From the NCBI RefSeq assembly GCF_011044495.1, contig NZ_CP049143.1:4030001-4094000 (forward strand): a DNA stretch of 64,000 nucleotides. Direction: 5' to 3'. The stretch comes from Roseimicrobium sp. ORNL1. Lineage in GTDB: Bacteria > Verrucomicrobiota > Verrucomicrobiia > Verrucomicrobiales > Verrucomicrobiaceae. Under the pieces are notes generated by a model. It was not told where the DNA came from. It made no database searches and was given only the letters and a program-made list of their open reading frames with translations. Numbering within the stretch: position 1 is the stretch's first letter; the number at the start of each line of letters is the position of its first letter. A program made the translations under genes and the position numbers. Shown piece after piece: positions 1 to 64,000 of the stretch.

Positions 1-738
1 CTATCCCATCTGGCGCGCCTTCCTTATCTCGCGGTGCCCACCTCGCTCTCGAACGATGGCATTTGCAGCCCGCAGTCCAGCCTCACCGTTTCGGGAAAAA
101 GACGTTCGCTACCATCAACCATGCCTTTTGGTGTGATCATCGATACGGCGGTGTGCCTGGGAGCGCCTGAGGTACTGTGGCATTCGGGCATCGGCGACAT
201 CGTGGCCAAGCTTACTGCGGTAGCCGATTGGAAACTCGCCTTCCATGCCAATGGCACTGCAGTGGATGACTTCGCCGCACTGCTTTCAGATGCCAGCGTT
301 TACCAGTTCCTTGGGCGACCCATCCGGGATCTTGAGGGCACCAAGCTGCTGGGCACCGCTCTCATGCTCAATGGCATTGCCATGTCCATCTGTGGCTCCT
401 CGCGACCAGCGAGCGGCAGTGAGCATCTCATCTCTCATGCGCTCGATCATCTCTCTGCCAGGCCGCGACTTCACGGTCTGCAAGTCGGCGTGGCCTCGTA
501 TCTTGTAAGCCGATTGCAGGGTGAGAATACCGACTCCATTGCGCAGGCCTTCATCACCACTGGATTCTGGCAATCCATCATCCGCGATCCTTTCCTAAGG
601 GCGGAGTGGTTGGATGCCATCAAGATGGCACCCACGATCAAAGATGATTTCTACACCGTGCTCTCGTCCCGAGACTGCCTCCCCGAGGTGGCGGAGATGC
701 TGAAGAGTGACGCGCTGCTGAGGGCGTGTTTTGTTTAA
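1..738 (+). CDS. egsA: sn-glycerol-1-phosphate dehydrogenase (EgsA/AraM family), 3' part
   Basis: The reading frame is open from the first base, so the start lies outside the window; about 245 C-terminal residues are present. The family belongs to the iron-containing alcohol dehydrogenase/dehydroquinate synthase fold and reduces dihydroxyacetone phosphate to sn-glycerol-1-phosphate with NAD(P)H in the cytoplasm. Visible family signatures are PTSLSNDG near the start of the fragment, a GIGDIVAK-LTAVADW segment, and the metal-site stretch SGSEHLISHALDH, whose histidines fit the Zn/Ni ligand positions. The gene is convergent with parE. The archaeal-type stereochemistry of the product is notable in a bacterium; Bacillus AraM is the known bacterial example. 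No ether-lipid synthase gene is visible in the window. Confidence 0.78.
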   Translation, partial: LSHLARLPYLAVPTSLSNDGICSPQSSLTVSGKRRSLPSTMPFGVIIDTAVCLGAPEVLWHSGIGDIVAKLTAVADWKLAFHANGTAVDDFAALLSDASVYQFLGRPIRDLEGTKLLGTALMLNGIAMSICGSSRPASGSEHLISHALDHLSARPRLHGLQVGVASYLVSRLQGENTDSIAQAFITTGFWQSIIRDPFLRAEWLDAIKMAPTIKDDFYTVLSSRDCLPEVAEMLKSDALLRACFV

Positions 739-776
739 GACACGCCCTGCATTACGCTCCCGGAAAATATCGCTCC

Positions 777-2777
777 TCAGAACGGCGCCATGAGCGAGGG
801 ATCGGCGGCAGCGTCCTTGGCTTTCTTCTTCTGCTTGGCGGCGAAGGCGGCATCGCTGGTGGGGTCGAGGTTCTCCTCTTCCTTTTCGGCTTCGTCTTCG
901 ATCACATCGCGCTCGACGCGCAGGTGCTTCACGATGTACTCCTGCCGTTCAGGCGTATTCTTGCCCATGTAGAACGAGAGCAGCTCTTTGACATTCTTGT
1001 GCTCGGGAGCGCTACCGTCCGCAGAGGCGTGTTCGTCACGAACCGGCATCAGCACGGGCTCCAGACGCATCTTGGGTCCGATGAAGTGCTTGAACTCATC
1101 GGGTGAGATTTCGCCGAGTCCTTTGAAGCGGGTGATCTCGGGATTGCGGCCCAGCTTCGCCATGGCCTTCCTCTTCTCGTCCTCGCTGTAGCAGTAGATG
1201 GTTTCCTTCTTGTTGCGCACACGGAAGAGCGGCGTCTGCAGGACGTGCACGTGGCCGCGGCGGATGACTTCCGGAAAGAACTGCAGGAAGAACGTGATCA
1301 TCAGGAGTCGGATGTGCATGCCGTCCACATCCGCATCAGTCGCGAGGATGATGTGGTTGTAGCGCAGCTCCTCGAGGTCCTCCTCGATGTTCAACGCGTG
1401 CTGGAGCAGGTTGAACTCCTCGTTCTCGTAGCAAACCTTGCGTGAGAGGCCGAAGCAATTGAGCGGCTTTCCACGAAGGCTGAAGACGGCCTGGGTGTTC
1501 ACGTCGCGGCTCTTGGTGATGCTGCCGCTGGCGCTGTCACCTTCGGTGATGAAGAGCGTGCTGGATTCGCGCGCCTTGTCCTTCGTGTCGAGGTGCACGC
1601 GGCAATCGCGGAGCTTCTTGTTGTGCAGCTTGGCGCGGCGGGCGTTCTCACGCGCCACCTTCTGGATGCCGCTGATCTCCTTCCGTTCCTTTTCGTTGGC
1701 CTGGATTTTTTCCAGCCACGCCTTCGCCACCGCAGCGTTCTTGTGAAGGAAGTTGTCCAGTTCCTTGGTGATGGTGTTGACGATGTGCGTGCGCAGGTTG
1801 CGCCCGTTGGGCTCCATCACGTTGCTGCCGAGCTTCGTCTTGGTCTGGGACTCGAAGACGGGCTCCTGCACCTTCACACTCACCGCGCCGACGACGCTGT
1901 TGCGCACGTCCGCAGGGTCGAACTGTTTGTTGAAGAACGCGCGCGCTTCCTGCACCAGCGCTTCGCGGAAGGCCGCGAGATGTGTCCCCCCCTGCGTGGT
2001 GTACTGGCCGTTCACGAAACTGTAAACTTCCTCGCCATAGCTCGTGGCGTGGGTGAAGGCGCACTCGATGTCCTTCCCCTCCAGATGGATCACGGGATAG
2101 AGCGGTTCCTCGGTGAGCTTCGCCGCCACGAGGTCCATGAGGCCATCCTTGCTGCGGAACTTTTCGCCGTTCAGCGTGAGCGTGAGGCCGGGGTTCAGCC
2201 ACGAGTAGTAGCGCAGCATCTCCCGCACGAAGTCCAGCCGGTAGGCGAAGTCGCTTTCGAAGCAGGTGTTGTCCGCGTGGAAGATCACGCGCGTACCGCT
2301 GTGCTCGGAAGAATCCTTGGGATTCTTCATGTCCTTCACCACCTCACCTTTGGAGAAAGTGATCTCGCGCATCTTTCCTTCGCGGAAGGCTGCGATGTCG
2401 AAGCGGTCGCTCAGGGCGTTCACCGCCTTGATACCCACGCCGTTCAGGCCCACGCTGCGCTGGAAGGCATCGCTGTCATACTTGGCCCCCGTGTTGATTT
2501 GGGAGGCGCACTCCATGAGCTTGCCCAGCGGGATGCCGCGGCCGTAGTCGCGCACCGTGACGAGATTCTCCTCAATGGTGATTTCGATCTCCTTGCCGAA
2601 GCCCATGGCGTGCTCGTCGATGCAGTTGTCGAGGACCTCTTTGAGCAGCACGTAGATACCATCCTCCGGCGCCGAACCATCGCCCAGCTTGCCAATGTAC
2701 ATCCCCGGACGGAGGCGGATGTGCTGGCGCCAGTCGAGGGACTTGATGGAATCTTCGGTGTAATTGTGCTCGGCCAT
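777..2777 (-). CDS. parE: DNA topoisomerase IV subunit B (ParE, GyrB-like)
   Basis: The 666-residue ATPase subunit of a type IIA topoisomerase, which supplies ATP hydrolysis for decatenation together with ParC/GyrA. The GHKL ATPase comes first ([32 protein letters not shown]), then the transducer domain, then a TOPRIM domain with [18 protein letters not shown] and [13 protein letters not shown]. The length and the opening residues ([23 protein letters not shown]) match the ParE form common in Bacteroidetes and related phyla better than classical GyrB. The C-terminal 60 residues are a charged, Lys/Ala/Glu-rich tail. The start is the ATG at 2775-2777; no clear Shine-Dalgarno sequence precedes it. 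No parC gene is adjacent in the window. Confidence 0.93.
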
Positions 2778-2959
2778 GGGGGTGGATGAGGAGGGGAAAA
2801 GGGTCTGAGGAAAGGGCTTAATTAGGGAGTCTTAAGCTTCAAGAAGGAATACTTGGGAATGGGGCGTGGGTCAACCCTTGAGGGGCGTGCAGGGTGGCAG
2901 GAAGACGGTGGACTTCGACAGGAAATTTTGTTAATTACCCCCTGCAAAAATTTCATCCT

Positions 2960-3280
2960 GTGGACCATTCAGCACCCAGCACAACCCCCACCCTGCTCAA
3001 GGCGTGGCCCATCTTCCTCGCCTGGTTGCCCATGGGTTCGCTCTTCTACGCCGACTCAGCCTACTTTGGCTATGGGATGATACTCGTCCTTCTCATCTGG
3101 GCATGTTCGCTGCCCGTGTTCGGAGTCCTGGCAGGCATCGCAACCCTCGTTGAGGTGACAAGGGTGCGCAATCGACTCCGTGCTGCATGGTGGAGGCCGC
3201 TCGCGTGGGCGGTCATGTCCGCGCTCTACTGGCTGATTTTCACCGGGTACATTCCGCTGCTTTCTATAGTGAGGAATTAG
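2960..3280 (+). CDS. small membrane protein, possible gene fragment
   Basis: No family recognised. From a GTG at 2960 the frame encodes about 106 residues with three probable membrane helices (around AWPIFLAWLPMGS, GMILVLLIWACSLPVFGVLAG, and PLAWAVMSALYWLIFTGY). An in-frame upstream ATG at 2894 is also possible but adds a non-hydrophobic leader in a pyrimidine-poor intergenic stretch. A second open frame (3309-3524) follows immediately in another frame, so this may be the N-terminal half of a frameshifted gene. Confidence 0.4.
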   Translation: MDHSAPSTTPTLLKAWPIFLAWLPMGSLFYADSAYFGYGMILVLLIWACSLPVFGVLAGIATLVEVTRVRNRLRAAWWRPLAWAVMSALYWLIFTGYIPLLSIVRN

Positions 3281-3308
3281 TCCATTTCGGGCAGTTCATG
3301 GACGATCT

Positions 3309-3524
3309 GTGGGATGGGGTTCCAATTCCCAATGGCGCACCAGTATCCGGAGGGACTATCGCCTGGGTGATACCTTCTACTACAATGTTGACGGCACTCG
3401 CGAACCACAAGTGCCGGACGTCAGCGCAGAGGAGTCCGCAGAATTGTTGCGTCATCGATGCTTTATCATCAGCGCGGTGGCGGATGACGATCTCTATCCC
3501 TATGCTTCCAGTATAATAGGCTGA
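3309..3524 (+). CDS. small hypothetical ORF, possible C-terminal half of the preceding gene
   Basis: A 71-residue frame starting at GTG, soluble in character (DYRLGDTFYYNVDGT, VSAEESAELL). It starts 29 bases after the previous stop and in a different phase. The frame is open back to about 3273. Together with 2960-3280 it could be one membrane protein with a soluble tail broken by a frameshift, or two real short genes. Nothing in the sequence decides between these. Confidence 0.3.
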   Translation: MGWGSNSQWRTSIRRDYRLGDTFYYNVDGTREPQVPDVSAEESAELLRHRCFIISAVADDDLYPYASSIIG

Positions 3525-3597
3525 CACCTTCATGACAGCTTGCGTATGAGCATTGATTTCGTTGTGCATTCACGCGGATAATGCAGCAGTCCTGCCA

Positions 3598-4551
3598 ATG
3601 CCAACCGCTGACTCCATCCGCCAATTCACGACAACTCTGACAATGGCCATGCCGGTCCTATGTCTAGCCGCCTTTGGCTTGTCATGGGCCATGACTCCGC
3701 CTGGTCGCCGCCATCTGGTGGGCATTTATGTGGTTGTCGGGTTCCTCTGCGGCACGATTGGTATGGGAGTCCAACCAATTCAACCTGGAGGTTGGAATTA
3801 TCAGTACCTCTTCGCTCCCTTTCTGTTCTCGAAGTGGTTTTTCATCGGGTACGTGATTTCATGGGCATTTGGAACCTACTTCAACCGTGCGGATCCCAAG
3901 CCAGAGCAGTCCATCTCGATCTTACTGCTCGTCATCGGCACTGCGCCGCTGGCGCTGACATGGATGGACGTCACCTACGCAACGAATGCCTTCAGCAAGG
4001 ACCGGAATTACTGGGAGAACCTCTTCGCAGCAGAATCTCCCAGTGAGGAAATGCTTCAAGATGCTGGCAACCACCTCTCCTCCGCAGGGAGGGAAAGGAT
4101 ATCCTGGCACCTTCAATATCGCATGGATGACCTTCGTGCGCCTGTGGTCATGAGATTGCGTGAGCTTGGGTTTGGGATGTTGCAATCGAGACATATCCCC
4201 CAGGAAGTAATCGACGCCGTGATTTCCGAGGCACGGTCGGAACACGAAAAGAACCCGTGGAAGACCAATTTCCGCAACCTCGGCAGCCTAGCATCGAACC
4301 CCGCCATCAGCGAAAAGACATTTCAGGAATTGGCCTCGATAGGTGACTACATGGTGGTGAACGACCTCATCCGAAATCCATCCAACGACGCGGCGCGCAT
4401 GGAATGGTTGCGGACGAAAATTGAGACGCGGGTTGCTGAAGCCAAACCGACAAATGATTCCGAGAAATGGGAGGTGGATCGACTTCGGGAGAAAGTCGCC
4501 GCCCTCGATAAGTGGGTACAGATCCGAAAGAAGCGCAATTGGAGGCCCTAA
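3598..4551 (+). CDS. membrane protein of unknown function
   Basis: About 317 residues from the ATG at 3598; an ATG at 3553 in the same frame would add 15. The first 150 residues hold four hydrophobic segments (MAMPVLCLAAFGLSWAM, LVGIYVVVGFLCGTIGMG, LFSKWFFIGYVISWAFGTYF, SISILLLVIGTAPLALTW). The remaining 165 residues are soluble and helical, with repeated short motifs around LRELG, NLGSLASNP and LIRNPSND, which resemble HEAT-like turns. The C-terminus is very basic (KKRNW). No family name can be given. Confidence 0.6.
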   Translation: MPTADSIRQFTTTLTMAMPVLCLAAFGLSWAMTPPGRRHLVGIYVVVGFLCGTIGMGVQPIQPGGWNYQYLFAPFLFSKWFFIGYVISWAFGTYFNRADPKPEQSISILLLVIGTAPLALTWMDVTYATNAFSKDRNYWENLFAAESPSEEMLQDAGNHLSSAGRERISWHLQYRMDDLRAPVVMRLRELGFGMLQSRHIPQEVIDAVISEARSEHEKNPWKTNFRNLGSLASNPAISEKTFQELASIGDYMVVNDLIRNPSNDAARMEWLRTKIETRVAEAKPTNDSEKWEVDRLREKVAALDKWVQIRKKRNWRP

Positions 4552-4734
4552 AGAAGCCTCGTCTGCAATGTCTCACTCCGTCTGGGTGCGTGCGCCCGGC
4601 GAGCGGGAATTGTAATAGTTTACCACTCCTGCGTACAAGCCCTCATTTAGAGGAGAACGGCCCAGTGTTTTTGCTAAACATTTACAAAACACCCTGCTAA
4701 TCTCGCGTACGACTCAAACGTACACCAAACAGTC

Positions 4735-5319
4735 ATGAATGCGTTTCCCAAATCGATTGTGCAGCCGCTTCGCTCCCGCATTGCCCGTGTCGTAATGACC
4801 GCGTTCGTTTGGGGCATTGCCGCAACGTTCACCCAAGCCCAGGAATCCACCGGTGGTCGTCCTGACCTGCTGACCAATGCGGGTTTCGAAAGCGGGCAGG
4901 AAGGCTGGGCGTTCAACTGCCACAAGGATAAGGGCAAGGTAGCCGTGGACAAGGAGGTGAAGCGCACGGGTGAGGCGAGCATCCGGATCGAAAATTCCGG
5001 TGGTGATGACAGCTTCTTGAAGCAAGCGGTGAAAGTGAAACCCAAGACGCGCTACCGTCTCTCCGGCTATATCAAAACGAAGGACGTGGAAGTGAAGGGC
5101 GGGCAGGCCGCCACGCTTGCTCTGGAAGGTGGCTTCGAGTCCACGGAATCCGCGAAAGGAACAGGCTCGTGGAAGAAATTTGATTTCGAGTTCGACTCCG
5201 GCACGCTGGACACCGTCAAGGTCGGCCCCCGTCTCGGAGGCCACTCCAGCGCGGCGATGGGCACGGCGTGGTATGATGACTTGAAGTTGATTGAGCTGGG
5301 GCCTTCGCGGAATCGCTAG
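4735..5319 (+). CDS. secreted protein with carbohydrate-binding-like (CBM4/9/22-type) beta-sandwich
   Basis: A 194-residue protein with an N-terminal signal peptide (basic start, hydrophobic core VVMTAFVWGIAATFTQA, probable cleavage after TQA). The mature part is a single jelly-roll domain of the CBM_4_9/CBM22 type: LLTNAGFESGQEGW at the start, AVKVKPKTRYRLSGYIKT in the middle, and TAWYDDLKLIEL at the end are the characteristic strands. Such domains usually sit on glycoside hydrolases, but here no catalytic domain is present. The protein is therefore probably an exported stand-alone binding module. Its ligand cannot be read from the sequence. Confidence 0.7.
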   Translation: MNAFPKSIVQPLRSRIARVVMTAFVWGIAATFTQAQESTGGRPDLLTNAGFESGQEGWAFNCHKDKGKVAVDKEVKRTGEASIRIENSGGDDSFLKQAVKVKPKTRYRLSGYIKTKDVEVKGGQAATLALEGGFESTESAKGTGSWKKFDFEFDSGTLDTVKVGPRLGGHSSAAMGTAWYDDLKLIELGPSRNR

Positions 5320-5350
5320 ACATCTGACCTGCCATGTCAAAACATGCGAA

Positions 5351-5983
5351 ATGAGTGGACGGTTTGAAGCCATAGGAGGAGCAAGGATCGGATGGTTGAA
5401 TGCAACCTGGCCGTTCGCCCGGCTTTCCGCCACGCCGGATACCCTCCAGATGTCCGTAAGTATCTTCGGTGATTACCATTTCACTCCGGATACAGTCACC
5501 GACATCACGCGATACACGCACATTCCGTTTTTCGGCTGGGGAATTCAGATCCACCACTGCGTGCCGGAGTATCCCACCCGCATCATTTTCTGGTGTCTCG
5601 GCAGTCCAGATGTCTTGCTTGCAAAAATTCGCGAGTCGGGTTTCCAGCCACAATCATCTGGTGAGGCAGCAACATTCCTGCGGCATCGTGGCGTGCCCTT
5701 CCGGTGGGCACCCGTGATCTTTGCCCTCATCGTGTGGAACGCACTGATCATTGGCGATGTATTTCAGCGGGGCATGCGCCCCATGCCTGGACCGTGGAGT
5801 TTGCTTGCCATCGCCCTCGTTTTTGCGGGCTCCATGGCAATCCTGAAGCTCCCCCGGGCTCAACAATTCATCCTCAAGCCTGGAAGAAGCGTGGAGGAAA
5901 TTCGCCCTCTCCTCAAGCTATTCCTGCTGGTTTCAGGCGGGATGATTGTGCCCTTTTCCGTATTGCTGCTCGTCATGCGTTGA
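5351..5983 (+). CDS. membrane protein of unknown function
   Basis: About 210 residues from the ATG at 5351, a start chosen because it lies beyond the end of the preceding gene; an earlier in-frame start at 5291 would overlap it. The N-terminal 115 residues are soluble. Three hydrophobic segments follow (APVIFALIVWNALIIGDVF, SLLAIALVFAGSMAILKL, LFLLVSGGMIVPFSVLLLVMR), leaving a very short C-terminus. No known domain recognised. Confidence 0.5.
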   Translation: MSGRFEAIGGARIGWLNATWPFARLSATPDTLQMSVSIFGDYHFTPDTVTDITRYTHIPFFGWGIQIHHCVPEYPTRIIFWCLGSPDVLLAKIRESGFQPQSSGEAATFLRHRGVPFRWAPVIFALIVWNALIIGDVFQRGMRPMPGPWSLLAIALVFAGSMAILKLPRAQQFILKPGRSVEEIRPLLKLFLLVSGGMIVPFSVLLLVMR

Positions 5984-6122
5984 GCGGAGCAAGGCGACCA
6001 AGTGGACGCAAATCCAACGTGAGACCGCCAATGCCGCTTTGAAAAAAAGCCCTCTTGGACTCGAAGAGCAACGGTAAGTTCCGGCTGAGAGACTGAAGGG
6101 TGGTTGCGTGCGCCACTCACTC

Positions 6123-7427
6123 TTACCCTTTCTTCTCCGCCAGCCGCCCGATATTCAACAGCGCGGCTTCGCTGTTCTTGGGACCGATGAACTGCACGCT
6201 GGTCACGGGGAAGGCTTCCGTCTTCGGCAGCGGTACTGGGATGGCGACGGCGGGGACGCCGGCGTAGTTCACGGCGACGGTGTTCTGGATTTTCAGGAAA
6301 CGGGCTTCGAAGATCGCGGTGAAGGCGACGTTGCGATGATAGGGCGCGCGCTGCAGCACGGGAAGCGCGATGGCATCCACTTGTTTGAAGGTCTGGTGCA
6401 GGACATTCCGCCAGTGGTCGCGACGAGCAATGGCGGCCTCACGCTTGGCTTCGTCATCATACTTGCGGGAGAAGACGAGGTCTCCGAAGAGGATGGCCTT
6501 GCTGGCGCGGTTGCCCACGCCCTTCTGCTTGCGGATTTCGTCGTTGTTGTAGTAGGAGGCGGCAGCGGCGACCAGGTTGCCGTCACTCTGGGCCTTCTGC
6601 CACTCCGCGTGAAACTCAGCGCTGAGAGGGATGACGGTGAAGCCGGCCTCGGCAAGCTGCCTGTCGATGGCATCATCAATGGCGGGATCCGTGCCTGGTA
6701 CGCGAAGACGTCCGATGCGGATGGCCTTGGCCACGGGCTTGGTGGCTTTCGCCTGAGCGTATTCGTTCTTGAACCCCGGCTCCAGCAGCTCCATGCCGGT
6801 CACGAGTCCATCCACATCACGTGCCAGGGGCCCCACCGTGTCGAGGTAGGTCGGAGAGATGGGATAGACGCCCTTCGTGGAAATGCGGCCAAAGGTGGTC
6901 TTCAGGCCCGCGATGCCGCAGCAGCACGCAGGTACACGGATGGAGCCGGCGGTGTCGGTGCCGAGGGCCACGTCTGCCAGGTTCATGCCGACGGCGACGG
7001 CAGAGCCGCTGGAGGAGCCCCCGGGCACGCGAGATTTGTCCACGGGATTGACCGGGGTACCGAAGAAGTCATTCGAGCCTGAGACGCCGATGGCGAACTC
7101 GCTGAGGTTCGCCTTGCCCACGATGGTCACGTCCTTGCGACCACGGATGTACTTCATGCACTCCGCGTCCTTCGTGGCGGGCGGGGCGTTTTTGTAGAGG
7201 AATTCGGAACCGGCACTGGTCACCTCCCCTTTCATGTCGATGAGGTCCTTCACCGCGAGGCGCAAATTTTCGTCGTCCGGTGCAGGCGCCTTGTACGAGA
7301 TGAAGGCGTGCGGAGGCGGGGTGGACGGGGTGCGCAGCCCGGAGAAAGAGCAACTGGTGATGAGAAGCGCGGTGAGTGCACCTGCGGCACTACGAGAAAC
7401 CAACGTAAGATTGGCGAGGAGCTTCAT
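6123..7427 (-). CDS. amidase-signature family lipoprotein
   Basis: A 434-residue amidase (GatA/FAAH fold) hydrolysing an unknown amide. The Ser-cisSer-Lys triad is visible: Lys60 in LAVKDLIDMKG, the cis-serine in PGGSSSGSA (about 137-142), and nucleophile Ser162 in GTDTAGSIRVPA. It differs from GatA in having a secretion signal with a lipobox-like LITSC at residues 22-26 (Cys26), which suggests an envelope-anchored enzyme rather than tRNA amidotransferase. The start chosen is the ATG at 7425-7427, because it begins a proper signal sequence; the frame continues open to 7568. It is divergent from the gene at 7535. The odd CCCG cluster sits just after the nucleophile. Confidence 0.82.
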   Translation of the reverse strand: MKLLANLTLVSRSAAGALTALLITSCSFSGLRTPSTPPPHAFISYKAPAPDDENLRLAVKDLIDMKGEVTSAGSEFLYKNAPPATKDAECMKYIRGRKDVTIVGKANLSEFAIGVSGSNDFFGTPVNPVDKSRVPGGSSSGSAVAVGMNLADVALGTDTAGSIRVPACCCGIAGLKTTFGRISTKGVYPISPTYLDTVGPLARDVDGLVTGMELLEPGFKNEYAQAKATKPVAKAIRIGRLRVPGTDPAIDDAIDRQLAEAGFTVIPLSAEFHAEWQKAQSDGNLVAAAASYYNNDEIRKQKGVGNRASKAILFGDLVFSRKYDDEAKREAAIARRDHWRNVLHQTFKQVDAIALPVLQRAPYHRNVAFTAIFEARFLKIQNTVAVNYAGVPAVAIPVPLPKTEAFPVTSVQFIGPKNSEAALLNIGRLAEKKG

Positions 7428-7534
7428 CTGGGGAGTCTGTGGTCTGAAAATTGTCTCAACGGAAAGGTTGATTGATATCAAAGCGGGTTCGTTTGCCGAT
7501 TGCAATCCCCCGGTGGCTCGAAAGAGTAGGACTA

Positions 7535-8008
7535 ATGTCTGACAGTCAGGATGCCGCAGCCTCAACACCGAAGCTGTCGGTGCATGATAATAACATCTAC
7601 AGCTACGAGTTTGACTCGCGTAGCCGGAACCTCGTGCTGCGGACTGTGTTCAAGTTTACAGAGCCGCACGAATTTACCGATGTGTGGTTCTTGGATGTGT
7701 GGTGCCACCATCTGGAGGGCGTCCTGGGTGGTGACATCATAGAGCGCATCGTTGAGTGGGGACTTGATTACGAATTGAAGAATTTCGGGGACCTCTTTGA
7801 TCGCCTTAAAAACCAAATTGGCTGGCCTCCGGTGGACTGGAACAAAGAAACGCTTCACGAAGCTGTGGCCCGACTGAATCTGCGAGTCTGGCACATCAAC
7901 CCCAGTTATGGCATGGAAGGGTTCGTGATCGCGAAGGAAATGAGGATGGTTGGCAGGGAGGCGGAGGCTCCGCCATTGACCCCGCCACTGCAAAGCGTTC
8001 AAGAATAG
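7535..8008 (+). CDS. hypothetical soluble protein
   Basis: A 157-residue protein from the ATG at 7535; the frame is open from 7472. It is acidic and aromatic-rich with no signal or membrane segment (SYEFDSRSRNLVLRTVFKF, DVWFLDVWCHHLEG, IVEWGLDYELKNFGDLF). The composition and size resemble small immunity-type or DUF proteins, but no family can be named. It is followed 12 bases later by a small membrane protein gene, so the two may be co-transcribed. Confidence 0.5.
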   Translation: MSDSQDAAASTPKLSVHDNNIYSYEFDSRSRNLVLRTVFKFTEPHEFTDVWFLDVWCHHLEGVLGGDIIERIVEWGLDYELKNFGDLFDRLKNQIGWPPVDWNKETLHEAVARLNLRVWHINPSYGMEGFVIAKEMRMVGREAEAPPLTPPLQSVQE

Positions 8009-8020
8009 GCACGAGCACTC

Positions 8021-8374
8021 ATGAAACCAGCATTCATAACCAGGTTATCTATCAGCCTTTTCGGTTTAATCGCTATGGGTGCCTCGATGTCGATGGGTGT
8101 TTTTGGCGCAGCAGGACTGTGCGCCTATATCTGGGGGCCCTCGATTCTCGACACGGTACTGGGCGAGTCTCCCGATCGAAGTCATCCAGCTTTCATCACC
8201 TTTCTCCTCGTGATGGTTCCTGGCATTGTGATTGGCGCCGTCGGTGGAGTGGCAGGTGTGCTGGTGCCGCTTTTTTCGCCTCGGTATCCGCTGCATGGAT
8301 GTACCCTGGTTCTTTTCGCCTGGGTCCGTGATAAGTATGCGTGCTTTCGCCCACCGAATCTTGAGCATCACTGA
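8021..8374 (+). CDS. small membrane protein
   Basis: A 117-residue protein with two long hydrophobic segments (SISLFGLIAMGASMSMGVFGAAGLCAYIWG and FITFLLVMVPGIVIGAVGGVAGVLVPLF). It is tightly spaced after the preceding hypothetical gene. No known family. Confidence 0.5.
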   Translation: MKPAFITRLSISLFGLIAMGASMSMGVFGAAGLCAYIWGPSILDTVLGESPDRSHPAFITFLLVMVPGIVIGAVGGVAGVLVPLFSPRYPLHGCTLVLFAWVRDKYACFRPPNLEHH

Positions 8375-8631
8375 GGCCGGGAACATAGAAGACAAGCCCC
8401 GTCTCCCCCGGTCAGAGCCCCCAGCGTAGTAGTTCTGAGCCTGCGTTGCGACCGCATCAAGCACGCTTCTTTTGCTGGAACAGGCTGTCGATGACACCAT
8501 GCATCGACACAGCGCGATTAATCAGGCGCTCCACGTTCTCTTATCAAAGTAGGGACTTCGTCGCATCCTCATGCAAGACCTGGCTTTCGTGTCTCTTTTA
8601 TCTGGCAGTATCACGCTCCCCATTCTTTCCC

Positions 8632-9735
8632 ATGAACCGACGCGACACATTTGCGGTGCTGCTTGCGGGACTTTGTTCCCCCACTCTCCTGCGTGCTCAA
8701 TCACCCTCACTCAAGCCTGATGTCATGAAAGCCGCCACCGCGCTTCTGCAAACCCAGATCGACAAGGGCACCATCGAAACGGCAGTGCTCCACGTGCAGC
8801 GCGGATCGGAGATTTTTCGGCAGGCGTTTGGCAAGGTCCAGTCCACGGACGCAATTTTCCTGCTGGGGTCGATCACCAAACCCATGACGGCCATCGCGGT
8901 GATGGTGCTCGCGGACCGTGGCGCGCTGCGGCTTTCCGATCCGGTGATGAAGTTCATCCCCGAGTTCTCTGAGGGCGCGAGGAAGAAGATTTCCCTGGAG
9001 CACCTGCTGGTGCACACATCGGGCCTGCCGGATCAACTGCCGGAGAACAACGAAGTCCGCCGGCGTCATGCGCCGCTGTCAGAGTTTATCCAGGCCACGG
9101 TGCGTACGCCGCTGCTCTTCGAACCGGGCACACAATACCACTACCAGAGCATGGGCATCCTCCTCGCGGCGGAAGTGGTACAGCGCGTCGCCAAGGCATC
9201 GCTGCCGGATTTCCTTTCGAAGGAAGTGTTCGCCCCGCTGGGCATGAAGCACAGCGCGCTCGGATTGGGGACGTTCAAGATGGAAGAGATGGTGCGAGTG
9301 CAGACGGAACACGCGGCCCCGGAATCCGGCGCGGGCGCGGCGGATGCGAAGGAATGGGACTGGAACAGCCCCTACTGGCGCAACTTGGCTGCGCCATGGG
9401 GAGGCGCCCACTGCAGCGCGGGAGATGTGGCGCTGTTCCTTCGCAGCTTTTTGCATCCGGAAGGCAAGGTGCTGCGCCCGGAAACAGCGCGGCTCATGAT
9501 TCAAGATCACACGCCCGGACTCAGTGCGCGCCGGGGAATTGGCTTCGCCCTCGGCCCCGCCGGATTCGGCAAGGGGTGTTCCGACCAATCCTTCGGCCAC
9601 AGTGGATCCACGGGTATGCTGGCCTGGGCTGATCCCAAGACCGATCTCTCGTGCGTGATCCTGACTTCGCTGCCGGGCACGGTGTCGCGGCCCCTGGTGT
9701 TGGAGCCGGTGTCAGATGTGGTCTCGGGACAGTGA
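8632..9735 (+). CDS. serine hydrolase of the beta-lactamase/penicillin-binding fold (class C-like)
   Basis: A 367-residue exported protein with an N-terminal MNRRDTFAVLLAGL signal. The active-site SxxK is S80-I-T-K83 in LLGSITKPM. The second motif, usually YxN or YSN, reads Y171-Q-S in YHYQSMGILLA, and the third is HSG in FGHSGSTGM. The LEHLLVHTSGLPD segment is typical of this family. Members include esterases, D-amino-acid peptidases and carboxypeptidases, so true beta-lactamase activity should not be assumed. The start at 8632 is chosen because it begins the signal; the frame is open from 8446. Confidence 0.82.
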   Translation: MNRRDTFAVLLAGLCSPTLLRAQSPSLKPDVMKAATALLQTQIDKGTIETAVLHVQRGSEIFRQAFGKVQSTDAIFLLGSITKPMTAIAVMVLADRGALRLSDPVMKFIPEFSEGARKKISLEHLLVHTSGLPDQLPENNEVRRRHAPLSEFIQATVRTPLLFEPGTQYHYQSMGILLAAEVVQRVAKASLPDFLSKEVFAPLGMKHSALGLGTFKMEEMVRVQTEHAAPESGAGAADAKEWDWNSPYWRNLAAPWGGAHCSAGDVALFLRSFLHPEGKVLRPETARLMIQDHTPGLSARRGIGFALGPAGFGKGCSDQSFGHSGSTGMLAWADPKTDLSCVILTSLPGTVSRPLVLEPVSDVVSGQ

Positions 9736-9739
9736 TCTC

Positions 9740-10237
9740 TCAGGCTCTGCTTTTCCGCTCCAGGAGCAAGGCATCAATCACGTCATGCATGCCCACAAAG
9801 CGCTCGATCACTGACTCCATATCTTGGCGAAAGGTGGCTTCATCCAGCGGCATCCAGCCCTGCATGAGTGTTTGGGGGCCGTAGTCGGTGCTGAGGTTCG
9901 GCCAGCCTGATCCCTTCGGATGTGCTTCGAGCTTTTCGCGGAACGCGGAGGCAAATTCACGAGGCTTCACCACATGCCCGGGCAAAGTACCCAGCTTGAG
10001 GGAGTGGATGTTGTAGTTGAACCGGCGCGTCTTCAGTTCCTTTTCGCCCAGCCAGACGGAGAAGAAAATCCCCTGCCCCGTGCCTCCTGCGGTCCATGCG
10101 TCCTTTTGCAACTTGAGAGTGGCGCTATCCATCCAGTCACCGGCCTCGCAGCGGAGCTGATGCTTGCGCATCAAGTCCGCGGACATCGCGTCCTTGATGT
10201 TCTCAAGGATGCCGAGGTAGGAGGCGTACGAGGTCAT
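9740..10237 (-). CDS. hypothetical soluble protein
   Basis: A 165-residue protein without a signal or membrane segment. Conserved-looking stretches are GTGQGIFFSVWLGEKEL, YNIHSLKLG and PNLSTDYGPQTLMQGW, which suggest an alpha/beta domain with a C-terminal helical region. It ends 4 bases after the end of the convergent serine hydrolase gene. Function unknown. Confidence 0.55.
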   Translation of the reverse strand: MTSYASYLGILENIKDAMSADLMRKHQLRCEAGDWMDSATLKLQKDAWTAGGTGQGIFFSVWLGEKELKTRRFNYNIHSLKLGTLPGHVVKPREFASAFREKLEAHPKGSGWPNLSTDYGPQTLMQGWMPLDEATFRQDMESVIERFVGMHDVIDALLLERKSRA

Positions 10238-10269
10238 ATCTTTGCCACCAGCGTTTATAGAGCAACATG

Positions 10270-10285
10270 ACTCGCGAGCTACGTT
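10270..10285. repeat. 16-bp repeat copy 1 (ACTCGCGAGCTACGTT)
   Basis: The 16-mer ACTCGCGAGCTACGTT occurs here in the short gap between two minus-strand genes, and again exactly at 49957-49972 in another gap. It contains the palindrome CTCGCGAG. One exact 16-mer match in 64 kb is near the chance expectation, so significance rests on the palindrome and the intergenic location. Confidence 0.35.
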
Positions 10286-10300
10286 GTTGGAGCACGCAGT

Positions 10301-11728
10301 TCAGGTCCCCACGCCAAACGCCGGCTGGCCGGTGCTGAGCACGATCTGTTTCCAGAACATGCCACTGGTGGTCAGTCGTTTCTGTCCTTGGGCGATGAGC
10401 GGTAGCGGAACCAGGACGAACTCAGAAAGCCAGTAGGAAATGACGCAGCGCGTGTAGCCGGCGAGACCAGCCTCCACGGCGAGCGCGCCGAGACGGTCGC
10501 AGTAGGTCTGGTCGAAGGCATTCGGCGGAATGGCGCGAATGTGGTGGCGCGGACGGTTCACAAACGTGCCCACGCTGCGACCACGGCCATCCTTCAGACG
10601 ATTCTTGAGCCAGCGCTCCACTTGATAAGAGAAGCGATCGTGAATGGGTTCCTCGTCCCCGATCTTCACCTTGCGCTGCCACATGAGCTCCCCCACCCCC
10701 TCGGCGACGACGATCACGCCTTCGCCGCGCGGCATGGCTGCCACTTTCGTCACCACGTGCTCCAGGCACTGCATGAGCACGTCCTCAATCTCCTCGGAGG
10801 TCTGATATCCGGCGAACATCTCGGGAATAAGCACCAGCGTCGCTTTGCCAAAAGCGTGTGCCGCATTGGCAGCCACGAATCCGGACTCGGCGCCGAAGAG
10901 TTCCACAATGCCCACGCGGCGGGTGGAGCTGGCCTCGGTCTCCATCTGGCGGATCACATCCGTCGCCTTGTCCACCGTGGTACTGAATCCGAAGGATTGG
11001 GCCACCCAGAGGATGTCATTGTCCATCGTCTTGGGCACGCCGATGACAGCCATGTCCGGCACGAGCTTGGCAATGTGATTGGCAGCGCGCAGGGAACCAT
11101 CGCCGCCGATGACGTAGAGGATATTGATCTTCTGCTTGCGCAGGTTCTCCACAATCTTGGCCGTCTGGTCCACGAACACATCCTTGTTCACGCGGCGCAG
11201 GCCCAGCTTGGAGCCGCCTTCCGCCAGGTGCTCGCGGGTGAAATCTGGGGAGAGCAGGCCGATGTCCATCTCATCGCCCAGCAGGCCGGTGATGCCGTCA
11301 TAGACGCCGAATACCGCACCGCCTTGGGAGATGTCGCACCCATAGGTGGCGTAGTGGCGCTGTACAATGGCGTGCGTCACGCGATTCAAGCCAGGGGCAA
11401 CCCCACCGGACGTGACGATGGCAGCACGCACGGTCTGGGGATTGAAAAACAGTTTCTTGCGCGGACCCGCCTCTGGGAATCCCGGTACGGGCCTTCCAGC
11501 GGCAATGAAGGTCTCGATGTAGTCCATGTCCGCCAGCACGGCACGGCGGGAGTCCTCCGGGCGGAACAAGCCCAGGAGTTCTTCTGATTGCGGATTGTCG
11601 AATTCCGGCTGGCCCAGGCGCTCTACGGTAGTCTGCAGGGAGTCGCGCGCCTCATAGGCCACGCGCCGCTCACTGATGAGCGCGGCGGCACCATCGATGA
11701 CGGACTTCTGACGCGTGAGGTTTTCCAT
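10301..11728 (-). CDS. pfkA: ATP-type 6-phosphofructokinase
   Basis: A 475-residue enzyme phosphorylating fructose 6-phosphate in glycolysis. The Rossmann-type core starts around residue 102 (IVTSGGVAPGLN), with GGDGS at 208-212 and PKTMDND at 232-238. Gly at position 211 (GGDGS rather than GGDDS) predicts ATP as donor. The PKTxDND form is shared with plant and spirochaete ATP-PFKs as well as PPi enzymes, so the donor call is inference. The extra 95-residue N-terminal segment and the total length fit this larger PFK subgroup rather than the 320-residue E. coli form. Confidence 0.85.
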   Translation of the reverse strand: MENLTRQKSVIDGAAALISERRVAYEARDSLQTTVERLGQPEFDNPQSEELLGLFRPEDSRRAVLADMDYIETFIAAGRPVPGFPEAGPRKKLFFNPQTVRAAIVTSGGVAPGLNRVTHAIVQRHYATYGCDISQGGAVFGVYDGITGLLGDEMDIGLLSPDFTREHLAEGGSKLGLRRVNKDVFVDQTAKIVENLRKQKINILYVIGGDGSLRAANHIAKLVPDMAVIGVPKTMDNDILWVAQSFGFSTTVDKATDVIRQMETEASSTRRVGIVELFGAESGFVAANAAHAFGKATLVLIPEMFAGYQTSEEIEDVLMQCLEHVVTKVAAMPRGEGVIVVAEGVGELMWQRKVKIGDEEPIHDRFSYQVERWLKNRLKDGRGRSVGTFVNRPRHHIRAIPPNAFDQTYCDRLGALAVEAGLAGYTRCVISYWLSEFVLVPLPLIAQGQKRLTTSGMFWKQIVLSTGQPAFGVGT

Positions 11729-11829
11729 TCCAAAGAAATGGCGAGATCGGGGATTTTGTCACGCTCAGATAGCGCCACAATGCCCAAGGAAGTGCAAAAT
11801 CCGCGCCAAATCGCCCTGTGTCCGCATCT

Positions 11830-11970
11830 TCAGCTCGCCTTATCTGCTGCAGCGGCCGGTAGTTCGGACTCAATGCGGGAGAACCGGAGATCCTGGGCCA
11901 GCAGCCAGAACCAGCCCACAGACGCGGCGAGGAGCAGAAGCGTGAGCCACAGGAACCAGGAACGGAACAT
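11830..11970 (-). CDS. putative single-pass membrane miniprotein
   Basis: A 46-residue frame from the ATG at 11968-11970 with one strong hydrophobic helix (FRSWFLWLTLLLLAASVGWFWLLA) and a short polar tail. The composition is typical of real small membrane proteins. No Shine-Dalgarno sequence is visible, and nothing independent supports translation. Confidence 0.35.
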   Translation of the reverse strand: MFRSWFLWLTLLLLAASVGWFWLLAQDLRFSRIESELPAAAADKAS

Positions 11971-12033
11971 GAGTGAGGAAGAGGCGGGAGGAGGGAAATG
12001 CCGGCGAATCAATACATGCGTGCGTGATGAACA

Positions 12034-13371
12034 TCAACGCCCGCGAGCCAGCCATCCTTCCGCAACAAGTTCATCCACCCATACCTGATTGCCCTCTGCG
12101 TTGGGAACGTTTTCGGGAAATTTCAGTGTGAGCATGACCGGCTGCGCCTGCCCTACGCTCTTGCGAGCGATGAACTCCAGCGCCATCCCGAGGGGGGTGC
12201 CCTGCGTGGCATAGGCATAGATGGGCGGTGAATCCTTGGAGGCGGGGTCCGTAAGCTTCAGGGCGACGTAGCCACCGCCTTGGGGGAAGGCCTCGTTGAA
12301 ATGGTCAGTTGGCTCCGCCAGCACCCGCAGCATGGTGGGACTGGCCGGCTTGGTTTCGAGGAATTGCTGCCACGTCATATCGCCGTAGAGGACAAAACTC
12401 GCCCAGTCGACGAGGTATTGACCGTTCAGCGACCTGGCCACCACGATCCTGCGCTCATCACCGGAGGGCAGCACCACATTGAACGCGAAGGACAGCACGC
12501 CCGCCGGACGGGTTTCCCTAGCGATGATTTTCTGGTACGGGATAGCCCCCGGGGGATTGGTCTCGTAGTACTTCACCATTTTGTCCACCACGAGCTGCTG
12601 GTCGCGCACCAGCTTCAGGCGCTCCTTGAGGCTCGGTGCTTCCAGATAGGTTTTAACAGCGCGCATGGCCTTTTCCTGCTCGCTCATGACCTCCTTGCCC
12701 GGCTCGCCCGAAATGTCGATTTCATCGGGCAATTTCATCTCCACCGTCGGCGTCGTTGGCCCCAGCACCTCCCTCGCGGAAGGCAGGTTGGGATCGACCG
12801 CGACGTTGTTGCTCGTTCCCACGATGTCCGGCTTCGGCGGTGACAGGTAGGTCATCATGCGGGAGAAGCCGTCGCCCATCGCGTGCCACCATTGGAGCCT
12901 GTCCGCCACCACCACGAGGGCTATCAAGCCAAGCACCACGCCTGCTCCCCAGAGGAGGGTACCGCTCTTGCGCTTGATGTCCGGATCATACTGCACACGC
13001 TCGCCCGGGGTCCCTTCATAAGTCTGCGCCACCACAGGAGCACCAACAGGAAGGGGAGCTGCGCCAACCGCTCTAGCCGCTACCGGACGAGGCATGGTAG
13101 TAGGCGTGGAGCCGGGGGTGTCCCGTCCCGTCACTACGGAGGTGCCTTGGGGCCGCGCCACCACCGTGGCTCGAGTGACTGCTGCCAGAGGCTCACCGAC
13201 CTGTACCGTGGGCGTGAGGAGGGCCTTCCGCTTCATGCGGGTGGCCTTCGTGGTGAATTGCAGAATGATGTACCTGCCACAACGCGGACAGTCCCGGGAT
13301 CGGGTCACGTCGGTGACGTTGATCTCCACCTCCTGTTCACAGTGGGGGCAGGTCAGACGGGAAATGGGCAT
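12034..13371 (-). CDS. zinc-ribbon membrane protein of unknown function
   Basis: A 445-residue protein. An N-terminal zinc ribbon has two CxxC knuckles (CPHC at 9-12, CPRC near 30). A Pro/Ala/Val-rich linker follows, then one membrane helix (TLLWGAGVVLGLIALVVVADRL, about residues 137-158). The remaining 290 residues are a presumed extracytoplasmic domain with a helical part (EKAMRAVKTYLEAPSLKERLKLV) and a beta-rich part. A cytoplasmic zinc ribbon, single helix and periplasmic domain is an architecture often seen in Verrucomicrobia and Planctomycetes. Function unknown. It is divergent from the NadD-NadK fusion gene. Confidence 0.72.
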   Translation of the reverse strand: MPISRLTCPHCEQEVEINVTDVTRSRDCPRCGRYIILQFTTKATRMKRKALLTPTVQVGEPLAAVTRATVVARPQGTSVVTGRDTPGSTPTTMPRPVAARAVGAAPLPVGAPVVAQTYEGTPGERVQYDPDIKRKSGTLLWGAGVVLGLIALVVVADRLQWWHAMGDGFSRMMTYLSPPKPDIVGTSNNVAVDPNLPSAREVLGPTTPTVEMKLPDEIDISGEPGKEVMSEQEKAMRAVKTYLEAPSLKERLKLVRDQQLVVDKMVKYYETNPPGAIPYQKIIARETRPAGVLSFAFNVVLPSGDERRIVVARSLNGQYLVDWASFVLYGDMTWQQFLETKPASPTMLRVLAEPTDHFNEAFPQGGGYVALKLTDPASKDSPPIYAYATQGTPLGMALEFIARKSVGQAQPVMLTLKFPENVPNAEGNQVWVDELVAEGWLARGR

Positions 13372-13531
13372 TGGCAGGCGAAGCGTTTCGGTTTCAAGAC
13401 AAGGGCAAGATCACAAGCTACCGCGCAAAATCCGGCATGCAACCATGCTGAATCCCGCTTTCGCTTCCAAGTGGAAAGGTCTTCTGCCGGTGGGAGTTGA
13501 GCCTGCACGACTTTGCGCCTAGAGTCGGCCC

Positions 13532-14917
13532 ATGGCACGCCGCATGGCCCTCTTCGGGGGCAGCTTCAATCCACCGGGTTTGCACCATCTCCGCCTCGCG
13601 GAAGTGCTGGCGCGTGAGTTTGACGAAGTGCGCGTGGTGCCCTGTGGCCCCCGGCCGGACAAGCCGGAGGTGAACTCCGTTCCCTCCGTATTCCGCGCAG
13701 CGCTGTGTGACCTGACTTTTGGCGACTTGGAGAGCGGCACCGTCGTGGTGGATCTCTTCGACCTGGAGCAGGATACCTTTACGCGGAATTTCGCCCTGGA
13801 GGAGCGGTACAAGGGGGAGGCGGAAGTCTGGCACGTGGTAGGCGCCGACTGGATCGAAGGCGGCGCGCAGAAACGCTCGGCCATCCACACCGGCTGGTCC
13901 AAGGGACCCGAGCTCTGGCAGCACAGCCGCTTTGCCATCCTCACGCGGCCCGGTCATGCCATTGATGCGGCAGATCTTCCCCCAAATCATGTGCTCATTC
14001 CTGTGGAGATCCCGGGGTCGAGCACCCTGATACGCGACTCCCTCATGCACCGGCGCGAGGTGGCGAACCTGCTCACCCCAAAGGCCCACCGCTACATCAA
14101 CCGCTACGGACTCTACCGCGGCACCAATCCCGCCTCCTGGTCACGCGGGAGCCTGGAGGATCTGAAGTGCATTCTGCAAACGGACCCCCGCAATGGGAAA
14201 TCCGTGGACTGGCAGGATCGTTTCCGTCCGCATGTGAATGAAGCATCCCCGGATTTCATCCTCACCCTGGGTGGGGACGGAGCCATGCTGCGCTGCATTC
14301 GTGAGCACTGGCGGAGGAGGCTGCCCTTCTTCGGTGTGAACGCGGGTCATGTGGGATTCCTGCTGAATGCGCCGGAGCAGGTGTTTGAGCAGTCGTTCCC
14401 TCCCTCCGAGGTGATCTTCCGCCAGCTCCCGCAGATCTATATAGAGCTGGAGACCACCACGGGGGAAACTATCGAGGCCTACGCTTTCAATGACGCGTGG
14501 CTGGAGCGCTCCACCAGCCAGAGCGCGTGGCTGGAAATCAAGGTGAATGACATTCCGCGGCTGCCGAAGCTGGTGAGTGATGGCGCCCTGGTCTCCACCG
14601 CTGCAGGCAGCACGGCCTACGCCCGCGCCATGGGTGCCTCCCCTCTCCTCGCAGATACCCCCGCGTGGCTGCTGGTGGGCTCCAATGTGCTGGAGCCGGC
14701 GCATTGGAAGAGTGCCCTCCTCTCTAACGACACGACGGTGGAAATCACCAACCTGGACTGCGAAAACCGCCCGACCATCGCCTACGTGGACGGCGTGGCT
14801 CAGGGCGAGGTGCGCAACTTCCGGGCTCGTCAGAGCCGGGCCGCAGCGGCGGAACTCGTCTTCTTGGCGAACCGTGACATGGCGGAGAAAATCGCCGGGA
14901 TTCAGTTCATGCGTTGA
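13532..14917 (+). CDS. fusion of NadD-like adenylyltransferase and NAD kinase
   Basis: A 461-residue ORF with two NAD-pathway domains. Residues 1-195 are a NadD-like nucleotidyltransferase (nicotinate mononucleotide + ATP to deamido-NAD): GGSFNPP at 9-15, VVGADW near 100, and the ATP-binding SSTLIR near 162. The catalytic HxGH is altered to GLHH. Residues about 205-461 are NAD kinase: LGGDGAM near 247, VNAGHVGFL, FNDAWLER, and the DGALVSTAAGSTAYA loop near 350-360, which is the substrate/catalytic region. No stop or frameshift lies between the domains. The ORF would join the penultimate-stage enzyme of NAD synthesis to NADP formation. argS follows 48 bases later. Confidence 0.85.
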   Translation: MARRMALFGGSFNPPGLHHLRLAEVLAREFDEVRVVPCGPRPDKPEVNSVPSVFRAALCDLTFGDLESGTVVVDLFDLEQDTFTRNFALEERYKGEAEVWHVVGADWIEGGAQKRSAIHTGWSKGPELWQHSRFAILTRPGHAIDAADLPPNHVLIPVEIPGSSTLIRDSLMHRREVANLLTPKAHRYINRYGLYRGTNPASWSRGSLEDLKCILQTDPRNGKSVDWQDRFRPHVNEASPDFILTLGGDGAMLRCIREHWRRRLPFFGVNAGHVGFLLNAPEQVFEQSFPPSEVIFRQLPQIYIELETTTGETIEAYAFNDAWLERSTSQSAWLEIKVNDIPRLPKLVSDGALVSTAAGSTAYARAMGASPLLADTPAWLLVGSNVLEPAHWKSALLSNDTTVEITNLDCENRPTIAYVDGVAQGEVRNFRARQSRAAAAELVFLANRDMAEKIAGIQFMR

Positions 14918-14965
14918 TGCACGAAGCGGGATCTGTGCTTGAGTGCCAGCCCCTTTCATTCCGCC

Positions 14966-16720
14966 ATGTCCACTTTTCGCAAGCTGCTGTCCCAGCGTCT
15001 CCAGGCCGCCTTCGCCGCGGCAAATATCACCCTGCCCGAGGGTGCGGTCATTGATGTGACGAACGCCAGCGACTCACGATTTGGCGACTACCAGAGCAAT
15101 GCCGCCATGACGGTGGCGAAAGCGCTCAAGACCAATCCTCGCCAGCTCGCCACCACCATCACGGAGACCTTTGACGGCACCGGTCTCTGCCACAAGCCGG
15201 AGGTGGCCGGACCTGGCTTCCTGAACTTCCGCCTCACGAATGAGAAGGTCGCGGAATCCCTCAACGCCCAGGTGGCGGACGCGCATCTTGGAGTGCCGCG
15301 CGCCGAACAGGCGAAGACCATCGTGGTGGACTTCTCCGCGCCGAACGTGGCGAAGCCCATGCACGTGGGCCACATCCGCAGCACCTTCATCGGCGACAGC
15401 CTGGCACGGCTCGCGCGCTATGTGGGGCACCAGGTCATCACGGACAATCACATCGGCGACTGGGGTACCCAGTTCGGCATGATCATCCACGGCTGGAAGA
15501 CGCGGATGGACAAGGATGCCCTGAAGAAGGATCCGATTCACGAGCTCGTGCGCGTCTACAAGAATGTGAACGCCGAGGGCAAGGAGAACGAAGCCGTGCG
15601 CGAAATGTGCAAGACGGAGCTGGTGAAGCTCCAGCAGGGCGATGCAGAGAATCTCGAAATCTGGAAGGAGTGTGTGAAGCTCACGCTCGACCAGCTGCAC
15701 GATGTCTACGGCAAGCTCGACATCAGCTTTGACCACTACCTCGGTGAGAGCTTTTACAACGATGCCCTTGGACCGCTCGTGGAGGACATGCTCGCCCAGG
15801 GTCAGGCTCAGGTGAGTGACGGAGCGGTGTGCGTCTTTTCCGATGGCGCCAAGAAGCAGGATCAGGATCCTTTCCTCATCTTCAAAGATGGCGAGTGGAC
15901 CGCTCTTCCCCTCATCATCCGCAAGGCGGACGGTGGCTTCCTCTACGGCACCACGGACCTCGCGACGGTGGACTACCGCGTGAAGGAGTGGAAGGCCGAG
16001 GAAATCTGGTACGTGGTGGGCGCACCGCAGCAGCTTCACTTCCGCCAGCTCTTTGATGCCTCGCGGCGTCGCGGTCACCAGACCCGGATGGAGCACATCG
16101 CCTTCGGTTCGATTCTGGGACCAGATGGAAAAATGTTCAAGACCCGCTCCGGTGAGAGCGTGGGCCTGCTTGAAGTAATCGACGAAGCCGTAGAACGTGC
16201 CGCCGGCGTGGTCGCGGAACGCGAAGGCTTCACCGATGCGGAGAAGGCTGAGGTCGCGGAGATCATCGGCATCGCCGCCGTGAAGTACGCGGAACTGAGC
16301 CAGCACCGCATGACGGACTACAAATTCTCCTGGGACAAGATGCTCTCGCTTCAGGGGAACACCGCGCCGTATCTCATCAACGCGTATGTACGCACGCGTG
16401 CTATCTTCAGGAAGTTGGAAGGTGCTGTCACGCTTACTGATGATGTGCAACTCACTGAAGATGCCGAGCGCGCTCTCGCACTGAAGCTACTGCAGTTCGG
16501 CGAGGCCGTGCACGACGTACTGGAAGACTTCCGTCCAAATCTGCTGGCGCAGTATTTGTATGAACTGGCGGATACGTTCCATACCTTCTATGAGGCGTGC
16601 CACGTGCTGCGCGCGGAAGGTACTGCGCGCAACACCCGTCTCGTGCTCTGCGACGCCACCTCCCGTGTGCTGAAGGAAGGTTTGGGACTGCTGGGGATCA
16701 AGACGACGGAGCGGATGTAA
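14966..16720 (+). CDS. argS: arginyl-tRNA synthetase
   Basis: A 584-residue class I aminoacyl-tRNA synthetase charging tRNA-Arg. The N-terminal Add-1 domain is followed by the catalytic domain with the HIGH motif as HVGH (133-136, in PNVAKPMHVGHIRST) and DNHIGDWGTQFG. The KMSKS equivalent is the degenerate KMFKTRSG, common in ArgS. The C-terminal DALR anticodon-binding domain ends the protein (HTFYEACHVL, LGLLGIKTTERM). The start is the ATG at 14966; a TTG further upstream at 14939 is less likely. It shares the strand with the preceding NadD-NadK gene and the following giant gene, 65 bases away. Confidence 0.95.
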   Translation: MSTFRKLLSQRLQAAFAAANITLPEGAVIDVTNASDSRFGDYQSNAAMTVAKALKTNPRQLATTITETFDGTGLCHKPEVAGPGFLNFRLTNEKVAESLNAQVADAHLGVPRAEQAKTIVVDFSAPNVAKPMHVGHIRSTFIGDSLARLARYVGHQVITDNHIGDWGTQFGMIIHGWKTRMDKDALKKDPIHELVRVYKNVNAEGKENEAVREMCKTELVKLQQGDAENLEIWKECVKLTLDQLHDVYGKLDISFDHYLGESFYNDALGPLVEDMLAQGQAQVSDGAVCVFSDGAKKQDQDPFLIFKDGEWTALPLIIRKADGGFLYGTTDLATVDYRVKEWKAEEIWYVVGAPQQLHFRQLFDASRRRGHQTRMEHIAFGSILGPDGKMFKTRSGESVGLLEVIDEAVERAAGVVAEREGFTDAEKAEVAEIIGIAAVKYAELSQHRMTDYKFSWDKMLSLQGNTAPYLINAYVRTRAIFRKLEGAVTLTDDVQLTEDAERALALKLLQFGEAVHDVLEDFRPNLLAQYLYELADTFHTFYEACHVLRAEGTARNTRLVLCDATSRVLKEGLGLLGIKTTERM

Positions 16721-16785
16721 AAAGTCGTCCTTCTTCTAAGGCTGCCGCGCTTGTGCCCGTTTGTTATGATCTGGTAAAACCAGAC

Positions 16786-19700
16786 ATGCGGCGACATCCT
16801 CAGGGCAGCTTTGTTCTTTACCGTCAGTGGCAGCAATTGGTTTACCCGCTGCTGCTCTTGCTGGCATTGCTGCCGCTGGGACGGGTACAGGCTCAAGAGC
16901 AACCCTCAGCGGCAACCAGCCCTCCTACCGCTGAAGTACTGAAGTATCATGACATGCTACGTCGCCGGCCGCAGACGGGCGTGGTGTTTGACCGTTTCAT
17001 GGGAGCTTGGCTCGCGACCGGCAGTCGGGATACGCTGCGGGAGTTTTTGCTGAAGGCATCCGATGCGGCGGATGCAATGGCGGCGGACCATCTCATCCTG
17101 GCGCTGTATTATTCCTCCTCTGGTCAGGATGCGGAGGCGCTGAAGGCGTGTGAGAGGGCGGCACAGAAGGCGCCGGATGAGCCCTTGATTCACCTGCGCA
17201 CGGCAGAGATCGCCAACCGGTTGAAGGATTGGGACACCGCCCTCACGGCATTGACACGAGCCTCTCAACTTGGCCTCACCGGTGAGAGCGACATTCGCGC
17301 GACTCGTCTGCAAACTGACACGCTCTGGAGGCTGGGACGCGCTTCCGAAGCGAAGGACGTTTTCCACAAACTCATCGAACGTCATCCTGATGAATCCTCC
17401 CTGCGCGAAGAGTTGGTGGACATGCTGGTGGAAAACGGCCTGAAACCAGAAGCCGCGATCGAAAGCCGGACGCTGGTGGATCTCACGAAGGATCCGTTTG
17501 AGAAAGCGATGCGGCGTTTGCGCTTGGCGGACCTCCTCCTGGATCTCCGCAAGGTGCCGCAAGCCCGCACCGAGTTGGATCTCACCCTTGCACAGAGTGG
17601 CACCGACTTCTGGCTGGAAGGTGAAGCTCTCGATCGCATGGAGCGCCTGTACCGCCGCAGCGGTGACGTCCCCGGCTTTGCCACGAAGCTCGCCGAACTC
17701 GCCAAGCAACATACCAACCGTGTGGCCATCGTCCGCCGGCAGATGCGCATCCTCACCGAGATAGGAAAGCCCATGGATGCCTCTGCACTTGCAGCAGCTC
17801 TGCTCGAGCGCACTCCGGGACGGCAGGATGTGCGTGAGGACTACATCAATCTCCTCGAATACCAGGGGAACATTCGCGAGGCGGTTCAGCAGGCAGAGGA
17901 ACTCCTGCGCCAGCAGCCGGGTGACAGTGCGCTCATGCTACGACTCGCAGGGTTGCATGGACGAAATGGTTCTCCAGATCGCACACGTGCCCTGGTCGAA
18001 CAGTTCCTCAACCAATCGCCCGATGACGAAGGCGCGCTGCTGCTCGCAGGCCGGTTATTGGAGCGTCTCGGTCTCGATGACGCCGCACATGATCTCTATG
18101 AGAAGTGGATGAGTAGTCATCCGCAGGATCCGCTCGCTGGGTTGTCACTGGCTGCGCTGCTGCATCGCAAAGGTGACGTGCCGGATGCGATTGCCCTGTG
18201 GCGGAAACTAGCCGCACAGGGTGACCTTTCCGCAGCAAGCCAGATAGCCACGGCAGCGGCGAATCGTGGCGAGGACCTGGCAGCGTTTGAGATCCTCAAG
18301 GCGCGAGAGCAGGAGTTCATCAATGACCTTAGAGTTCTCACACAGGCCTGCAATCTTGCCCTGCAGGCCCGTCAGGAGACATCATGCGTGCGCTGGCTGC
18401 GCCGCTACGCGCAGCTCGTGAAGGATCCCGGCGAACTGCAGCGGCTGGCCACGCTCACCGGTGGCATGCTGAATCGCCAGAACATCCGCAAGCTGCTGCT
18501 GGACGACTTTGCGAAGACTCCAGCCTCCGGCATCAGTGATGGCCTGCTCCTGGCATTCGCGCATGAATTCACCACGCCTGAAAATGCCTATGACGAACGG
18601 CAGGCTGGCATGCATAAGGCGGATGAGCTTCTGGCACAGGTTTGGAAGGCACTTCCCCACCCTGCGGATGCACCGCTGAGCATGGAAGAAACGCTGGTGG
18701 AGGCGGGACACGCACATGTACTCAACCGTCGACGCGAATGGTCGGCGCTCCTGCGCATCCTCAGCGATAACGCCAAGCGACCCGGTGGAAAAACTTCAAT
18801 GCGCTTGCAAGACCTCGCTGAAACAAGTGCGGAAGCCTTCGAATACGATGCCGCGCTACGCTGGATTGCTGAGTGGAAGGCAGCCGCTCCGACAAGCCAC
18901 ACCCCGTGGCGTTTGCAGGCAAGACTCCTGCGGAGCACGGGCCAACCGGCGAAGGTGCTTGAGGTACTGCGCGAGGCGGCACGCCGATTCCCAGATGAGG
19001 AGGACATCACCTTTCAACTGGCAGATGCCCTGTCTGAAGCAGGTCTTGCAAGCGAGGCACTCGCGACATTGCGCGAGCTCTTCGATCAAAAGGACGATGC
19101 CACGCAGCGGCTGCGCATCGGGTCGCAGATGGTGCGCACGGCAAAGAAAACCAACCAGCTCGATTTGCTGCTGGATGAGTGGAAACGGAATCAGCGCGAG
19201 CATGCGGACTCCCCCGAAGCCTGGCGCCTGCTGGCAATGGTGTATCGCGAGAAGCCCGATGTGGCGGCGCATGGCAACGCCCTCGGGGAAGCGCTGCGAC
19301 TCTCGCCCAATGACATCATGCTGATGCGCGAGCTGGCTGTGAGTGAAGACGCGCGGGGAAATGTGGAAAAGGCAGCGGAACTCTACCGGCAGGCAGCGCG
19401 AAAGGATTCCAGTCCGCAAGCCAGACGCTCCTATGCCGACTTCCTTCTCAAACGCGGTGACGATGAAGAAGCGCTGCAAATCATGCAGGAGATTGCCAGC
19501 GCCCAAACCACCAAGACCGCGGACATCGAGCAATTGGCAGACAACCTGATGGGAGCACGCCTGTGGAAGGAAGCAGCCGCCCTGCTGGAAGAACCCGCAC
19601 GCAGCCAGGCCCAGAACGCCCGTCTTCAATACCAGCGGGGTGTTGCATTGGAGGAGTCCGGCAAACTGGAGGAAGCCGCACAACATTTCACCCGTGTACT

Positions 19701-22700
19701 GCTGATCCAGGAGGAGATGGTGGATGCCACGCCTCTGCCTCCGCTTCAGGAGCCCCCTCTCCTGCCGGAGATGCCCGGCTCACTCTGGTGGCATCGTCTG
19801 CGCGAACAAGCCCCAGATGCCTATGAATACCGGGGACAGCCGGAAATGATAGCACGAGCGCAGACAGTGCGTCGCCCTGGGCCAGCGCTCAACGTGCGAC
19901 TGCCCATCTGCAAGGAAGAAGCGCAGGTCTTTGCGCTGAGGCATCTGGCGCGCCTTGCGGAAATTGGGCGCACACAGACTCCCGAACTGGCTCCCCTGAA
20001 ACTTCCCGAGAGTGTGCCCATGGCAACGCTATGGACCAATCTGGTCATCCGGCAAATCTGGGGACGCAGCGAATTCATCACCACCGCTGCACAAGTTCGT
20101 GAGCATCCTGTTCTCCTGGCCAGCTGGCTTCGAGGGAACGTAAAAACTCCGAATCTGCCCGAAGAAGAATCCATCGCGCTATTGGATCATGCCGAGCAGA
20201 CTTTTTCCAAATCCCATCCCGAACTCGCAGCTGAAGCTGCGCTGCTCCACGCCTTCATTGATATGTCAGAGACTCCCGGAGTGAGCATGGAGCGCGCCCT
20301 GGAGTTCGCCAGACATTCCACCGCGAGCATGGAGCGCCTCGCCGAGCTTTCTTCCGCGCTGGTATGCGAGCTGCCAGATCCCTACATGGCGGGAATTCTT
20401 CCGCGGGGTCGGCTCTCACAGGAAGAAGAGAAAAAGCTTCTCTCCGTCCTGACCTCCTGGGCGCTGAACGCTTCATCCACCGATGCGAGGGCTGGCGTCA
20501 TCCTTTCTCACGCTGCCTGCAGTCTGGCCACGCGAGGACACTGGGAGGGATGGCGCAAACTCCTCGACGAAGCGCTTCCCCGCATCCGTGCCAATGCCGC
20601 GGTACTGGCAATGCAGGCCAGCTCGAAGGAAGTCGGCGCCTATACTTTCAACTTCCTTGCCTTTCCTTCCCAAATCCATTCTGGATACGGGATTAATCCG
20701 GCTCTGTGTCTTGCGCAGAGTTCCTCGTGGCTGGGAGGAGCCACCGGTGAGCACGCACCTGCCTCACTGGTCGCGGAAGCACGAGACCCTCTCACCAGAT
20801 TGCTCTGCCTCCAGGCGTCAGGCCACGAAGCGGATCTGAAGCAGGAAGCCATGCGGCTGGCGGAGGCTTATCCCACCCGCGATGATGTGCTCTTTCTGAA
20901 AGCCAGTGTGCTGGCCATGGATGGCAAATCCGAGGAACTCACCAAGGCCCTCTATCAATGGGCCGCGCTTCCCGTGACTGAAGAAGTGCAGCGTAGCCGC
21001 GCCCGGTATTTGTTAAGCACCGCGGTGGATGGCTCCCTTCCCGCTGACGACGCCATACAAGCCGTGGTGCTCGCCGCGGCAAAGCATCTTGTCGCGCTCG
21101 GTGAACTGGAAGATCAACGCTCCCCCAGCGGCATCGCTGAGTCGCTCAAGAGTGCAGGGTTTGTGACCCAGGGACAAATGCTGGCGAACTCCAGCACGCG
21201 GTACATTGGCAATATCCGCTCCACGGCGCAGAGCCAGCAGCACTCGGGCACGTTCACCAGCCAGATCGCCCAGGCTGTCCTGCGCAGCACGGACAGCACC
21301 CATGAGAGCGGCACCTCTTTTCAAACCGTCACGAACACGCTCCGCAAATTTGCCCGCCAGGAAATCGCCCTGGGAGGTGGCTATGCGCGCGCGCTCACCG
21401 ATGACGGGTGGCAAACACTTTCGCAGGCACTGTACCGCAAGAGTCCGGCTCGCCAGGCTCTGTTCGACCACCTGATGAAGGAAGCAGGCTCTCCACGCCT
21501 GAGTCATGCGGAAGGGGCCTTCATTGCAGATCGACTGGGCTTTTCAGCGACCGAAATTCACGAGCACTACCAGAAGGCACTCGACCAGAACCCCGGCGAT
21601 ACGAACATCCGTCTTCGGGCCATCTGTGCTCTGCTGGATACGGACACCGTTGCCGCTCAGAAACTCTATGCGGCAGCTCCTTTGGAGGATCGCATGTTCA
21701 TCGGTCAGTCGATCTGTGATAATGCCGGGCGCAACAGCCTGGTGCTTACCCAGATCGCATCACGTTTCATGGTGGAACTGCTTCACACTGTCCCAAGTCG
21801 CAGGGACGGCATCGTGGATCTTCAATGGATCAGTGCACTCCTCACCAACCTCGCCTGGTCCGGCGAGGGATTTAGTGCTCCCGGCATCAGTGATCTCCTG
21901 CAAACGGAGCCACCTGCACAGAATGGCGGCTTTGGCGCGCCACTCGTGGAGCCGCCTCCCGCCTATGGCGAAGGTCACGAACTCGCGGGCGACCTCGAAG
22001 AACTGTGCGAGGCAGCGATGGAAGTGCCCAACATGGCCGCCGCCGCCTACGGTTGCTACGCAGCACTGAAACTCAAGAAAGGCGCCACGGTGGAGTCGCT
22101 GGCACCAAAGGCCCGTGAAGTCCTGCAAACCGGAAGCCGGGCAAACGGCTGGATCTGGCACGAAGCCTTCAGCCACAATGAAGCAGCGGAGCCGAGTCAC
22201 CTGTGGCAGCCCTCGCCACTCGGACTGCTGGCATGGCACGCTTCCAAACAGTCCGACACTCGCGCCGCCTTCCGCGAACTCACATCCTTCGCACAGGGCT
22301 GCAAGGTCGTGCATGCAGACCTCATCGTAGCAGCACTGGAGCGGCTCTACACATGCCAGGAAGCGGACTTCCCCACTGCAGCGGCCGAGTTGGCGCATCT
22401 GCCCTATCCTGCGAGTTGGTGGCTGGATGCGCATCCCACCATCACGACGGCACGCATCTGGAAAGAACGGAACCTGGAGATCGATCCCGCCCAATTCGCT
22501 CTGAAGGAACCCGGCACGCCTATCTTCCACATCTCCAGACCCAGCGGAACTGGCATCGTGCTCGATACGCTGGCCACACGAGGGCACCGCGAGCAAGCGA
22601 AGGCCTTCATGCTGCAGGTGATGGAGACGGCTCTGGGGCCACGCGCGGAGTGGAGGGAGTTCTTCAAGAAACTGGGTGATGGCTACGACAATCCCGCCAT

Positions 22701-25700
22701 GCAACGAGTCGACTTCATCCATCGTTTGATGCAGAACATCTGTCAGACGAATTCCACACTGGTGTTCCTATCGCTCGAAGTTGCGGATGAATCGGGCATG
22801 CGGCATCATCCCAGTTTCCGTGCGGAGTATGTCCTTCCACCGTGGATGACGGAGAAGAATCTGTACGGCTTACCAGCCATGCGTTCTTCCCGGGCAGGGC
22901 TCAACTTCCTGGCGGGCAGTCCCTGGCTGACGGAAGGTGCGCCATTCTGGGACTGTCCACTGGATCCAGCTCAAAAGGACACTGTGCTCACCCGGCTGGC
23001 ATCCGCCATCAACCAGTTCGACAAACCTCTTCAAGCGGACATTCGTGCCACAATTGAGCACGCGGCCGCGAGCAATCCCGGTGCCGCCATCCTGCATGCC
23101 CTTGTATCCCGGGATCAACAGAAGCTGGTGGATGCCATCGCCTTTGCCAACGCTGGCATTGATCGAGCATCCAATTGCAGCATCGAAGCGCTGGGCCTGC
23201 TGATGGAGAAAGAGCTCGCCCCCTTCCTGAAAGTAACCGCGCAGACGCGAGCGCCCAAGGTACAGGCCGCCCTGCTCAAGCTGGGAGACATGGAGGCCGC
23301 CCGCAATGCGGAGGCATTCTTCACCGCGCGAAAAGTAGAGGCGCTCCAGATGAACGATGAGCAGTTTGAAGAGACCATGCGCCGCGCCGCCACCCAACTG
23401 GCCTCCACCGACCGGGCAAAGGCGGTGAGATTGCTGGATCGCGCATGTGCATTGATGGTCGACAAGCAATCGCGCCGCGGATGGAATGCCAGCACTGTTG
23501 CCAATGGATGGACCGCGTCAGGCGAAGCGCTGAAGAGGTGGTGTGACAAAACGCAGAGCCTGGATGTGGTGGCTGTCGCCTGCGATCTGTTCCACCAACC
23601 GGATGAGGTCAACGCCGCGAGCGCCGGCTGGTGGAACTCTCCCTCCTGGGGTGGCGCGCTGGTGACGGCATGGAAGGATGAAGGTGGTATCGGCAATCCC
23701 GCCGTAGGCCTGAAGGCAATGCTGCAAAGTCTGCATTCCAAACTGGCGATCAAAAAGGCGCCCCTGCTGATGCTCGCCTTCATGGACTTCCACGGGAAAC
23801 TCGATGTCTGGCAACGGCAGGAAGTGCTGAAGGCCGCTGATGCCCTGGCGAAAGAACAGACTGACATTTCACTCTATGCCTCGTGGTTGGGACTCGCATT
23901 CCGTCTCAACGATCTGGCGGAGGGAGCGCTCTGGCTTCCAGGCTCGCAAGATCCTGAAGTCATCCGAGGTGTGATGGAAGGTTTCCGCGCAGTCATCAAG
24001 GATGAGTCTGTCAATCCACTGGTGCGTCTCGCGGTAGCGCACAACCTGATGAACAAGGCAGGCAAGCATGCCGATCCGGAAACCATCTGGGCCGCGATGG
24101 ACCTGGCCACGCTGGCGGTGGAGAAGGAGTGGCCAGTGCACGACGATCTTATGCTGGACATCCTGAACGCAGTGAACCGGCTTCCCGCGGATGGGCGGTA
24201 CAAGGCAGCAGCCACACGATGGCTGCCCGCGTGGCTCCACCGGAATCGGCTTACGAACGGACAGAACTACGAGCCCCTGGAAGAATATCAGTCGGCCGTG
24301 CTCACCTTCGCCGCGCGTGGACTCGATGGTCTGATGCTCCGTCAGGCCTTGCGCAGCCTCTCGGGCTTGCAGCAGCGTTCTGCCGCGAGTTTGCTGACGC
24401 TGATCCGCCATGAGCGTGATGACGTGGCGCGAGACTTTCTCTTGCAGTCGAAGGATATGCTTCTCCGCGCCTCGTACAACAAACTCCAGCCTGAGGAGAG
24501 CGACATGGAAAAAGTCCGCGCCTTCGCCGAGACCTTGCCCAATCCTGACGAGCGTGTGCAGGTCATGGTGTATTGCTCCTCCTTCTATGGTCAGGGCATG
24601 CTGCCCGATCTGTGGGCGGACTCACGCGCGCTTTCGTGGAATCGCCGCATGGCGGAGCGGGCCCGCCAAGTGATGGAACACACATTCCAGGATGCCGCAT
24701 TGAAGGACAAGCTGATGCTCGAACTCGCCGACGCTCCGGCCGCCGTCATGGTGATGGAGCAGGAGATCAAAGAAAAGGATCTGCGTGAGATGACACGCCA
24801 TGCCTCCTTTGGTTCTGGCCCTGGCTCCACCGCGGAAACCCTGCGCTATCCCCTTGAGCTGACTTTGAACTTTCTAGTGAAACGCATTCGCGAAACTCCA
24901 CCGGAGGCACTCGCAGCCACGGGCTCCGTGTTTCCCGGGCCATATCCCAATCCACTGAACGAGGCGCAACTCAACTACCAGACGCTGCTGGAACGGATCG
25001 ACAGCGGTCGCAACAGTTGGGGCAAGACAGAGTGTACCCGTCAGGTGGAGGGGAACCTCTTTGAATCCACCATGCTCTCTGCTCCCTCCATGAGCGGCAC
25101 CTCCCTCGCGGGATTCCTCCCAGCATGGCATAAGATTCTCCGTGCCTACGCCGATGAGAAAGAGCGTTTCGAAGAAGAGGCGCTCGGCATTGCCACGCAG
25201 ATTGTCCTCGCGGGATTGTCCGGTAAGACTGCGGAAATCCAGGCCTGGCGGGAAGATGTGTCCCACTACCGCCGGGATTCTCTGAAGGCGCAATTCCTTG
25301 CCAAGCGTCACCTCATGCCGGTAGCGCAGCAACTCTGCAGGCTGGAGAACGGGCAGTGGCGTGGCTTTGATGAACGCTGGAAGCTGGTGCAGGCATTCGC
25401 CGAAGATGCATGGGTCGCGGAATATCTGAAGTCCTCACGCGACATCATCACGCAACTGGTGTGCAACCGTGTACTCACGATCGTGGAAGCCTTGGAGCAT
25501 GCGAAGGGACTCGCCACCATGTTCCCCGCGGAGGGACGCGTGGCCGCCGAACTCGCCTCACTCATGCAAATTCATCGCCGCGAGGATGAGGTGGCCACGC
25601 TGCTGACTCTTGCCGTGGAACAGGCAAAGGGACTCGAAGTGTGGGAGGCGGAATGGACCCTGCGCTTGGTGAAGTGGAAAGAGGATCACCAGCAGCGAGA

Positions 25701-25791
25701 TGAAGCGATGAGACTTTGGGAAGACCTCAAAAATAGTGCCTACCAGCCCACGGCAAAAAAGGCCGCGGAGGCAGCGAGGCCGGGGGCGTGA
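16786..25791 (+). CDS. giant exported TPR/helical-repeat protein, copy 1
   Basis: A protein of about 3,001 residues, one of a pair with the gene at 26760. The start at 16786 gives a signal peptide (LVYPLLLLLALLPLGRVQA, cleavage near QA-QEQ), so the protein is predicted to be exported. The N-terminal third is a run of TPR-like helical hairpins (LALYYSSSGQDAEALKACERAAQKAPDEP and many similar). Later parts are less regular helical repeats. Landmarks shared with the paralogue are VVFDRFMGAWLAT near residue 66, NGWTASGEALKRW near 2240, a VNPLVRLAVAHNL segment, and the C-terminal TPR-like end. No enzymatic motif and no C-terminal anchor are seen. It lies upstream of a MoxR/DUF58/VWA cluster on the same strand. 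It is probably a scaffold or protein-binding platform; this is inference. Confidence 0.88.
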   Translation: MRRHPQGSFVLYRQWQQLVYPLLLLLALLPLGRVQAQEQPSAATSPPTAEVLKYHDMLRRRPQTGVVFDRFMGAWLATGSRDTLREFLLKASDAADAMAADHLILALYYSSSGQDAEALKACERAAQKAPDEPLIHLRTAEIANRLKDWDTALTALTRASQLGLTGESDIRATRLQTDTLWRLGRASEAKDVFHKLIERHPDESSLREELVDMLVENGLKPEAAIESRTLVDLTKDPFEKAMRRLRLADLLLDLRKVPQARTELDLTLAQSGTDFWLEGEALDRMERLYRRSGDVPGFATKLAELAKQHTNRVAIVRRQMRILTEIGKPMDASALAAALLERTPGRQDVREDYINLLEYQGNIREAVQQAEELLRQQPGDSALMLRLAGLHGRNGSPDRTRALVEQFLNQSPDDEGALLLAGRLLERLGLDDAAHDLYEKWMSSHPQDPLAGLSLAALLHRKGDVPDAIALWRKLAAQGDLSAASQIATAAANRGEDLAAFEILKAREQEFINDLRVLTQACNLALQARQETSCVRWLRRYAQLVKDPGELQRLATLTGGMLNRQNIRKLLLDDFAKTPASGISDGLLLAFAHEFTTPENAYDERQAGMHKADELLAQVWKALPHPADAPLSMEETLVEAGHAHVLNRRREWSALLRILSDNAKRPGGKTSMRLQDLAETSAEAFEYDAALRWIAEWKAAAPTSHTPWRLQARLLRSTGQPAKVLEVLREAARRFPDEEDITFQLADALSEAGLASEALATLRELFDQKDDATQRLRIGSQMVRTAKKTNQLDLLLDEWKRNQREHADSPEAWRLLAMVYREKPDVAAHGNALGEALRLSPNDIMLMRELAVSEDARGNVEKAAELYRQAARKDSSPQARRSYADFLLKRGDDEEALQIMQEIASAQTTKTADIEQLADNLMGARLWKEAAALLEEPARSQAQNARLQYQRGVALEESGKLEEAAQHFTRVLLIQEEMVDATPLPPLQEPPLLPEMPGSLWWHRLREQAPDAYEYRGQPEMIARAQTVRRPGPALNVRLPICKEEAQVFALRHLARLAEIGRTQTPELAPLKLPESVPMATLWTNLVIRQIWGRSEFITTAAQVREHPVLLASWLRGNVKTPNLPEEESIALLDHAEQTFSKSHPELAAEAALLHAFIDMSETPGVSMERALEFARHSTASMERLAELSSALVCELPDPYMAGILPRGRLSQEEEKKLLSVLTSWALNASSTDARAGVILSHAACSLATRGHWEGWRKLLDEALPRIRANAAVLAMQASSKEVGAYTFNFLAFPSQIHSGYGINPALCLAQSSSWLGGATGEHAPASLVAEARDPLTRLLCLQASGHEADLKQEAMRLAEAYPTRDDVLFLKASVLAMDGKSEELTKALYQWAALPVTEEVQRSRARYLLSTAVDGSLPADDAIQAVVLAAAKHLVALGELEDQRSPSGIAESLKSAGFVTQGQMLANSSTRYIGNIRSTAQSQQHSGTFTSQIAQAVLRSTDSTHESGTSFQTVTNTLRKFARQEIALGGGYARALTDDGWQTLSQALYRKSPARQALFDHLMKEAGSPRLSHAEGAFIADRLGFSATEIHEHYQKALDQNPGDTNIRLRAICALLDTDTVAAQKLYAAAPLEDRMFIGQSICDNAGRNSLVLTQIASRFMVELLHTVPSRRDGIVDLQWISALLTNLAWSGEGFSAPGISDLLQTEPPAQNGGFGAPLVEPPPAYGEGHELAGDLEELCEAAMEVPNMAAAAYGCYAALKLKKGATVESLAPKAREVLQTGSRANGWIWHEAFSHNEAAEPSHLWQPSPLGLLAWHASKQSDTRAAFRELTSFAQGCKVVHADLIVAALERLYTCQEADFPTAAAELAHLPYPASWWLDAHPTITTARIWKERNLEIDPAQFALKEPGTPIFHISRPSGTGIVLDTLATRGHREQAKAFMLQVMETALGPRAEWREFFKKLGDGYDNPAMQRVDFIHRLMQNICQTNSTLVFLSLEVADESGMRHHPSFRAEYVLPPWMTEKNLYGLPAMRSSRAGLNFLAGSPWLTEGAPFWDCPLDPAQKDTVLTRLASAINQFDKPLQADIRATIEHAAASNPGAAILHALVSRDQQKLVDAIAFANAGIDRASNCSIEALGLLMEKELAPFLKVTAQTRAPKVQAALLKLGDMEAARNAEAFFTARKVEALQMNDEQFEETMRRAATQLASTDRAKAVRLLDRACALMVDKQSRRGWNASTVANGWTASGEALKRWCDKTQSLDVVAVACDLFHQPDEVNAASAGWWNSPSWGGALVTAWKDEGGIGNPAVGLKAMLQSLHSKLAIKKAPLLMLAFMDFHGKLDVWQRQEVLKAADALAKEQTDISLYASWLGLAFRLNDLAEGALWLPGSQDPEVIRGVMEGFRAVIKDESVNPLVRLAVAHNLMNKAGKHADPETIWAAMDLATLAVEKEWPVHDDLMLDILNAVNRLPADGRYKAAATRWLPAWLHRNRLTNGQNYEPLEEYQSAVLTFAARGLDGLMLRQALRSLSGLQQRSAASLLTLIRHERDDVARDFLLQSKDMLLRASYNKLQPEESDMEKVRAFAETLPNPDERVQVMVYCSSFYGQGMLPDLWADSRALSWNRRMAERARQVMEHTFQDAALKDKLMLELADAPAAVMVMEQEIKEKDLREMTRHASFGSGPGSTAETLRYPLELTLNFLVKRIRETPPEALAATGSVFPGPYPNPLNEAQLNYQTLLERIDSGRNSWGKTECTRQVEGNLFESTMLSAPSMSGTSLAGFLPAWHKILRAYADEKERFEEEALGIATQIVLAGLSGKTAEIQAWREDVSHYRRDSLKAQFLAKRHLMPVAQQLCRLENGQWRGFDERWKLVQAFAEDAWVAEYLKSSRDIITQLVCNRVLTIVEALEHAKGLATMFPAEGRVAAELASLMQIHRREDEVATLLTLAVEQAKGLEVWEAEWTLRLVKWKEDHQQRDEAMRLWEDLKNSAYQPTAKKAAEAARPGA

Positions 25792-25812
25792 TTCTGAGTA
25801 TGGAGATTCCGC

Positions 25813-26175
25813 CTACTTTTCCACGAACCGCTCAGCGATAATCTCCCCGTCCTTGTTCCTTAATTTGTCATCCGTGCCGATACGGAAAGCTTCCTCTCTA
25901 GTTCCGCCACCCCAAACGACCTCGTATTTCCGGTTGTCCTTCGGTGAGACAGTCCACTTGCCACCGATGCTGGATACTCCCGGGTAATAGTAGTAGCAGG
26001 TGCCGTTGGATCTGAACACCACGACTCTCTGACTTTTGGGTTTGGGCTTCTGAGGAGGCGTCCATCTGCCTACGATTGGATCAGGACCCTTTTTGACGGC
26101 TGGTTTCTCAGCAGCAGAGCACACAGATAATGCGAGAGACCCGACACCAATGGCAAACAGGGCACGCCTTTTCAT
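25813..26175 (-). CDS. small secreted lipocalin-like protein
   Basis: A 120-residue protein with a signal peptide (MKRRALFAIGVGSLALSVCSA). The mature part is a short beta-rich module with the pattern G-R-W, V-V-F-x-x-N-G-T, G-G-K-W-T-V and Y-E-V-V-W, as in small lipocalin-like/DUF domains. It is on the opposite strand to the two giant genes and sits between them. The gene at 26316 has the same pattern. Function unknown; the fold call is by pattern only. Confidence 0.55.
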   Translation of the reverse strand: MKRRALFAIGVGSLALSVCSAAEKPAVKKGPDPIVGRWTPPQKPKPKSQRVVVFRSNGTCYYYYPGVSSIGGKWTVSPKDNRKYEVVWGGGTREEAFRIGTDDKLRNKDGEIIAERFVEK

Positions 26176-26315
26176 GGAAGAAGTAGAAGAGGTGCGATGA
26201 GGAATTGCAATCCACAAGCGCTGAATTCTTCTGTACGCCTTCGGCTGAAGTCACTACACTTAATATCGGAGAAAATCGCATAACGCCGAATTCCCAACTC
26301 ACCCGCCTTCCTGCC

Positions 26316-26681
26316 ATGAAGACCTTTGTCCTTACCGCCGTCGTGCTCCTGGTGACATTGCTTGGACCTGCCTCCGCCGGAGGAGGAGATGACAAGGACA
26401 TCTACCCGCGATGGAGCGTGGTGGGTGCATGGAGTGTGACCCACCCTTATTGGACAGACGTGCTGACGTTCTTCGACAATGGCACCTTCTCCGCGACGGA
26501 CGAGACGAACTCCGGCCGCTGGACACTGACGGCTCAATCCGGAACTCCGCTTCTGGTCCTGCGGTGGGATCGGTGGGGCACGGAGTCCCTGATGATGGTC
26601 GAGCAGAAGCACTTTCGCGGACAAGTCAGTCCGGGGTCGTTCATGGACATGCGCCGTGGTGAGGCGGCGGGAGCCCAGTGA
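26316..26681 (+). CDS. small secreted lipocalin-like protein
   Basis: A 121-residue protein from the ATG at 26316, with a signal peptide (MKTFVLTAVVLLVTLLGPASA). The mature part follows the same plan as its divergent neighbour: VVGAWSV, LTFFDNGTF, SGRWTLT, LLVLRWD, ending RGQVSPGSF. The frame is open upstream to 26205, but only this start gives a signal peptide. It precedes the second giant gene by 78 bases and could be co-transcribed with it. Confidence 0.55.
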   Translation: MKTFVLTAVVLLVTLLGPASAGGGDDKDIYPRWSVVGAWSVTHPYWTDVLTFFDNGTFSATDETNSGRWTLTAQSGTPLLVLRWDRWGTESLMMVEQKHFRGQVSPGSFMDMRRGEAAGAQ

Positions 26682-26759
26682 CCCAGTACAGGGCAAGGTC
26701 ACACACTGCCTGCGACTCCGATCTTGCATTCGCGCCTCCGGCGTAGGTTAATTCGGACC

Positions 26760-29700
26760 ATGCGCGCCGTGGTTTTTCCTCGCTCTGGCTCATTGTGTGG
26801 TTCGAAACGTTTTCACCCCTGGACTTCTGGGGTGCTGGCGCTGACCTTTTCCCTGACGGGAAGCCTGCGAGTACAGGCACAAACGCAGACGCCGTCTCCT
26901 TCTCCGCCTCCGCCTTCAGTTCCAGCCGCATCACCTGCGACGCCGGCACCCTCATCTCAGGAGGTGCCCGCCATGCCGCCGGATGCCGCGCGCTATCATC
27001 AAATGCTGCTGCGCAAAACGAAGGAGGGCGTGGCCTTCGATCGGTTTTACGACGCCTGGTTGGCTACAGACACCCCAGAGAAGTTGCGGAGATTTCTGGA
27101 ACACGGTGCCTCCTCCCCCAACGCCAAAGCCGGAGATCATCTCCTGCTGGCGTTGTATTTCTCCCGGCGCGGTGAGGAAGAGGCCTCGCTGAAGGCCTAT
27201 ACCCGGGCGCTGGAGCTGGATCCCGACAATGCCTCTGCGTGGGCGGAACGGGCGAAACTTCAGACACGGATGCAAGACATCGAAGGCGCGCTGAAAAGCT
27301 TGGAGCGCGGCCTCGCCGCCAAACCGGAAGCGAGCCTTCTGTTGGAACTCTCCAAGCAGCGCGCACGTCACCTGCTGCGCCTGGGCAAGAATGAGGAAGC
27401 GCTCAAGGCATTCCGCGAAATGGTCGCCGCGCAACCGGGTGATGAAGATCTCGCGGAGGAGGTGGTGTTCATCCAGATGGAAGAAGGCCTCCCGGAGGAA
27501 GCGGCGAAAGGTACGGAAGCCCTGATCTCCAAAACGAAGGATGCGTATCTGAAGGTCACACGCCTGCTGCTGCTCGGGGACATCCGGCAGAAGCTGGGAA
27601 ACCGCGACGAGGCGGTGAATGCCTACGAGGACGCTCTTGACCTGTCCGGCAAGGACACGTGGGTGGAAGGTGAAGTGCTCGCGCGCATCGAGCAGTCCTA
27701 CCGTCGTGAGGACGATTTGGAGGGACTGGCCACCAAGCTGGGCACCCTGGCCAAGGCGGACCAGGCCCGCGTACGGCTGAGCCAGCAGCACGCCCAGGTG
27801 CTGGCCGATCTCGGCAAGGCCGACGAAGCCATCAAGGTGTATCAGGATCTATTGGCCCGCACGCCGGGACAGCCGGCGGTGCGCGAAGGTTTCCTGAACC
27901 TGCTGGAGAGCGCCGGCAAGCTGAACGAGGCCATCGAGCAGGCGAAAGCCCTGCGCGAGCAGCTCTCGGGTGACAAGGAGTGGATCATCCGCCTGGCCAT
28001 TCTCCAGCACCGCGCCAAGACTGACGACTCCGCGCAGGCCACCCTGAATGAGTACCTCTCTGTGGCAGGCACGGGTGAATCCGATCGCCTGCGAGTGGCA
28101 CGCCTGCTGGAGACCTGGGATCTCAAGGAGCCCGCCAGGAAGTCCTACGAGGCGCTGGTGCAGGCGCACAGTGACAGTGTGTCTGCGAAGGAAGCGCAGG
28201 CACAATTTCTTCATCGTATCGATGAACGTGACGCCGCGCTTGCCATCTGGCGGGACGTTGCCGCAAAGGGATCGCTGGAAGATGCCATTCAGGTGGGACA
28301 GTCTCTGGGCGCTCGCATGGAGCATGAGGTGGCATTGGAAGTGCTCACCGCACGCATCGCCACCTCTCCTGGCGAACCGCGACTGCTCGCCGCACTGTGC
28401 ACCGCCGCAGCTGGCGCGAAAGAATTTGCCAAGGCCATTCCGTGGGCACGCGAACGGGTGCGGCTGGCACACGATGTGACCGAGGTGGAGGAGAGCGTGA
28501 AGACTGCCTCCTTGATCATCCGGAACGCCGGCACCGCCGAAGCACAGTCGAAGGAGATCGCGGCACTCCCCTCGCCCACCGCCGCTGAGCGATGCCTGCA
28601 GGCGGAGCTTCGTGAATTCCTCAAGGATCCTGCCGGGGCGGATGCCGCGCTCGCCGCGCTCACCGGGCCGGACGAAGCGCTCGGACTACAGCAGCAGGTG
28701 CGCCTTCTTCAAGGACGGCAGGAGTGGGTCCGCGCTGCCGCTACCATGGCCAAGCTGATCGCGCTTCCTGACGGACGCTCCTCTTCCAATGTGCAGAAGC
28801 TGGTGGACCTGCATCAGCGCGCCGGCCAGAGCAATGAAGCGCTGACGTGGATCTCCGAGTGGAAGAAGCTCTCACCCGGCGCGGTCACACCATGGACGAC
28901 AGAAGCGCGCCTCCTCTCGGATTCCGGACGTGTCGATGACGCCCTCAAGGTCCTTCGTGAGGCCTACCGGAAGTTCGCAGACAATCCTGATCTCGCTGCC
29001 AGCTTTGGAGATCAACTCGCCGCCGCCGGTCAGTCAGAGGAGGCGATGGATATCTTTGAAAACTGGTACGAGAAGACCGAGGATGTCACCGGCAAAATGC
29101 GCTGGGCCAGTAGTCTCGCGCGGACCGCCGCTGCCGGAGGAGACACGGCGAAGCTGGTGGAAAAATTCCGCGAGCGGCAGAAGAAAAACCGCCAGTCCGT
29201 AGTGCCGTGGATTGCCCTCGCGGAGATTCACCGCGCCAGCGGCAACTCGGAAGGACGGCGCAACGCCATCATGGAAGCGGCCAGCCTGAGACCGCAGGAT
29301 CTGGAGTTGCTGCTGGAACTTGCACGCCTGCAGGAGGAGGATGGCCTGTGGAAAGAGGCACTCGCCACCCTCGAGACAGCGCGCCCGCTGGACAAAGGCA
29401 CCAAGATTCGCGAACGACAGGCGGCGATTCATCTGCGCTACGGAGATGAGAACCTCGGCTACCGCATCATTTTTGAACTGGCGGGCGGTGATAAGATGGA
29501 TGCCCGCGGCATCGAGCGCCTGGCGGATGGCATCGCCGCACGCGGTGAATGGGAGCGCGTGACGGAGTTTCTTGAGCCCCTGTTGCAGAAGCATCCCAAA
29601 GACTACCGCCTCCACTTCATGCAGGCTGTGGCGCTGGAGGAATCCAGCCGTGAGCGGGAAGCCATCCAGGCCTTCATCGCTCTCATGCAGCCCATGGAGG

Positions 29701-32700
29701 AACTTCCTGGCGTGGTGGTACCGCAAGGAGGCGTGTTTGGCCCGCAGTACAACACCTATCAGGAGCAGTTCATGAAATACCTGCCTCCGGGGCTCACGAA
29801 CTTCATTGAGCTCTCGCAGACATGGCATATGGCATACCGCTACCGGCAGGGACGTGGGGGTGGTTCCATTTCCTACAGCTTCCCGGGCATGCCCGCCTCG
29901 ACCGGGTTTGTGTCAGTGCCTCCTTATGCCGTGTCCGCGCCGTCCTTCGCCGCGGTCCACCTCATCAGCATGGCGCAGACGCTCAGCGATACGGACAAGA
30001 ATGACCTGGTCGCGCGGCTGAAACGCATGGACATGCCGCAGGCGGAAATGTTTGTCCATCTGCAATGGGAACCGCAGCGCGGCGGTGTGACAGTGGATGA
30101 AGCGTGGCTGCAGGAGCATCTGGATGATGAGCCGGCGCTGGCATGGTGGGTCCTCAGCCTCATGGCACGCTCACAAACGGGAGGCGACTCGCCTGAAGCA
30201 CTGCTGCGCAAAGCCTACGATCACTTTCACCCGCATTATCCCGGCATCGCCATCCAGGCCGCACTGGCCGCCAAGGGGTCCAGCACGGAAAGCGGAAAGG
30301 CTCTCTTTGCCGAGGGGATAAAGCTCGCGATGTCCCTGGAGAAGATGGATCTGCTGGTCACCCAGGCCTTGTTCTTCCACCTCCAGCAGCGGGGTAATGG
30401 CGGGGGTTCCATGGAGCCATCTGAGGAAGAATCCTTCTTCGCCGTGCTGAAAAAGCAGGTACAGCACGCGGACAGCACGTTCGATCCCTACCAGGGGTGG
30501 ATGATGGCCTCGTTCGGAAAGATGCTCGCCGATCGTGGCAGGTGGGACGACGCGATGGAAATCGCCCAGGCAGAGCAGGAACGCTTCGAAAAGGCGGACA
30601 GCACCAAACGGAATTCCGCAAACGCCCAGATGTTCATGTCCATGGGCCCTGGCGTGGTGGTGAATCCGCTGCCATTTCCCGCAGAGGCGAATGGCGTTTC
30701 CCCTGCGGCGCTGGCGGTGGCTCACCCCTCGCTGCCGAACACGATGTTCGGCCCTGGAAATGATGAGACGAATCCCAAGGAACTCCCCCGGAATGAAGCT
30801 CTCCTCAAGGCCTCGACCAAGTTGAAGAATGAAATGCTGCGTAATCTCGCACTGCTCGCAGGCGGAGATCGCGAATCCTTCAGCCGCTACCTGGAAGCCA
30901 GGATCAAGGCTGAGCCCGAGAATCCCGGCATCATCCTGCTCGCCGGTTGGGAGGCACAACAATCCCAGGATGCACCCAAGGCAGTCCAGCTCCTGCAGAA
31001 GGCGCTCGGGCTCACGCTTGGCGCTTCGCAGCGCACCATGGTGGAGAATGCCGTGCTGCACAATGCGATGGCGAGCCAAACCAGCAAGGACGGCAAGCCC
31101 GACCCGGCGATGACTGCGGAAATGCTCGATGCCGTGAAGGAGCTCGCGAGGCGTCACGGGAGAAACACGAGCCTGAACTCGGGCCAGAAGGAATATCTGG
31201 CCCGCGCGATGGATGCACTGGGCATGGTCAAGGAGGCGACGCAGGTTCGCGCCACGCCGAAGACAGCGAGCACCGGCAGATCCGGCTCATCCAACGTGCC
31301 GAACATCGGCAGCGCCCAGTCCTCCCCCAGCACCGTGGACCAACTGGCCGGCAAGAGCCAGCGCGATGCCGCCGCGCGAGATGCCATGAAACAACTGCGC
31401 ATGCTGGTGCCGGAGCTATTTACTTCGAATGCCGAGTATGTGGCCTCCCGCGCGGAGGAACTGCTGAAGATCGTGAAGAAGCACGACCTGGCCGAGGATA
31501 TCCTCAAGGCCGCGAATCCTGGAGACGTCGCGAGTCTGCGTCGGAAACTGGAGTACGCCGGGCTCCATGAACTCCTGGGCAAGGATGCCGAGGCGATGCA
31601 GCTCTATGAGGCGGTGCTGGTCATGGCGCCGCGCACGACAGAGGCGCAGGTGCGCATGATTTCCCTGCTGTCGAACAAGGACCCGGAGGCGGCCGCACGC
31701 CTCATCGCGGAGGTGAAGCAAGGGACGGCGCTTGGTGGCATCTTGCAGAACCTCGTGCAGGTGATGCAGAACAGCGGCGGCCGCGGAGGGCTCTCGCGCC
31801 GCATTGCCGCCACCCGCACCTTCACCGCCACCCTGGAGCAGATGGCGGCTTCAGGCACCAAGCTGCCCCCGGAGATCTCCCTGCCCTATCTGGCCATGGC
31901 GCCACGCAGCATCGGACAGGCCCACTATGGGAACAACTCGGATGACGGCTCCGAGCGCGACCCCCGCCTTCCGGATCTTTATTCCATCACCCTGTACAGC
32001 GGCAAGCACCGCTCCCAGGAAGAACTGGCTGGAGAGAAGAGTCCGAAAGGCAAGGAGCGACGTGCCGCTCATGACGCGCTCTGCCGCGCGATGATCAAAG
32101 TGCCAGAATTCATCGAGGATGGCTTTGCCTCACTGGCATCCCTCGCCATCGCGGAGAAACAGGATCTCACCCCGCTGAGGGAACTGGCGGCCGACTGCCT
32201 GAAACGCTCCGCGGATCCTGCGGTCAAGCGACGCATCGAAGCGATGCGCATGAACTCCTTCAGCTACAGCTCAGGTGGCGATGAACGCCTCTGGCAGCCG
32301 AAGCCGGTGGAGTTCCTCATCTACGCCGCATGGAAGGACCACGCGGAAGATCGTCTGGAAAAGGAAGTCTATCCCCTCCTGGCCGGAGAAACCGGGAAGG
32401 AAACTCCGCAGCTCGCTGCTGCCAAAGCCTTTGCAAAACTGTGGTTCGGCAAGCCCGAGGACTTTGCCGAGGCTGCTGACGCTTGGGTGAAGACGGACAA
32501 ACTGAGGGCTTCCGTGGGCCAGCCTGCATGGGCCTGGTTCTCTGACGGCGGACACATGGAGAATCTGCTGAGGTTCGCCGTGGAGAGGGAGATCGCAGCC
32601 CATCTGGAAGACTGGATCATCGGCAAGGTCAAGATGTACCTGCGGGACAACAATCACCTGGATCTGGATTGCCTGAACACCTGGATGCGCACGCTGGCCG

Positions 32701-35700
32701 GACAAGAAGGCACCGCCGAGGTCGTCACCTTCATCGGAAAACTGGGCGACAACATCTTTGGAAGTGCGGAAGGACGGCGCAAGGCGGGCAGCGACTATGT
32801 GGCCCAGCGCTACGGCGGCTCCAATGTGCAAAACCCCAAAGCCTACAGCTACGGACAATTCATCGAGGGCCTGATGGAAGAAAACGGCGTGCCGGCCGCA
32901 GCCCTGCAGCTGATGATTTCCGAACGCTGGCTCGATACTCCCGCTGCAACGCAGCAGGTGCGATACCGCATCACCAACGAAGGGATCTACGACGATCCTG
33001 CCGGACTGGTGCACCTCTTGTCCTCAACGCCTTTTGGCGGAGAAGCAGCGACATTCCGCGCGTATGGGACAGCCGATCGCTATACCCCCACGATCCTCGG
33101 CGGACTGCTGGCGGAGATGCGCAAACGGGACAAGATCCGCTCCCAGATTCTCAAGCAACTGAAGGAAGCGCCGAATCAAACCTTTGGCACGGCACTCTCG
33201 ATTGCCTGCCTGGAGCCAAAGCATGACGCGGAACTGATCGCCTTCGTCAAGGCGCGCAAGGATGAACTCAGCAAACTGGGCGCGCCGGCCCAGGATGAAC
33301 TCCGCGACGTGCTCAAGCAGGTGTGGCCTGCGCTCCAGCGACCAGAAAACATGCCTCCAGATCGGCAGGAAGTCCTTCGTCCGCTCTTTGCTGCGGAGAT
33401 GAAAAGCGCCGCAGAGCGCCGAGCCCTGGTTTTGACAGCGACCAGCCTCGAGCAACTGAAGATGGCGGACAGGCCCTTCTTCGATTTCCTGCGCGGGGAG
33501 TTTGTGAAGCTGGCGGCTGAAGGGAAGGATGACGAAGCGGTGAACCTGTTCGAAAAGGGATGCACCCTCATCGAGAAAAAGATGGCAGCCAAGGGCTGGG
33601 ATGACGGACAGAACTGGAATGGGTGGACACCCCGCAGCCAGCTCGCGGACACCATCCTCGACTGGCGGTCAGGCTGGGATCTCGTGCGACTGGGCGTACG
33701 GCTCTACAACACCGACACCAGCGGCAAGCTGGAACATCCTGGCCACCCCAACAGCAACCAGTGGAACAAGACCCTGGAGGAATCCTGGAAGCGCGAAGGC
33801 GGCTATTGGAGACCGGATACCTCGCTGCACGTCACGCTCAGCCGCATCCACAGCAATCTGAAGGGACAGAACCCGACCATTCTCATGCCTGTGCTTTATG
33901 ACCTCGCGAGCCAGGTGCCGCCGAGGCTGCGTGTGCAACTCATCCAGTGGGCGGAAGGTGAAGGAGCGAAGAAGCCCTATGCCGCACTCGCACGCGAGCT
34001 CGCGGTCGCAGCGCGCTTCCACCGGTTCACTTCACCAGGCAAGAAGGTGGTGCTGGATGCTTCCGGCAAGCGCCCGGTCGATCCCGAGGCGCCCTCCATG
34101 CGCCCGGAGGATTGGGACTACCTGCTTGGCATCATGGAAGACGCCTCGCTCAATCCGCGCGTACGGCTCGTGATTGCCAACTGGATCTGCCACTACGGCC
34201 GCGAAGAAGTGGATGGCCGCGTGGTCCTTTCCGCGATGAAGCTTTCCGCAGAAGGTCTGCGGAACTCCTGGGGACACAGTGCCTACCATCTGGCGGCGGC
34301 ACTTCGTTGCTTCAACCAGGAACCGGTGAACGAGTCCTGGAAAGCCGCGGCAGATGACGTGTGGAATGCCTGGGTCATGCGCAACGCGCGCAATCAGGAA
34401 TCCTCACGCATGGGCCGCGCCTATGACCCCGCGGATACCGCTGTCTTCGCCATGTGGGAGATGGCCGTGCGTGCTCGTGAGAAGACCTGGCAGACACGCC
34501 TGAGGTCGGACTTCCCGAATGCACTGAATGACAGCTACATCACCTTCGTAGCGATGGTACGCCAGGAGGACTTCACCGAAGCCACCAACTTCCTCCGCAC
34601 GCAATGGAAGGATTTCACACAATGGATTCCCTACTTCGACTCGCTCGATACGGTGAACAGCGACAGCAACATCGCTGAAGGCGTGGCCGTGATGCTGAAC
34701 ACCACCACGCGGGACAAGTTCATCACCGCCTGTCCGGACCCTGCTCTGGCGGAGTTGGGCAGGATCTTCATGGATGTGGGCAATGATCCGCCCCAAGGAT
34801 ACCGCGAGCGATTTGGCATGCCGCCAGACTATCGTGCCCGCAGGAATCTCGCCGCGGAATCCTTCCACCCCGAGGCGATCACGGATGACGCCATGCGCGC
34901 CCGCGCTACCGGCTGGCTCTTCGGAGCCTCCGCTGCGAATGAGAAACTCGCCCCTGTCGTGGCCGCACTCGCTGCAAAGGTGGATGTCTCAAAACTAGGT
35001 GGCATGAATGACTCCCAGAAGATGCGCTGGCAGATCCTGCTGCCCCTGCTGCACAGCCACAACCTCGCGCTGAAGGGTGACTTCAAGGCCTTCGACACGT
35101 TTTATGACACCATTCACAACCACAACACGTGGAATGAATGGCTGCGCGACAACATCAAGGAGTACTCAGGCCGCATGGCGCTCTCCCGCACGCGTCTCTT
35201 CTGGAGAAGCCAGCCGCCCACGAAGGCATCTGACATGCTGCCCATCACAGACAGCATCCTGAAGAGATATGCCAACAATGATGACCACCAGATTGGCGAT
35301 GCCATCGGCGTGCGCACTGCGATCTATCTCTATGACGGCGACAACGAGGGGCTTGCCACGTGGCGCAGCTCGCTGACGAAGGAACAGTCCAGCCAGTTCC
35401 TGGACCGCTTCCGCACCCAGAGCTCCCTCTTTGTGACTCTCGGTGATCTGTGCGGGCGGGACCCCAAGGTCCGTCTGCCTCTGGAGCGTCGGCTCGCCTT
35501 GGTGGAAGCAGCAGTGAAGGACGAGTGGACGCAGAAGACGGCGAAGAGCAACCCAGGCGCCTCCTTCAAGATGCCCATCCTCACCGGCCGCACCAACCTG
35601 CTGAGCCGCCCCGAGTTGCTAGAGCACGGCATGAAGATTGCCGCCCTGATTCCCCGTGACGGCCGCTCGTTCTATGAAATGGCAGACTGGTTTGAAGAAG

Positions 35701-35990
35701 AAGGCATGGCGGACCAGACTCTGGCGGCGCTCGATGCCGTCATCGCAACGGTGGGCAACAACCAATCCCTGCTCCAGCCGGCACTCATCCGGAAAGCGGA
35801 GACGCTCGACAACATGGGACGCAACGCGGATGCCATGAAAGCGCTGGAGGGAATGGACGTTGCCAAACTGCCCACGGGGCTTCGTCTCCAGGTGGAACGC
35901 CTTCAGCGAAAGGAGCAGGAAGCTGCCAAGAAAGCGGCGGCTTCAAAGCCAGAATCTCCCACTCCCGGCGGCAATGTACCTGTTCAGTGA
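26760..35990 (+). CDS. giant exported TPR/helical-repeat protein, copy 2
   Basis: A protein of about 3,076 residues, a full-length paralogue of the 16786 gene. The signal segment is WTSGVLALTFSLTGSLRVQA, followed by a Pro/Ser/Thr-rich linker (PSPSPPPPSVPAA). Canonical TPRs are clearest at about residues 120-700 (for example SLKAYTRALELDPDNASAWAERA and EAIKVYQDLLARTPGQPAVREGFL). A Ser/Gly-rich low-complexity patch lies near residues 1500-1530. Landmarks shared with copy 1 include VAFDRFYDAWLAT near 90 and NGWTPRSQL near 2286. The C-terminus ends in a Lys/Ala-rich coil and a Pro-rich tail. No catalytic motif is visible. It directly precedes the coiled-coil membrane protein and MoxR module. Confidence 0.88.
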   Translation: MRAVVFPRSGSLCGSKRFHPWTSGVLALTFSLTGSLRVQAQTQTPSPSPPPPSVPAASPATPAPSSQEVPAMPPDAARYHQMLLRKTKEGVAFDRFYDAWLATDTPEKLRRFLEHGASSPNAKAGDHLLLALYFSRRGEEEASLKAYTRALELDPDNASAWAERAKLQTRMQDIEGALKSLERGLAAKPEASLLLELSKQRARHLLRLGKNEEALKAFREMVAAQPGDEDLAEEVVFIQMEEGLPEEAAKGTEALISKTKDAYLKVTRLLLLGDIRQKLGNRDEAVNAYEDALDLSGKDTWVEGEVLARIEQSYRREDDLEGLATKLGTLAKADQARVRLSQQHAQVLADLGKADEAIKVYQDLLARTPGQPAVREGFLNLLESAGKLNEAIEQAKALREQLSGDKEWIIRLAILQHRAKTDDSAQATLNEYLSVAGTGESDRLRVARLLETWDLKEPARKSYEALVQAHSDSVSAKEAQAQFLHRIDERDAALAIWRDVAAKGSLEDAIQVGQSLGARMEHEVALEVLTARIATSPGEPRLLAALCTAAAGAKEFAKAIPWARERVRLAHDVTEVEESVKTASLIIRNAGTAEAQSKEIAALPSPTAAERCLQAELREFLKDPAGADAALAALTGPDEALGLQQQVRLLQGRQEWVRAAATMAKLIALPDGRSSSNVQKLVDLHQRAGQSNEALTWISEWKKLSPGAVTPWTTEARLLSDSGRVDDALKVLREAYRKFADNPDLAASFGDQLAAAGQSEEAMDIFENWYEKTEDVTGKMRWASSLARTAAAGGDTAKLVEKFRERQKKNRQSVVPWIALAEIHRASGNSEGRRNAIMEAASLRPQDLELLLELARLQEEDGLWKEALATLETARPLDKGTKIRERQAAIHLRYGDENLGYRIIFELAGGDKMDARGIERLADGIAARGEWERVTEFLEPLLQKHPKDYRLHFMQAVALEESSREREAIQAFIALMQPMEELPGVVVPQGGVFGPQYNTYQEQFMKYLPPGLTNFIELSQTWHMAYRYRQGRGGGSISYSFPGMPASTGFVSVPPYAVSAPSFAAVHLISMAQTLSDTDKNDLVARLKRMDMPQAEMFVHLQWEPQRGGVTVDEAWLQEHLDDEPALAWWVLSLMARSQTGGDSPEALLRKAYDHFHPHYPGIAIQAALAAKGSSTESGKALFAEGIKLAMSLEKMDLLVTQALFFHLQQRGNGGGSMEPSEEESFFAVLKKQVQHADSTFDPYQGWMMASFGKMLADRGRWDDAMEIAQAEQERFEKADSTKRNSANAQMFMSMGPGVVVNPLPFPAEANGVSPAALAVAHPSLPNTMFGPGNDETNPKELPRNEALLKASTKLKNEMLRNLALLAGGDRESFSRYLEARIKAEPENPGIILLAGWEAQQSQDAPKAVQLLQKALGLTLGASQRTMVENAVLHNAMASQTSKDGKPDPAMTAEMLDAVKELARRHGRNTSLNSGQKEYLARAMDALGMVKEATQVRATPKTASTGRSGSSNVPNIGSAQSSPSTVDQLAGKSQRDAAARDAMKQLRMLVPELFTSNAEYVASRAEELLKIVKKHDLAEDILKAANPGDVASLRRKLEYAGLHELLGKDAEAMQLYEAVLVMAPRTTEAQVRMISLLSNKDPEAAARLIAEVKQGTALGGILQNLVQVMQNSGGRGGLSRRIAATRTFTATLEQMAASGTKLPPEISLPYLAMAPRSIGQAHYGNNSDDGSERDPRLPDLYSITLYSGKHRSQEELAGEKSPKGKERRAAHDALCRAMIKVPEFIEDGFASLASLAIAEKQDLTPLRELAADCLKRSADPAVKRRIEAMRMNSFSYSSGGDERLWQPKPVEFLIYAAWKDHAEDRLEKEVYPLLAGETGKETPQLAAAKAFAKLWFGKPEDFAEAADAWVKTDKLRASVGQPAWAWFSDGGHMENLLRFAVEREIAAHLEDWIIGKVKMYLRDNNHLDLDCLNTWMRTLAGQEGTAEVVTFIGKLGDNIFGSAEGRRKAGSDYVAQRYGGSNVQNPKAYSYGQFIEGLMEENGVPAAALQLMISERWLDTPAATQQVRYRITNEGIYDDPAGLVHLLSSTPFGGEAATFRAYGTADRYTPTILGGLLAEMRKRDKIRSQILKQLKEAPNQTFGTALSIACLEPKHDAELIAFVKARKDELSKLGAPAQDELRDVLKQVWPALQRPENMPPDRQEVLRPLFAAEMKSAAERRALVLTATSLEQLKMADRPFFDFLRGEFVKLAAEGKDDEAVNLFEKGCTLIEKKMAAKGWDDGQNWNGWTPRSQLADTILDWRSGWDLVRLGVRLYNTDTSGKLEHPGHPNSNQWNKTLEESWKREGGYWRPDTSLHVTLSRIHSNLKGQNPTILMPVLYDLASQVPPRLRVQLIQWAEGEGAKKPYAALARELAVAARFHRFTSPGKKVVLDASGKRPVDPEAPSMRPEDWDYLLGIMEDASLNPRVRLVIANWICHYGREEVDGRVVLSAMKLSAEGLRNSWGHSAYHLAAALRCFNQEPVNESWKAAADDVWNAWVMRNARNQESSRMGRAYDPADTAVFAMWEMAVRAREKTWQTRLRSDFPNALNDSYITFVAMVRQEDFTEATNFLRTQWKDFTQWIPYFDSLDTVNSDSNIAEGVAVMLNTTTRDKFITACPDPALAELGRIFMDVGNDPPQGYRERFGMPPDYRARRNLAAESFHPEAITDDAMRARATGWLFGASAANEKLAPVVAALAAKVDVSKLGGMNDSQKMRWQILLPLLHSHNLALKGDFKAFDTFYDTIHNHNTWNEWLRDNIKEYSGRMALSRTRLFWRSQPPTKASDMLPITDSILKRYANNDDHQIGDAIGVRTAIYLYDGDNEGLATWRSSLTKEQSSQFLDRFRTQSSLFVTLGDLCGRDPKVRLPLERRLALVEAAVKDEWTQKTAKSNPGASFKMPILTGRTNLLSRPELLEHGMKIAALIPRDGRSFYEMADWFEEEGMADQTLAALDAVIATVGNNQSLLQPALIRKAETLDNMGRNADAMKALEGMDVAKLPTGLRLQVERLQRKEQEAAKKAAASKPESPTPGGNVPVQ

Positions 35991-36156
35991 ATGAACCAGC
36001 CCTAAGGTCCGTCCAACCCGGACGTTTTGGCTGGTGACAGCCGAATTGTAAAAATTCTGCAAAAGTGCCGCAAGCCGTTTCCTGCCTTGCCCCCGCTGGG
36101 TACATCTGGTATTTCTAACCATCTCGTAATAAAAACCGAGCAACCCCAAGAACGCC

Positions 36157-37830
36157 ATGGCAGCCCACGATCGCATTGCCTTGTTCCTTGCCACTGTACG
36201 CGCCCGGCTTGAGCAGGCGCGAGGCATCCGGCTCTTCTCCATCATCCTGCTGGCGGTCTTGATCGCACTGACGGGGTGGTGCCTGGTGTGGGTGCTGCAA
36301 GGTTACGCTGTGCCTCGTCTGGGCTATGTGCTCGCTGCGGTCGCGGTGCCGTTGCTCGCACTTTGCGCATGGCTGATCCAACGCACGACGGACACCAAGG
36401 CCGCACATGTGGCGGATGATCACTTCGGCTTGAAGGATTCTCTGACTTCCTACCTCGGCTTCAGCAAGGAACATCGCGAGGGGGAACTCTATGCCCTGCA
36501 GGCGGTGCAGACCGCGGAGCGGGTGCAGACTCTCGACGCTCGCTCCATCTCACTCGCCTGGCCGCGTCGCGCACTGGCCGTTTCCGCGATTCTGCTGATG
36601 GCCTGTGTGGTCATGGGTTTCCGCAAAGCCTCGCCGTTCGTGGTGGAGAAACAGGCTCTTGAAATCGAGACCACGAAGAAGACGGATGAGATCAACAAGG
36701 AGCTCGAGAAGGAAATCGAGGAACTGATCAAGGAGTCCTCTGAGGATGAGAAGGAGCTCCTGAAGCCCGATGAGTGGCGCAAGTGGGTGAAGGAACTCAA
36801 GGAGACCAAGGACCAGAAGGAGGCGATGCGCCAGTACGCCGAGCTCGAGCGCAAGCTGCAGGAGGCCGCACAGAAGCTCAACACCCGCGAGCAGGAACAT
36901 CTTCTCGCGAAAGCGGGCGAAGAACTCAAACAGGAAGCCGAGCTGCGTGAGGTCGGACGCAAGCTGGAGGAAAAGAACTACCGCGATGCCGCTGCTGACC
37001 TGAAGAAGATGGAGCTGAAGGCAGACGTGAACAAGCCGGATGAAGCCCGCAAGGAACTCGCCAAGCTGAAGGCCGCCGCGCAACGCATGGCCGCTGCCGC
37101 CCGCAACTTCCAGCAGCGCACCGGCAAGGAGGGCAGCGGAAATAAGAACTCCTCCCAGTCCCAGAGCAGCTCGAACAACAACGGCCAGTCCGGCCAGCAG
37201 AGCCAGGCGGAAGGCCAGCAGGGCAGCGAAAGCTCCTCCTCCATGGATCAGCAGATGGCCTCCCTGAATGAAGCGATGCAGCAGTACGAGAAGGCCCTCT
37301 CACAAAAACTGAGCGAGAGCCAGTGCAAGGGAGGCCAGAACAACGCCAACAAGAAGCTGGGGCAGCTCTGCAAGAGCATGGGCCAGTGCGCCGGCCAGCG
37401 TGACCTGATGAAGAAACTCATGTGCCTGAGCCAGTGCGCCGGAAAATGCCAGGGGTACTTGGGGAACAAGGAATGCCAGTCACTCGCGGAGTGCATGAAG
37501 CCGGGAAGCAAGCCCGGTGGCAAGAAAGCCGGCTGGGGCAGCGTGGAATCCCGCCGTGCGGAAACAGACCCCACTGAGGACAATGGCAACCGCGACCAGC
37601 TCCAGGGCATCAAGGGTCAGGGCCCGGCGAACACCAGCATCGAAGCCGCAGACAGCGGCACCGGGACCGCCACGCGACAGGTGAAGGCCACCGAGCGCGA
37701 GTGGAAGCGCCAGCTTGAGTCCTTCATCCAGCGTGAAGACGTTCCTGCCGAAGTGAAGGAAGGCGTGAAGGAGTACTTCAAGGGCATTCAGGAAGTGGGC
37801 ACGGACGTCAAAGCGGAAGCCCAAAAGTAA
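36157..37830 (+). CDS. membrane protein with long coiled coil and Cys-rich segment
   Basis: A 557-residue protein. Three hydrophobic segments (about 24-47, 53-73 and 136-156) precede a very charged Glu/Lys coiled coil (about 165-330). A Ser/Asn/Gln-rich linker (SQSQSSSNNNGQSGQQSQ) follows, then a region with eight cysteines at about 385-450 containing repeats of the type QCAGK/QCAGQ, and a Gly/Ala/Thr linker before a C-terminal helix. The position beside MoxR, DUF58 and VWA genes matches where DUF4175-like long membrane coiled-coil proteins occur in related clusters, but identity with that family is not established. The Cys cluster could form disulfides or bind metal. Confidence 0.7.
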   Translation: MAAHDRIALFLATVRARLEQARGIRLFSIILLAVLIALTGWCLVWVLQGYAVPRLGYVLAAVAVPLLALCAWLIQRTTDTKAAHVADDHFGLKDSLTSYLGFSKEHREGELYALQAVQTAERVQTLDARSISLAWPRRALAVSAILLMACVVMGFRKASPFVVEKQALEIETTKKTDEINKELEKEIEELIKESSEDEKELLKPDEWRKWVKELKETKDQKEAMRQYAELERKLQEAAQKLNTREQEHLLAKAGEELKQEAELREVGRKLEEKNYRDAAADLKKMELKADVNKPDEARKELAKLKAAAQRMAAAARNFQQRTGKEGSGNKNSSQSQSSSNNNGQSGQQSQAEGQQGSESSSSMDQQMASLNEAMQQYEKALSQKLSESQCKGGQNNANKKLGQLCKSMGQCAGQRDLMKKLMCLSQCAGKCQGYLGNKECQSLAECMKPGSKPGGKKAGWGSVESRRAETDPTEDNGNRDQLQGIKGQGPANTSIEAADSGTGTATRQVKATEREWKRQLESFIQREDVPAEVKEGVKEYFKGIQEVGTDVKAEAQK

Positions 37831-37880
37831 GGGCAGTGAGGTTGGATGGTCGTTGCGACGCTTGGCGCATTTGAGCCAGG

Positions 37881-37990
37881 TATTCAGTAGGTCAGTGTCC
37901 AGTATTCAGACATGAACTCATCTTTCGAACCCGCCACTCCACTGGAGACCGCTGCTCACGCATTACTGAATACTGTGTACTGAACACTGA
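37881..37990. repeat. heptad-phased inverted repeat element (CAGTNNN / ACTGNNN)
   Basis: The left arm has CAGT at 37885, 37893, 37900 and, as CAG, 37907 (spacings 8, 7, 7). The right arm has ACTG at 37965, 37972, 37979 and 37986, exactly 7 apart. ACTG is the reverse complement of CAGT, so the arms face each other across about 55 bases. The element fills most of the gap between the coiled-coil gene and moxR. The same arrangement, with the same 8-7-7 left-arm spacing, recurs at 52349-52482. Confidence 0.7.
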
Positions 37991-38028
37991 TTTCTTTCCA
38001 CCACTCCCACCACATCAACTTTCCCGCA

Positions 38029-39024
38029 ATGTCCCTCCCCCACCCTCCCGACACCAAGGTCGCAGTTGCACACTTCCACGAGTCCTTTGAAAAACTTCGG
38101 ACTGAAGTTTCGAAGTTCATCGTCGGGCAGAAGGACATCATTGAGCACGTTCTGGCTGCCGTGGTGTGTGGCGGGCACGTGCTGCTGGAAGGGGTGCCAG
38201 GGCTGGGCAAGACGGCGCTGGTGAACACTCTGGCGCGCGCGCTGCATCTCAAGTTCCAGCGCATCCAGTTCACGCCGGACCTGCTGCCCGCGGACATTGT
38301 GGGCACGCAGATTCTGGTGGAGAAGGAGGGGAAGAAAGTCTTCGAATTCCAGCCGGGACCGGTCTTCTGCAATGTGCTGCTGGCGGATGAAATCAACCGC
38401 GCCACACCGAAGACGCAATCCGCGCTGCTGGAGACGATGCAGGAGAAGTCCGTCACGGTGGCAGGCGCCACGCACAAGCTGGACAAGCCCTTCTTCGTGC
38501 TGGCGACGCAGAATCCCATCGAACAGGACGGCACCTATCCCCTTCCTGAAGCGCAGCTCGATCGCTTCTTCTTCAAGCTCTACGTGCCGGTGCCGGGTCA
38601 CGCGGACTTCGTGGAAATCCTCAACCGCACCGGCGGTGTCGAGTTGCCTTCCATCAATCCTGTGGCCACGGGTGATGATGTGCTGAAAATGGGCCACCTT
38701 GTCCGCGAAGTGCCGGTGGAGGCTTCTGTGCAGGATTACCTCGTGCGCGTGGTACGAGCCACACATCCCACCGATGCGCAGGCCACGGATCGCGTGAAGA
38801 AGTATGTGCGCCACGGTTCCTCTCCGCGCGGTGCGCAGACCATTCTCGCCGCAGCACGCGTGCACGCACTGCTTGATGATCGCTATCACGTCGCCCGGGA
38901 AGATATCGCGAAGGCGGCTGTTCCCGCCCTGCGGCACCGCATTCTGCTCTCCTTCGAAGGCGAAGCGGAAGGGGTGAAGACGGATGAAATCATCTCGGAC
39001 GTGCTGGCCAAGGTGAAGGAATAA
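38029..39024 (+). CDS. MoxR-family AAA+ ATPase
   Basis: A 331-residue cytoplasmic AAA+ ATPase. Walker A is GVPGLGKTAL (about 54-63), Walker B is LLADEINRA (about 117-125), followed by the MoxR stretch TPKTQSALLETMQE, and the sensor region ATQNPIEQDGTYPLPEAQLDRF is present. MoxR proteins act as chaperones for assembly or metal insertion, usually with VWA-domain partners. Two such partners follow directly on the same strand, with DUF58 between, which supports one functional unit. The start is the ATG at 38029. Confidence 0.93.
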   Translation: MSLPHPPDTKVAVAHFHESFEKLRTEVSKFIVGQKDIIEHVLAAVVCGGHVLLEGVPGLGKTALVNTLARALHLKFQRIQFTPDLLPADIVGTQILVEKEGKKVFEFQPGPVFCNVLLADEINRATPKTQSALLETMQEKSVTVAGATHKLDKPFFVLATQNPIEQDGTYPLPEAQLDRFFFKLYVPVPGHADFVEILNRTGGVELPSINPVATGDDVLKMGHLVREVPVEASVQDYLVRVVRATHPTDAQATDRVKKYVRHGSSPRGAQTILAAARVHALLDDRYHVAREDIAKAAVPALRHRILLSFEGEAEGVKTDEIISDVLAKVKE

Positions 39025-39102
39025 CGGGACGCTCGCGAGGCACACTCGGATGCCTCCGCGAATCTGTGGCCTGCCCGCCCTGCTCCATCCCCTATCTCCA
39101 CC

Positions 39103-39966
39103 ATGCTCACCGACCCTGCCTTCATCCGCCGCCTGGAGTCGCTCTACCTTCTGGCACGGAAGATTCTTGGCGGTTCCCTGCAGGCGGATCGTCGCAGCAC
39201 GAAGAAAGGCGCGGGCATCACCTTCGCCGACTACGCGCAGTACTCGCTGGGCGATGACTACCGTTCCATCGACTGGCGCGTGTATGCGAAGTTCGAATCA
39301 CTGCTCATCAAACTTTTCGAACTGGAGGAAGACGCCACCATCTACCTCCTCGTGGATCACAGCCCTTCGATGGCCAGCAAGCAGCAATATGCGAAGGAAC
39401 TCGCCGCCGCGCTCGGCTACATCGCGCTGAACACCCTCGATCGCCTCGCGGTGTATGGACTGGCAGACAAGCTGAGACCACTCTTTGACCCCACCCGTGG
39501 TCGCAACCAGGTGCTGCCTTTCCTCCGCTCTCTCGAAGCAGCGCCGTCCTTCGGTGTGGACACCGATTTCACCGCCTGCGCTCGCGAGTTCGAAGCAAGG
39601 CACCGCCGCAAAGGCCTGGTATGTGTCGTCTCCGATTTTCTCTTCCCTGGTGGATTCGAAGAAGGCCTGAGCCGCCTGCAATGGCACAAGCACGAAGTCT
39701 TCTGTCTACAGACCTTGGATGACAACGACCTGAAGTGCCCGTGGAAGGGCGACGTCACTCTGGAGTGCGTGGAGACAGGAGCATCGCAGCGCGTCACCGT
39801 GTCACCTCGTGAAGCCAAGATGTATGAAGAGGCGATCACGGAGTGGAACAGTGGTCTGCAGCGCACGTGTGCGAAGCGAGGACTCGGTTTTGTCAGCACC
39901 ACGACCGAGCGGCCATTCGATGAAGTCATTCAGGATCTGCTGCGGAGAGGCGGCCTTGTTGGTTAG
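39103..39966 (+). CDS. DUF58 protein with VWA-like fold
   Basis: A 287-residue protein of the DUF58 family, a regular partner of MoxR. The diagnostic segment GDDYRSIDWRVYAKFESLLIK is followed by a VWA-like core with DHSPSM (Asp85, Ser87, Ser89), which preserves the DxSxS metal-binding motif. There is no membrane segment in this copy. It lies 78 bases after moxR and 48 bases before the BatA-like gene. Confidence 0.9.
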   Translation: MLTDPAFIRRLESLYLLARKILGGSLQADRRSTKKGAGITFADYAQYSLGDDYRSIDWRVYAKFESLLIKLFELEEDATIYLLVDHSPSMASKQQYAKELAAALGYIALNTLDRLAVYGLADKLRPLFDPTRGRNQVLPFLRSLEAAPSFGVDTDFTACAREFEARHRRKGLVCVVSDFLFPGGFEEGLSRLQWHKHEVFCLQTLDDNDLKCPWKGDVTLECVETGASQRVTVSPREAKMYEEAITEWNSGLQRTCAKRGLGFVSTTTERPFDEVIQDLLRRGGLVG

Positions 39967-39982
39967 CAAGCATTCAAACATC

Positions 39983-40014
39983 CTACTCATAACTTCTAAC
40001 TCGTAACCCCTCAC
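39983..40014. repeat. heptad array TAACNNN just before a start codon
   Basis: TAAC occurs at 39990, 39997 and 40004, each 7 bases apart, flanked by degenerate heptads CTACTCA (39983) and TCACTTG (40011). The last heptad runs directly into the TTG start of the BatA-like gene at 40015. The repeat therefore occupies the space where a ribosome-binding site would be expected. Confidence 0.6.
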
Positions 40015-41787
40015 TTGAGTCTCCTAGCTCCCGCATTCCTCTGGACTCTTGTGGCGCTCGCGCCACTCGCGGCGATCTATTTTCTCAAGGTAAGGCCGAG
40101 GAAGAAGCCGGTGACGGCCTACTTCCTGTGGCAGAAAATTTTCACGGAGAAGAAGGCATCGGCGTTGTTCAAGAGACTGCGGGATGTGCTTTCGCTTATC
40201 CTGATGGCATTGGCGTTTGCTGCGGTGGCATTTGCGCTAGCCGAGCCGGACTTTGCAGGAGACGAACGCAAGGACCTGCTCATCGTGGTGGATCACTCGG
40301 CCTCGATGTCAGCCAAGGAAGGGACGAGTACGCGACTTGAGCAGGCGAAGGCCAAGGCAAAAGCGCTCATCACAGGTCTCAACGGAACGCAGCGTGCGGC
40401 AGTGGCGACGTTTGCGAATGGCACGGAAATGCGGGCGCATCCCACGCGGCATCGCAAGTCCCTGCTGGATGCGGTGGATGCCATTGGGCCTACGGAATTG
40501 CCTTCACGAGTGGAGGCGCTGCGTTCGCTTCAGCCAGGAAACGAGTGGATGAAGAACATGCGCGTGCTGCTCATCACGGATGGATGCCTCGATGACGTGG
40601 CGCGCCTTCCGCAGGTGGAGATTCTCAAGGTCGGTAGCGCGGTGACGAATGCCGGTCTGGCACGTGCCGACCTGCGTGCGGTACCGGGAGGCGTAGAGCG
40701 GTTGGGACTGTTCCTGCTGCCCGTGTCCTCATCCAAGGAGCCGGTGAAGACCGACATCACGCTCACGCATGTGGACAGCAATCGCATCGTGAAGGTGCTG
40801 CCCGTGACGCTCAATGCCGGTGACAATCCTCCGGTGACGCTCACCCTGGATGATGCGCCGAGCGGACGCTGGACGGCATCGATTGGCTTGGACGATGCAC
40901 TGGCCGCTGACAACACCGTGCACCTCTATGTGCCGCCGCGCGAACCTGTGCCCGTGGGCGTGCTGGCGGAGGATGCCTTCTTCCTGCAGCATGTGGTGGC
41001 TGCTTTTGATCGCAGTGATCAGATGCTTACCCTGGCCGAAGACGCGAAGAGTGCGCGCATCTTCCTCGCTCGCAGCAAGGCACCGGAGTCGGCAAGTGCC
41101 ATCGTGTTCCAGCCCCAAGGCGACTCGCCTTTCTGGTCACAGGTGGGAGAAGAGATTCTCAATCCCGTGCCGAAGGTGGTGGCGAAGGATCATCCGCTGC
41201 TGCGTTATCTTGACGCAGAAACCATCAACTTCGCCGGCGCACACAAGCTCACCTCCCCTGTTGGTGCCGTGGTGCTGGTCGCAGATGAAGGTGGCACGCC
41301 GCTCATCTACCTCATGCGCCAGGGTGAACAGACCGTGTGCGTGGTGAATCTCGACCCTCTCGTGGCGCAGTTCTACCTCTCCGCGTGGTTCCCCGTGCTG
41401 GTGCACAATGGTACAGCGCACCTCACCCATCGCGAAGGTGCGCCTCCCGCCACGGTGCCCACGGGCGGCAGCTTGCGAGTTCCCGGTCTGGCGGAAGGGA
41501 CGACTGCCAAAATGAAGTCTCCCTCCGGGACAGAGAGGAACTTCACCGGCTCTGACACAGGTGAACTGCTGGAGACTGGATTCTATGAAATCTCCCACGC
41601 TGGCGGTGCATGGACAGCAGGATGCTCCCTGGTCTCGCCGGAGGAGTCCCAATTACAAAATGATACACTCAAGGACACCGCGAAGCCCATTGCCAGCGGT
41701 CAGTCCCCTTCCTACTGGCTGCTCGTGCTGGGCGTGCTGGTGGTGGCAGGTGAGTCGGTCCTTTATCACCGGAGGAAGGTAGGCTAG
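40015..41787 (+). CDS. BatA-like VWA membrane protein (aerotolerance-type N-terminus)
   Basis: A 590-residue protein. It begins with the BatA N-terminal membrane domain (SLLAPAFLWTLVALAPLAAIYFLK, then a second helix LSLILMALAFAAVAFALAEP), followed by a VWA domain with a MIDAS-type DxSxS (Asp93, Ser95, Ser97 in VVDHSASM). A long beta-rich extracytoplasmic part and a C-terminal membrane helix (SYWLLVLGVLVVAGESVLY) complete it. The start is a TTG at 40015, chosen because it gives the conserved short N-terminus LLxPxFLW; no ATG is nearby in frame. It likely acts with the MoxR and DUF58 proteins upstream. Confidence 0.85.
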   Translation: MSLLAPAFLWTLVALAPLAAIYFLKVRPRKKPVTAYFLWQKIFTEKKASALFKRLRDVLSLILMALAFAAVAFALAEPDFAGDERKDLLIVVDHSASMSAKEGTSTRLEQAKAKAKALITGLNGTQRAAVATFANGTEMRAHPTRHRKSLLDAVDAIGPTELPSRVEALRSLQPGNEWMKNMRVLLITDGCLDDVARLPQVEILKVGSAVTNAGLARADLRAVPGGVERLGLFLLPVSSSKEPVKTDITLTHVDSNRIVKVLPVTLNAGDNPPVTLTLDDAPSGRWTASIGLDDALAADNTVHLYVPPREPVPVGVLAEDAFFLQHVVAAFDRSDQMLTLAEDAKSARIFLARSKAPESASAIVFQPQGDSPFWSQVGEEILNPVPKVVAKDHPLLRYLDAETINFAGAHKLTSPVGAVVLVADEGGTPLIYLMRQGEQTVCVVNLDPLVAQFYLSAWFPVLVHNGTAHLTHREGAPPATVPTGGSLRVPGLAEGTTAKMKSPSGTERNFTGSDTGELLETGFYEISHAGGAWTAGCSLVSPEESQLQNDTLKDTAKPIASGQSPSYWLLVLGVLVVAGESVLYHRRKVG

Positions 41788-41797
41788 CCGCGCTCAC

Positions 41798-44305
41798 ATG
41801 GACTTCACCACCCTCTCTCCCCTTCTCTGGCTGCTCGTGCTTATCGGCGTGGGCGCGGGATTCTACCACTCCCTCGTGGATCGTCCCACCGGGCTGCGCA
41901 CGGCGTCGTTCGCCCTGCGTGTGCTCGGCATCGCCCTGCTGGTGCTCGCGCTCTGCCAGCCCTTCGCCGGGGAAAAGACCGACGAAGCGCACGTCGTCTT
42001 CATGGTGGACGTTTCGCAGTCCGTGGATCTGCCTGCGACAAAGCAAGCGCTCAACCAGGTGGATGCCGGCATCAAGGCCTTGCGCAAGAGCGACAGCTAT
42101 TCCCTCTTCGCCGTGGCGGATGGTCTGCGGGAGAAACCATTGGAGGAGTTCCGCACCATGCTGGACGCATGGATGAAGGGCGTGGCGGATGATGCCTTCC
42201 GCGCGCACTCTCGTCTCGGCGACTCCATGCTCGCCGCGCGCCTCGCGTTCCCCGCAGGAAAGGCGCGTCGCCTGGTGCTCTTCAGTGACGGCGTGGATAC
42301 AGAAAGCGGTGTGGATGCCGCACTCACGCAGCTCAAGGCTGAGGGCGTGGATGTGAAGTTTGTTCCTCTCAAAACCCTGAGCCAGCCAGAGGCGGTGCTA
42401 CTGGGCATGGACACCACCTCGCCCTTCGCCTTCCACGGCGAGGTTCTGCGACTCACCGCGCGTGCCATGGCAAACCAGCCCATGAATGCCAAAGTGCGCC
42501 TGCTGAACAAGGGCGTAGCCGTGCAGGAGAAATCCGTGGCGCTCAAGCCGGGTGAAGAGGCAAAGGTGTGGTTCGACACGGAGATGACCACGCCGGGTCC
42601 GAGCGTCTGGAGCACTGAGTTGGTACCAGAGAAGGACCACTTCCCCATCAACAACCAAGCGACTGCCACCATCACCGTGCGCGGCAAGCCGCGTGTGCTC
42701 ATGCTGCACGAGGATGAGAAGAAGATGCGCGCCTTCACCCGCTCGCTCAAGGAGCAGGACTTCGATGTGGATCTGCGTGGCAAGCGTGGCCTGCCCGAGA
42801 GCATGGAGGAGTTGCTCGCGTTCGACGCCATCATCCTCGCGAACCTCTCCGCGACGGACATGGCTCCGCGCCAGATGAACCTCCTGCGCAGTTATGTGGC
42901 AGACTTCGGCGGTGGCCTGGTAATGCTGGGCAGTGAGAACAGCTTCGGTCTTGGTGGCTACTACAAGACACCGGTGGAGGAAGTGCTGCCCCTCGTATCC
43001 CGCTTCGAGAAGGAAAAGGAGAAACCCTCGCTCGCCATGGTGCTGGTGATCGACAAGTCGGGCTCCATGGAGGGCGTGCCCATTGCCCTCGCGCGCCAGG
43101 CCGCGAAGAGCGCCGCGGAATTGCTGGGTCCCCAGGACCAGATTGCCGTCATTGGTTTCGACAGCGATGCGCAGGTCATCTGCGAAATGACACCAGCCTC
43201 ACAGCAGGGCACCATTCAGGCATCCATTGATTCGCTCGCGGCAGGCGGCGGCACGTACATGTATCCCGGCATGGTCATGGGCAAGGAGATGCTGGAGCGC
43301 ACCACCGCCAAGGTGAAGCACATGATCTGCCTCACAGACGGCCAGACGAATGAGGCCGACCATCTCGGCCTCACCCAGCAGCTCGTGGATGCCGGTGTCA
43401 CCGTTTCCACCGTGGGCCTGGGCGATGGCGCTGCGCGTGAACTGCTGCAGCAGATTGCCGAAGCGGGACGCGGTCGTTATTACGAGAGCAACGACCCTGC
43501 CTCACTGCCGCAGATTTTCACCAAAGAAACCACACAGGCCTCCAAGTCCGCCGTGCAGGAGGGTTTGTTCCAGCCGATTGAAATCACGGAGCATCCCATG
43601 CTTGCGGGCTATTCCGCGGATAATCTGCCCGTGGCCCTTGGCTACGTGATGACTGAGGCAAAGCCTGCCGCTCAGGTGTTGCTCGCCGCGGAGCACGGTG
43701 ACCCGCTGCTGGCGGTGGGACGATTCGGCCTGGGCATCGGGCTGGCCTACACCTCGGACCTCACCGAAATCTGGGGGGGTGAGTGGCTCGCGTGGGATGG
43801 CTGCGGACGCTTCTGGGCACAAGTGCTGCGTGGTGCCTTGCGCAAGACGGATGTGGAAGGGCTCGAAGCACGCGGCACCACACGCGATGGCGAATGGATT
43901 CTCGACATCGAACGTCGTGGCCCGGACAACGCTCCCGTGAGTCTCATCAACTGGACCTCACAAGTGCTCGATGAAAATGGCAACACCCAGGACGTGAAGA
44001 TCCGCGAGACCGGTCTCGGCCGTTATGAAGCCCGCGTGCCGATTGGAAATCGCAAGCACCTGAGCCTGCGTCTGCATGACAAGGACCACGACAAGCTGGA
44101 GGTGAAACACTACCACGCGCCCTACCCTGCAGAGTATCGCTTGCAGTCAAAAGCGCCTGAAGCCCTCCTCGCCCTCACCGGCTACAGCCCCGAGCAGATT
44201 GTTGCCGGACTGAAGCCAGCTGAACAACTCAAGCCCATCGGCCACTGGTTCGCATGGACCGCGCTCTTGAGCTTGTTGCTGGGCGTGATGCTCAGGAGAG
44301 TGTGA
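41798..44305 (+). CDS. large VWA membrane protein with glutamine-amidotransferase-like domain
   Basis: An 835-residue protein. Two membrane helices lie at about 8-25 and 37-57. A first VWA-like domain has DVSQS (Asp71, Ser73, Ser75). A class I glutamine-amidotransferase-like segment lies near 298-400 (VLMLHEDEKK, FGGGLVMLGSENSFGLGGY). A second VWA has a complete MIDAS (DKSGSM near 419, GGGTYMYPG, LTDGQ), and a final helix anchors the C-terminus (WFAWTALLSLLLGVML). The amidotransferase-like part lacks an obvious catalytic Cys, so it is probably structural. The start lies 10 bases after the BatA-like stop, which supports an operon. Confidence 0.87.
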   Translation: MDFTTLSPLLWLLVLIGVGAGFYHSLVDRPTGLRTASFALRVLGIALLVLALCQPFAGEKTDEAHVVFMVDVSQSVDLPATKQALNQVDAGIKALRKSDSYSLFAVADGLREKPLEEFRTMLDAWMKGVADDAFRAHSRLGDSMLAARLAFPAGKARRLVLFSDGVDTESGVDAALTQLKAEGVDVKFVPLKTLSQPEAVLLGMDTTSPFAFHGEVLRLTARAMANQPMNAKVRLLNKGVAVQEKSVALKPGEEAKVWFDTEMTTPGPSVWSTELVPEKDHFPINNQATATITVRGKPRVLMLHEDEKKMRAFTRSLKEQDFDVDLRGKRGLPESMEELLAFDAIILANLSATDMAPRQMNLLRSYVADFGGGLVMLGSENSFGLGGYYKTPVEEVLPLVSRFEKEKEKPSLAMVLVIDKSGSMEGVPIALARQAAKSAAELLGPQDQIAVIGFDSDAQVICEMTPASQQGTIQASIDSLAAGGGTYMYPGMVMGKEMLERTTAKVKHMICLTDGQTNEADHLGLTQQLVDAGVTVSTVGLGDGAARELLQQIAEAGRGRYYESNDPASLPQIFTKETTQASKSAVQEGLFQPIEITEHPMLAGYSADNLPVALGYVMTEAKPAAQVLLAAEHGDPLLAVGRFGLGIGLAYTSDLTEIWGGEWLAWDGCGRFWAQVLRGALRKTDVEGLEARGTTRDGEWILDIERRGPDNAPVSLINWTSQVLDENGNTQDVKIRETGLGRYEARVPIGNRKHLSLRLHDKDHDKLEVKHYHAPYPAEYRLQSKAPEALLALTGYSPEQIVAGLKPAEQLKPIGHWFAWTALLSLLLGVMLRRV

Positions 44306-44323
44306 TAGCATCAAGCATCACAC
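44300..44323. terminator. stop-overlapping hairpin between convergent genes
   Basis: GTGTGAT (44300-44306) pairs perfectly with ATCACAC (44317-44323) across a 10-base loop. The arms contain the stop codons of the convergent VWA gene and metallophosphoesterase gene. There is no U-tract on either strand, so it is at most a weak bidirectional terminator or mRNA 3'-end structure. Confidence 0.35.
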
Positions 44324-45301
44324 CCGCATCTCACGCCTCAGCTCAGGGCTGCGCAATGTGATCTCCGTCACTTCCGGTGGACACTGCACGCGAAGGGGAA
44401 CGCCCACGGTGCCGATGCCGCGGTTCACATACAGGCGCACGGTGCCCACGTTGTAGGCTCCAGCGAGGTACTTCTTGCCCCACTTCGCGCGACGATGGAT
44501 GGAAGGTTGCATGCCCATGAAGACAAGCTGACCGCCATGCGTGTGGCCGGAGAGTTGCAGCGCGTGGAGTTTGGCATCGGCCAGATCATCCGCCACATCC
44601 GGCTCGTGCATCATCATGACAAGCGGCTGGTTTTCCCTCCACGACTCCAGGGTGGAGCGGAGGTTCGGGCTGGAAACGTAGCGTGAATCCATGCCGGCAA
44701 GATGCAGGTCACCTTTATCGGTGTGGATGGTGCGGCATACATTGCGCAGCACTGGAATCTTCTGCTGCTCCAGGGCGTATACCACATGCTCATGCCCGGA
44801 CTGGAAATCGTGGTTTCCCAGGGATGCATAAACACCGTATGTCGCCTTCAACTCGGAGAGTATCTCTGCAAGCTGCACTGCAGGGCGCGCATTGTACGTG
44901 ACGAAGTCACCCGTCATGGCGACGAGGTCAGGCTGCAGGGAATTGCAGAGCTTCACCACGCGCGCTATCTGCCGGGGGGTGGTGTAGGGCTCCAAATGGA
45001 GGTCGCTGATTTGAGCGATGCGGAATCCATCCATCGCTGGAGGAAGGTGGGGCAATTCCACCGACACGCGCACCACGCGCGGGCCAGTTTCCTTCACTCG
45101 CTGACCAGGACTGAGGTCGATGCTGCCGGACTCGAATTCGCCATCGAGTTCCTCAGCGGTGGCAGTGGAGGCCCAACCTGCTGCAAGCGTGGCAGCGGAC
45201 TGGCCGAGAAAACGGCGGCGCGAAAGCCAATGCTTCAAGGGCAAGCGTTCTTGACGGGCCCGCGAGCGCGCAGGCGTAGAATGGGGAGATGTAGATTGCA
45301 A
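44318..45301 (-). CDS. TAT-exported calcineurin-like metallophosphoesterase
   Basis: A 327-residue enzyme. A twin-arginine signal is present: SRRRFLG at 27-33 followed by QSAATLAAGWAS. All dinuclear-metal motifs are intact: Asp100/His102 in ISDLHLEP, Asp132 in TGDFV, Asn163/His164 in GNHD, His232 in HEPD, and His253/His255 in GHTHGG. This pattern is that of the YkuE-like exported phosphoesterases. The substrate is unknown. TAT export suggests that the enzyme folds and acquires metal before transport. Confidence 0.88.
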   Translation of the reverse strand: MQSTSPHSTPARSRARQERLPLKHWLSRRRFLGQSAATLAAGWASTATAEELDGEFESGSIDLSPGQRVKETGPRVVRVSVELPHLPPAMDGFRIAQISDLHLEPYTTPRQIARVVKLCNSLQPDLVAMTGDFVTYNARPAVQLAEILSELKATYGVYASLGNHDFQSGHEHVVYALEQQKIPVLRNVCRTIHTDKGDLHLAGMDSRYVSSPNLRSTLESWRENQPLVMMMHEPDVADDLADAKLHALQLSGHTHGGQLVFMGMQPSIHRRAKWGKKYLAGAYNVGTVRLYVNRGIGTVGVPLRVQCPPEVTEITLRSPELRREMRV

Positions 45302-45409
45302 AGTGTGTTGTGATCACCCGCTGCCTCATGCAGCAATAGGGACACTAAATGAGACACCTTTTCTACCCGGATGTTCAATCCACGCCGGGACGGAATTGCC
45401 CCGACAGAA

Positions 45410-45820
45410 TCACCTGCGGTGCCAGTCCCTGTCGTTATCCGGCAGGTCTAGATCAGCCTCATCATCATCCACTTCGTCGTCCTCAGCAGACGGGCCCGCA
45501 TCAATGCCACGCATGAGGAGAATGCCATCCAACTCCCGTCCTGCCTTCAGCATGCAGTGTATGGTGGCAGCTCTCACTTCGTCGTTGGCGGGCCAGCGCA
45601 GCACCAGGTTCCTGCCCAGCTCAGCGCCTTCCTCCCACCAGTTGAAATGCAGGCAGAGATTCATGCACGTTGCCATGTAGGGAAACGTGGTACGCAGCTG
45701 TCTGGGCACTGATCGCAATTCCTCCCGTGCTTCATTGAGCATGCCAAGAGTGATGTAGCCTTCGCACCGTTCGAGCGCGGCATTCATGCCTATGATTTCA
45801 TCGGGTCCAATTGTCATCAT
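45410..45820 (-). CDS. small TPR-like protein
   Basis: A 136-residue cytoplasmic protein with helix-turn-helix pairs of TPR type (ALERCEGYITLGMLNEAREELRSVP, MATCMNLCLHFNWWEEGAELGRNLVLRWP), ending in a strongly acidic, low-complexity tail (AEDDEVDDDEADLDLPDND). There is no signal or enzymatic motif. It is probably a protein-protein interaction module; partner unknown. Confidence 0.6.
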   Translation of the reverse strand: MMTIGPDEIIGMNAALERCEGYITLGMLNEAREELRSVPRQLRTTFPYMATCMNLCLHFNWWEEGAELGRNLVLRWPANDEVRAATIHCMLKAGRELDGILLMRGIDAGPSAEDDEVDDDEADLDLPDNDRDWHRR

Positions 45821-46027
45821 CGCGACCTCCTTGGTTTTACTAACAATTCGATCACAGTACCGGTGATGGATGCTTGCAGGCGATATGCATCACCTATCAC
45901 GCTTATACAATTCGTTCACACGCACGGCTGAACGACGGTGAAACGCGATTCATCCGCGAAGATGTGCTGTCACTTCCGCTCGGTGAAGCACGCGATTTGA
46001 ATTCCAACTTCTACCCCCGAAGCCGCC

Positions 46028-46495
46028 ATGTCTGCCATGATTGCATCGATGATGAATAAACCTTCTTCCTCCGCGAAGCGCGTGGAGCGGAACACGGATG
46101 AAGAGATCAATGCCCGCATCGAGAGGGAAACGCTCATCAGCCTTTCACTTGCCAGCCGCGAAGGGCCCACCGGCATCGACCGCCGTCTCAAGGAACTGGA
46201 TCACGAGTGGGACATGGAGCGTGTGCTGGAGGCCAATGCTTCCACGATGGTGCTGCTGACTCTGACGCTGGGCCTGACCGCGAGCCGGAAGTTTCTGGGT
46301 CTGACGCTGCTCGTGGGCGGCTTCCTGCTGCAGCATGCGATTCAAGGCTGGTGCCCACCCATTCCGGTGCTGCGCCGTCTTGGTGTACGCACCGCACACG
46401 AGATCGAGATCGAGCGCACGGCACTGAGAATCCTGCGAGGTGACTTTGCCACGACGGAGAATGCGCAGGTGGCGCATCGGCAGGCAAAGTGGTGA
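46028..46495 (+). CDS. DUF2892-like membrane protein
   Basis: A 155-residue protein. The N-terminal 65 residues are charged and helical. A hydrophobic pair follows (STMVLLTLTLGLTASRKFLGLTLLVGGFLLQHAIQGW), then PPIPVLRRLGVRTAHEIEIERTALRILRGDF, a sequence typical of proteins carrying the YgaP-type DUF2892 membrane hairpin. No rhodanese domain is present. The gene is convergent with ribF. Confidence 0.6.
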   Translation: MSAMIASMMNKPSSSAKRVERNTDEEINARIERETLISLSLASREGPTGIDRRLKELDHEWDMERVLEANASTMVLLTLTLGLTASRKFLGLTLLVGGFLLQHAIQGWCPPIPVLRRLGVRTAHEIEIERTALRILRGDFATTENAQVAHRQAKW

Positions 46496-46506
46496 GTATA
46501 GAGGAC

Positions 46507-46521
46507 GGCAGCTTTGCTGCC
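46507..46521. terminator. hairpin between convergent genes
   Basis: GGCAGC, a TTT loop and GCTGCC form a perfect 6-bp stem in the 31-base gap between the DUF2892-like gene and ribF, which converge here. No strong U-tract is present. The position suggests a bidirectional terminator. Confidence 0.45.
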
Positions 46522-46526
46522 TACAC

Positions 46527-47480
46527 CTACACGTCCGCCAGCACAGTTCTGCCCGCCTCCACATCCCTCGCGATTTGCGCCTTCAGTTCCTCCAGCCCGG
46601 CGAATTTCTGCTCATCACGAAGTTTTTCGATGAAGGCCACTTCGAACTGGGCTCCGTAGCAGTCGCCGGTGAAGTCCAGCAAATGCACCTCCAGTGAACG
46701 CTCGCCTGCGGATTCCACGGTGGGGCGCACACCGAGATTCGCGACGCCGGGGAGCCTTCCCTCGGGTGGGCAGATGCCACCACCACTGAGCCAGCGCACG
46801 GTCACCGCATACACACCATTGGGAGGCAGTTCTTCATTCTCCATGGCCACGTTCGCCGTGGGAAAGCCGATTTGATTCCCAAGGTGCCGCCCATGCACCA
46901 CTTCGCCCATCACGGTATAGTCGCGACCGAGGAGTTGGCGGGCTCGTTCGAAGTCGCCGCCGCGCACTGCCTCACGCACCAGCGTGCTGCTGACCACGGT
47001 GCCCTCCACTTTCACTTCAGGCACGCCATACACGCCGAAGCCGTGAAGCTGCCCCAGTTCCATGAGGTGATGGATGTTCCCTCCCCTGCCCTTGCCAAAG
47101 CTCCAGGTGTACCCCACCGAGATGAAGCCAAGGGGCTTGCAGGCACCACACAGCGCCTCGATGAACTGCTGGGCATCGAGCTTCGCGAAGTCCTCGTCAA
47201 AGGGGCATACCAGTGTGTGCGTGATGCCGAGATCCGCGAGGATGCGCAGCTTGTGCGGCGTGCTGCACAGGAGCCGCGGCGCCGCCTCGGGACGCAGAAC
47301 CTTGAGTGGGTGCGGGTCAAAGGTCATCACGACCGCCGTGCTACCGTGCTTCTCCGTGTAGTCCATCGCCGCGCGAATCACCTCCTGGTGCCCGAGGTGC
47401 ACACCATCGAAAACCCCGATGGCGAGCGCGAGGGGACCGGGAAGATGAGCGAGATCGTGGATGGAGGTGAGGTGATGCAC
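46527..47480 (-). CDS. ribF: bifunctional riboflavin kinase / FAD synthetase
   Basis: A 317-residue enzyme converting riboflavin to FMN and FMN to FAD. The N-terminal FAD-synthetase nucleotidyltransferase has GVFDGVHLGHQ (23-33). The C-terminal riboflavin kinase has GNQIGFPTAN, PPNGVYAV, NLGVRPTV and LEVHLLDF. Length and domain order are normal. It commonly neighbours truB; here it is separated from the truB cluster by about 2.5 kb of small genes. A CGGT-type heptad repeat lies immediately upstream (47487-47525) and could be in its leader. Confidence 0.93.
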   Translation of the reverse strand: MHHLTSIHDLAHLPGPLALAIGVFDGVHLGHQEVIRAAMDYTEKHGSTAVVMTFDPHPLKVLRPEAAPRLLCSTPHKLRILADLGITHTLVCPFDEDFAKLDAQQFIEALCGACKPLGFISVGYTWSFGKGRGGNIHHLMELGQLHGFGVYGVPEVKVEGTVVSSTLVREAVRGGDFERARQLLGRDYTVMGEVVHGRHLGNQIGFPTANVAMENEELPPNGVYAVTVRWLSGGGICPPEGRLPGVANLGVRPTVESAGERSLEVHLLDFTGDCYGAQFEVAFIEKLRDEQKFAGLEELKAQIARDVEAGRTVLADV

Positions 47481-47486
47481 GGGAAG

Positions 47487-47525
47487 CGGTGATGCGGTGC
47501 GAGAGACAGTAAGCGGTACGACGGT
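47487..47525. repeat. heptad/octad array, mixed CGGT and CAGT
   Basis: CGGT occurs at 47487, 47495, 47514 and 47522, with CAGT at 47507. Spacings are 8, 12, 7 and 8. The core AAGCGGTACGACGGT (47511-47525) recurs with slight changes near 51703-51717. The mixture of CAGT and CGGT units in one array links the two repeat variants seen elsewhere. Confidence 0.55.
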
Positions 47526-47597
47526 GGAACGCAGGCAGCCGCCAAAGAGGTAAATAGCGGGAGGTTGGCGGAATGTCCACCGCCCAGCGTGCCGCGC

Positions 47598-47918
47598 CTA
47601 CCGCTTCCGCCAGCGCTCGCCCAGTGAACTCACCAGGATGGGCGGCCAGAAGAGCCCATACAGAACGACCATAACCACGGCGACGATAACGGCTGCGAGG
47701 AATCCCCGCAAGCTCCCCCGGATCTCACCCCAACTCGGAAAGGCTGGCCCAAATGAGGCATTCAGCTCCTCGCGCTTCTCGGGCGTGAGCGGAGGTCTCG
47801 ACCGGGGAGAACGCCGGTCCCGGATGACTCCGAACAACGCGACCATCCCCAGCATGAACCACCAGCACCCCAGGCAACAGGCAAATACAAATAGGGTGTC
47901 TGAAGCGCGCTGACCCAT
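47598..47918 (-). CDS. small membrane protein
   Basis: A 106-residue protein with two hydrophobic segments (LFVFACCLGCWWFMLGMVALFGV and GFLAAVIVAVVMVVLYGLFWPPILVSSL), separated by a charged loop rich in Arg and Pro, and a basic C-terminus. No family recognised. The 3' end, including the TAG stop, coincides with an ACCGCTT unit of the repeat family found nearby. Confidence 0.5.
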   Translation of the reverse strand: MGQRASDTLFVFACCLGCWWFMLGMVALFGVIRDRRSPRSRPPLTPEKREELNASFGPAFPSWGEIRGSLRGFLAAVIVAVVMVVLYGLFWPPILVSSLGERWRKR

Positions 47919-48097
47919 GACACATGATGCTCGTCACTTAGTTCGCCGAGGGCAATTGGTGAGACATTCAGGCTGTAAGCCACCGCCCCTCATGGCTGGC
48001 GAGGCTCCTTCTTTCTGACCATCCCCGGCAAGCACTATTCACCCTATTTTCACATCAGGTTCACAGGGACTTCACAAGCCCCTGTCACGGTCACCTC

Positions 48098-48661
48098 ATG
48101 AGTAGGAAGAGTCTTCTCCCGGTGGTGCTCGTGCCGACCTGTATTTTGATGATTCCGGCGGCGGCCATGCTGCTCCGGGTCGAGGGGTGGGCTTGGGGAG
48201 TGACCGATTTCGTCGTCTTCTGGATTCTCATTGCCGGGGTGATGCTCGCGTACAAACTGGCGACAAGAAAGGCTGTGAGCAGAGCCTATCGCGTAGCTGC
48301 AGGCCTCGCCCTGACCGCCGGGCTCCTGCTCATCTGGGTGAACGGTGCCGTGGGGCTCATCGGCAGCGAGGAAAATCCTGCGAATGTGATGTACGGCGGC
48401 GTGCTCCTTGTCGGGTTGATTGGGGCGGTGATGGCGCGTCTGGAGCCAGCGGGCATGGCGGTGACCCTGTTCGCGATGGCGATCGCGCAGTTCATGGTCC
48501 CCGTGGTGGCACTGGTGGTGTGGCCAGGTGACTTCAGCCCAGGAGTCTTGGCGGTGTTTGGGCTGAATGGGGGCTTTGTGCTGATGTTCGCGGCGTCAGG
48601 GTTGTTGTTCTGGCGCGTGGGTCGGAGGTACGGTGGCACCCGCGTAGGAGCAGTTGCGTAG
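48098..48661 (+). CDS. conserved polytopic membrane protein
   Basis: A 187-residue protein with about six hydrophobic segments. The stretches WGVTDFVVFWILIAGVML, LLIWVNGAVGLIGSEENPAN and YGGVLLVGLIGAVMARLEP match a widespread family of uncharacterised bacterial membrane proteins that share the WVNxAVGxIGSExNPAN core. Its role is unknown. It stands alone on the plus strand ahead of the tandem paralogue pair. Confidence 0.65.
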   Translation: MSRKSLLPVVLVPTCILMIPAAAMLLRVEGWAWGVTDFVVFWILIAGVMLAYKLATRKAVSRAYRVAAGLALTAGLLLIWVNGAVGLIGSEENPANVMYGGVLLVGLIGAVMARLEPAGMAVTLFAMAIAQFMVPVVALVVWPGDFSPGVLAVFGLNGGFVLMFAASGLLFWRVGRRYGGTRVGAVA

Positions 48662-48735
48662 AGCAGCTCTGCAGGAGGTCCCAAGCAGGTATGAAGGGAG
48701 GCAGTGGATGGCGTTGTATCGCCGGGAGCATTTGC

Positions 48736-49224
48736 ATGAAGAGAGAAGACACAATCAGAGGGGATGATCGGGCTGACCACCAGTTGACCAATGAGGCAGC
48801 CATCTCTCTTCGCGCTGGCGACATCCTTTATGGGGCCGTGGTACAAGCTAACCGCGACATCCAGAACGCTCGGGATGCATTCAAACGCAGCGTAAATCCA
48901 GATGACCTGCGGTCCTGGATTCTGGCGCAGTTCAGAAAGCATCCCAAAGGTGGACACATCAAAGAAGCAGTCGAGGACTGGCCCGAGACTTTCCCACAAT
49001 TACCGAAGAGAGCCTTTCTTCTGAGCCTGCATCCTTCGAATGAGATTCATGGGCCGGGCGCCAGGCTGGAAGCACGATTGAGGTGGGGCTTTTTTGAAGA
49101 GAACCTGACGGTGACTGTCCTGCTGAAACCTGACGGCACGCCTGCTGATTGGGAGGACGAGGAGCATCTGCCACCAGCACAGAAGTGGGCCAGGGGGATT
49201 ACGTTTCGGCAGGTTCAGCGATAG
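48736..49224 (+). CDS. tandem paralogue 1, unknown function
   Basis: About 162 residues from the ATG at 48736; an upstream in-frame ATG at 48691 is possible. It shares a core with the next gene: ARDAFKRSVNPDDLRSW, KHPKGGHIKEAVEDWPETFPQ, LRWGFFEENLTVTVLLKPDGTPAD. No clear membrane helix is present, unlike the second copy. Function unknown. Confidence 0.55.
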   Translation: MKREDTIRGDDRADHQLTNEAAISLRAGDILYGAVVQANRDIQNARDAFKRSVNPDDLRSWILAQFRKHPKGGHIKEAVEDWPETFPQLPKRAFLLSLHPSNEIHGPGARLEARLRWGFFEENLTVTVLLKPDGTPADWEDEEHLPPAQKWARGITFRQVQR

Positions 49225-49245
49225 CTGAGCTAACCCAAGGAAGTC

Positions 49246-49761
49246 ATGAATAATCAATCGCATGCTCACCAAGGCACATCTCAGTCTGGAGCCCAAAGCA
49301 CAGCAGGATGGAAAGAGGTTGGAATCGCCTGCTTGCTGGCGACATTGGTCCTTCTCTCTCCCATAGTAATGCTCTTCTGGGTAATGCAGAAGGGATATCA
49401 CGACGCTCGAAGTGCGCAGGATGAACTCAAACGCACCGCGAACCCGGATGAACTACGAGCTTGGGCTTGGATGCAAATCAAGAAACATCCTCATGGCGGC
49501 TATATGACAGTGCCGGTGGAGGAATTGCCGAAGACATTTCCTCAATTTGCACAGAGTCGTGGTCTATCTTTGCATCTCGATGCTGCAGATGTGGAACAAG
49601 GTAATCGGGACGACGTGCTTAGGGCCATCCTCGTATGGGGCTTTTCCAGTGGATATAGCATGAGTGTGACTGTCTGGCTAAATCCCGACGGCTCAGCCGC
49701 TGACATAGACTCCCCCCAAGCTTGGGCCAAAGGGCTCACTACTGCGTGCTATGGCAAATGA
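49246..49761 (+). CDS. tandem paralogue 2, membrane-anchored, unknown function
   Basis: A 171-residue protein. The N-terminal helix VGIACLLATLVLLSPIVMLFWVM anchors a domain related to the upstream gene: ELKRTANPDELRAW, KHPHGGYMTVPVEELPKTFPQ, LVWGFSSGYSMSVTVWLNPDGSAAD. It starts 21 bases after the first copy, so the two probably arose by duplication and are co-transcribed. Function unknown. Confidence 0.6.
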   Translation: MNNQSHAHQGTSQSGAQSTAGWKEVGIACLLATLVLLSPIVMLFWVMQKGYHDARSAQDELKRTANPDELRAWAWMQIKKHPHGGYMTVPVEELPKTFPQFAQSRGLSLHLDAADVEQGNRDDVLRAILVWGFSSGYSMSVTVWLNPDGSAADIDSPQAWAKGLTTACYGK

Positions 49762-49911
49762 ATCGATGTTGTACTCGTGCGACCTCAGGAGCGGTTGCCT
49801 GCGCGCTTCATCGCTGAAGCGAATTCGCGCAGGAGCCCTGAGTAACCATGGGCTCTTGAGCCTGACACCACTCCACACAAAGCGACAGGGCTTGCGCTAC
49901 AAGCCCCTATC

Positions 49912-49972
49912 CCTTTGTGCTCTTTGCGTTCTTTTGCGGCTATTCCCTCAGGGATCACTCGCGAGCTACGTT
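49912..49972. repeat. T/G-rich intergenic repeat and second copy of the 16-mer
   Basis: A run of CTTTGTG-, CTTTGCG- and CTTTTGCGG-like units (about 49912-49940) is followed by the exact 16-mer ACTCGCGAGCTACGTT at 49957-49972, also found at 10270-10285. Similar CTTTGTG-type strings occur in intergenic regions of several environmental phyla. It lies just 3' of truB. Confidence 0.4.
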
Positions 49973-49975
49973 ACC

Positions 49976-50707
49976 TCACACGCCACGTAGCTTCGATACA
50001 TCATACAGCGAGTACATGCTGTTGATGACTTCCTCGCGGCGGCCTTCTTTCAGGGCGTCGAAGGTGGTGAACTTGCCGGGGACGAAGGTGAAGTGGCCGG
50101 AGCGGGTGCGGCGGAGGGCGCTAAGATGGGCGCCGCAGCCGAGGCGCTGGCCGAGGTCATGCGCATAGGTGCGGACGTAGAAGCCCTTGCTGCACGTCAC
50201 CTTGAAATCAATCTCCGGCGAGGCGAAGCGGCTGATCTCGTAGTTGAACACATGCACGAGACGCGGTTCGCGCTCCACTTCCTGGCCTTTGCGCGCGAGC
50301 TTGTAGAGGGGCACGCCGTCCTTCTTGATGGCGCTGACCATGGGCGGCGTCTGGTAGAAGTCGCCCATCTGCTCACTGAGCGCGGCGCGGACCTGTTCCT
50401 CGGTGAGGTCTGCAGGCACTTCCTTCGTCTCCACGGGTTCGCCTTCCTTGTCCTGCGTGCTGGTGGTGAGCCCCAGCGTGGCGGTGCCGAGGTACTCCTT
50501 GTCCTCGCTCATGAGAAGGTCCTGGATGCGGGTGGCGCTGCCAATCACGAGGATGAGCATGCCGGTGGCCATGGGGTCGAGAGTGCCGCAGTGGCCAATC
50601 TTGCGCGTGTTGAGGCAACGGCGTGCGACCGCCACCACATCGTGGGAGGTCATGTCCGGGCTTTTGTCTACGAGAAGGACGCCGTTAACTGAGTCGTTTG
50701 ATTTCAT
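49976..50707 (-). CDS. truB: tRNA pseudouridine-55 synthase
   Basis: A 243-residue enzyme making pseudouridine 55 in the T-loop of tRNAs. The catalytic motif is GTLDPMATG with Asp44. KIGHCGTLDP, the PPMVSAIKKDGVPLYKLAR segment and CSKGFYVRTYAHDLG are diagnostic. The start is the ATG at 50705-50707 (MKSNDSVNG), matching the short TruB N-terminus; the frame is open further upstream within nrnA. The two coding regions overlap by 23 bases, consistent with translational coupling. Confidence 0.95.
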   Translation of the reverse strand: MKSNDSVNGVLLVDKSPDMTSHDVVAVARRCLNTRKIGHCGTLDPMATGMLILVIGSATRIQDLLMSEDKEYLGTATLGLTTSTQDKEGEPVETKEVPADLTEEQVRAALSEQMGDFYQTPPMVSAIKKDGVPLYKLARKGQEVEREPRLVHVFNYEISRFASPEIDFKVTCSKGFYVRTYAHDLGQRLGCGAHLSALRRTRSGHFTFVPGKFTTFDALKEGRREEVINSMYSLYDVSKLRGV

Positions 50708-51665
50708 TTTGCAGGGAATCGAGAAAGCGTGCCTCGGCCGTGTGGATGGGGCCGGGCATGCGGGCGCCGGAGGCCATCCGGTGGCCGCCTCCGCCAAATT
50801 CAGCACATACTTTGGAAACGTCGAGACGGGGGTCCTTGCTGCGGGCGCTGATGCGGACCTTGCCGTCGGTCATGTCTTCGAAAATCACGGCGGCGATGAC
50901 GCCTTCGATGGTGCGCAGGGAATCAATGAGACCCTCCGTATCGCCGGGCTCCATCTGCACGGCCTTCTGCGTGTCCATGGTGAGCGCCCAGCTGGCGATG
51001 CGGCCGTCACACGTGAGTTTCATCTCATTGAGCAGCGCCTTCAGCAGCAGGGTGCGGCGCAGGGGATGGCTCTGGTAGAGTCTGCGGGCGAGTTCAGCGG
51101 TGTCCAGCCCCTGCTCCATCATTTCCGCCACGATGCGATGCGTGCGCGGGGAGGTATTGTCATACTGGAAGGAACCGGTGTCCGTGCTGATGGCGGCGAA
51201 GAGATTCTGCCGGATGCCATCGTCCAGGGGGAACCCATGGTGTGAGAGAAGTTCATACACTATCTCACCGGTGGCGGGATAGGTGATGTCGATGAAATTG
51301 AGATGCCCGTAGTTCGGATTCGTGCCGTGGTGGTCAATGTTCACCAGCATCGGCGCGCTACCCATGGAGGCGTTTACACGGTCTCCGAGGCGGGGTTTGG
51401 TGGCGGTGTCGAGGGCCACGGCCACATCAATGTTCAGAGCCTGGCCATCTGCACGCTGGATGAGTTCCGTACCCGGCAGAAACGTCAGATTCCCCGGCAC
51501 CTCATCTTCACTGATGATGTGCACCGTCTTCCCTGCGAGTGCCAGGCTGCGCCCAAGCGCGACGATGGAGCCAATGGAGTCCCCGTCCGGCCGCACGTGG
51601 GAAGCGACTGCGATGGTATTCGCGTCGCGGAGCGTCGTAGCAATCTGTGAGAGTGTGTCTGACAT
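50685..51665 (-). CDS. nrnA: DHH/DHHA1 phosphoesterase (NrnA-like)
   Basis: A 326-residue protein of the NrnA group, which degrades nano-RNAs and often 3',5'-adenosine bisphosphate. DHH metal motifs are present: HVRPDGDSIGS (Asp27, Asp29), DTATKPRLGD, and NIDHHGTNPNYG. The DHHA1 domain ends with FGGGGHRMASGARM. Placement between rbfA and truB is the conserved bacterial arrangement. The start is the ATG at 51663-51665. Confidence 0.9.
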   Translation of the reverse strand: MSDTLSQIATTLRDANTIAVASHVRPDGDSIGSIVALGRSLALAGKTVHIISEDEVPGNLTFLPGTELIQRADGQALNIDVAVALDTATKPRLGDRVNASMGSAPMLVNIDHHGTNPNYGHLNFIDITYPATGEIVYELLSHHGFPLDDGIRQNLFAAISTDTGSFQYDNTSPRTHRIVAEMMEQGLDTAELARRLYQSHPLRRTLLLKALLNEMKLTCDGRIASWALTMDTQKAVQMEPGDTEGLIDSLRTIEGVIAAVIFEDMTDGKVRISARSKDPRLDVSKVCAEFGGGGHRMASGARMPGPIHTAEARFLDSLQNEIKRLS

Positions 51666-51680
51666 GCTGGGCGAGTAGTT

Positions 51681-51717
51681 AGCAGGTACGACGGTGAGCG
51701 GTAAGCGGTGCGACGGT
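51681..51717. repeat. left arm of CGGT-type heptad inverted repeat
   Basis: CGGT occurs at 51692, 51699, 51706 and 51714 (spacings 7, 7, 8), just upstream of the nrnA start. The reverse-complement array (ACCG units) is at 51865-51909, about 150 bases away. Confidence 0.6.
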
Positions 51718-51750
51718 GGTGCTGGGTGTGGTGGTGTGCAGTGGGTTCAA

Positions 51751-51774
51751 CACAGAGACACAGAGACACAGAGG
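51751..51774. repeat. tandem octamer CACAGAGA x3
   Basis: Three adjacent octamers: CACAGAGA, CACAGAGA and CACAGAGG. They lie between the two arms of the CGGT/ACCG inverted repeat in the nrnA-rbfA gap. Confidence 0.6.
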
Positions 51775-51864
51775 AACTTCGGAGACTGAGACGGGGGTGA
51801 TGAAGGGCCGAGTTGTGACTGATGACGTGTCGCTTCGGGTTGGCGTGGGATTGACTGACTACAG

Positions 51865-51909
51865 ACCGTCCTACCGCTTACCGTCGCACCGCTCACCGTC
51901 CTACCGCTT
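51865..51909. repeat. right arm: three 15-bp ACCG units overlapping the rbfA stop
   Basis: Three tandem 15-mers, ACCGTCCTACCGCTT, ACCGTCGCACCGCTC and ACCGTCCTACCGCTT, at 51865, 51880 and 51895. ACCG is spaced 8, 7, 8, 7, 8. The last unit supplies the TAG stop (51901-51903) and the final Lys-Arg codons of rbfA. Confidence 0.75.
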
Positions 51910-52314
51910 TCCATCCTCCTTTGACTCTTCATCTTCACCATCCCCCTCACCTTCCGTCTCCGGCTCTTCATCCGGCAACGGCTCGGGGAGATTCTCGATG
52001 AGGTTCAGCACGCGAACGCCGCGCTCGATGGAGTCCGTCGCCTTGAAATGGAGCTGGGGCGAGTTTTTCAACGTCACGCGCTTGTACAGTTCGCGCGAGA
52101 TGATGGAGCGGCTGCCGTGGAGCTTCTTGATGATGTCCTCATGCGACATGGAATCGCCCAAGATGCTCACGTGAATTGTCGCGTGCTTCAGATCTGTGGT
52201 GATTTCCACGTCGTGAATGGTAACGAAGCAGCCCTTGAAGGTGAGGTTGCGGTCCAGGATGGGGCCGAGCTCACGCTTGATGAGTTCGGTGACGCGCTTG
52301 AGGCGGTGGTTCAT
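51901..52314 (-). CDS. rbfA: ribosome-binding factor A
   Basis: A 137-residue 30S maturation factor. The KH-like core is visible (RVTELIKRELGPIL, VTIHDVEITTDLKHATIHVSILG, SRELYKRVTLKNSPQLHFKATDSIERG). The last 25 residues are a very acidic extension (PDEEPETEGEGDGEDEESK) absent from most homologues. The stop codon is supplied by the repeat array at 51865-51909, which suggests that the repeat trimmed or extended the gene end. The position between infB and nrnA is conserved. Confidence 0.92.
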   Translation of the reverse strand: MNHRLKRVTELIKRELGPILDRNLTFKGCFVTIHDVEITTDLKHATIHVSILGDSMSHEDIIKKLHGSRSIISRELYKRVTLKNSPQLHFKATDSIERGVRVLNLIENLPEPLPDEEPETEGEGDGEDEESKEDGKR

Positions 52315-52348
52315 GGAAGTGGTGAGTCAGGGGGGCTAGCAGAGTAAT

Positions 52349-52482
52349 CAGTGGGTCAGTAAGCAGTATCCAGTGGAGAACCGTGGGAAGCAGCGACGTA
52401 AGAGGCTCATTGGAACAACCTGTCGCTGTTCCAAGAGATGGGAAGCGACACTGTCCACTGCTTACTGAATACTGATCACTGT
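52349..52482. repeat. heptad-phased inverted repeat element (CAGTNNN / ACTGNNN), second copy
   Basis: The left arm has CAGT at 52349, 52357, 52364 and 52371 (spacings 8, 7, 7, identical to 37885-37907). The right arm has ACTG at 52450, 52457, 52464, 52471 and 52478, all 7 apart. It occupies most of the 213-base infB-rbfA gap, inside an otherwise compact operon. Confidence 0.72.
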
Positions 52483-52527
52483 TTACTTGAATGGGAGCCG
52501 CGCCTCACGGCCAGCCCCCACACCACC

Positions 52528-54819
52528 TCACAGCGTCTGCTGGAATTTCTCCAGTTCGTAGACCTCGATGACGTCGTCCTCCTGGTACTCGCGATAGCCC
52601 GCGAGGCGGATACCGCACTCGAGACCGTTGCGGACTTCGGGGACTTCGTCCTGGAAGCGGCGCAGGGTGTCCATGGCGCCGTCGTACACAGGAGTGGTGC
52701 CTCGCAGCACGCGGGCGCGTGCCTTGCGGTCGATGCGGCCATCGGTGACCACACAGCCGGCCACGATGCCGCGGCTGAGCTTGAAGACCTGCTTCACGCG
52801 GGCATGGCCGATGACCTTCTCGCGCGTCTCCGGATCCAGCAGGCCGAGCATGGCCTCCTTCATCTGGTCGAGCAGTTCGTAGATGATGGAGAAGAGCTTC
52901 ACCTGCACGCCCTCGCGCTTGGCGATGGAGACGGCGGTGTTTTCCACCTTCACATTGAAGCCCACGACGACGGCGTCTGAAGCACTGGCAAGGAGGATGT
53001 CGCCCTCGGAGATGGGGCCTGCGGCTCCGTGGAGCACCTTGACCTCCACCTTGTCGCTCTTGATTTCCTTGAGCGCCTTGACGATGGCTTCGAACGAGCC
53101 CTGCACGTCCGTCTTGAGGACGATGTTGAGGTTCTTCTTCGCGCCTTCTTCGATGTTGGCAAAAAGGGTTTCCAGCGTGGAGCGACGCGGGGCGGCGAGT
53201 TTCTTCTGGCGGATTTCTTCCTGCCGTTCCTCGCTCAGGCGCTTCGCGCTGCGCTCGTTGTCCATCTCCACGATCTCATCGCCCACGTTGGGCATGCCAC
53301 TGAAGCCGATGACTTCCGCCGGCATGCCGGGGAGCACGGCCTTGATGGGCTTGCCCAAGTCGTTGATGAGGTTCTTCACCTTGCCCCAGTACGGGCCGCA
53401 GATGAAGGGCTCACCCACCTTGAGGGTGCCGTTCTGCACAATGGCGGTCGCGGTAGGTCCACGGCCCGGGTCCATGCGGGACTCGATAACGGTGGCACGC
53501 ATCGGCGCCTTGGGATTCGCGCGCAGGTCGAGCACTTCCGCCTGCAGGGACATGGTCTCCAGCAGATTATCCAGGCCGATGCCCTTCGTGGCGGAGACTT
53601 CCAGCACTTCTGTTTCGCCACCCCACTCCACGGGCATGAGGCCATGCTCCTGGAGCTGCTGCTTCACGCGCATGGGATTGGCAGCAGGCAGGTCAATCTT
53701 GTTGATGGCCACCATGATGGTGACCTTCGCGGCCTTGGCGTGGTTCATCGCCTCGATGGTCTGCGGCATGAAGCCGTCATCCGCGGCGATGACGAGCACC
53801 ACGATGTCCGTGATGTCCGCACCACGGGCGCGCATCTCGGAGAATGCGGCGTGACCAGGAGTGTCGATGAAAGTAATCGGGCGGTCGTTGTAAAATACGC
53901 TGTATGCACCGATGTGCTGCGTGATGCCGCCGGCCTCACCCTTGACGACGCTCGACTTGCGCACGGCGTCCATGAGAGAGGTTTTGCCATGGTCAACGTG
54001 ACCCATGAAGGTGATGATGGGAGCGCGGAGTTCGAAGACGTCCTTCTCCTCTTCCTTCGGCGGTTCCGGCGGCGGGGGCTCGACGATTTTCTCCTCGACC
54101 TTGTGCACGCCGGCGCCTTTTTCGCGCTTCTCCTTCTCAAAGGTAAAGCCATGCAGCTCGCACACCTTCGTGGCGATTTCCGGCTCCACGGCGGTGTCCG
54201 CCTTGGCGAAGACCTGGAAACCCATCAAGTCCTTGATGATGTTGAAGGTCTTCAAGCCCATGCGCTCGGCGAGCTCGCGAACGATGATCGGCGGCTTCAG
54301 ATGGATGACCTTGGGGTCGCTGCCTTCTTCCACCACGGCAGCGGGAGCCTGCTCAGCTGCGGGTGCAGGAGCTGGGGCGGGCTTGGGAGCAGCCACGGGG
54401 CGCGGCTTCGGCTCCTCCTCCTTCAGCAGGGAAATGGGCGGCAGAATGCTGGAAGACGGCGCCGGGGCAGGCGCAGCAGTGGCTTCCTCGCGGCGTACGC
54501 GGCGGGCCTCCGCTTTGCGTTCATCCTCGTCGAAAATGTTCAGCGCCTCGGCCTTCACCTGATCCAGCGTCTTCCTCGGCGGAGCGGCGGGGGCAGCCGG
54601 CTTGGCCGCAGGCGCGGGCTTCGGCGCGGGCTTGGCACCCAGAGGAGTGAACGCGGAGCCGGTCTTCAGCTCGCCTGTGCGCTTCTTCTTCGCCGTACCT
54701 TCGTCGATGAGTGAAACGGTTGCTTTCTTGGTCGCCTTCTCCGCAGACGGGGCTGCTGGCTCCTCACCGGGAGAAGAGCTGCGTTTGGTTGTCTTGGAGG
54801 TCGGGGGCTTGGTTGCCAT
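52528..54819 (-). CDS. infB: translation initiation factor IF-2
   Basis: A 763-residue GTPase placing initiator tRNA on the 30S subunit. The first 260 residues are a variable Ala/Pro/Lys-rich region with a helical IF2-N-like part ([21 protein letters not shown]). The G domain has GHVDHGKT (273-280), DTPGHAAF and NKIDLPAAN. Domains II to IV follow, with TDVQGSFEA and [24 protein letters not shown] at the end. Length is normal for the family with a moderate N-terminal extension. It follows nusA after 96 bases. Confidence 0.96.
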
Positions 54820-54915
54820 GCGGGAAGTATCGAGTTCGGGCAGCAGAGAGAAATTGGCTGGGTGCTTCTTAGCTCAGGAATGGGAAAAACGAAAACGAAG
54901 GATGATGACGAATGA

Positions 54916-56178
54916 TTAGGCTACGGACGCAGGAGATTTCCAGGCGGCGTACTTCTCCAGAATATACTGGGCACGTTCGGCATCGCCTTCCAGAATCTCA
55001 GCCACGTCGTCCACGCCCATGTCGTCGAGCACGGAGATCTCGGACACACCACCGCTGGTAAGCTTCACCGCCTCGCCTGCGGTGATGCCCAGGGCTTCCA
55101 CGAGCTGGTGCGCGGCACCGCCCATGTGGCCTTCGAAGACCTTCTTCGCGTGTTCATCCTTCTCGATCACCAGGTCATACCCAATGAGGCGGGAGGTGAG
55201 GCGGGCGTTCTGCCCCTTGCGGCCGATGGCCTTGGACAGCTCTTCCTCGCTCACGGTGAGGTGCACACGCTTGTTCGCCTCATCCACGCTGATGGAGAGG
55301 ATCTTGATGGGCTTGAGCGCTTCCTTGGTGAACTCGGCCACGTCCTTGTTGAAGTGGATGATGTCCACCTTCTCATTGTTGAGCTCACGGACGATGTTCT
55401 TCACACGGGCGCCACGCAGGCCCACGCAGGCGCCGACGGGATCCACCTTCTCATCTGCGCTGAAGACGGCCACCTTCGTGCGGTAGCCTGCTTCACGGGC
55501 GATGCTGACGATTTCCACCGTGCGGTCGGAGATTTCGCTCACTTCGAACTCGAAAAGACGGCGGACAAAGTTCGGATGGCTGCGGGAAAGGATGATCTCA
55601 GGACCGCGGGAGGTGCTCTTTTCCACAGCCTTCACATAGAAGCGCATGCGGTCGCCGACGGTGTAGTCCTCCGTGGGCACACGCTCACGGCCGGTCATGA
55701 CGCCCTCGAACTTGCCGAGGTCCACAATCACGTCCGACTTGTCGAAACGACGGATGGTGCCGCTGACGACATCGCCCGTGCGGTCCTTGAATTCTTCGTA
55801 GAGATTGGCCTTCTCCGCCTCGCGCAGACGCTGCATCCAGGTCTGCTTGGCGGTCTGGGCGGCGATGCGACCGAAGTCCTTGGGCGTGACTTCCACGTCC
55901 ACTTCATCACCGGGTTGGGCATCCGGCTTGAGCTTGCGCGCATGCTTCACCGCGAGCTGCTCAAAGGGGTTTTCCACGGTTTCAGAGACAAGGAGCTTGG
56001 CAAAGGCCTTGATCGTGCCTTTGTCTGGATCGATCTCGATCCTCAGTTCCCGGGCGGGACCGATGCTCTTTTTGGACGCGGCCAGAAGCGCGCTCTGAAG
56101 GGCCTCAACCATTTTGCTGCGGTCGATGCCTTTCTCCTTCTGGTAGTATTCAAACAGGGCTTTAAGTTCGCTGACCAT
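54916..56178 (-). CDS. nusA: transcription termination/antitermination factor NusA
   Basis: A 420-residue RNA polymerase-binding factor. An N-terminal domain (1-110) is followed by S1 (GTIRRFDKSDVIVDLGKFEGVM), KH1 (GACVGLRGARVKNIVREL) and KH2 (SKAIGRKGQNARLTSRL). A C-terminal helical segment of about 65 residues is rich in Glu/Asp (LDDMGVDDVAEILEGDAERA). It is the first gene of the cluster. The usual rimP is not upstream. An intrinsic-terminator-like hairpin lies 43 bases before the start, which could serve attenuation by NusA itself. Confidence 0.95.
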   Translation of the reverse strand: MVSELKALFEYYQKEKGIDRSKMVEALQSALLAASKKSIGPARELRIEIDPDKGTIKAFAKLLVSETVENPFEQLAVKHARKLKPDAQPGDEVDVEVTPKDFGRIAAQTAKQTWMQRLREAEKANLYEEFKDRTGDVVSGTIRRFDKSDVIVDLGKFEGVMTGRERVPTEDYTVGDRMRFYVKAVEKSTSRGPEIILSRSHPNFVRRLFEFEVSEISDRTVEIVSIAREAGYRTKVAVFSADEKVDPVGACVGLRGARVKNIVRELNNEKVDIIHFNKDVAEFTKEALKPIKILSISVDEANKRVHLTVSEEELSKAIGRKGQNARLTSRLIGYDLVIEKDEHAKKVFEGHMGGAAHQLVEALGITAGEAVKLTSGGVSEISVLDDMGVDDVAEILEGDAERAQYILEKYAAWKSPASVA

Positions 56179-56220
56179 GGCTGTGAGGGGAAAGTGGAAA
56201 CGGAGAAACCTCCCCAGACG

Positions 56221-56254
56221 AAAAAAAGAGCGGGACTAGTCCCACTCTCGCTCT
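56221..56254 (-). terminator. intrinsic-terminator-like hairpin upstream of nusA
   Basis: Read on the minus strand, a GC-rich stem built on the palindrome GGGACTAGTCCC, with outer GAGC/GCTC pairing and a small bulge, is followed by seven T residues (AAAAAAA at 56221-56227 on the plus strand). It lies in the gap between the membrane protein gene at 56384 and nusA, 43 bases before the nusA start codon. Confidence 0.7.
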
Positions 56255-56383
56255 GGAGAATTGAATCTCGAGTTTTTCGCCCCGGAAGGAAAGGTGAAGA
56301 TATCCTAAAGGATGGAACTGGCAAGCAGTTTTATCCCCTGTAAAGGAAAACCAAGGGTAAAGGAACTTGCAGGGCTAGAGCAT

Positions 56384-56995
56384 TCAGCTTTCGGCGGTTG
56401 CGACGGCTCTTGGAGGTCCCATTTCCGTCTCCCCGAGACCCCGCACCCTCCGCCTCAGCCAGAAGCACGCCCCCGTCAGTCCCAGCAAGGCGCCGATGTA
56501 GCTGCCATTGTGGATGCAGGCCGCCCGGATGAACCCGGGCACGTCCCTCACCCCGTAACTGTGGGCAAATTCCTGCCAGTCGCCCGCGCTAGGGTCGGTG
56601 CCCGGCCGGGTTACCCACCACCCCACTCCGGCGCCGACCAAACCCGCCACTGCTGCCACCGCAATCAGCACGACGAACGCCTGCCTGCACCAGCGGACGG
56701 CCACTTTTTCGGGCAAATGAGGCACCGCGAGCCTGGCGAGAAACCACCCCGCAATGAATCCCACCCACCATGTGGCCAGGAACCCTATCTGTGCCGTGTA
56801 CACCCGCTCCGGCCAGCCGAAGTCCATGTACCGGAACTGCTCCGCCTTGAACTCGGTGAAGTACTCCCGCGAGATGGTGTAGGTGATCTGGTCATGCAGG
56901 ATGCCATACGCACCCGCGATGAGCGCACCCTGCACACCTATCCACGCCATGAGCGGAAGGAGGGAAAGCTTGAAGCGTGGATAGAGGAGGGACAT
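56384..56995 (-). CDS. polytopic membrane protein of unknown function
   Basis: About 203 residues from the ATG at 56993-56995; the frame is open to 57088. Four or five hydrophobic segments are visible (LSLLPLMAWIGVQGALIAGAYG, IGFLATWWVGFIAGWFLARLA, AFVVLIAVAAVAGLVGAGVGWWV, NGSYIGALLGLTGACFWLRRR), with a distinct loop YTISREYFTEFKAEQFRYMDFGWPERVYTAQ. No known domain can be named. Confidence 0.6.
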   Translation of the reverse strand: MSLLYPRFKLSLLPLMAWIGVQGALIAGAYGILHDQITYTISREYFTEFKAEQFRYMDFGWPERVYTAQIGFLATWWVGFIAGWFLARLAVPHLPEKVAVRWCRQAFVVLIAVAAVAGLVGAGVGWWVTRPGTDPSAGDWQEFAHSYGVRDVPGFIRAACIHNGSYIGALLGLTGACFWLRRRVRGLGETEMGPPRAVATAES

Positions 56996-57186
56996 GACAT
57001 TGACGGCGCGCTGCGGAATCCCATGCATGACAGGAACATGAAACACGCGCAAGCAAACGTGCACGGAGGGAACACAAGCCCACGGCACGGGACAGGAGAG
57101 GACTGGACTGGACTGCCCGATTCACCTCAAAAAATATAAAGCGTGTTTCCGAGGCACAACAGATGCGCATTCGCTAACATCACTCA

Positions 57187-58386
57187 ATGTCAATGAATCC
57201 AGCCGGCGCCTTAGCTCTGAACACGACCAGGCCAGAATCCGAATCGAAAGCACCGCGCCGGACCTTCCAGCATTGGGTGGACGCACCCCTCGCCAAGGAG
57301 AAGATCCACACCCCACACGAGGTCCTGCTCCGGGGCTGGATGTTCTCGCCGGAAGGAAGAACTCTCCACGGCACAGCATCCGTCGACGGCATGCCTGATG
57401 TCATCTTCACCACCAAGGTGGAGCGCCTGGACGTGGTGCAGCACTTTCAGGAGAAAGGGCTGGCTGTGCCCGCAACTTGCGGGTTCGAGCTCACCGTGCC
57501 CCTTCCTGAGAATGGAAAGTCCATCGTGGATGTAAGCCTGACCTTCACGGACGGCGTCTACACTACGAAACCTCAGAGCTACAGCATCGAGCGCCCTGAG
57601 ATGTTCCCGTGGCCGCCTCCCCCAGCCCGCACCACCCTCATCTCGCATTTCTACAATGAGGAATACCTCCTTCCCCTGTGGCTGCGGCACCATGTGCCAC
57701 TGTTTGATCACGGCATCCTCATCAATCGCGGCTCCACCGATCGTTCGGCAGCCATTTGCAGGGAACTGGCTCCACACTGGGAGGTGCGGGATGCAAGCTG
57801 CCTCGAGTTCGATGCTGAGGAGGTGGATCAGGAGGTGATGGCCGTTGAGAGGGAGTGCACCGGTTGGAAATTCGTGCTCAACACCACTGAATTTCTCCAC
57901 GTGCACTCGAAGGAATCCTTCCTCGCCGCACTGCACACCTACGGACGGCGCGCCTACGGGATCCACATCCTGCTGCTGATGGACCCTGAGCAGGCACGCT
58001 ATCCCGAGTTCGACCCTGGAAAGCCGCTCGCTGCGCAGCGTCATCACGGCTGCTTCCAGACATTGGTATTCGCCTTCCGTTACATCCACAACCATGAGGA
58101 CGGGCGCTACTCGACAGGCCGCCATGCCACGACCCATGTCTCCGACTTTTTCCCCAGGCAGGGCGCGGTGATTCTGAAGATGTATCTCACTCCCTGGAAC
58201 GAACCGTTCAGACGTCGCAAGCTTCAAATTCGTCCCACCCTTTCTCAAAAGAGCCGCGAGAAAAATCTGGGCTACCAGCACGTGGGCACTGCGGATGAGC
58301 TGGAGGATTTCTACAAGTCGAACATCGGACTCACCACCGACCTGCGGAAAATGCGGGACCTGGCGTGGGTGTTTCACCAGAGGTAG
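57187..58386 (+). CDS. glycosyltransferase family 2/92-like protein
   Basis: A 399-residue protein. An N-terminal beta-rich domain of about 130 residues (HEVLLRGWMFSPEGRTLHGTASVDG) precedes a GT-A-like catalytic domain: TLISHFYNEEYLLPLWLRHHVPLFDHGILINRGSTDRSAAIC is the nucleotide-sugar binding start of this group. At the metal-binding position, where WVLNVDADEF is expected, the sequence reads KFVLNTTEFLHV, so the DxD aspartates are missing. It may be metal-independent, inactive, or have a different donor. The start is the ATG at 57187. Confidence 0.7.
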   Translation: MSMNPAGALALNTTRPESESKAPRRTFQHWVDAPLAKEKIHTPHEVLLRGWMFSPEGRTLHGTASVDGMPDVIFTTKVERLDVVQHFQEKGLAVPATCGFELTVPLPENGKSIVDVSLTFTDGVYTTKPQSYSIERPEMFPWPPPPARTTLISHFYNEEYLLPLWLRHHVPLFDHGILINRGSTDRSAAICRELAPHWEVRDASCLEFDAEEVDQEVMAVERECTGWKFVLNTTEFLHVHSKESFLAALHTYGRRAYGIHILLLMDPEQARYPEFDPGKPLAAQRHHGCFQTLVFAFRYIHNHEDGRYSTGRHATTHVSDFFPRQGAVILKMYLTPWNEPFRRRKLQIRPTLSQKSREKNLGYQHVGTADELEDFYKSNIGLTTDLRKMRDLAWVFHQR

Positions 58387-58470
58387 CAGGCTTGCGAGAG
58401 AAGGGGTGGCGCCGCTTGGCGCGCGCATCAGGAACTTGCCATCTCCTCTCGGGGCGACGAAATCCCTTCA

Positions 58471-59280
58471 GTGCCCCCTCATGATTCCCATCGCCCCCGC
58501 CTGCGCGCCCTCTTCTTCGATGCCGCAGGCACCCTGTTCCACCTGAGCGAACCCGTGGGCGACACGTATGCGCGTATTGCCGCGAAGCATGGCGTGACGG
58601 CAGAACCACGCGCCTTGGAGAACGCGTTCCGCACCGCTTGGAAAACACTGCCCTCACCCGTGCATCCAGAAGGCACCCCTCCTGCGGATGACGACCGCTC
58701 CTGGTGGCGCGAGGTGGTGTGGCTCACCTTTGTACAAGTGACCGCATCACGTGACGCCAGCGGTGCCGTGGATGATGGCGCCGATGCCGCTGCCGTATTC
58801 GAGCCGATGTTTGCAGAGATGTATGCGCACTTCGCGAATGCCGAAGCGTGGCAACTCTACGAGGACACGATTCCCGCACTGGAGAAACTGCGCGAACACG
58901 CGAGCAGTCATGGTCCACCGGAGGGTGCACCTCCACCTCTGCGTCTCTTTGTCCTCTCCAACTTTGACCGCCGCCTGCATCCCATCCTGGAGGGCCTGGG
59001 CATCGCGCATTTCTTTGAGAAGGTGCTCCTCTCCAGCGAAGTCGGCACGAGCAAACCGCACCCACGCATGTTCCTCGCCGCACTCGCGACCGCAGCAGAT
59101 GCTCCCGCTTCACAATGCCTCCACATCGGCGACGATGAACACTGCGACTTCGCCGGCGCACAGACCGCCGGCATGCACGCTGCCCTGGTCTCCCGCCCCG
59201 AAGTGACCCTGCTGACACTCGCGGAAAAAGTCCTTCAAAACGAATTCCCGCTTGCACCAGCCGCCAAAATGCATACGTAA
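58471..59280 (+). CDS. HAD-superfamily (IA) hydrolase
   Basis: A 269-residue phosphatase-like protein. Motif I is FFDAAGTLF (nucleophile Asp, with the second Asp replaced by Ala, as in several HAD-IA subgroups). Motif II is VLSNFD, motif III is the Lys in GTSKPHPRMF, and motif IV is HIGDDEHCDFAGAQTAGM. A helical cap of about 90 residues follows motif I. The start is a GTG at 58471. The substrate is unknown; the missing second Asp of motif I is a known variant of non-phosphatase or weak-phosphatase members. Confidence 0.82.
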   Translation: MPPHDSHRPRLRALFFDAAGTLFHLSEPVGDTYARIAAKHGVTAEPRALENAFRTAWKTLPSPVHPEGTPPADDDRSWWREVVWLTFVQVTASRDASGAVDDGADAAAVFEPMFAEMYAHFANAEAWQLYEDTIPALEKLREHASSHGPPEGAPPPLRLFVLSNFDRRLHPILEGLGIAHFFEKVLLSSEVGTSKPHPRMFLAALATAADAPASQCLHIGDDEHCDFAGAQTAGMHAALVSRPEVTLLTLAEKVLQNEFPLAPAAKMHT

Positions 59281-59298
59281 ACTCCCCTCAAAACAAAC

Positions 59299-59370
59299 GC
59301 GCGGGTAGCTCAGCGGTAGAGCAGTTGGCTTTTAACCAATTGGTCCTGGGTTCGATCCCCAGCCCGCGTA
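59299..59370 (+). tRNA. tRNA-Lys (anticodon TTT)
   Basis: A 72-nt cloverleaf. The acceptor stem is GCGCGGG with CCCGCGT (one G-U at the end), the D-arm is GCTC-loop-GAGC, the anticodon stem is GTTGG/CCAAT with loop CTTTTAA (anticodon TTT), the variable loop is 5 nt, and the T-arm is CTGGG-TTCGATC-CCCAG. Discriminator A is at 59370. CCA is not encoded. Confidence 0.95.
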
Positions 59371-59868
59371 CTTCGTCTTTCCGGTGGATGTGCCTAAAGC
59401 AGGGCAGCGCGAAAGTAATTCATGGCGATATCTTGGAAATGGTCGCATGACAGAGGCTCAAGACCTCGCAAAGCACATGAGCGTCAGGTTAAGAAACCGT
59501 GAACGGTTTTAGCACAGCGGGGCCAGCATCAGAATCAAGATGATGGTAATGATTGACCGTTTCATTGGTTCACTGGGCGGCCGTCCTCACTTTGTGAACC
59601 GAGGCTCCCCTTGTCCCTACAGCCTCATCTCCTCACCATACTTCAAAAGAATGCACGGGTGGAGTCCACGCGATGGACTCGTTCACTTCTCAAGCGGGCG
59701 TCTGCAGGCTCCAGTGGAATTTCTACTCATGATTCCAGCGAACGCCCCACACTCATGAATCTGAAGCCATCCGTGAACGGCCTGTAACAAAAGCTCCGTG
59801 CCGTGACGGCGCATCCTCTTGGGAGCGCCTGCGTATCCGACAATCAAATCGCGAACTCTCACAAAGAA
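59371..59868. other. intergenic region, no gene recognised
   Basis: About 500 bases between tRNA-Lys and the gene at 59869. A 72-codon frame at 59540-59758 has no signal, motif or coding-like composition. No repeat of the families described elsewhere was found. Confidence 0.6.
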
Positions 59869-60342
59869 TTATTCCACCTTCTCATTCAAGAGTTCGGGAT
59901 GCTTCAGCAGCACGTCCCTTAGGAACATTCTCTCCAAAGAGTCTCCCCTCTTCACGTTGCCGACCACATATTCGGGACCGTCCTCAAATACGAGGTATTC
60001 GCGAGCCATGATTGCAAAGGCACAGGCCGGCTCCCCGTGAAAAGTGATGTTTACAACTTCTCCGGCGGCAACTCCAGGTTCAAGATGCCCTCCTTTGCAA
60101 TCCAGACCTCTGAAAAACCGCTTCAAACTATCAACGAATGCACTCGATTGAGTATCTACCAGATAGTGCTTTTTCCCTCCCTCAGGACTCAGAATCCAAG
60201 CATCGATGGTGACCCGGCAGTTATTCCCCTTCAATGTTGTAAGCTCGGGAAGCTCCGCTGCATATGCCGGGTGAAGCCAACTCACCATCGTCAAAAACGT
60301 GATGGCAATCCAGGTACCAAAGTGTCGTTTGATAAGAATCAT
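59869..60342 (-). CDS. secreted protein of unknown function
   Basis: A 157-residue protein with a signal peptide (LIKRHFGTWIAITFLTMVSWLHPAYA, cleavage near AYA-AEL). The mature part is mixed alpha/beta with two cysteines (NCRV and DCKG) and a third in PACAF. Segments GEVVNITFHGEPACAFAIMARE and GDSLERMFLRDVLLKHPELL do not match a known family. Confidence 0.6.
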   Translation of the reverse strand: MILIKRHFGTWIAITFLTMVSWLHPAYAAELPELTTLKGNNCRVTIDAWILSPEGGKKHYLVDTQSSAFVDSLKRFFRGLDCKGGHLEPGVAAGEVVNITFHGEPACAFAIMAREYLVFEDGPEYVVGNVKRGDSLERMFLRDVLLKHPELLNEKVE

Positions 60343-60513
60343 GTTACTTCTTTCTGGGGTAGTGGATATTCCTTGTAACCGCCTTGGACGCGTGCCTCCT
60401 GCCCACGGAGCAGTTCAGCCAAGATTCCGCGCTAAAAGCCCGGGGCCTCCCTGGCTGTGCCGAAGTCCACGATCTTGGCGCTGGACTGCCAGCCTCCGCC
60501 GCCTGCAGGAGAC

Positions 60514-60741
60514 TCAACGATGAGAAGGACCAAAAACAAACGCACCCATCTGTTGATCAGGCGATTGCCTCGCGAATCCAGAGCCGAAGCAGTCGGGACA
60601 GCGCGTCGCATAACGTCCCGGGGATGCGGCCTCGCCAGTACCGTTGCACGTGTTGCATTTGATTGGCACTTTCTTTGGCCGTTGCTTGCTGGCGCGAAGA
60701 CGAGCTTTTATCTCGAGCGGTGTCGGTTTGGACTCAATCAT
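60514..60741 (-). CDS. DnaJ-type zinc-finger miniprotein
   Basis: About 75 residues from the ATG at 60739-60741. Two Cys pairs in DnaJ-like spacing, CNTCNGTG and CPDCFGSG, could form one zinc site. A short basic N-terminus precedes them. No J domain. Translation is unproven, but the motif pair is unlikely in a random frame. Confidence 0.5.
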   Translation of the reverse strand: MIESKPTPLEIKARLRASKQRPKKVPIKCNTCNGTGEAASPGRYATRCPDCFGSGFARQSPDQQMGAFVFGPSHR

Positions 60742-60884
60742 TGGGCACCATAGCACCTTTTGGCTTGTTTAACGAGGATGAACACGTCTGAGCCCAAGCT
60801 CGGCCACTTCTGGGAATGCGAATTGCCCTGGCCGTATTCGCGCCAAATGAGATTTTCCGGGCACCGCTTTTGGCTGACGGTGTA

Positions 60885-61256
60885 TCACAAAAATTCCAGC
60901 GCCTTCGCATGAGCCAGCACCACCTCGGGATTTCCTTGCAGTGCCAGGATATAGCGCTTGTTGAATCCCTCCCCGCTGCCGGATGCAGTCAACAGCTTGC
61001 GGACCGCCGCGACCATCGCATCAACATTGGAGTCAGTCAGCAGTTCCTCGTCGTCCTCTGCCTCATCCATCACGACAATGAGCTGGGACAGTTCGCGCAG
61101 CCATTCGAACCATGGATCATTGGTGAGCAACTGCAGGAAGTGATTGGGGGATTGGATTCGACCATTCGCGGCTTCATAGGCCGCTCGTTCGGATTCCACC
61201 AGGGCCTTGTGAAGTTCCAACAAGGCGTGCCTCAACTCTGAAAGTTTCTGGCTCAT
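60885..61256 (-). CDS. conserved hypothetical protein
   Basis: About 123 residues from the ATG at 61254-61256 (MSQKLSEL); other in-frame ATGs lie at 61262 and 61280. The architecture LRHALLELHKALVESERAAYE, then LLTNDPWFEWLRELSQLIVVMDEA, ending VLAHAKALEFL, resembles a small helical family found in many bacteria. No function is known. Confidence 0.6.
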   Translation of the reverse strand: MSQKLSELRHALLELHKALVESERAAYEAANGRIQSPNHFLQLLTNDPWFEWLRELSQLIVVMDEAEDDEELLTDSNVDAMVAAVRKLLTASGSGEGFNKRYILALQGNPEVVLAHAKALEFL

Positions 61257-61306
61257 CTTCATCACGAATATGGCACGCACGTTCTGCGTTCGCTTTAATC
61301 AATCAA

Positions 61307-61678
61307 TCACACCCCCACCCCATTCGCCTTGATCGCGTAGGTTGCACCCAAGGTTGTGCGAATCTCCTGCTGGCGCTGCAGGGAGAACAATTCGCAGCCG
61401 GAGGGATTGTCAATTTCGCTAAGTGAGTCGCCTTTGTCCGCAAGCGTTTGCAGCCACGCCTTGAGAATCTCCTCATACTGCTCCGCGAGTGGTTTCACCT
61501 TGTCCTTGGGATGCTTGAAGTAGGTCGTGCTTTTGCCAGTGGTCATGACACCGGAAAAGTGAAAGCAGTACTTCACTTCCTTGGGATGGGATGGCTCCAC
61601 CAGCGGCACTTCTTCAATGGTGAGGCGGAAGAGGGAGCCTTGGGCGGTGCGGTGGGTCAATTCCTGGACAGGTGTCAT
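61307..61678 (-). CDS. hypothetical soluble protein
   Basis: A 123-residue protein from the ATG at 61676-61678. A beta-rich N-terminal half (QGSLFRLTIEEVPLV, VKYCFHFSGVMTTGK) and a helical C-terminal half (AEQYEEILKAWLQTLADKGD) are visible. The same frame stays open to 62485, but that extension is antisense to galT and is not taken as coding. Confidence 0.55.
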   Translation of the reverse strand: MTPVQELTHRTAQGSLFRLTIEEVPLVEPSHPKEVKYCFHFSGVMTTGKSTTYFKHPKDKVKPLAEQYEEILKAWLQTLADKGDSLSEIDNPSGCELFSLQRQQEIRTTLGATYAIKANGVGV

Positions 61679-61891
61679 GGGAGCAATGCGGGTGAGTGAG
61701 TGGGTGGGCGGACAGCACAACAAATCGAACGCAAAAGGCACCTTCATGCAGAGAACCGCTCGGGTGTGTAATAAAGCGATCGCGAAAAAAGTGCACCAAG
61801 AATTTGGCCCGGGGAGTATCAAGCTGAAAGTCAGGCGACGATTCACACTTTGTTTCTCGAACCCGGGAATTGAATGCGATACGATCAGCGC

Positions 61892-62932
61892 ATGAATCCC
61901 CTCGCCTCTCCGGAACTCCGGTACAATCCCATCACGCTGGACTGGGTCATCATGGCAGCGGCGCGGGAGCGCAGGCCGGATGACTTCCACAAGGCAGTGC
62001 CGGAGCCCCGCCCTACCCAGCCTCCCTTCAACGAAACTTGCCCCTTCTGCCCTGGAAACGAGAAGCAGACCGCTCAGGAGCTTGTGCGGGAATCCGACCC
62101 GAGCGGCACCTGGGCGGTGCGCGCGTTCGCGAACAAGTTTCCCGCCTTCAGCCCCACCCCGGACTTGCACCGGCAGGCACATGACTCCTTCCGTTCCATG
62201 GCTGCCGCCGGCGCGCATGAGGTAGTGGTGGAGCATCCGCGTCATGACCTCGCGCTCGCGGACATGGACGTGTCCCACCTCGCTGCCATCCTGCGCGTGT
62301 ACCGTGCGAGGTACATGGAGCTGAAAAAAGCGCCGCACGTGCGCGGCATCGTGATTTTCAAGAATCACGGCGAACGCGCAGGCTCCTCCCTGCTGCATCC
62401 GCATTCCCAGATCATCGCTGCGCCGGTGGTGTCCTGCCAGGTACGCATGCGCCTGCACGAAGCGCGGCGCTTCCATGAGGTGCACGGCGAATGCCTCTAC
62501 TGCAGCACGATGGACGATGAATTGAAGGCCGGTGAGCGCATCGTGGAAACCGGGAATTCCTTCACTGCCTTCGTCCCCTACGCATCACTCTCGCCCTATC
62601 ACCTGTGGATTTTCCCCACGACGCATGCGCCGTCCTATGACTCCATCACGGATGCCCAGATTCAAGAGCTCGCCGGTGTGCTGAAGCGGTTGCTCGTGCG
62701 ACTGCGCACCGCTGCGGGAGATCCGGATTTTAATATCACCATCCGCTCAGCTCCGGTGGGAGAAGAGAGCGCATGCTGCTTCCACTGGTACATCGCCATC
62801 GTGCCCCGGCTGAGTCACCTCGCAGGGTTCGAACTCGGCAGCGGCACGTACATCAACAGCCTGCCCTCAGAGGTGAGCGCGGAGAATTTGCGCAGGGTGC
62901 AGGTGGAGGGTGTAAGCGCGAGCGTGGAGTGA
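61892..62932 (+). CDS. galT: galactose-1-phosphate uridylyltransferase
   Basis: A 346-residue enzyme of the Leloir pathway. The zinc-site motif CPFCPGNE has Cys50 and Cys53. The active-site HPHSQ near residues 168-172 lies in GSSLLHPHSQIIA, and VPYASLSPYHLWIFP and HWYIAIVPRL are typical. The start is the ATG at 61892; an ATG 18 bases upstream is also in frame. No galK or galE is adjacent. Confidence 0.92.
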   Translation: MNPLASPELRYNPITLDWVIMAAARERRPDDFHKAVPEPRPTQPPFNETCPFCPGNEKQTAQELVRESDPSGTWAVRAFANKFPAFSPTPDLHRQAHDSFRSMAAAGAHEVVVEHPRHDLALADMDVSHLAAILRVYRARYMELKKAPHVRGIVIFKNHGERAGSSLLHPHSQIIAAPVVSCQVRMRLHEARRFHEVHGECLYCSTMDDELKAGERIVETGNSFTAFVPYASLSPYHLWIFPTTHAPSYDSITDAQIQELAGVLKRLLVRLRTAAGDPDFNITIRSAPVGEESACCFHWYIAIVPRLSHLAGFELGSGTYINSLPSEVSAENLRRVQVEGVSASVE

Positions 62933-62996
62933 TAGGGCTGGTGTATCACCTGCAAGTGAGTCAGCCATTCAGCAAAGCCATGGCATAGGCCCAAGA

Positions 62997-63020
62997 AGTG
63001 GGGGCATTCCTGCCCCCATT
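62997..63020. repeat. REP-like palindromic unit, left copy
   Basis: A 24-base unit that contains its own hairpin, GGGGGCA, a TTCC loop and TGCCCCC. Its exact reverse complement lies at 63114-63137. The pair flanks 93 bases in the gap after galT. Confidence 0.75.
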
Positions 63021-63113
63021 TTACGGTCACAGCCGATTGGTGATGAAGCTTCAGATTCGGAAGCCCATTACATCACAAGCACATTGGTCATGACAACGCG
63101 CCGCTTACGCTCG

Positions 63114-63137
63114 AATGGGGGCAGGAATGCCCCCACT
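63114..63137. repeat. REP-like palindromic unit, right copy
   Basis: The exact reverse complement of 62997-63020, with the same internal GGGGGCA/TGCCCCC hairpin. The whole 62997-63137 segment could fold into a two-headed structure like a paired REP element. Confidence 0.75.
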
Positions 63138-63178
63138 CCTTGACGTGACGCAACGACATGGGCAAAGACGCCACTGAT

Positions 63179-63520
63179 TCACCTCCCCAAATGCATCGCC
63201 TCTTCCACCCGAATGTCGTCGGCAGAGGGTTTTGAGGGAACCTTGGAATCGTTGCTCGGAGAGCCCTGCAGCCAGCGCCGGGCAAGCTCCTCACGAGCGC
63301 GATCCCAGTGCTCCTTTCTGGGCTCATTTCCACCGCCCTCGGCCTGACTGTACTGACTGGCCAGTGCTTCCAGAGAGGTTTCCTCATCGAAGTGGGCGCC
63401 CACTCCGGACTCGGAGACCATACGGGAGCCAGCTGCTCCCGCCTCGAGGTCGAGGGGATTCATTCCCGGCCTCGACTGCTGTTCCTGACTCTGACTTTGG
63501 TTTTGGTTTTGAGTCTGCAT
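63179..63520 (-). CDS. hypothetical protein with Gln-rich N-terminus
   Basis: About 113 residues from the ATG at 63518-63520. The first 20 residues are a Q/N/S low-complexity run (MQTQNQNQSQSQEQQ). The middle is acidic and helical (HWDRAREELARRWLQG). No known domain. It follows obg on the same strand after about 60 bases. Confidence 0.45.
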   Translation of the reverse strand: MQTQNQNQSQSQEQQSRPGMNPLDLEAGAAGSRMVSESGVGAHFDEETSLEALASQYSQAEGGGNEPRKEHWDRAREELARRWLQGSPSNDSKVPSKPSADDIRVEEAMHLGR

Positions 63521-63580
63521 TCCCGCGGATCGCATCCGCGGGGGTCTTTGGACCTACCGGAAGTCATCTACGAGGAACAC

Positions 63581-64000
63581 CTACTCAATGTCCTGGGCGA
63601 TGGTCTTGTCGAGATAGCCGAACAGCTTCTCCATGCCATCGCCTTCGTTCGCGGAGATGGGGAAGATTTTGATGCGCTTGAAGCGCTCCTTGAGGCGGGA
63701 GAGATTCTCCTCGGACTCAGGAAGGTCCATCTTGTTGGCAAGGATGCACCAGGGGCGCTTCGCCAGCTCGGGGCTGTAGAGTTTGATCTCCGTGCGCAGC
63801 GTTTCGATGTCGTTGATGGGATCGCGCGCCTCACTGCCGGCGGTGTCCACCACGAAGAGCAGGACACGGCAGCGCATGATGTGGCGCAGGAAATCATGAC
63901 CAAGCCCCACGTTCGCATGGGCTCCCTCAATAAGACCGGGGATGTCCGCCACCGTGGCGCGGCGTGTCTCGGTGAACTCCACCACTCCCACGTGCGGCTG
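63581..64000 (-). CDS. obg: Obg GTPase (ObgE/CgtA), 3' part
   Basis: The C-terminal 139 residues of the ribosome-associated GTPase are inside the window; the 5' part lies beyond the right edge. Switch regions and G motifs are visible: PHVGVVEF, VADIPGLIEGAHANVGLGHDFLRH (G3 region DIPG), NKMDLPESEE (G4), and FPISANEGDGMEKL (G5). The frame ends in TAG at 63581-63583, with no long C-terminal OCT-type domain. Confidence 0.92.
   Translation of the reverse strand, partial: QPHVGVVEFTETRRATVADIPGLIEGAHANVGLGHDFLRHIMRCRVLLFVVDTAGSEARDPINDIETLRTEIKLYSPELAKRPWCILANKMDLPESEENLSRLKERFKRIKIFPISANEGDGMEKLFGYLDKTIAQDIE

Follow-up and report, generated by a model that had tools for sequence, protein, structure and literature searches.

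Known NadD, NAD kinase and fusion enzymes

NadD and NadK, both essential and near-universal, have been studied as drug targets and are normally encoded by separate genes. Fusions of other NAD enzymes are known, among them NadM-Nudix and NadR, the latter combining an NMNAT with a ribosylnicotinamide kinase. Further examples are the glutaminase-NadE fusion (PMC3376133) and the NadD-YbeB fusion of Wolinella succinogenes (PMC3223725). All four join an enzyme of NAD synthesis to a partner, and none pairs NadD with an NAD kinase.

Here we describe a gene from Roseimicrobium sp. ORNL1, a member of the Verrucomicrobiaceae, in which a NadD-like domain is followed by an NAD kinase domain. The domains are of known kinds and, judged against the open-access literature, their combination is new; we found no published NadD-NadK fusion in open-access full text, which is weak evidence of absence. 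The gene and its features are listed below, with positions given in the window, i.e. the whole stretch of 64,000 nucleotides that was analysed.

13532..14917, + strand: NadD-NadK fusion gene, ATG start, 461 aa, no internal stops
13532..14125, + strand: NadD-like domain, predicted NaMN adenylyltransferase, residues 1-198 (PF01467 at 7-168, model and Foldseek)
13556..13588, + strand: GGSFNPPGLHH, residues 9-19; GxHH replaces (H/T)xGH, and the second His, H19, is retained
13640..13663, + strand: PCGPRPDK loop, residues 37-44; takes the place of P-N-x-x-P-P-H-K/R, the substrate loop of canonical NadD (aligned to 1kam of B. subtilis)
13841..13915, + strand: GADW (104-107) plus an extended loop as far as W129 (residues 104-128), with about 8 residues more than canonical NadD has
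14018..14035, + strand: SSTLIR motif, residues 163-168 (alignments of fusions)
14156..14914, + strand: NAD kinase domain, residues 209-461 (structure match to 7qvs and Listeria NADK1)
14270..14281, + strand: GGDG motif, residues 247-250 (D249); invariant in the 26-sequence alignment and in 51/51 aligned fusions
14489..14494, + strand: NE/D motif, N320-D321; N in 51/51, D in 48/51 and E in 3/51
14576..14620, + strand: SDGALVSTAAGSTAY, residues 349-363; D350, S360, T361 and Y363 all 51/51
14966..16720, + strand: argS, arginyl-tRNA synthetase (Pfam tRNA-synt_1d, DALR_1, Arg_tRNA_synt_N); a neighbour outside the system

Domain assignment and predicted structure

The initial annotation described an uninterrupted ORF with GGSFNPP, GADW and SSTLIR and then GGDGAM and GSTAY, and read it as a fusion of a NadD-like protein with an NAD kinase. 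All of these motifs lie where it placed them (GGDGAM at residues 247-252, GSTAY at 359-363), and the reading is borne out by sequence, predicted structure and conservation. When the two halves were searched for domains, both CTP_transf_like (PF01467, residues 7-168, 35.7 bits against a gathering cut-off of 21) and NAD_kinase (PF01513, residues 221-284, 39.4 bits against 25.5) scored above their Pfam cut-offs. NAD_kinase_C (PF20143, residues 334-421) scored below its gathering cut-off, with 18.7 against 23.7 bits. The best NCBIfam models were NF003406 for the kinase half (8e-44; 149.7 bits against an equivalog cut-off of 211) and TIGR00482 for the NadD half (5e-16; 59.3 bits against 112.45). 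Both scores are under the equivalog cut-offs, and both halves are therefore divergent. For the same reason, automated pipelines will probably annotate this fusion unreliably.

An AlphaFold model of the whole protein, with the 26-sequence alignment as input, gave a mean pLDDT of 90.9 and a pTM of 0.89, and a model of the NadD half alone (residues 1-200) gave a pLDDT of 93.3. The top 50 Foldseek matches of the NadD half were all bacterial NaMN or eukaryotic NMN/NaMN adenylyltransferases, and the first of them, 1kaq, matched with a TM of 0.80 by target, as expected of a NadD fold. The half departs from canonical NadD in its (H/T)xGH motif and in scoring below the TIGR00482 cut-off. The kinase half matched the Pseudomonas aeruginosa NADK 7qvs with a Z of 27.0 and an rmsd of 2.4 over 250 residues (VIA-align 2), and its structure match covers nearly all of Listeria NADK1, which indicates a complete NadK fold. 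Its place among the NAD kinases follows from the PF01513 score and the GGDG and NE/D motifs (D249, N320 and D/E321 each 51/51), and not from PF20143 or an equivalog model above cut-off. Compared with the nearest described NAD kinases (model NF003406/PRK04761, 7qvs and LmNADK1), it shares the complete compact fold, GGDG, NE/D, D350 and GSTAY, and differs by TAAGSTAYAR in place of TPTGSTAYS, a sub-equivalog score and a covalently attached NadD. By sequence and model, the protein is a NadD-like domain joined to a complete NAD kinase domain, with both activities predicted.

An unusual predicted NadD active site

With the canonical NadD of Bacillus subtilis (1kam/1kaq) and Escherichia coli (1k4k), the NadD half has in common the fold, GG(S/T)F(D/N)P, the second His of HxGH, GxD and S(S/T)xxIR. 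It differs in having GxHH for HxGH, PCGxRPDK for PNxxPPH(K/R), about 8 more residues past GAD, and the attached NadK. In the alignment to 1kam, HNGH of B. subtilis NadD corresponds to GLHH of the fusion and the loop P-N-Q-I-P-P-H-K to P-C-G-P-R-P-D-K. Three canonical active-site positions are changed, namely the first His of HxGH and the Asn and His of the PN..H(K/R) loop. The initial annotation mentioned neither the altered HxGH nor the divergent GxHH branch to which the NadD half belongs.

Most predicted catalytic positions of the two halves are conserved. In the NadD half, G16, H18, H19, R41, D106 and R168 are present in 51/51 aligned fusions and C38, D43 and K44 in 50/51 each. By alignment, H19, K44 and D106 are the counterparts of E. 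coli NadD residues, and the His-45 position is occupied by Asp. In E. coli NadD the H19A variant is at 0.62% of wild type, the second His of HxGH being the one shown to matter (PMC1249556).

The altered HxGH could indicate a NadD half with little or no catalytic activity that serves as a sensor or as a structural domain, with an unrecognised enzyme supplying NaAD. We regard this as improbable, since H19, D106 and R168 are kept in every aligned fusion, the retained His is the one that matters in E. coli, no other NadD-like protein was found in the Verrucomicrobiaceae, and the NadD half is under purifying selection. The dN/dS medians, from 6 close pairs only, show such selection on both halves, with 0.09 for the NadD half and 0.04 for the NadK half.

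Sole copy and NAD pathway in the host genome

The genome is a single 7.96-Mb contig with 99.8% completeness. It encodes three PF01467 proteins, i.e. CoaD, an RfaE2-PurN fusion and the NadD-NadK fusion, and the only protein matched by NAD kinase models is the fusion. The initial annotation had considered that stand-alone enzymes might exist beside an inactive fusion; this is excluded for this complete genome, in which searches with PF01467, PF20143 and NF003406 found no stand-alone NadD or NadK. The fusion is the predicted sole supplier of NadD and NadK activity in this genome, and should therefore be essential. The RfaE2-PurN protein (locus L002, 505-1995, minus strand; CoaD is locus L001) unexpectedly joins an enzyme of LPS synthesis to one of purine synthesis, and is encoded by one 497-aa ORF (G000:C1 ~6134988-6135314) with matches to RfaE domain II (heptose-1-phosphate adenylyltransferase, 179.5 bits) and PurN (175.2 bits).

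The product of NadC is NaMN, and NadE requires NaAD. Both enzymes are encoded in the genome (NadC 186.4 bits; NadE 245.8 bits, at G000 1129993-1130739), and a NaMN adenylyltransferase is therefore needed, for which the fusion is the sole candidate. A search of the genome for a PncB/NadV-type (NAPRTase-family) enzyme gave no match, which together with NadC and NadE makes NaMN the expected substrate. From this gene content we infer NaMN as the substrate of the NadD half, and likewise the two enzyme activities.

Were NMN the preferred substrate, NMN to NAD to NADP would be consecutive steps on one chain and channelling of NAD would be possible. In its substrate loop and past GADW the half departs from canonical NadD, so specificity could differ, and the Foldseek list includes eukaryotic dual-specificity enzymes and an Enterococcus faecium NadD-NMN complex. 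We nevertheless find an NMN preference very unlikely. The genome has NadC and NadE and lacks a PncB/NadV-type match that could make NMN from nicotinamide. Moreover, a fusion making only NAD from NMN would leave no source of the NaAD that NadE needs, and the relatives of the fusion in the CPR adjoin PncB, which makes NaMN, and NadE, which uses NaAD.

Conservation in the Verrucomicrobiaceae and the phylum

The Verrucomicrobiaceae are soil and water bacteria. A full-length NadD match was found in 62 of 68 family genomes, and two such matches in none. Nearly all of these matches (59/62) lie within open frames of 461-581 aa, long enough for the fusion; two (G320, G321) seem to be truncated where a contig ends, and the one in the MAG G315 is split between frames. 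The remaining 6 of the 68 genomes are mostly incomplete MAGs with NadD fragments or no match. A sequencing error joining two genes, the other concern of the initial annotation, is excluded by the 59 matches in fusion-length frames, and a sequencing or assembly artefact is rejected more generally because many independent genomes carry the fusion.

Full-length fusions in other genomes of the phylum sample are 52-67% identical over their whole length. Outside the family, a full-length fusion was found only in G257 within the 288-genome phylum sample, and the other matches are separate NadD or NadK genes. An extra NadK match is found on another contig in the family MAGs G321 and G333, and may be contamination. 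In the Verrucomicrobiaceae, the fusion appears indispensable. The extra NadK of G321 (L038) is a stand-alone protein and, by eye, has an alphaproteobacterial look.

Relatives beyond the family

A scan of 84,980 genomes for relatives gave 53 loci, mostly from the Verrucomicrobiaceae. Beyond the phylum sample, about 40 full-length fusions are found in public contigs, one of them (L098) from a named strain, Verrucomicrobium sp. BvORR106. Single MAGs that bear the names of other phyla also carry full-length fusions, as does Candidatus Uhrbacteria (L120, on a 569-kb contig), and G630 is a second CPR genome with the fusion. The MAGs named Acidobacteria, Myxococcota, Planctomycetia and Proteobacteria may be mis-binned, and we therefore rest no claims on their phyla. 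A scan of viral contigs for phage carriage returned no relative. Two CPR fusions have changed kinase motifs, SDI for SDG in L120 (4995-6380) and GSPAY for GSTAY in L152, and their kinase activity is therefore less sure.

Stand-alone NadDs with the FNPPGxHH signature are found in Patescibacteria (CPR; L124-L127, L129, L130, L181). In the tree they are the nearest relatives of the NadD half, and most of them also have PCGxRPDK or a near variant. Unlike the fusion they are unfused, and several are located in or near NAD-salvage gene clusters. A Blastocatellia MAG (L123, 1875-4328, + strand) has one 818-aa frame that unites a glutaminase-NadE with a GxHH NadD, and the corresponding two genes are adjacent in L125 and L129.

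Among 20 genomes reached via fusion or stand-alone GxHH NadD loci, 11 also encode a canonical NadD and several likewise a canonical NadK. The NadD half is therefore not always the sole NadD, and some hosts can do without the fusion as far as NadD activity is concerned. In L116 (4474-5838) the NadD half is without SST.IR, the kinase half is intact, and the genome holds a canonical NadD. In L117 (G350, 5004-6359) the NadD half is without both GGS and SST.IR; the genome also encodes a canonical NadD, and no NadK other than the kinase half was found in it. The decay of motifs beside a canonical NadD in L117 speaks for a NadD half that can be weak or dead, and makes this locus, with its sole NadK, a useful natural control.

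Gene clusters and origin of the fusion

In the CPR, the fusion and its relatives are found together with genes of NAD salvage. In brief, L120 (1403-8638) encodes NrtR, a PncA-like protein, two SLOG (TRPM-like) proteins, the fusion, PncB, a Nudix protein and NadE. L181 (3203-15158) encodes NrtR, a stand-alone NadD, a PncA-like protein, the fusion, an ADP-ribosylglycohydrolase, a Nudix protein and PncB. L182 (Falkowbacteria, 2389-10518) encodes NadD, an ADP-ribosylglycohydrolase, NadE, PncB, NadK and a NadM/Nudix-like protein, with the GxHH-type NadD and NadK as separate genes in one cluster. These CPR clusters argue that the GxHH NadD lineage works in NAD salvage via NaMN. No NAD-salvage cluster was seen around the fusion in the Verrucomicrobiaceae.

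The fusions form one group both in the NadK tree (SH-aLRT 99) and in the NadD tree (SH-aLRT 96). Together with the CPR stand-alone GxHH NadDs they are set apart from the canonical forms of Verrucomicrobiota and other phyla (SH-aLRT 99); both trees are quick ones that were not bootstrapped, with long branches for several CPR sequences. The tree positions indicate that the NadD half was taken up from a source other than the ordinary NadD lineage of Verrucomicrobiota. They are consistent with one fusion event, followed by spread and by replacement of both ordinary genes in the Verrucomicrobiaceae. We suggest that the GxHH NadD lineage, free-standing in CPR salvage clusters, joined a NadK, probably once, and that the fused gene would then have spread and displaced the ordinary genes in this family.

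Former neighbours in a cluster could also have been fused neutrally, with both halves working and only expression shared. The Falkowbacteria cluster, with GxHH NadD and NadK still separate, is in line with this, as is the lineage of L123, which joined NadE to GxHH NadD instead. Against it, almost the whole family has retained the fused state through deep divergence (52-67% identity), although elsewhere in the phylum the two genes are usually free-standing. A neutral origin is plausible, though in our view somewhat doubtful; it is compatible with our preferred explanation save for the coupling of the two steps.

Proposed function

We consider it likely that the protein is a bifunctional enzyme, a divergent NadD together with NadK, that acts as sole supplier of both predicted activities in the Verrucomicrobiaceae and should be essential there. 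The N-terminal divergent NadD domain would convert NaMN and ATP to NaAD, a separate NadE would amidate NaAD to NAD, and the C-terminal NAD kinase domain would convert NAD to NADP. The main benefit, we infer, would most likely be that the entry to NAD synthesis and the exit to NADP are kept at a fixed stoichiometry and regulated together.

The initial annotation proposed channelling of mononucleotide through to NADP. In this form the proposal is not supported, since NadE is needed in between and the genome has no PncB/NadV-type match. With NadE acting after the NadD step and before the NadK step, direct channelling inside a single chain is unlikely, and a sensible version of the idea would be co-regulation or a complex that contains NadE. 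In its fullest version, NadE would dock between the domains of an NAD(P) metabolon, NaMN would be passed on to NaAD, NAD and NADP, and NADP(H) at the kinase half would feed back on the NadD half with its rearranged GxHH / C..DK site. We hold such a metabolon to be unlikely; if true, one polypeptide would control the whole making of NAD and NADP in a family, both ancestral enzymes having been displaced.

As a putative bifunctional enzyme, the fusion offers a natural test of whether the entry to NAD synthesis is coupled to the exit to NADP, with one gene controlling both pools. The GxHH lineage in turn tests how much of a 'universal' nucleotidyltransferase active site is needed.

Genomic neighbourhood

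Next to the fusion gene lie argS, a phosphofructokinase gene and one unknown gene. The start of argS is 48 bases past the stop of the fusion, on the same strand. No match to a promoter or terminator consensus was found near the fusion gene. A conserved NAD operon around the fusion in the Verrucomicrobiaceae was considered and rejected, as none was seen among the neighbours. argS adjoins the fusion only in L078, L098 and L119, all of them Verrucomicrobium-like. For the unknown gene, which lies upstream, a relative is found beside fusions more widely than argS. Directly past argS, an ORF of 3064 aa at window 16597-25791 (+ strand) carries, by eye, TPR-like repeats.
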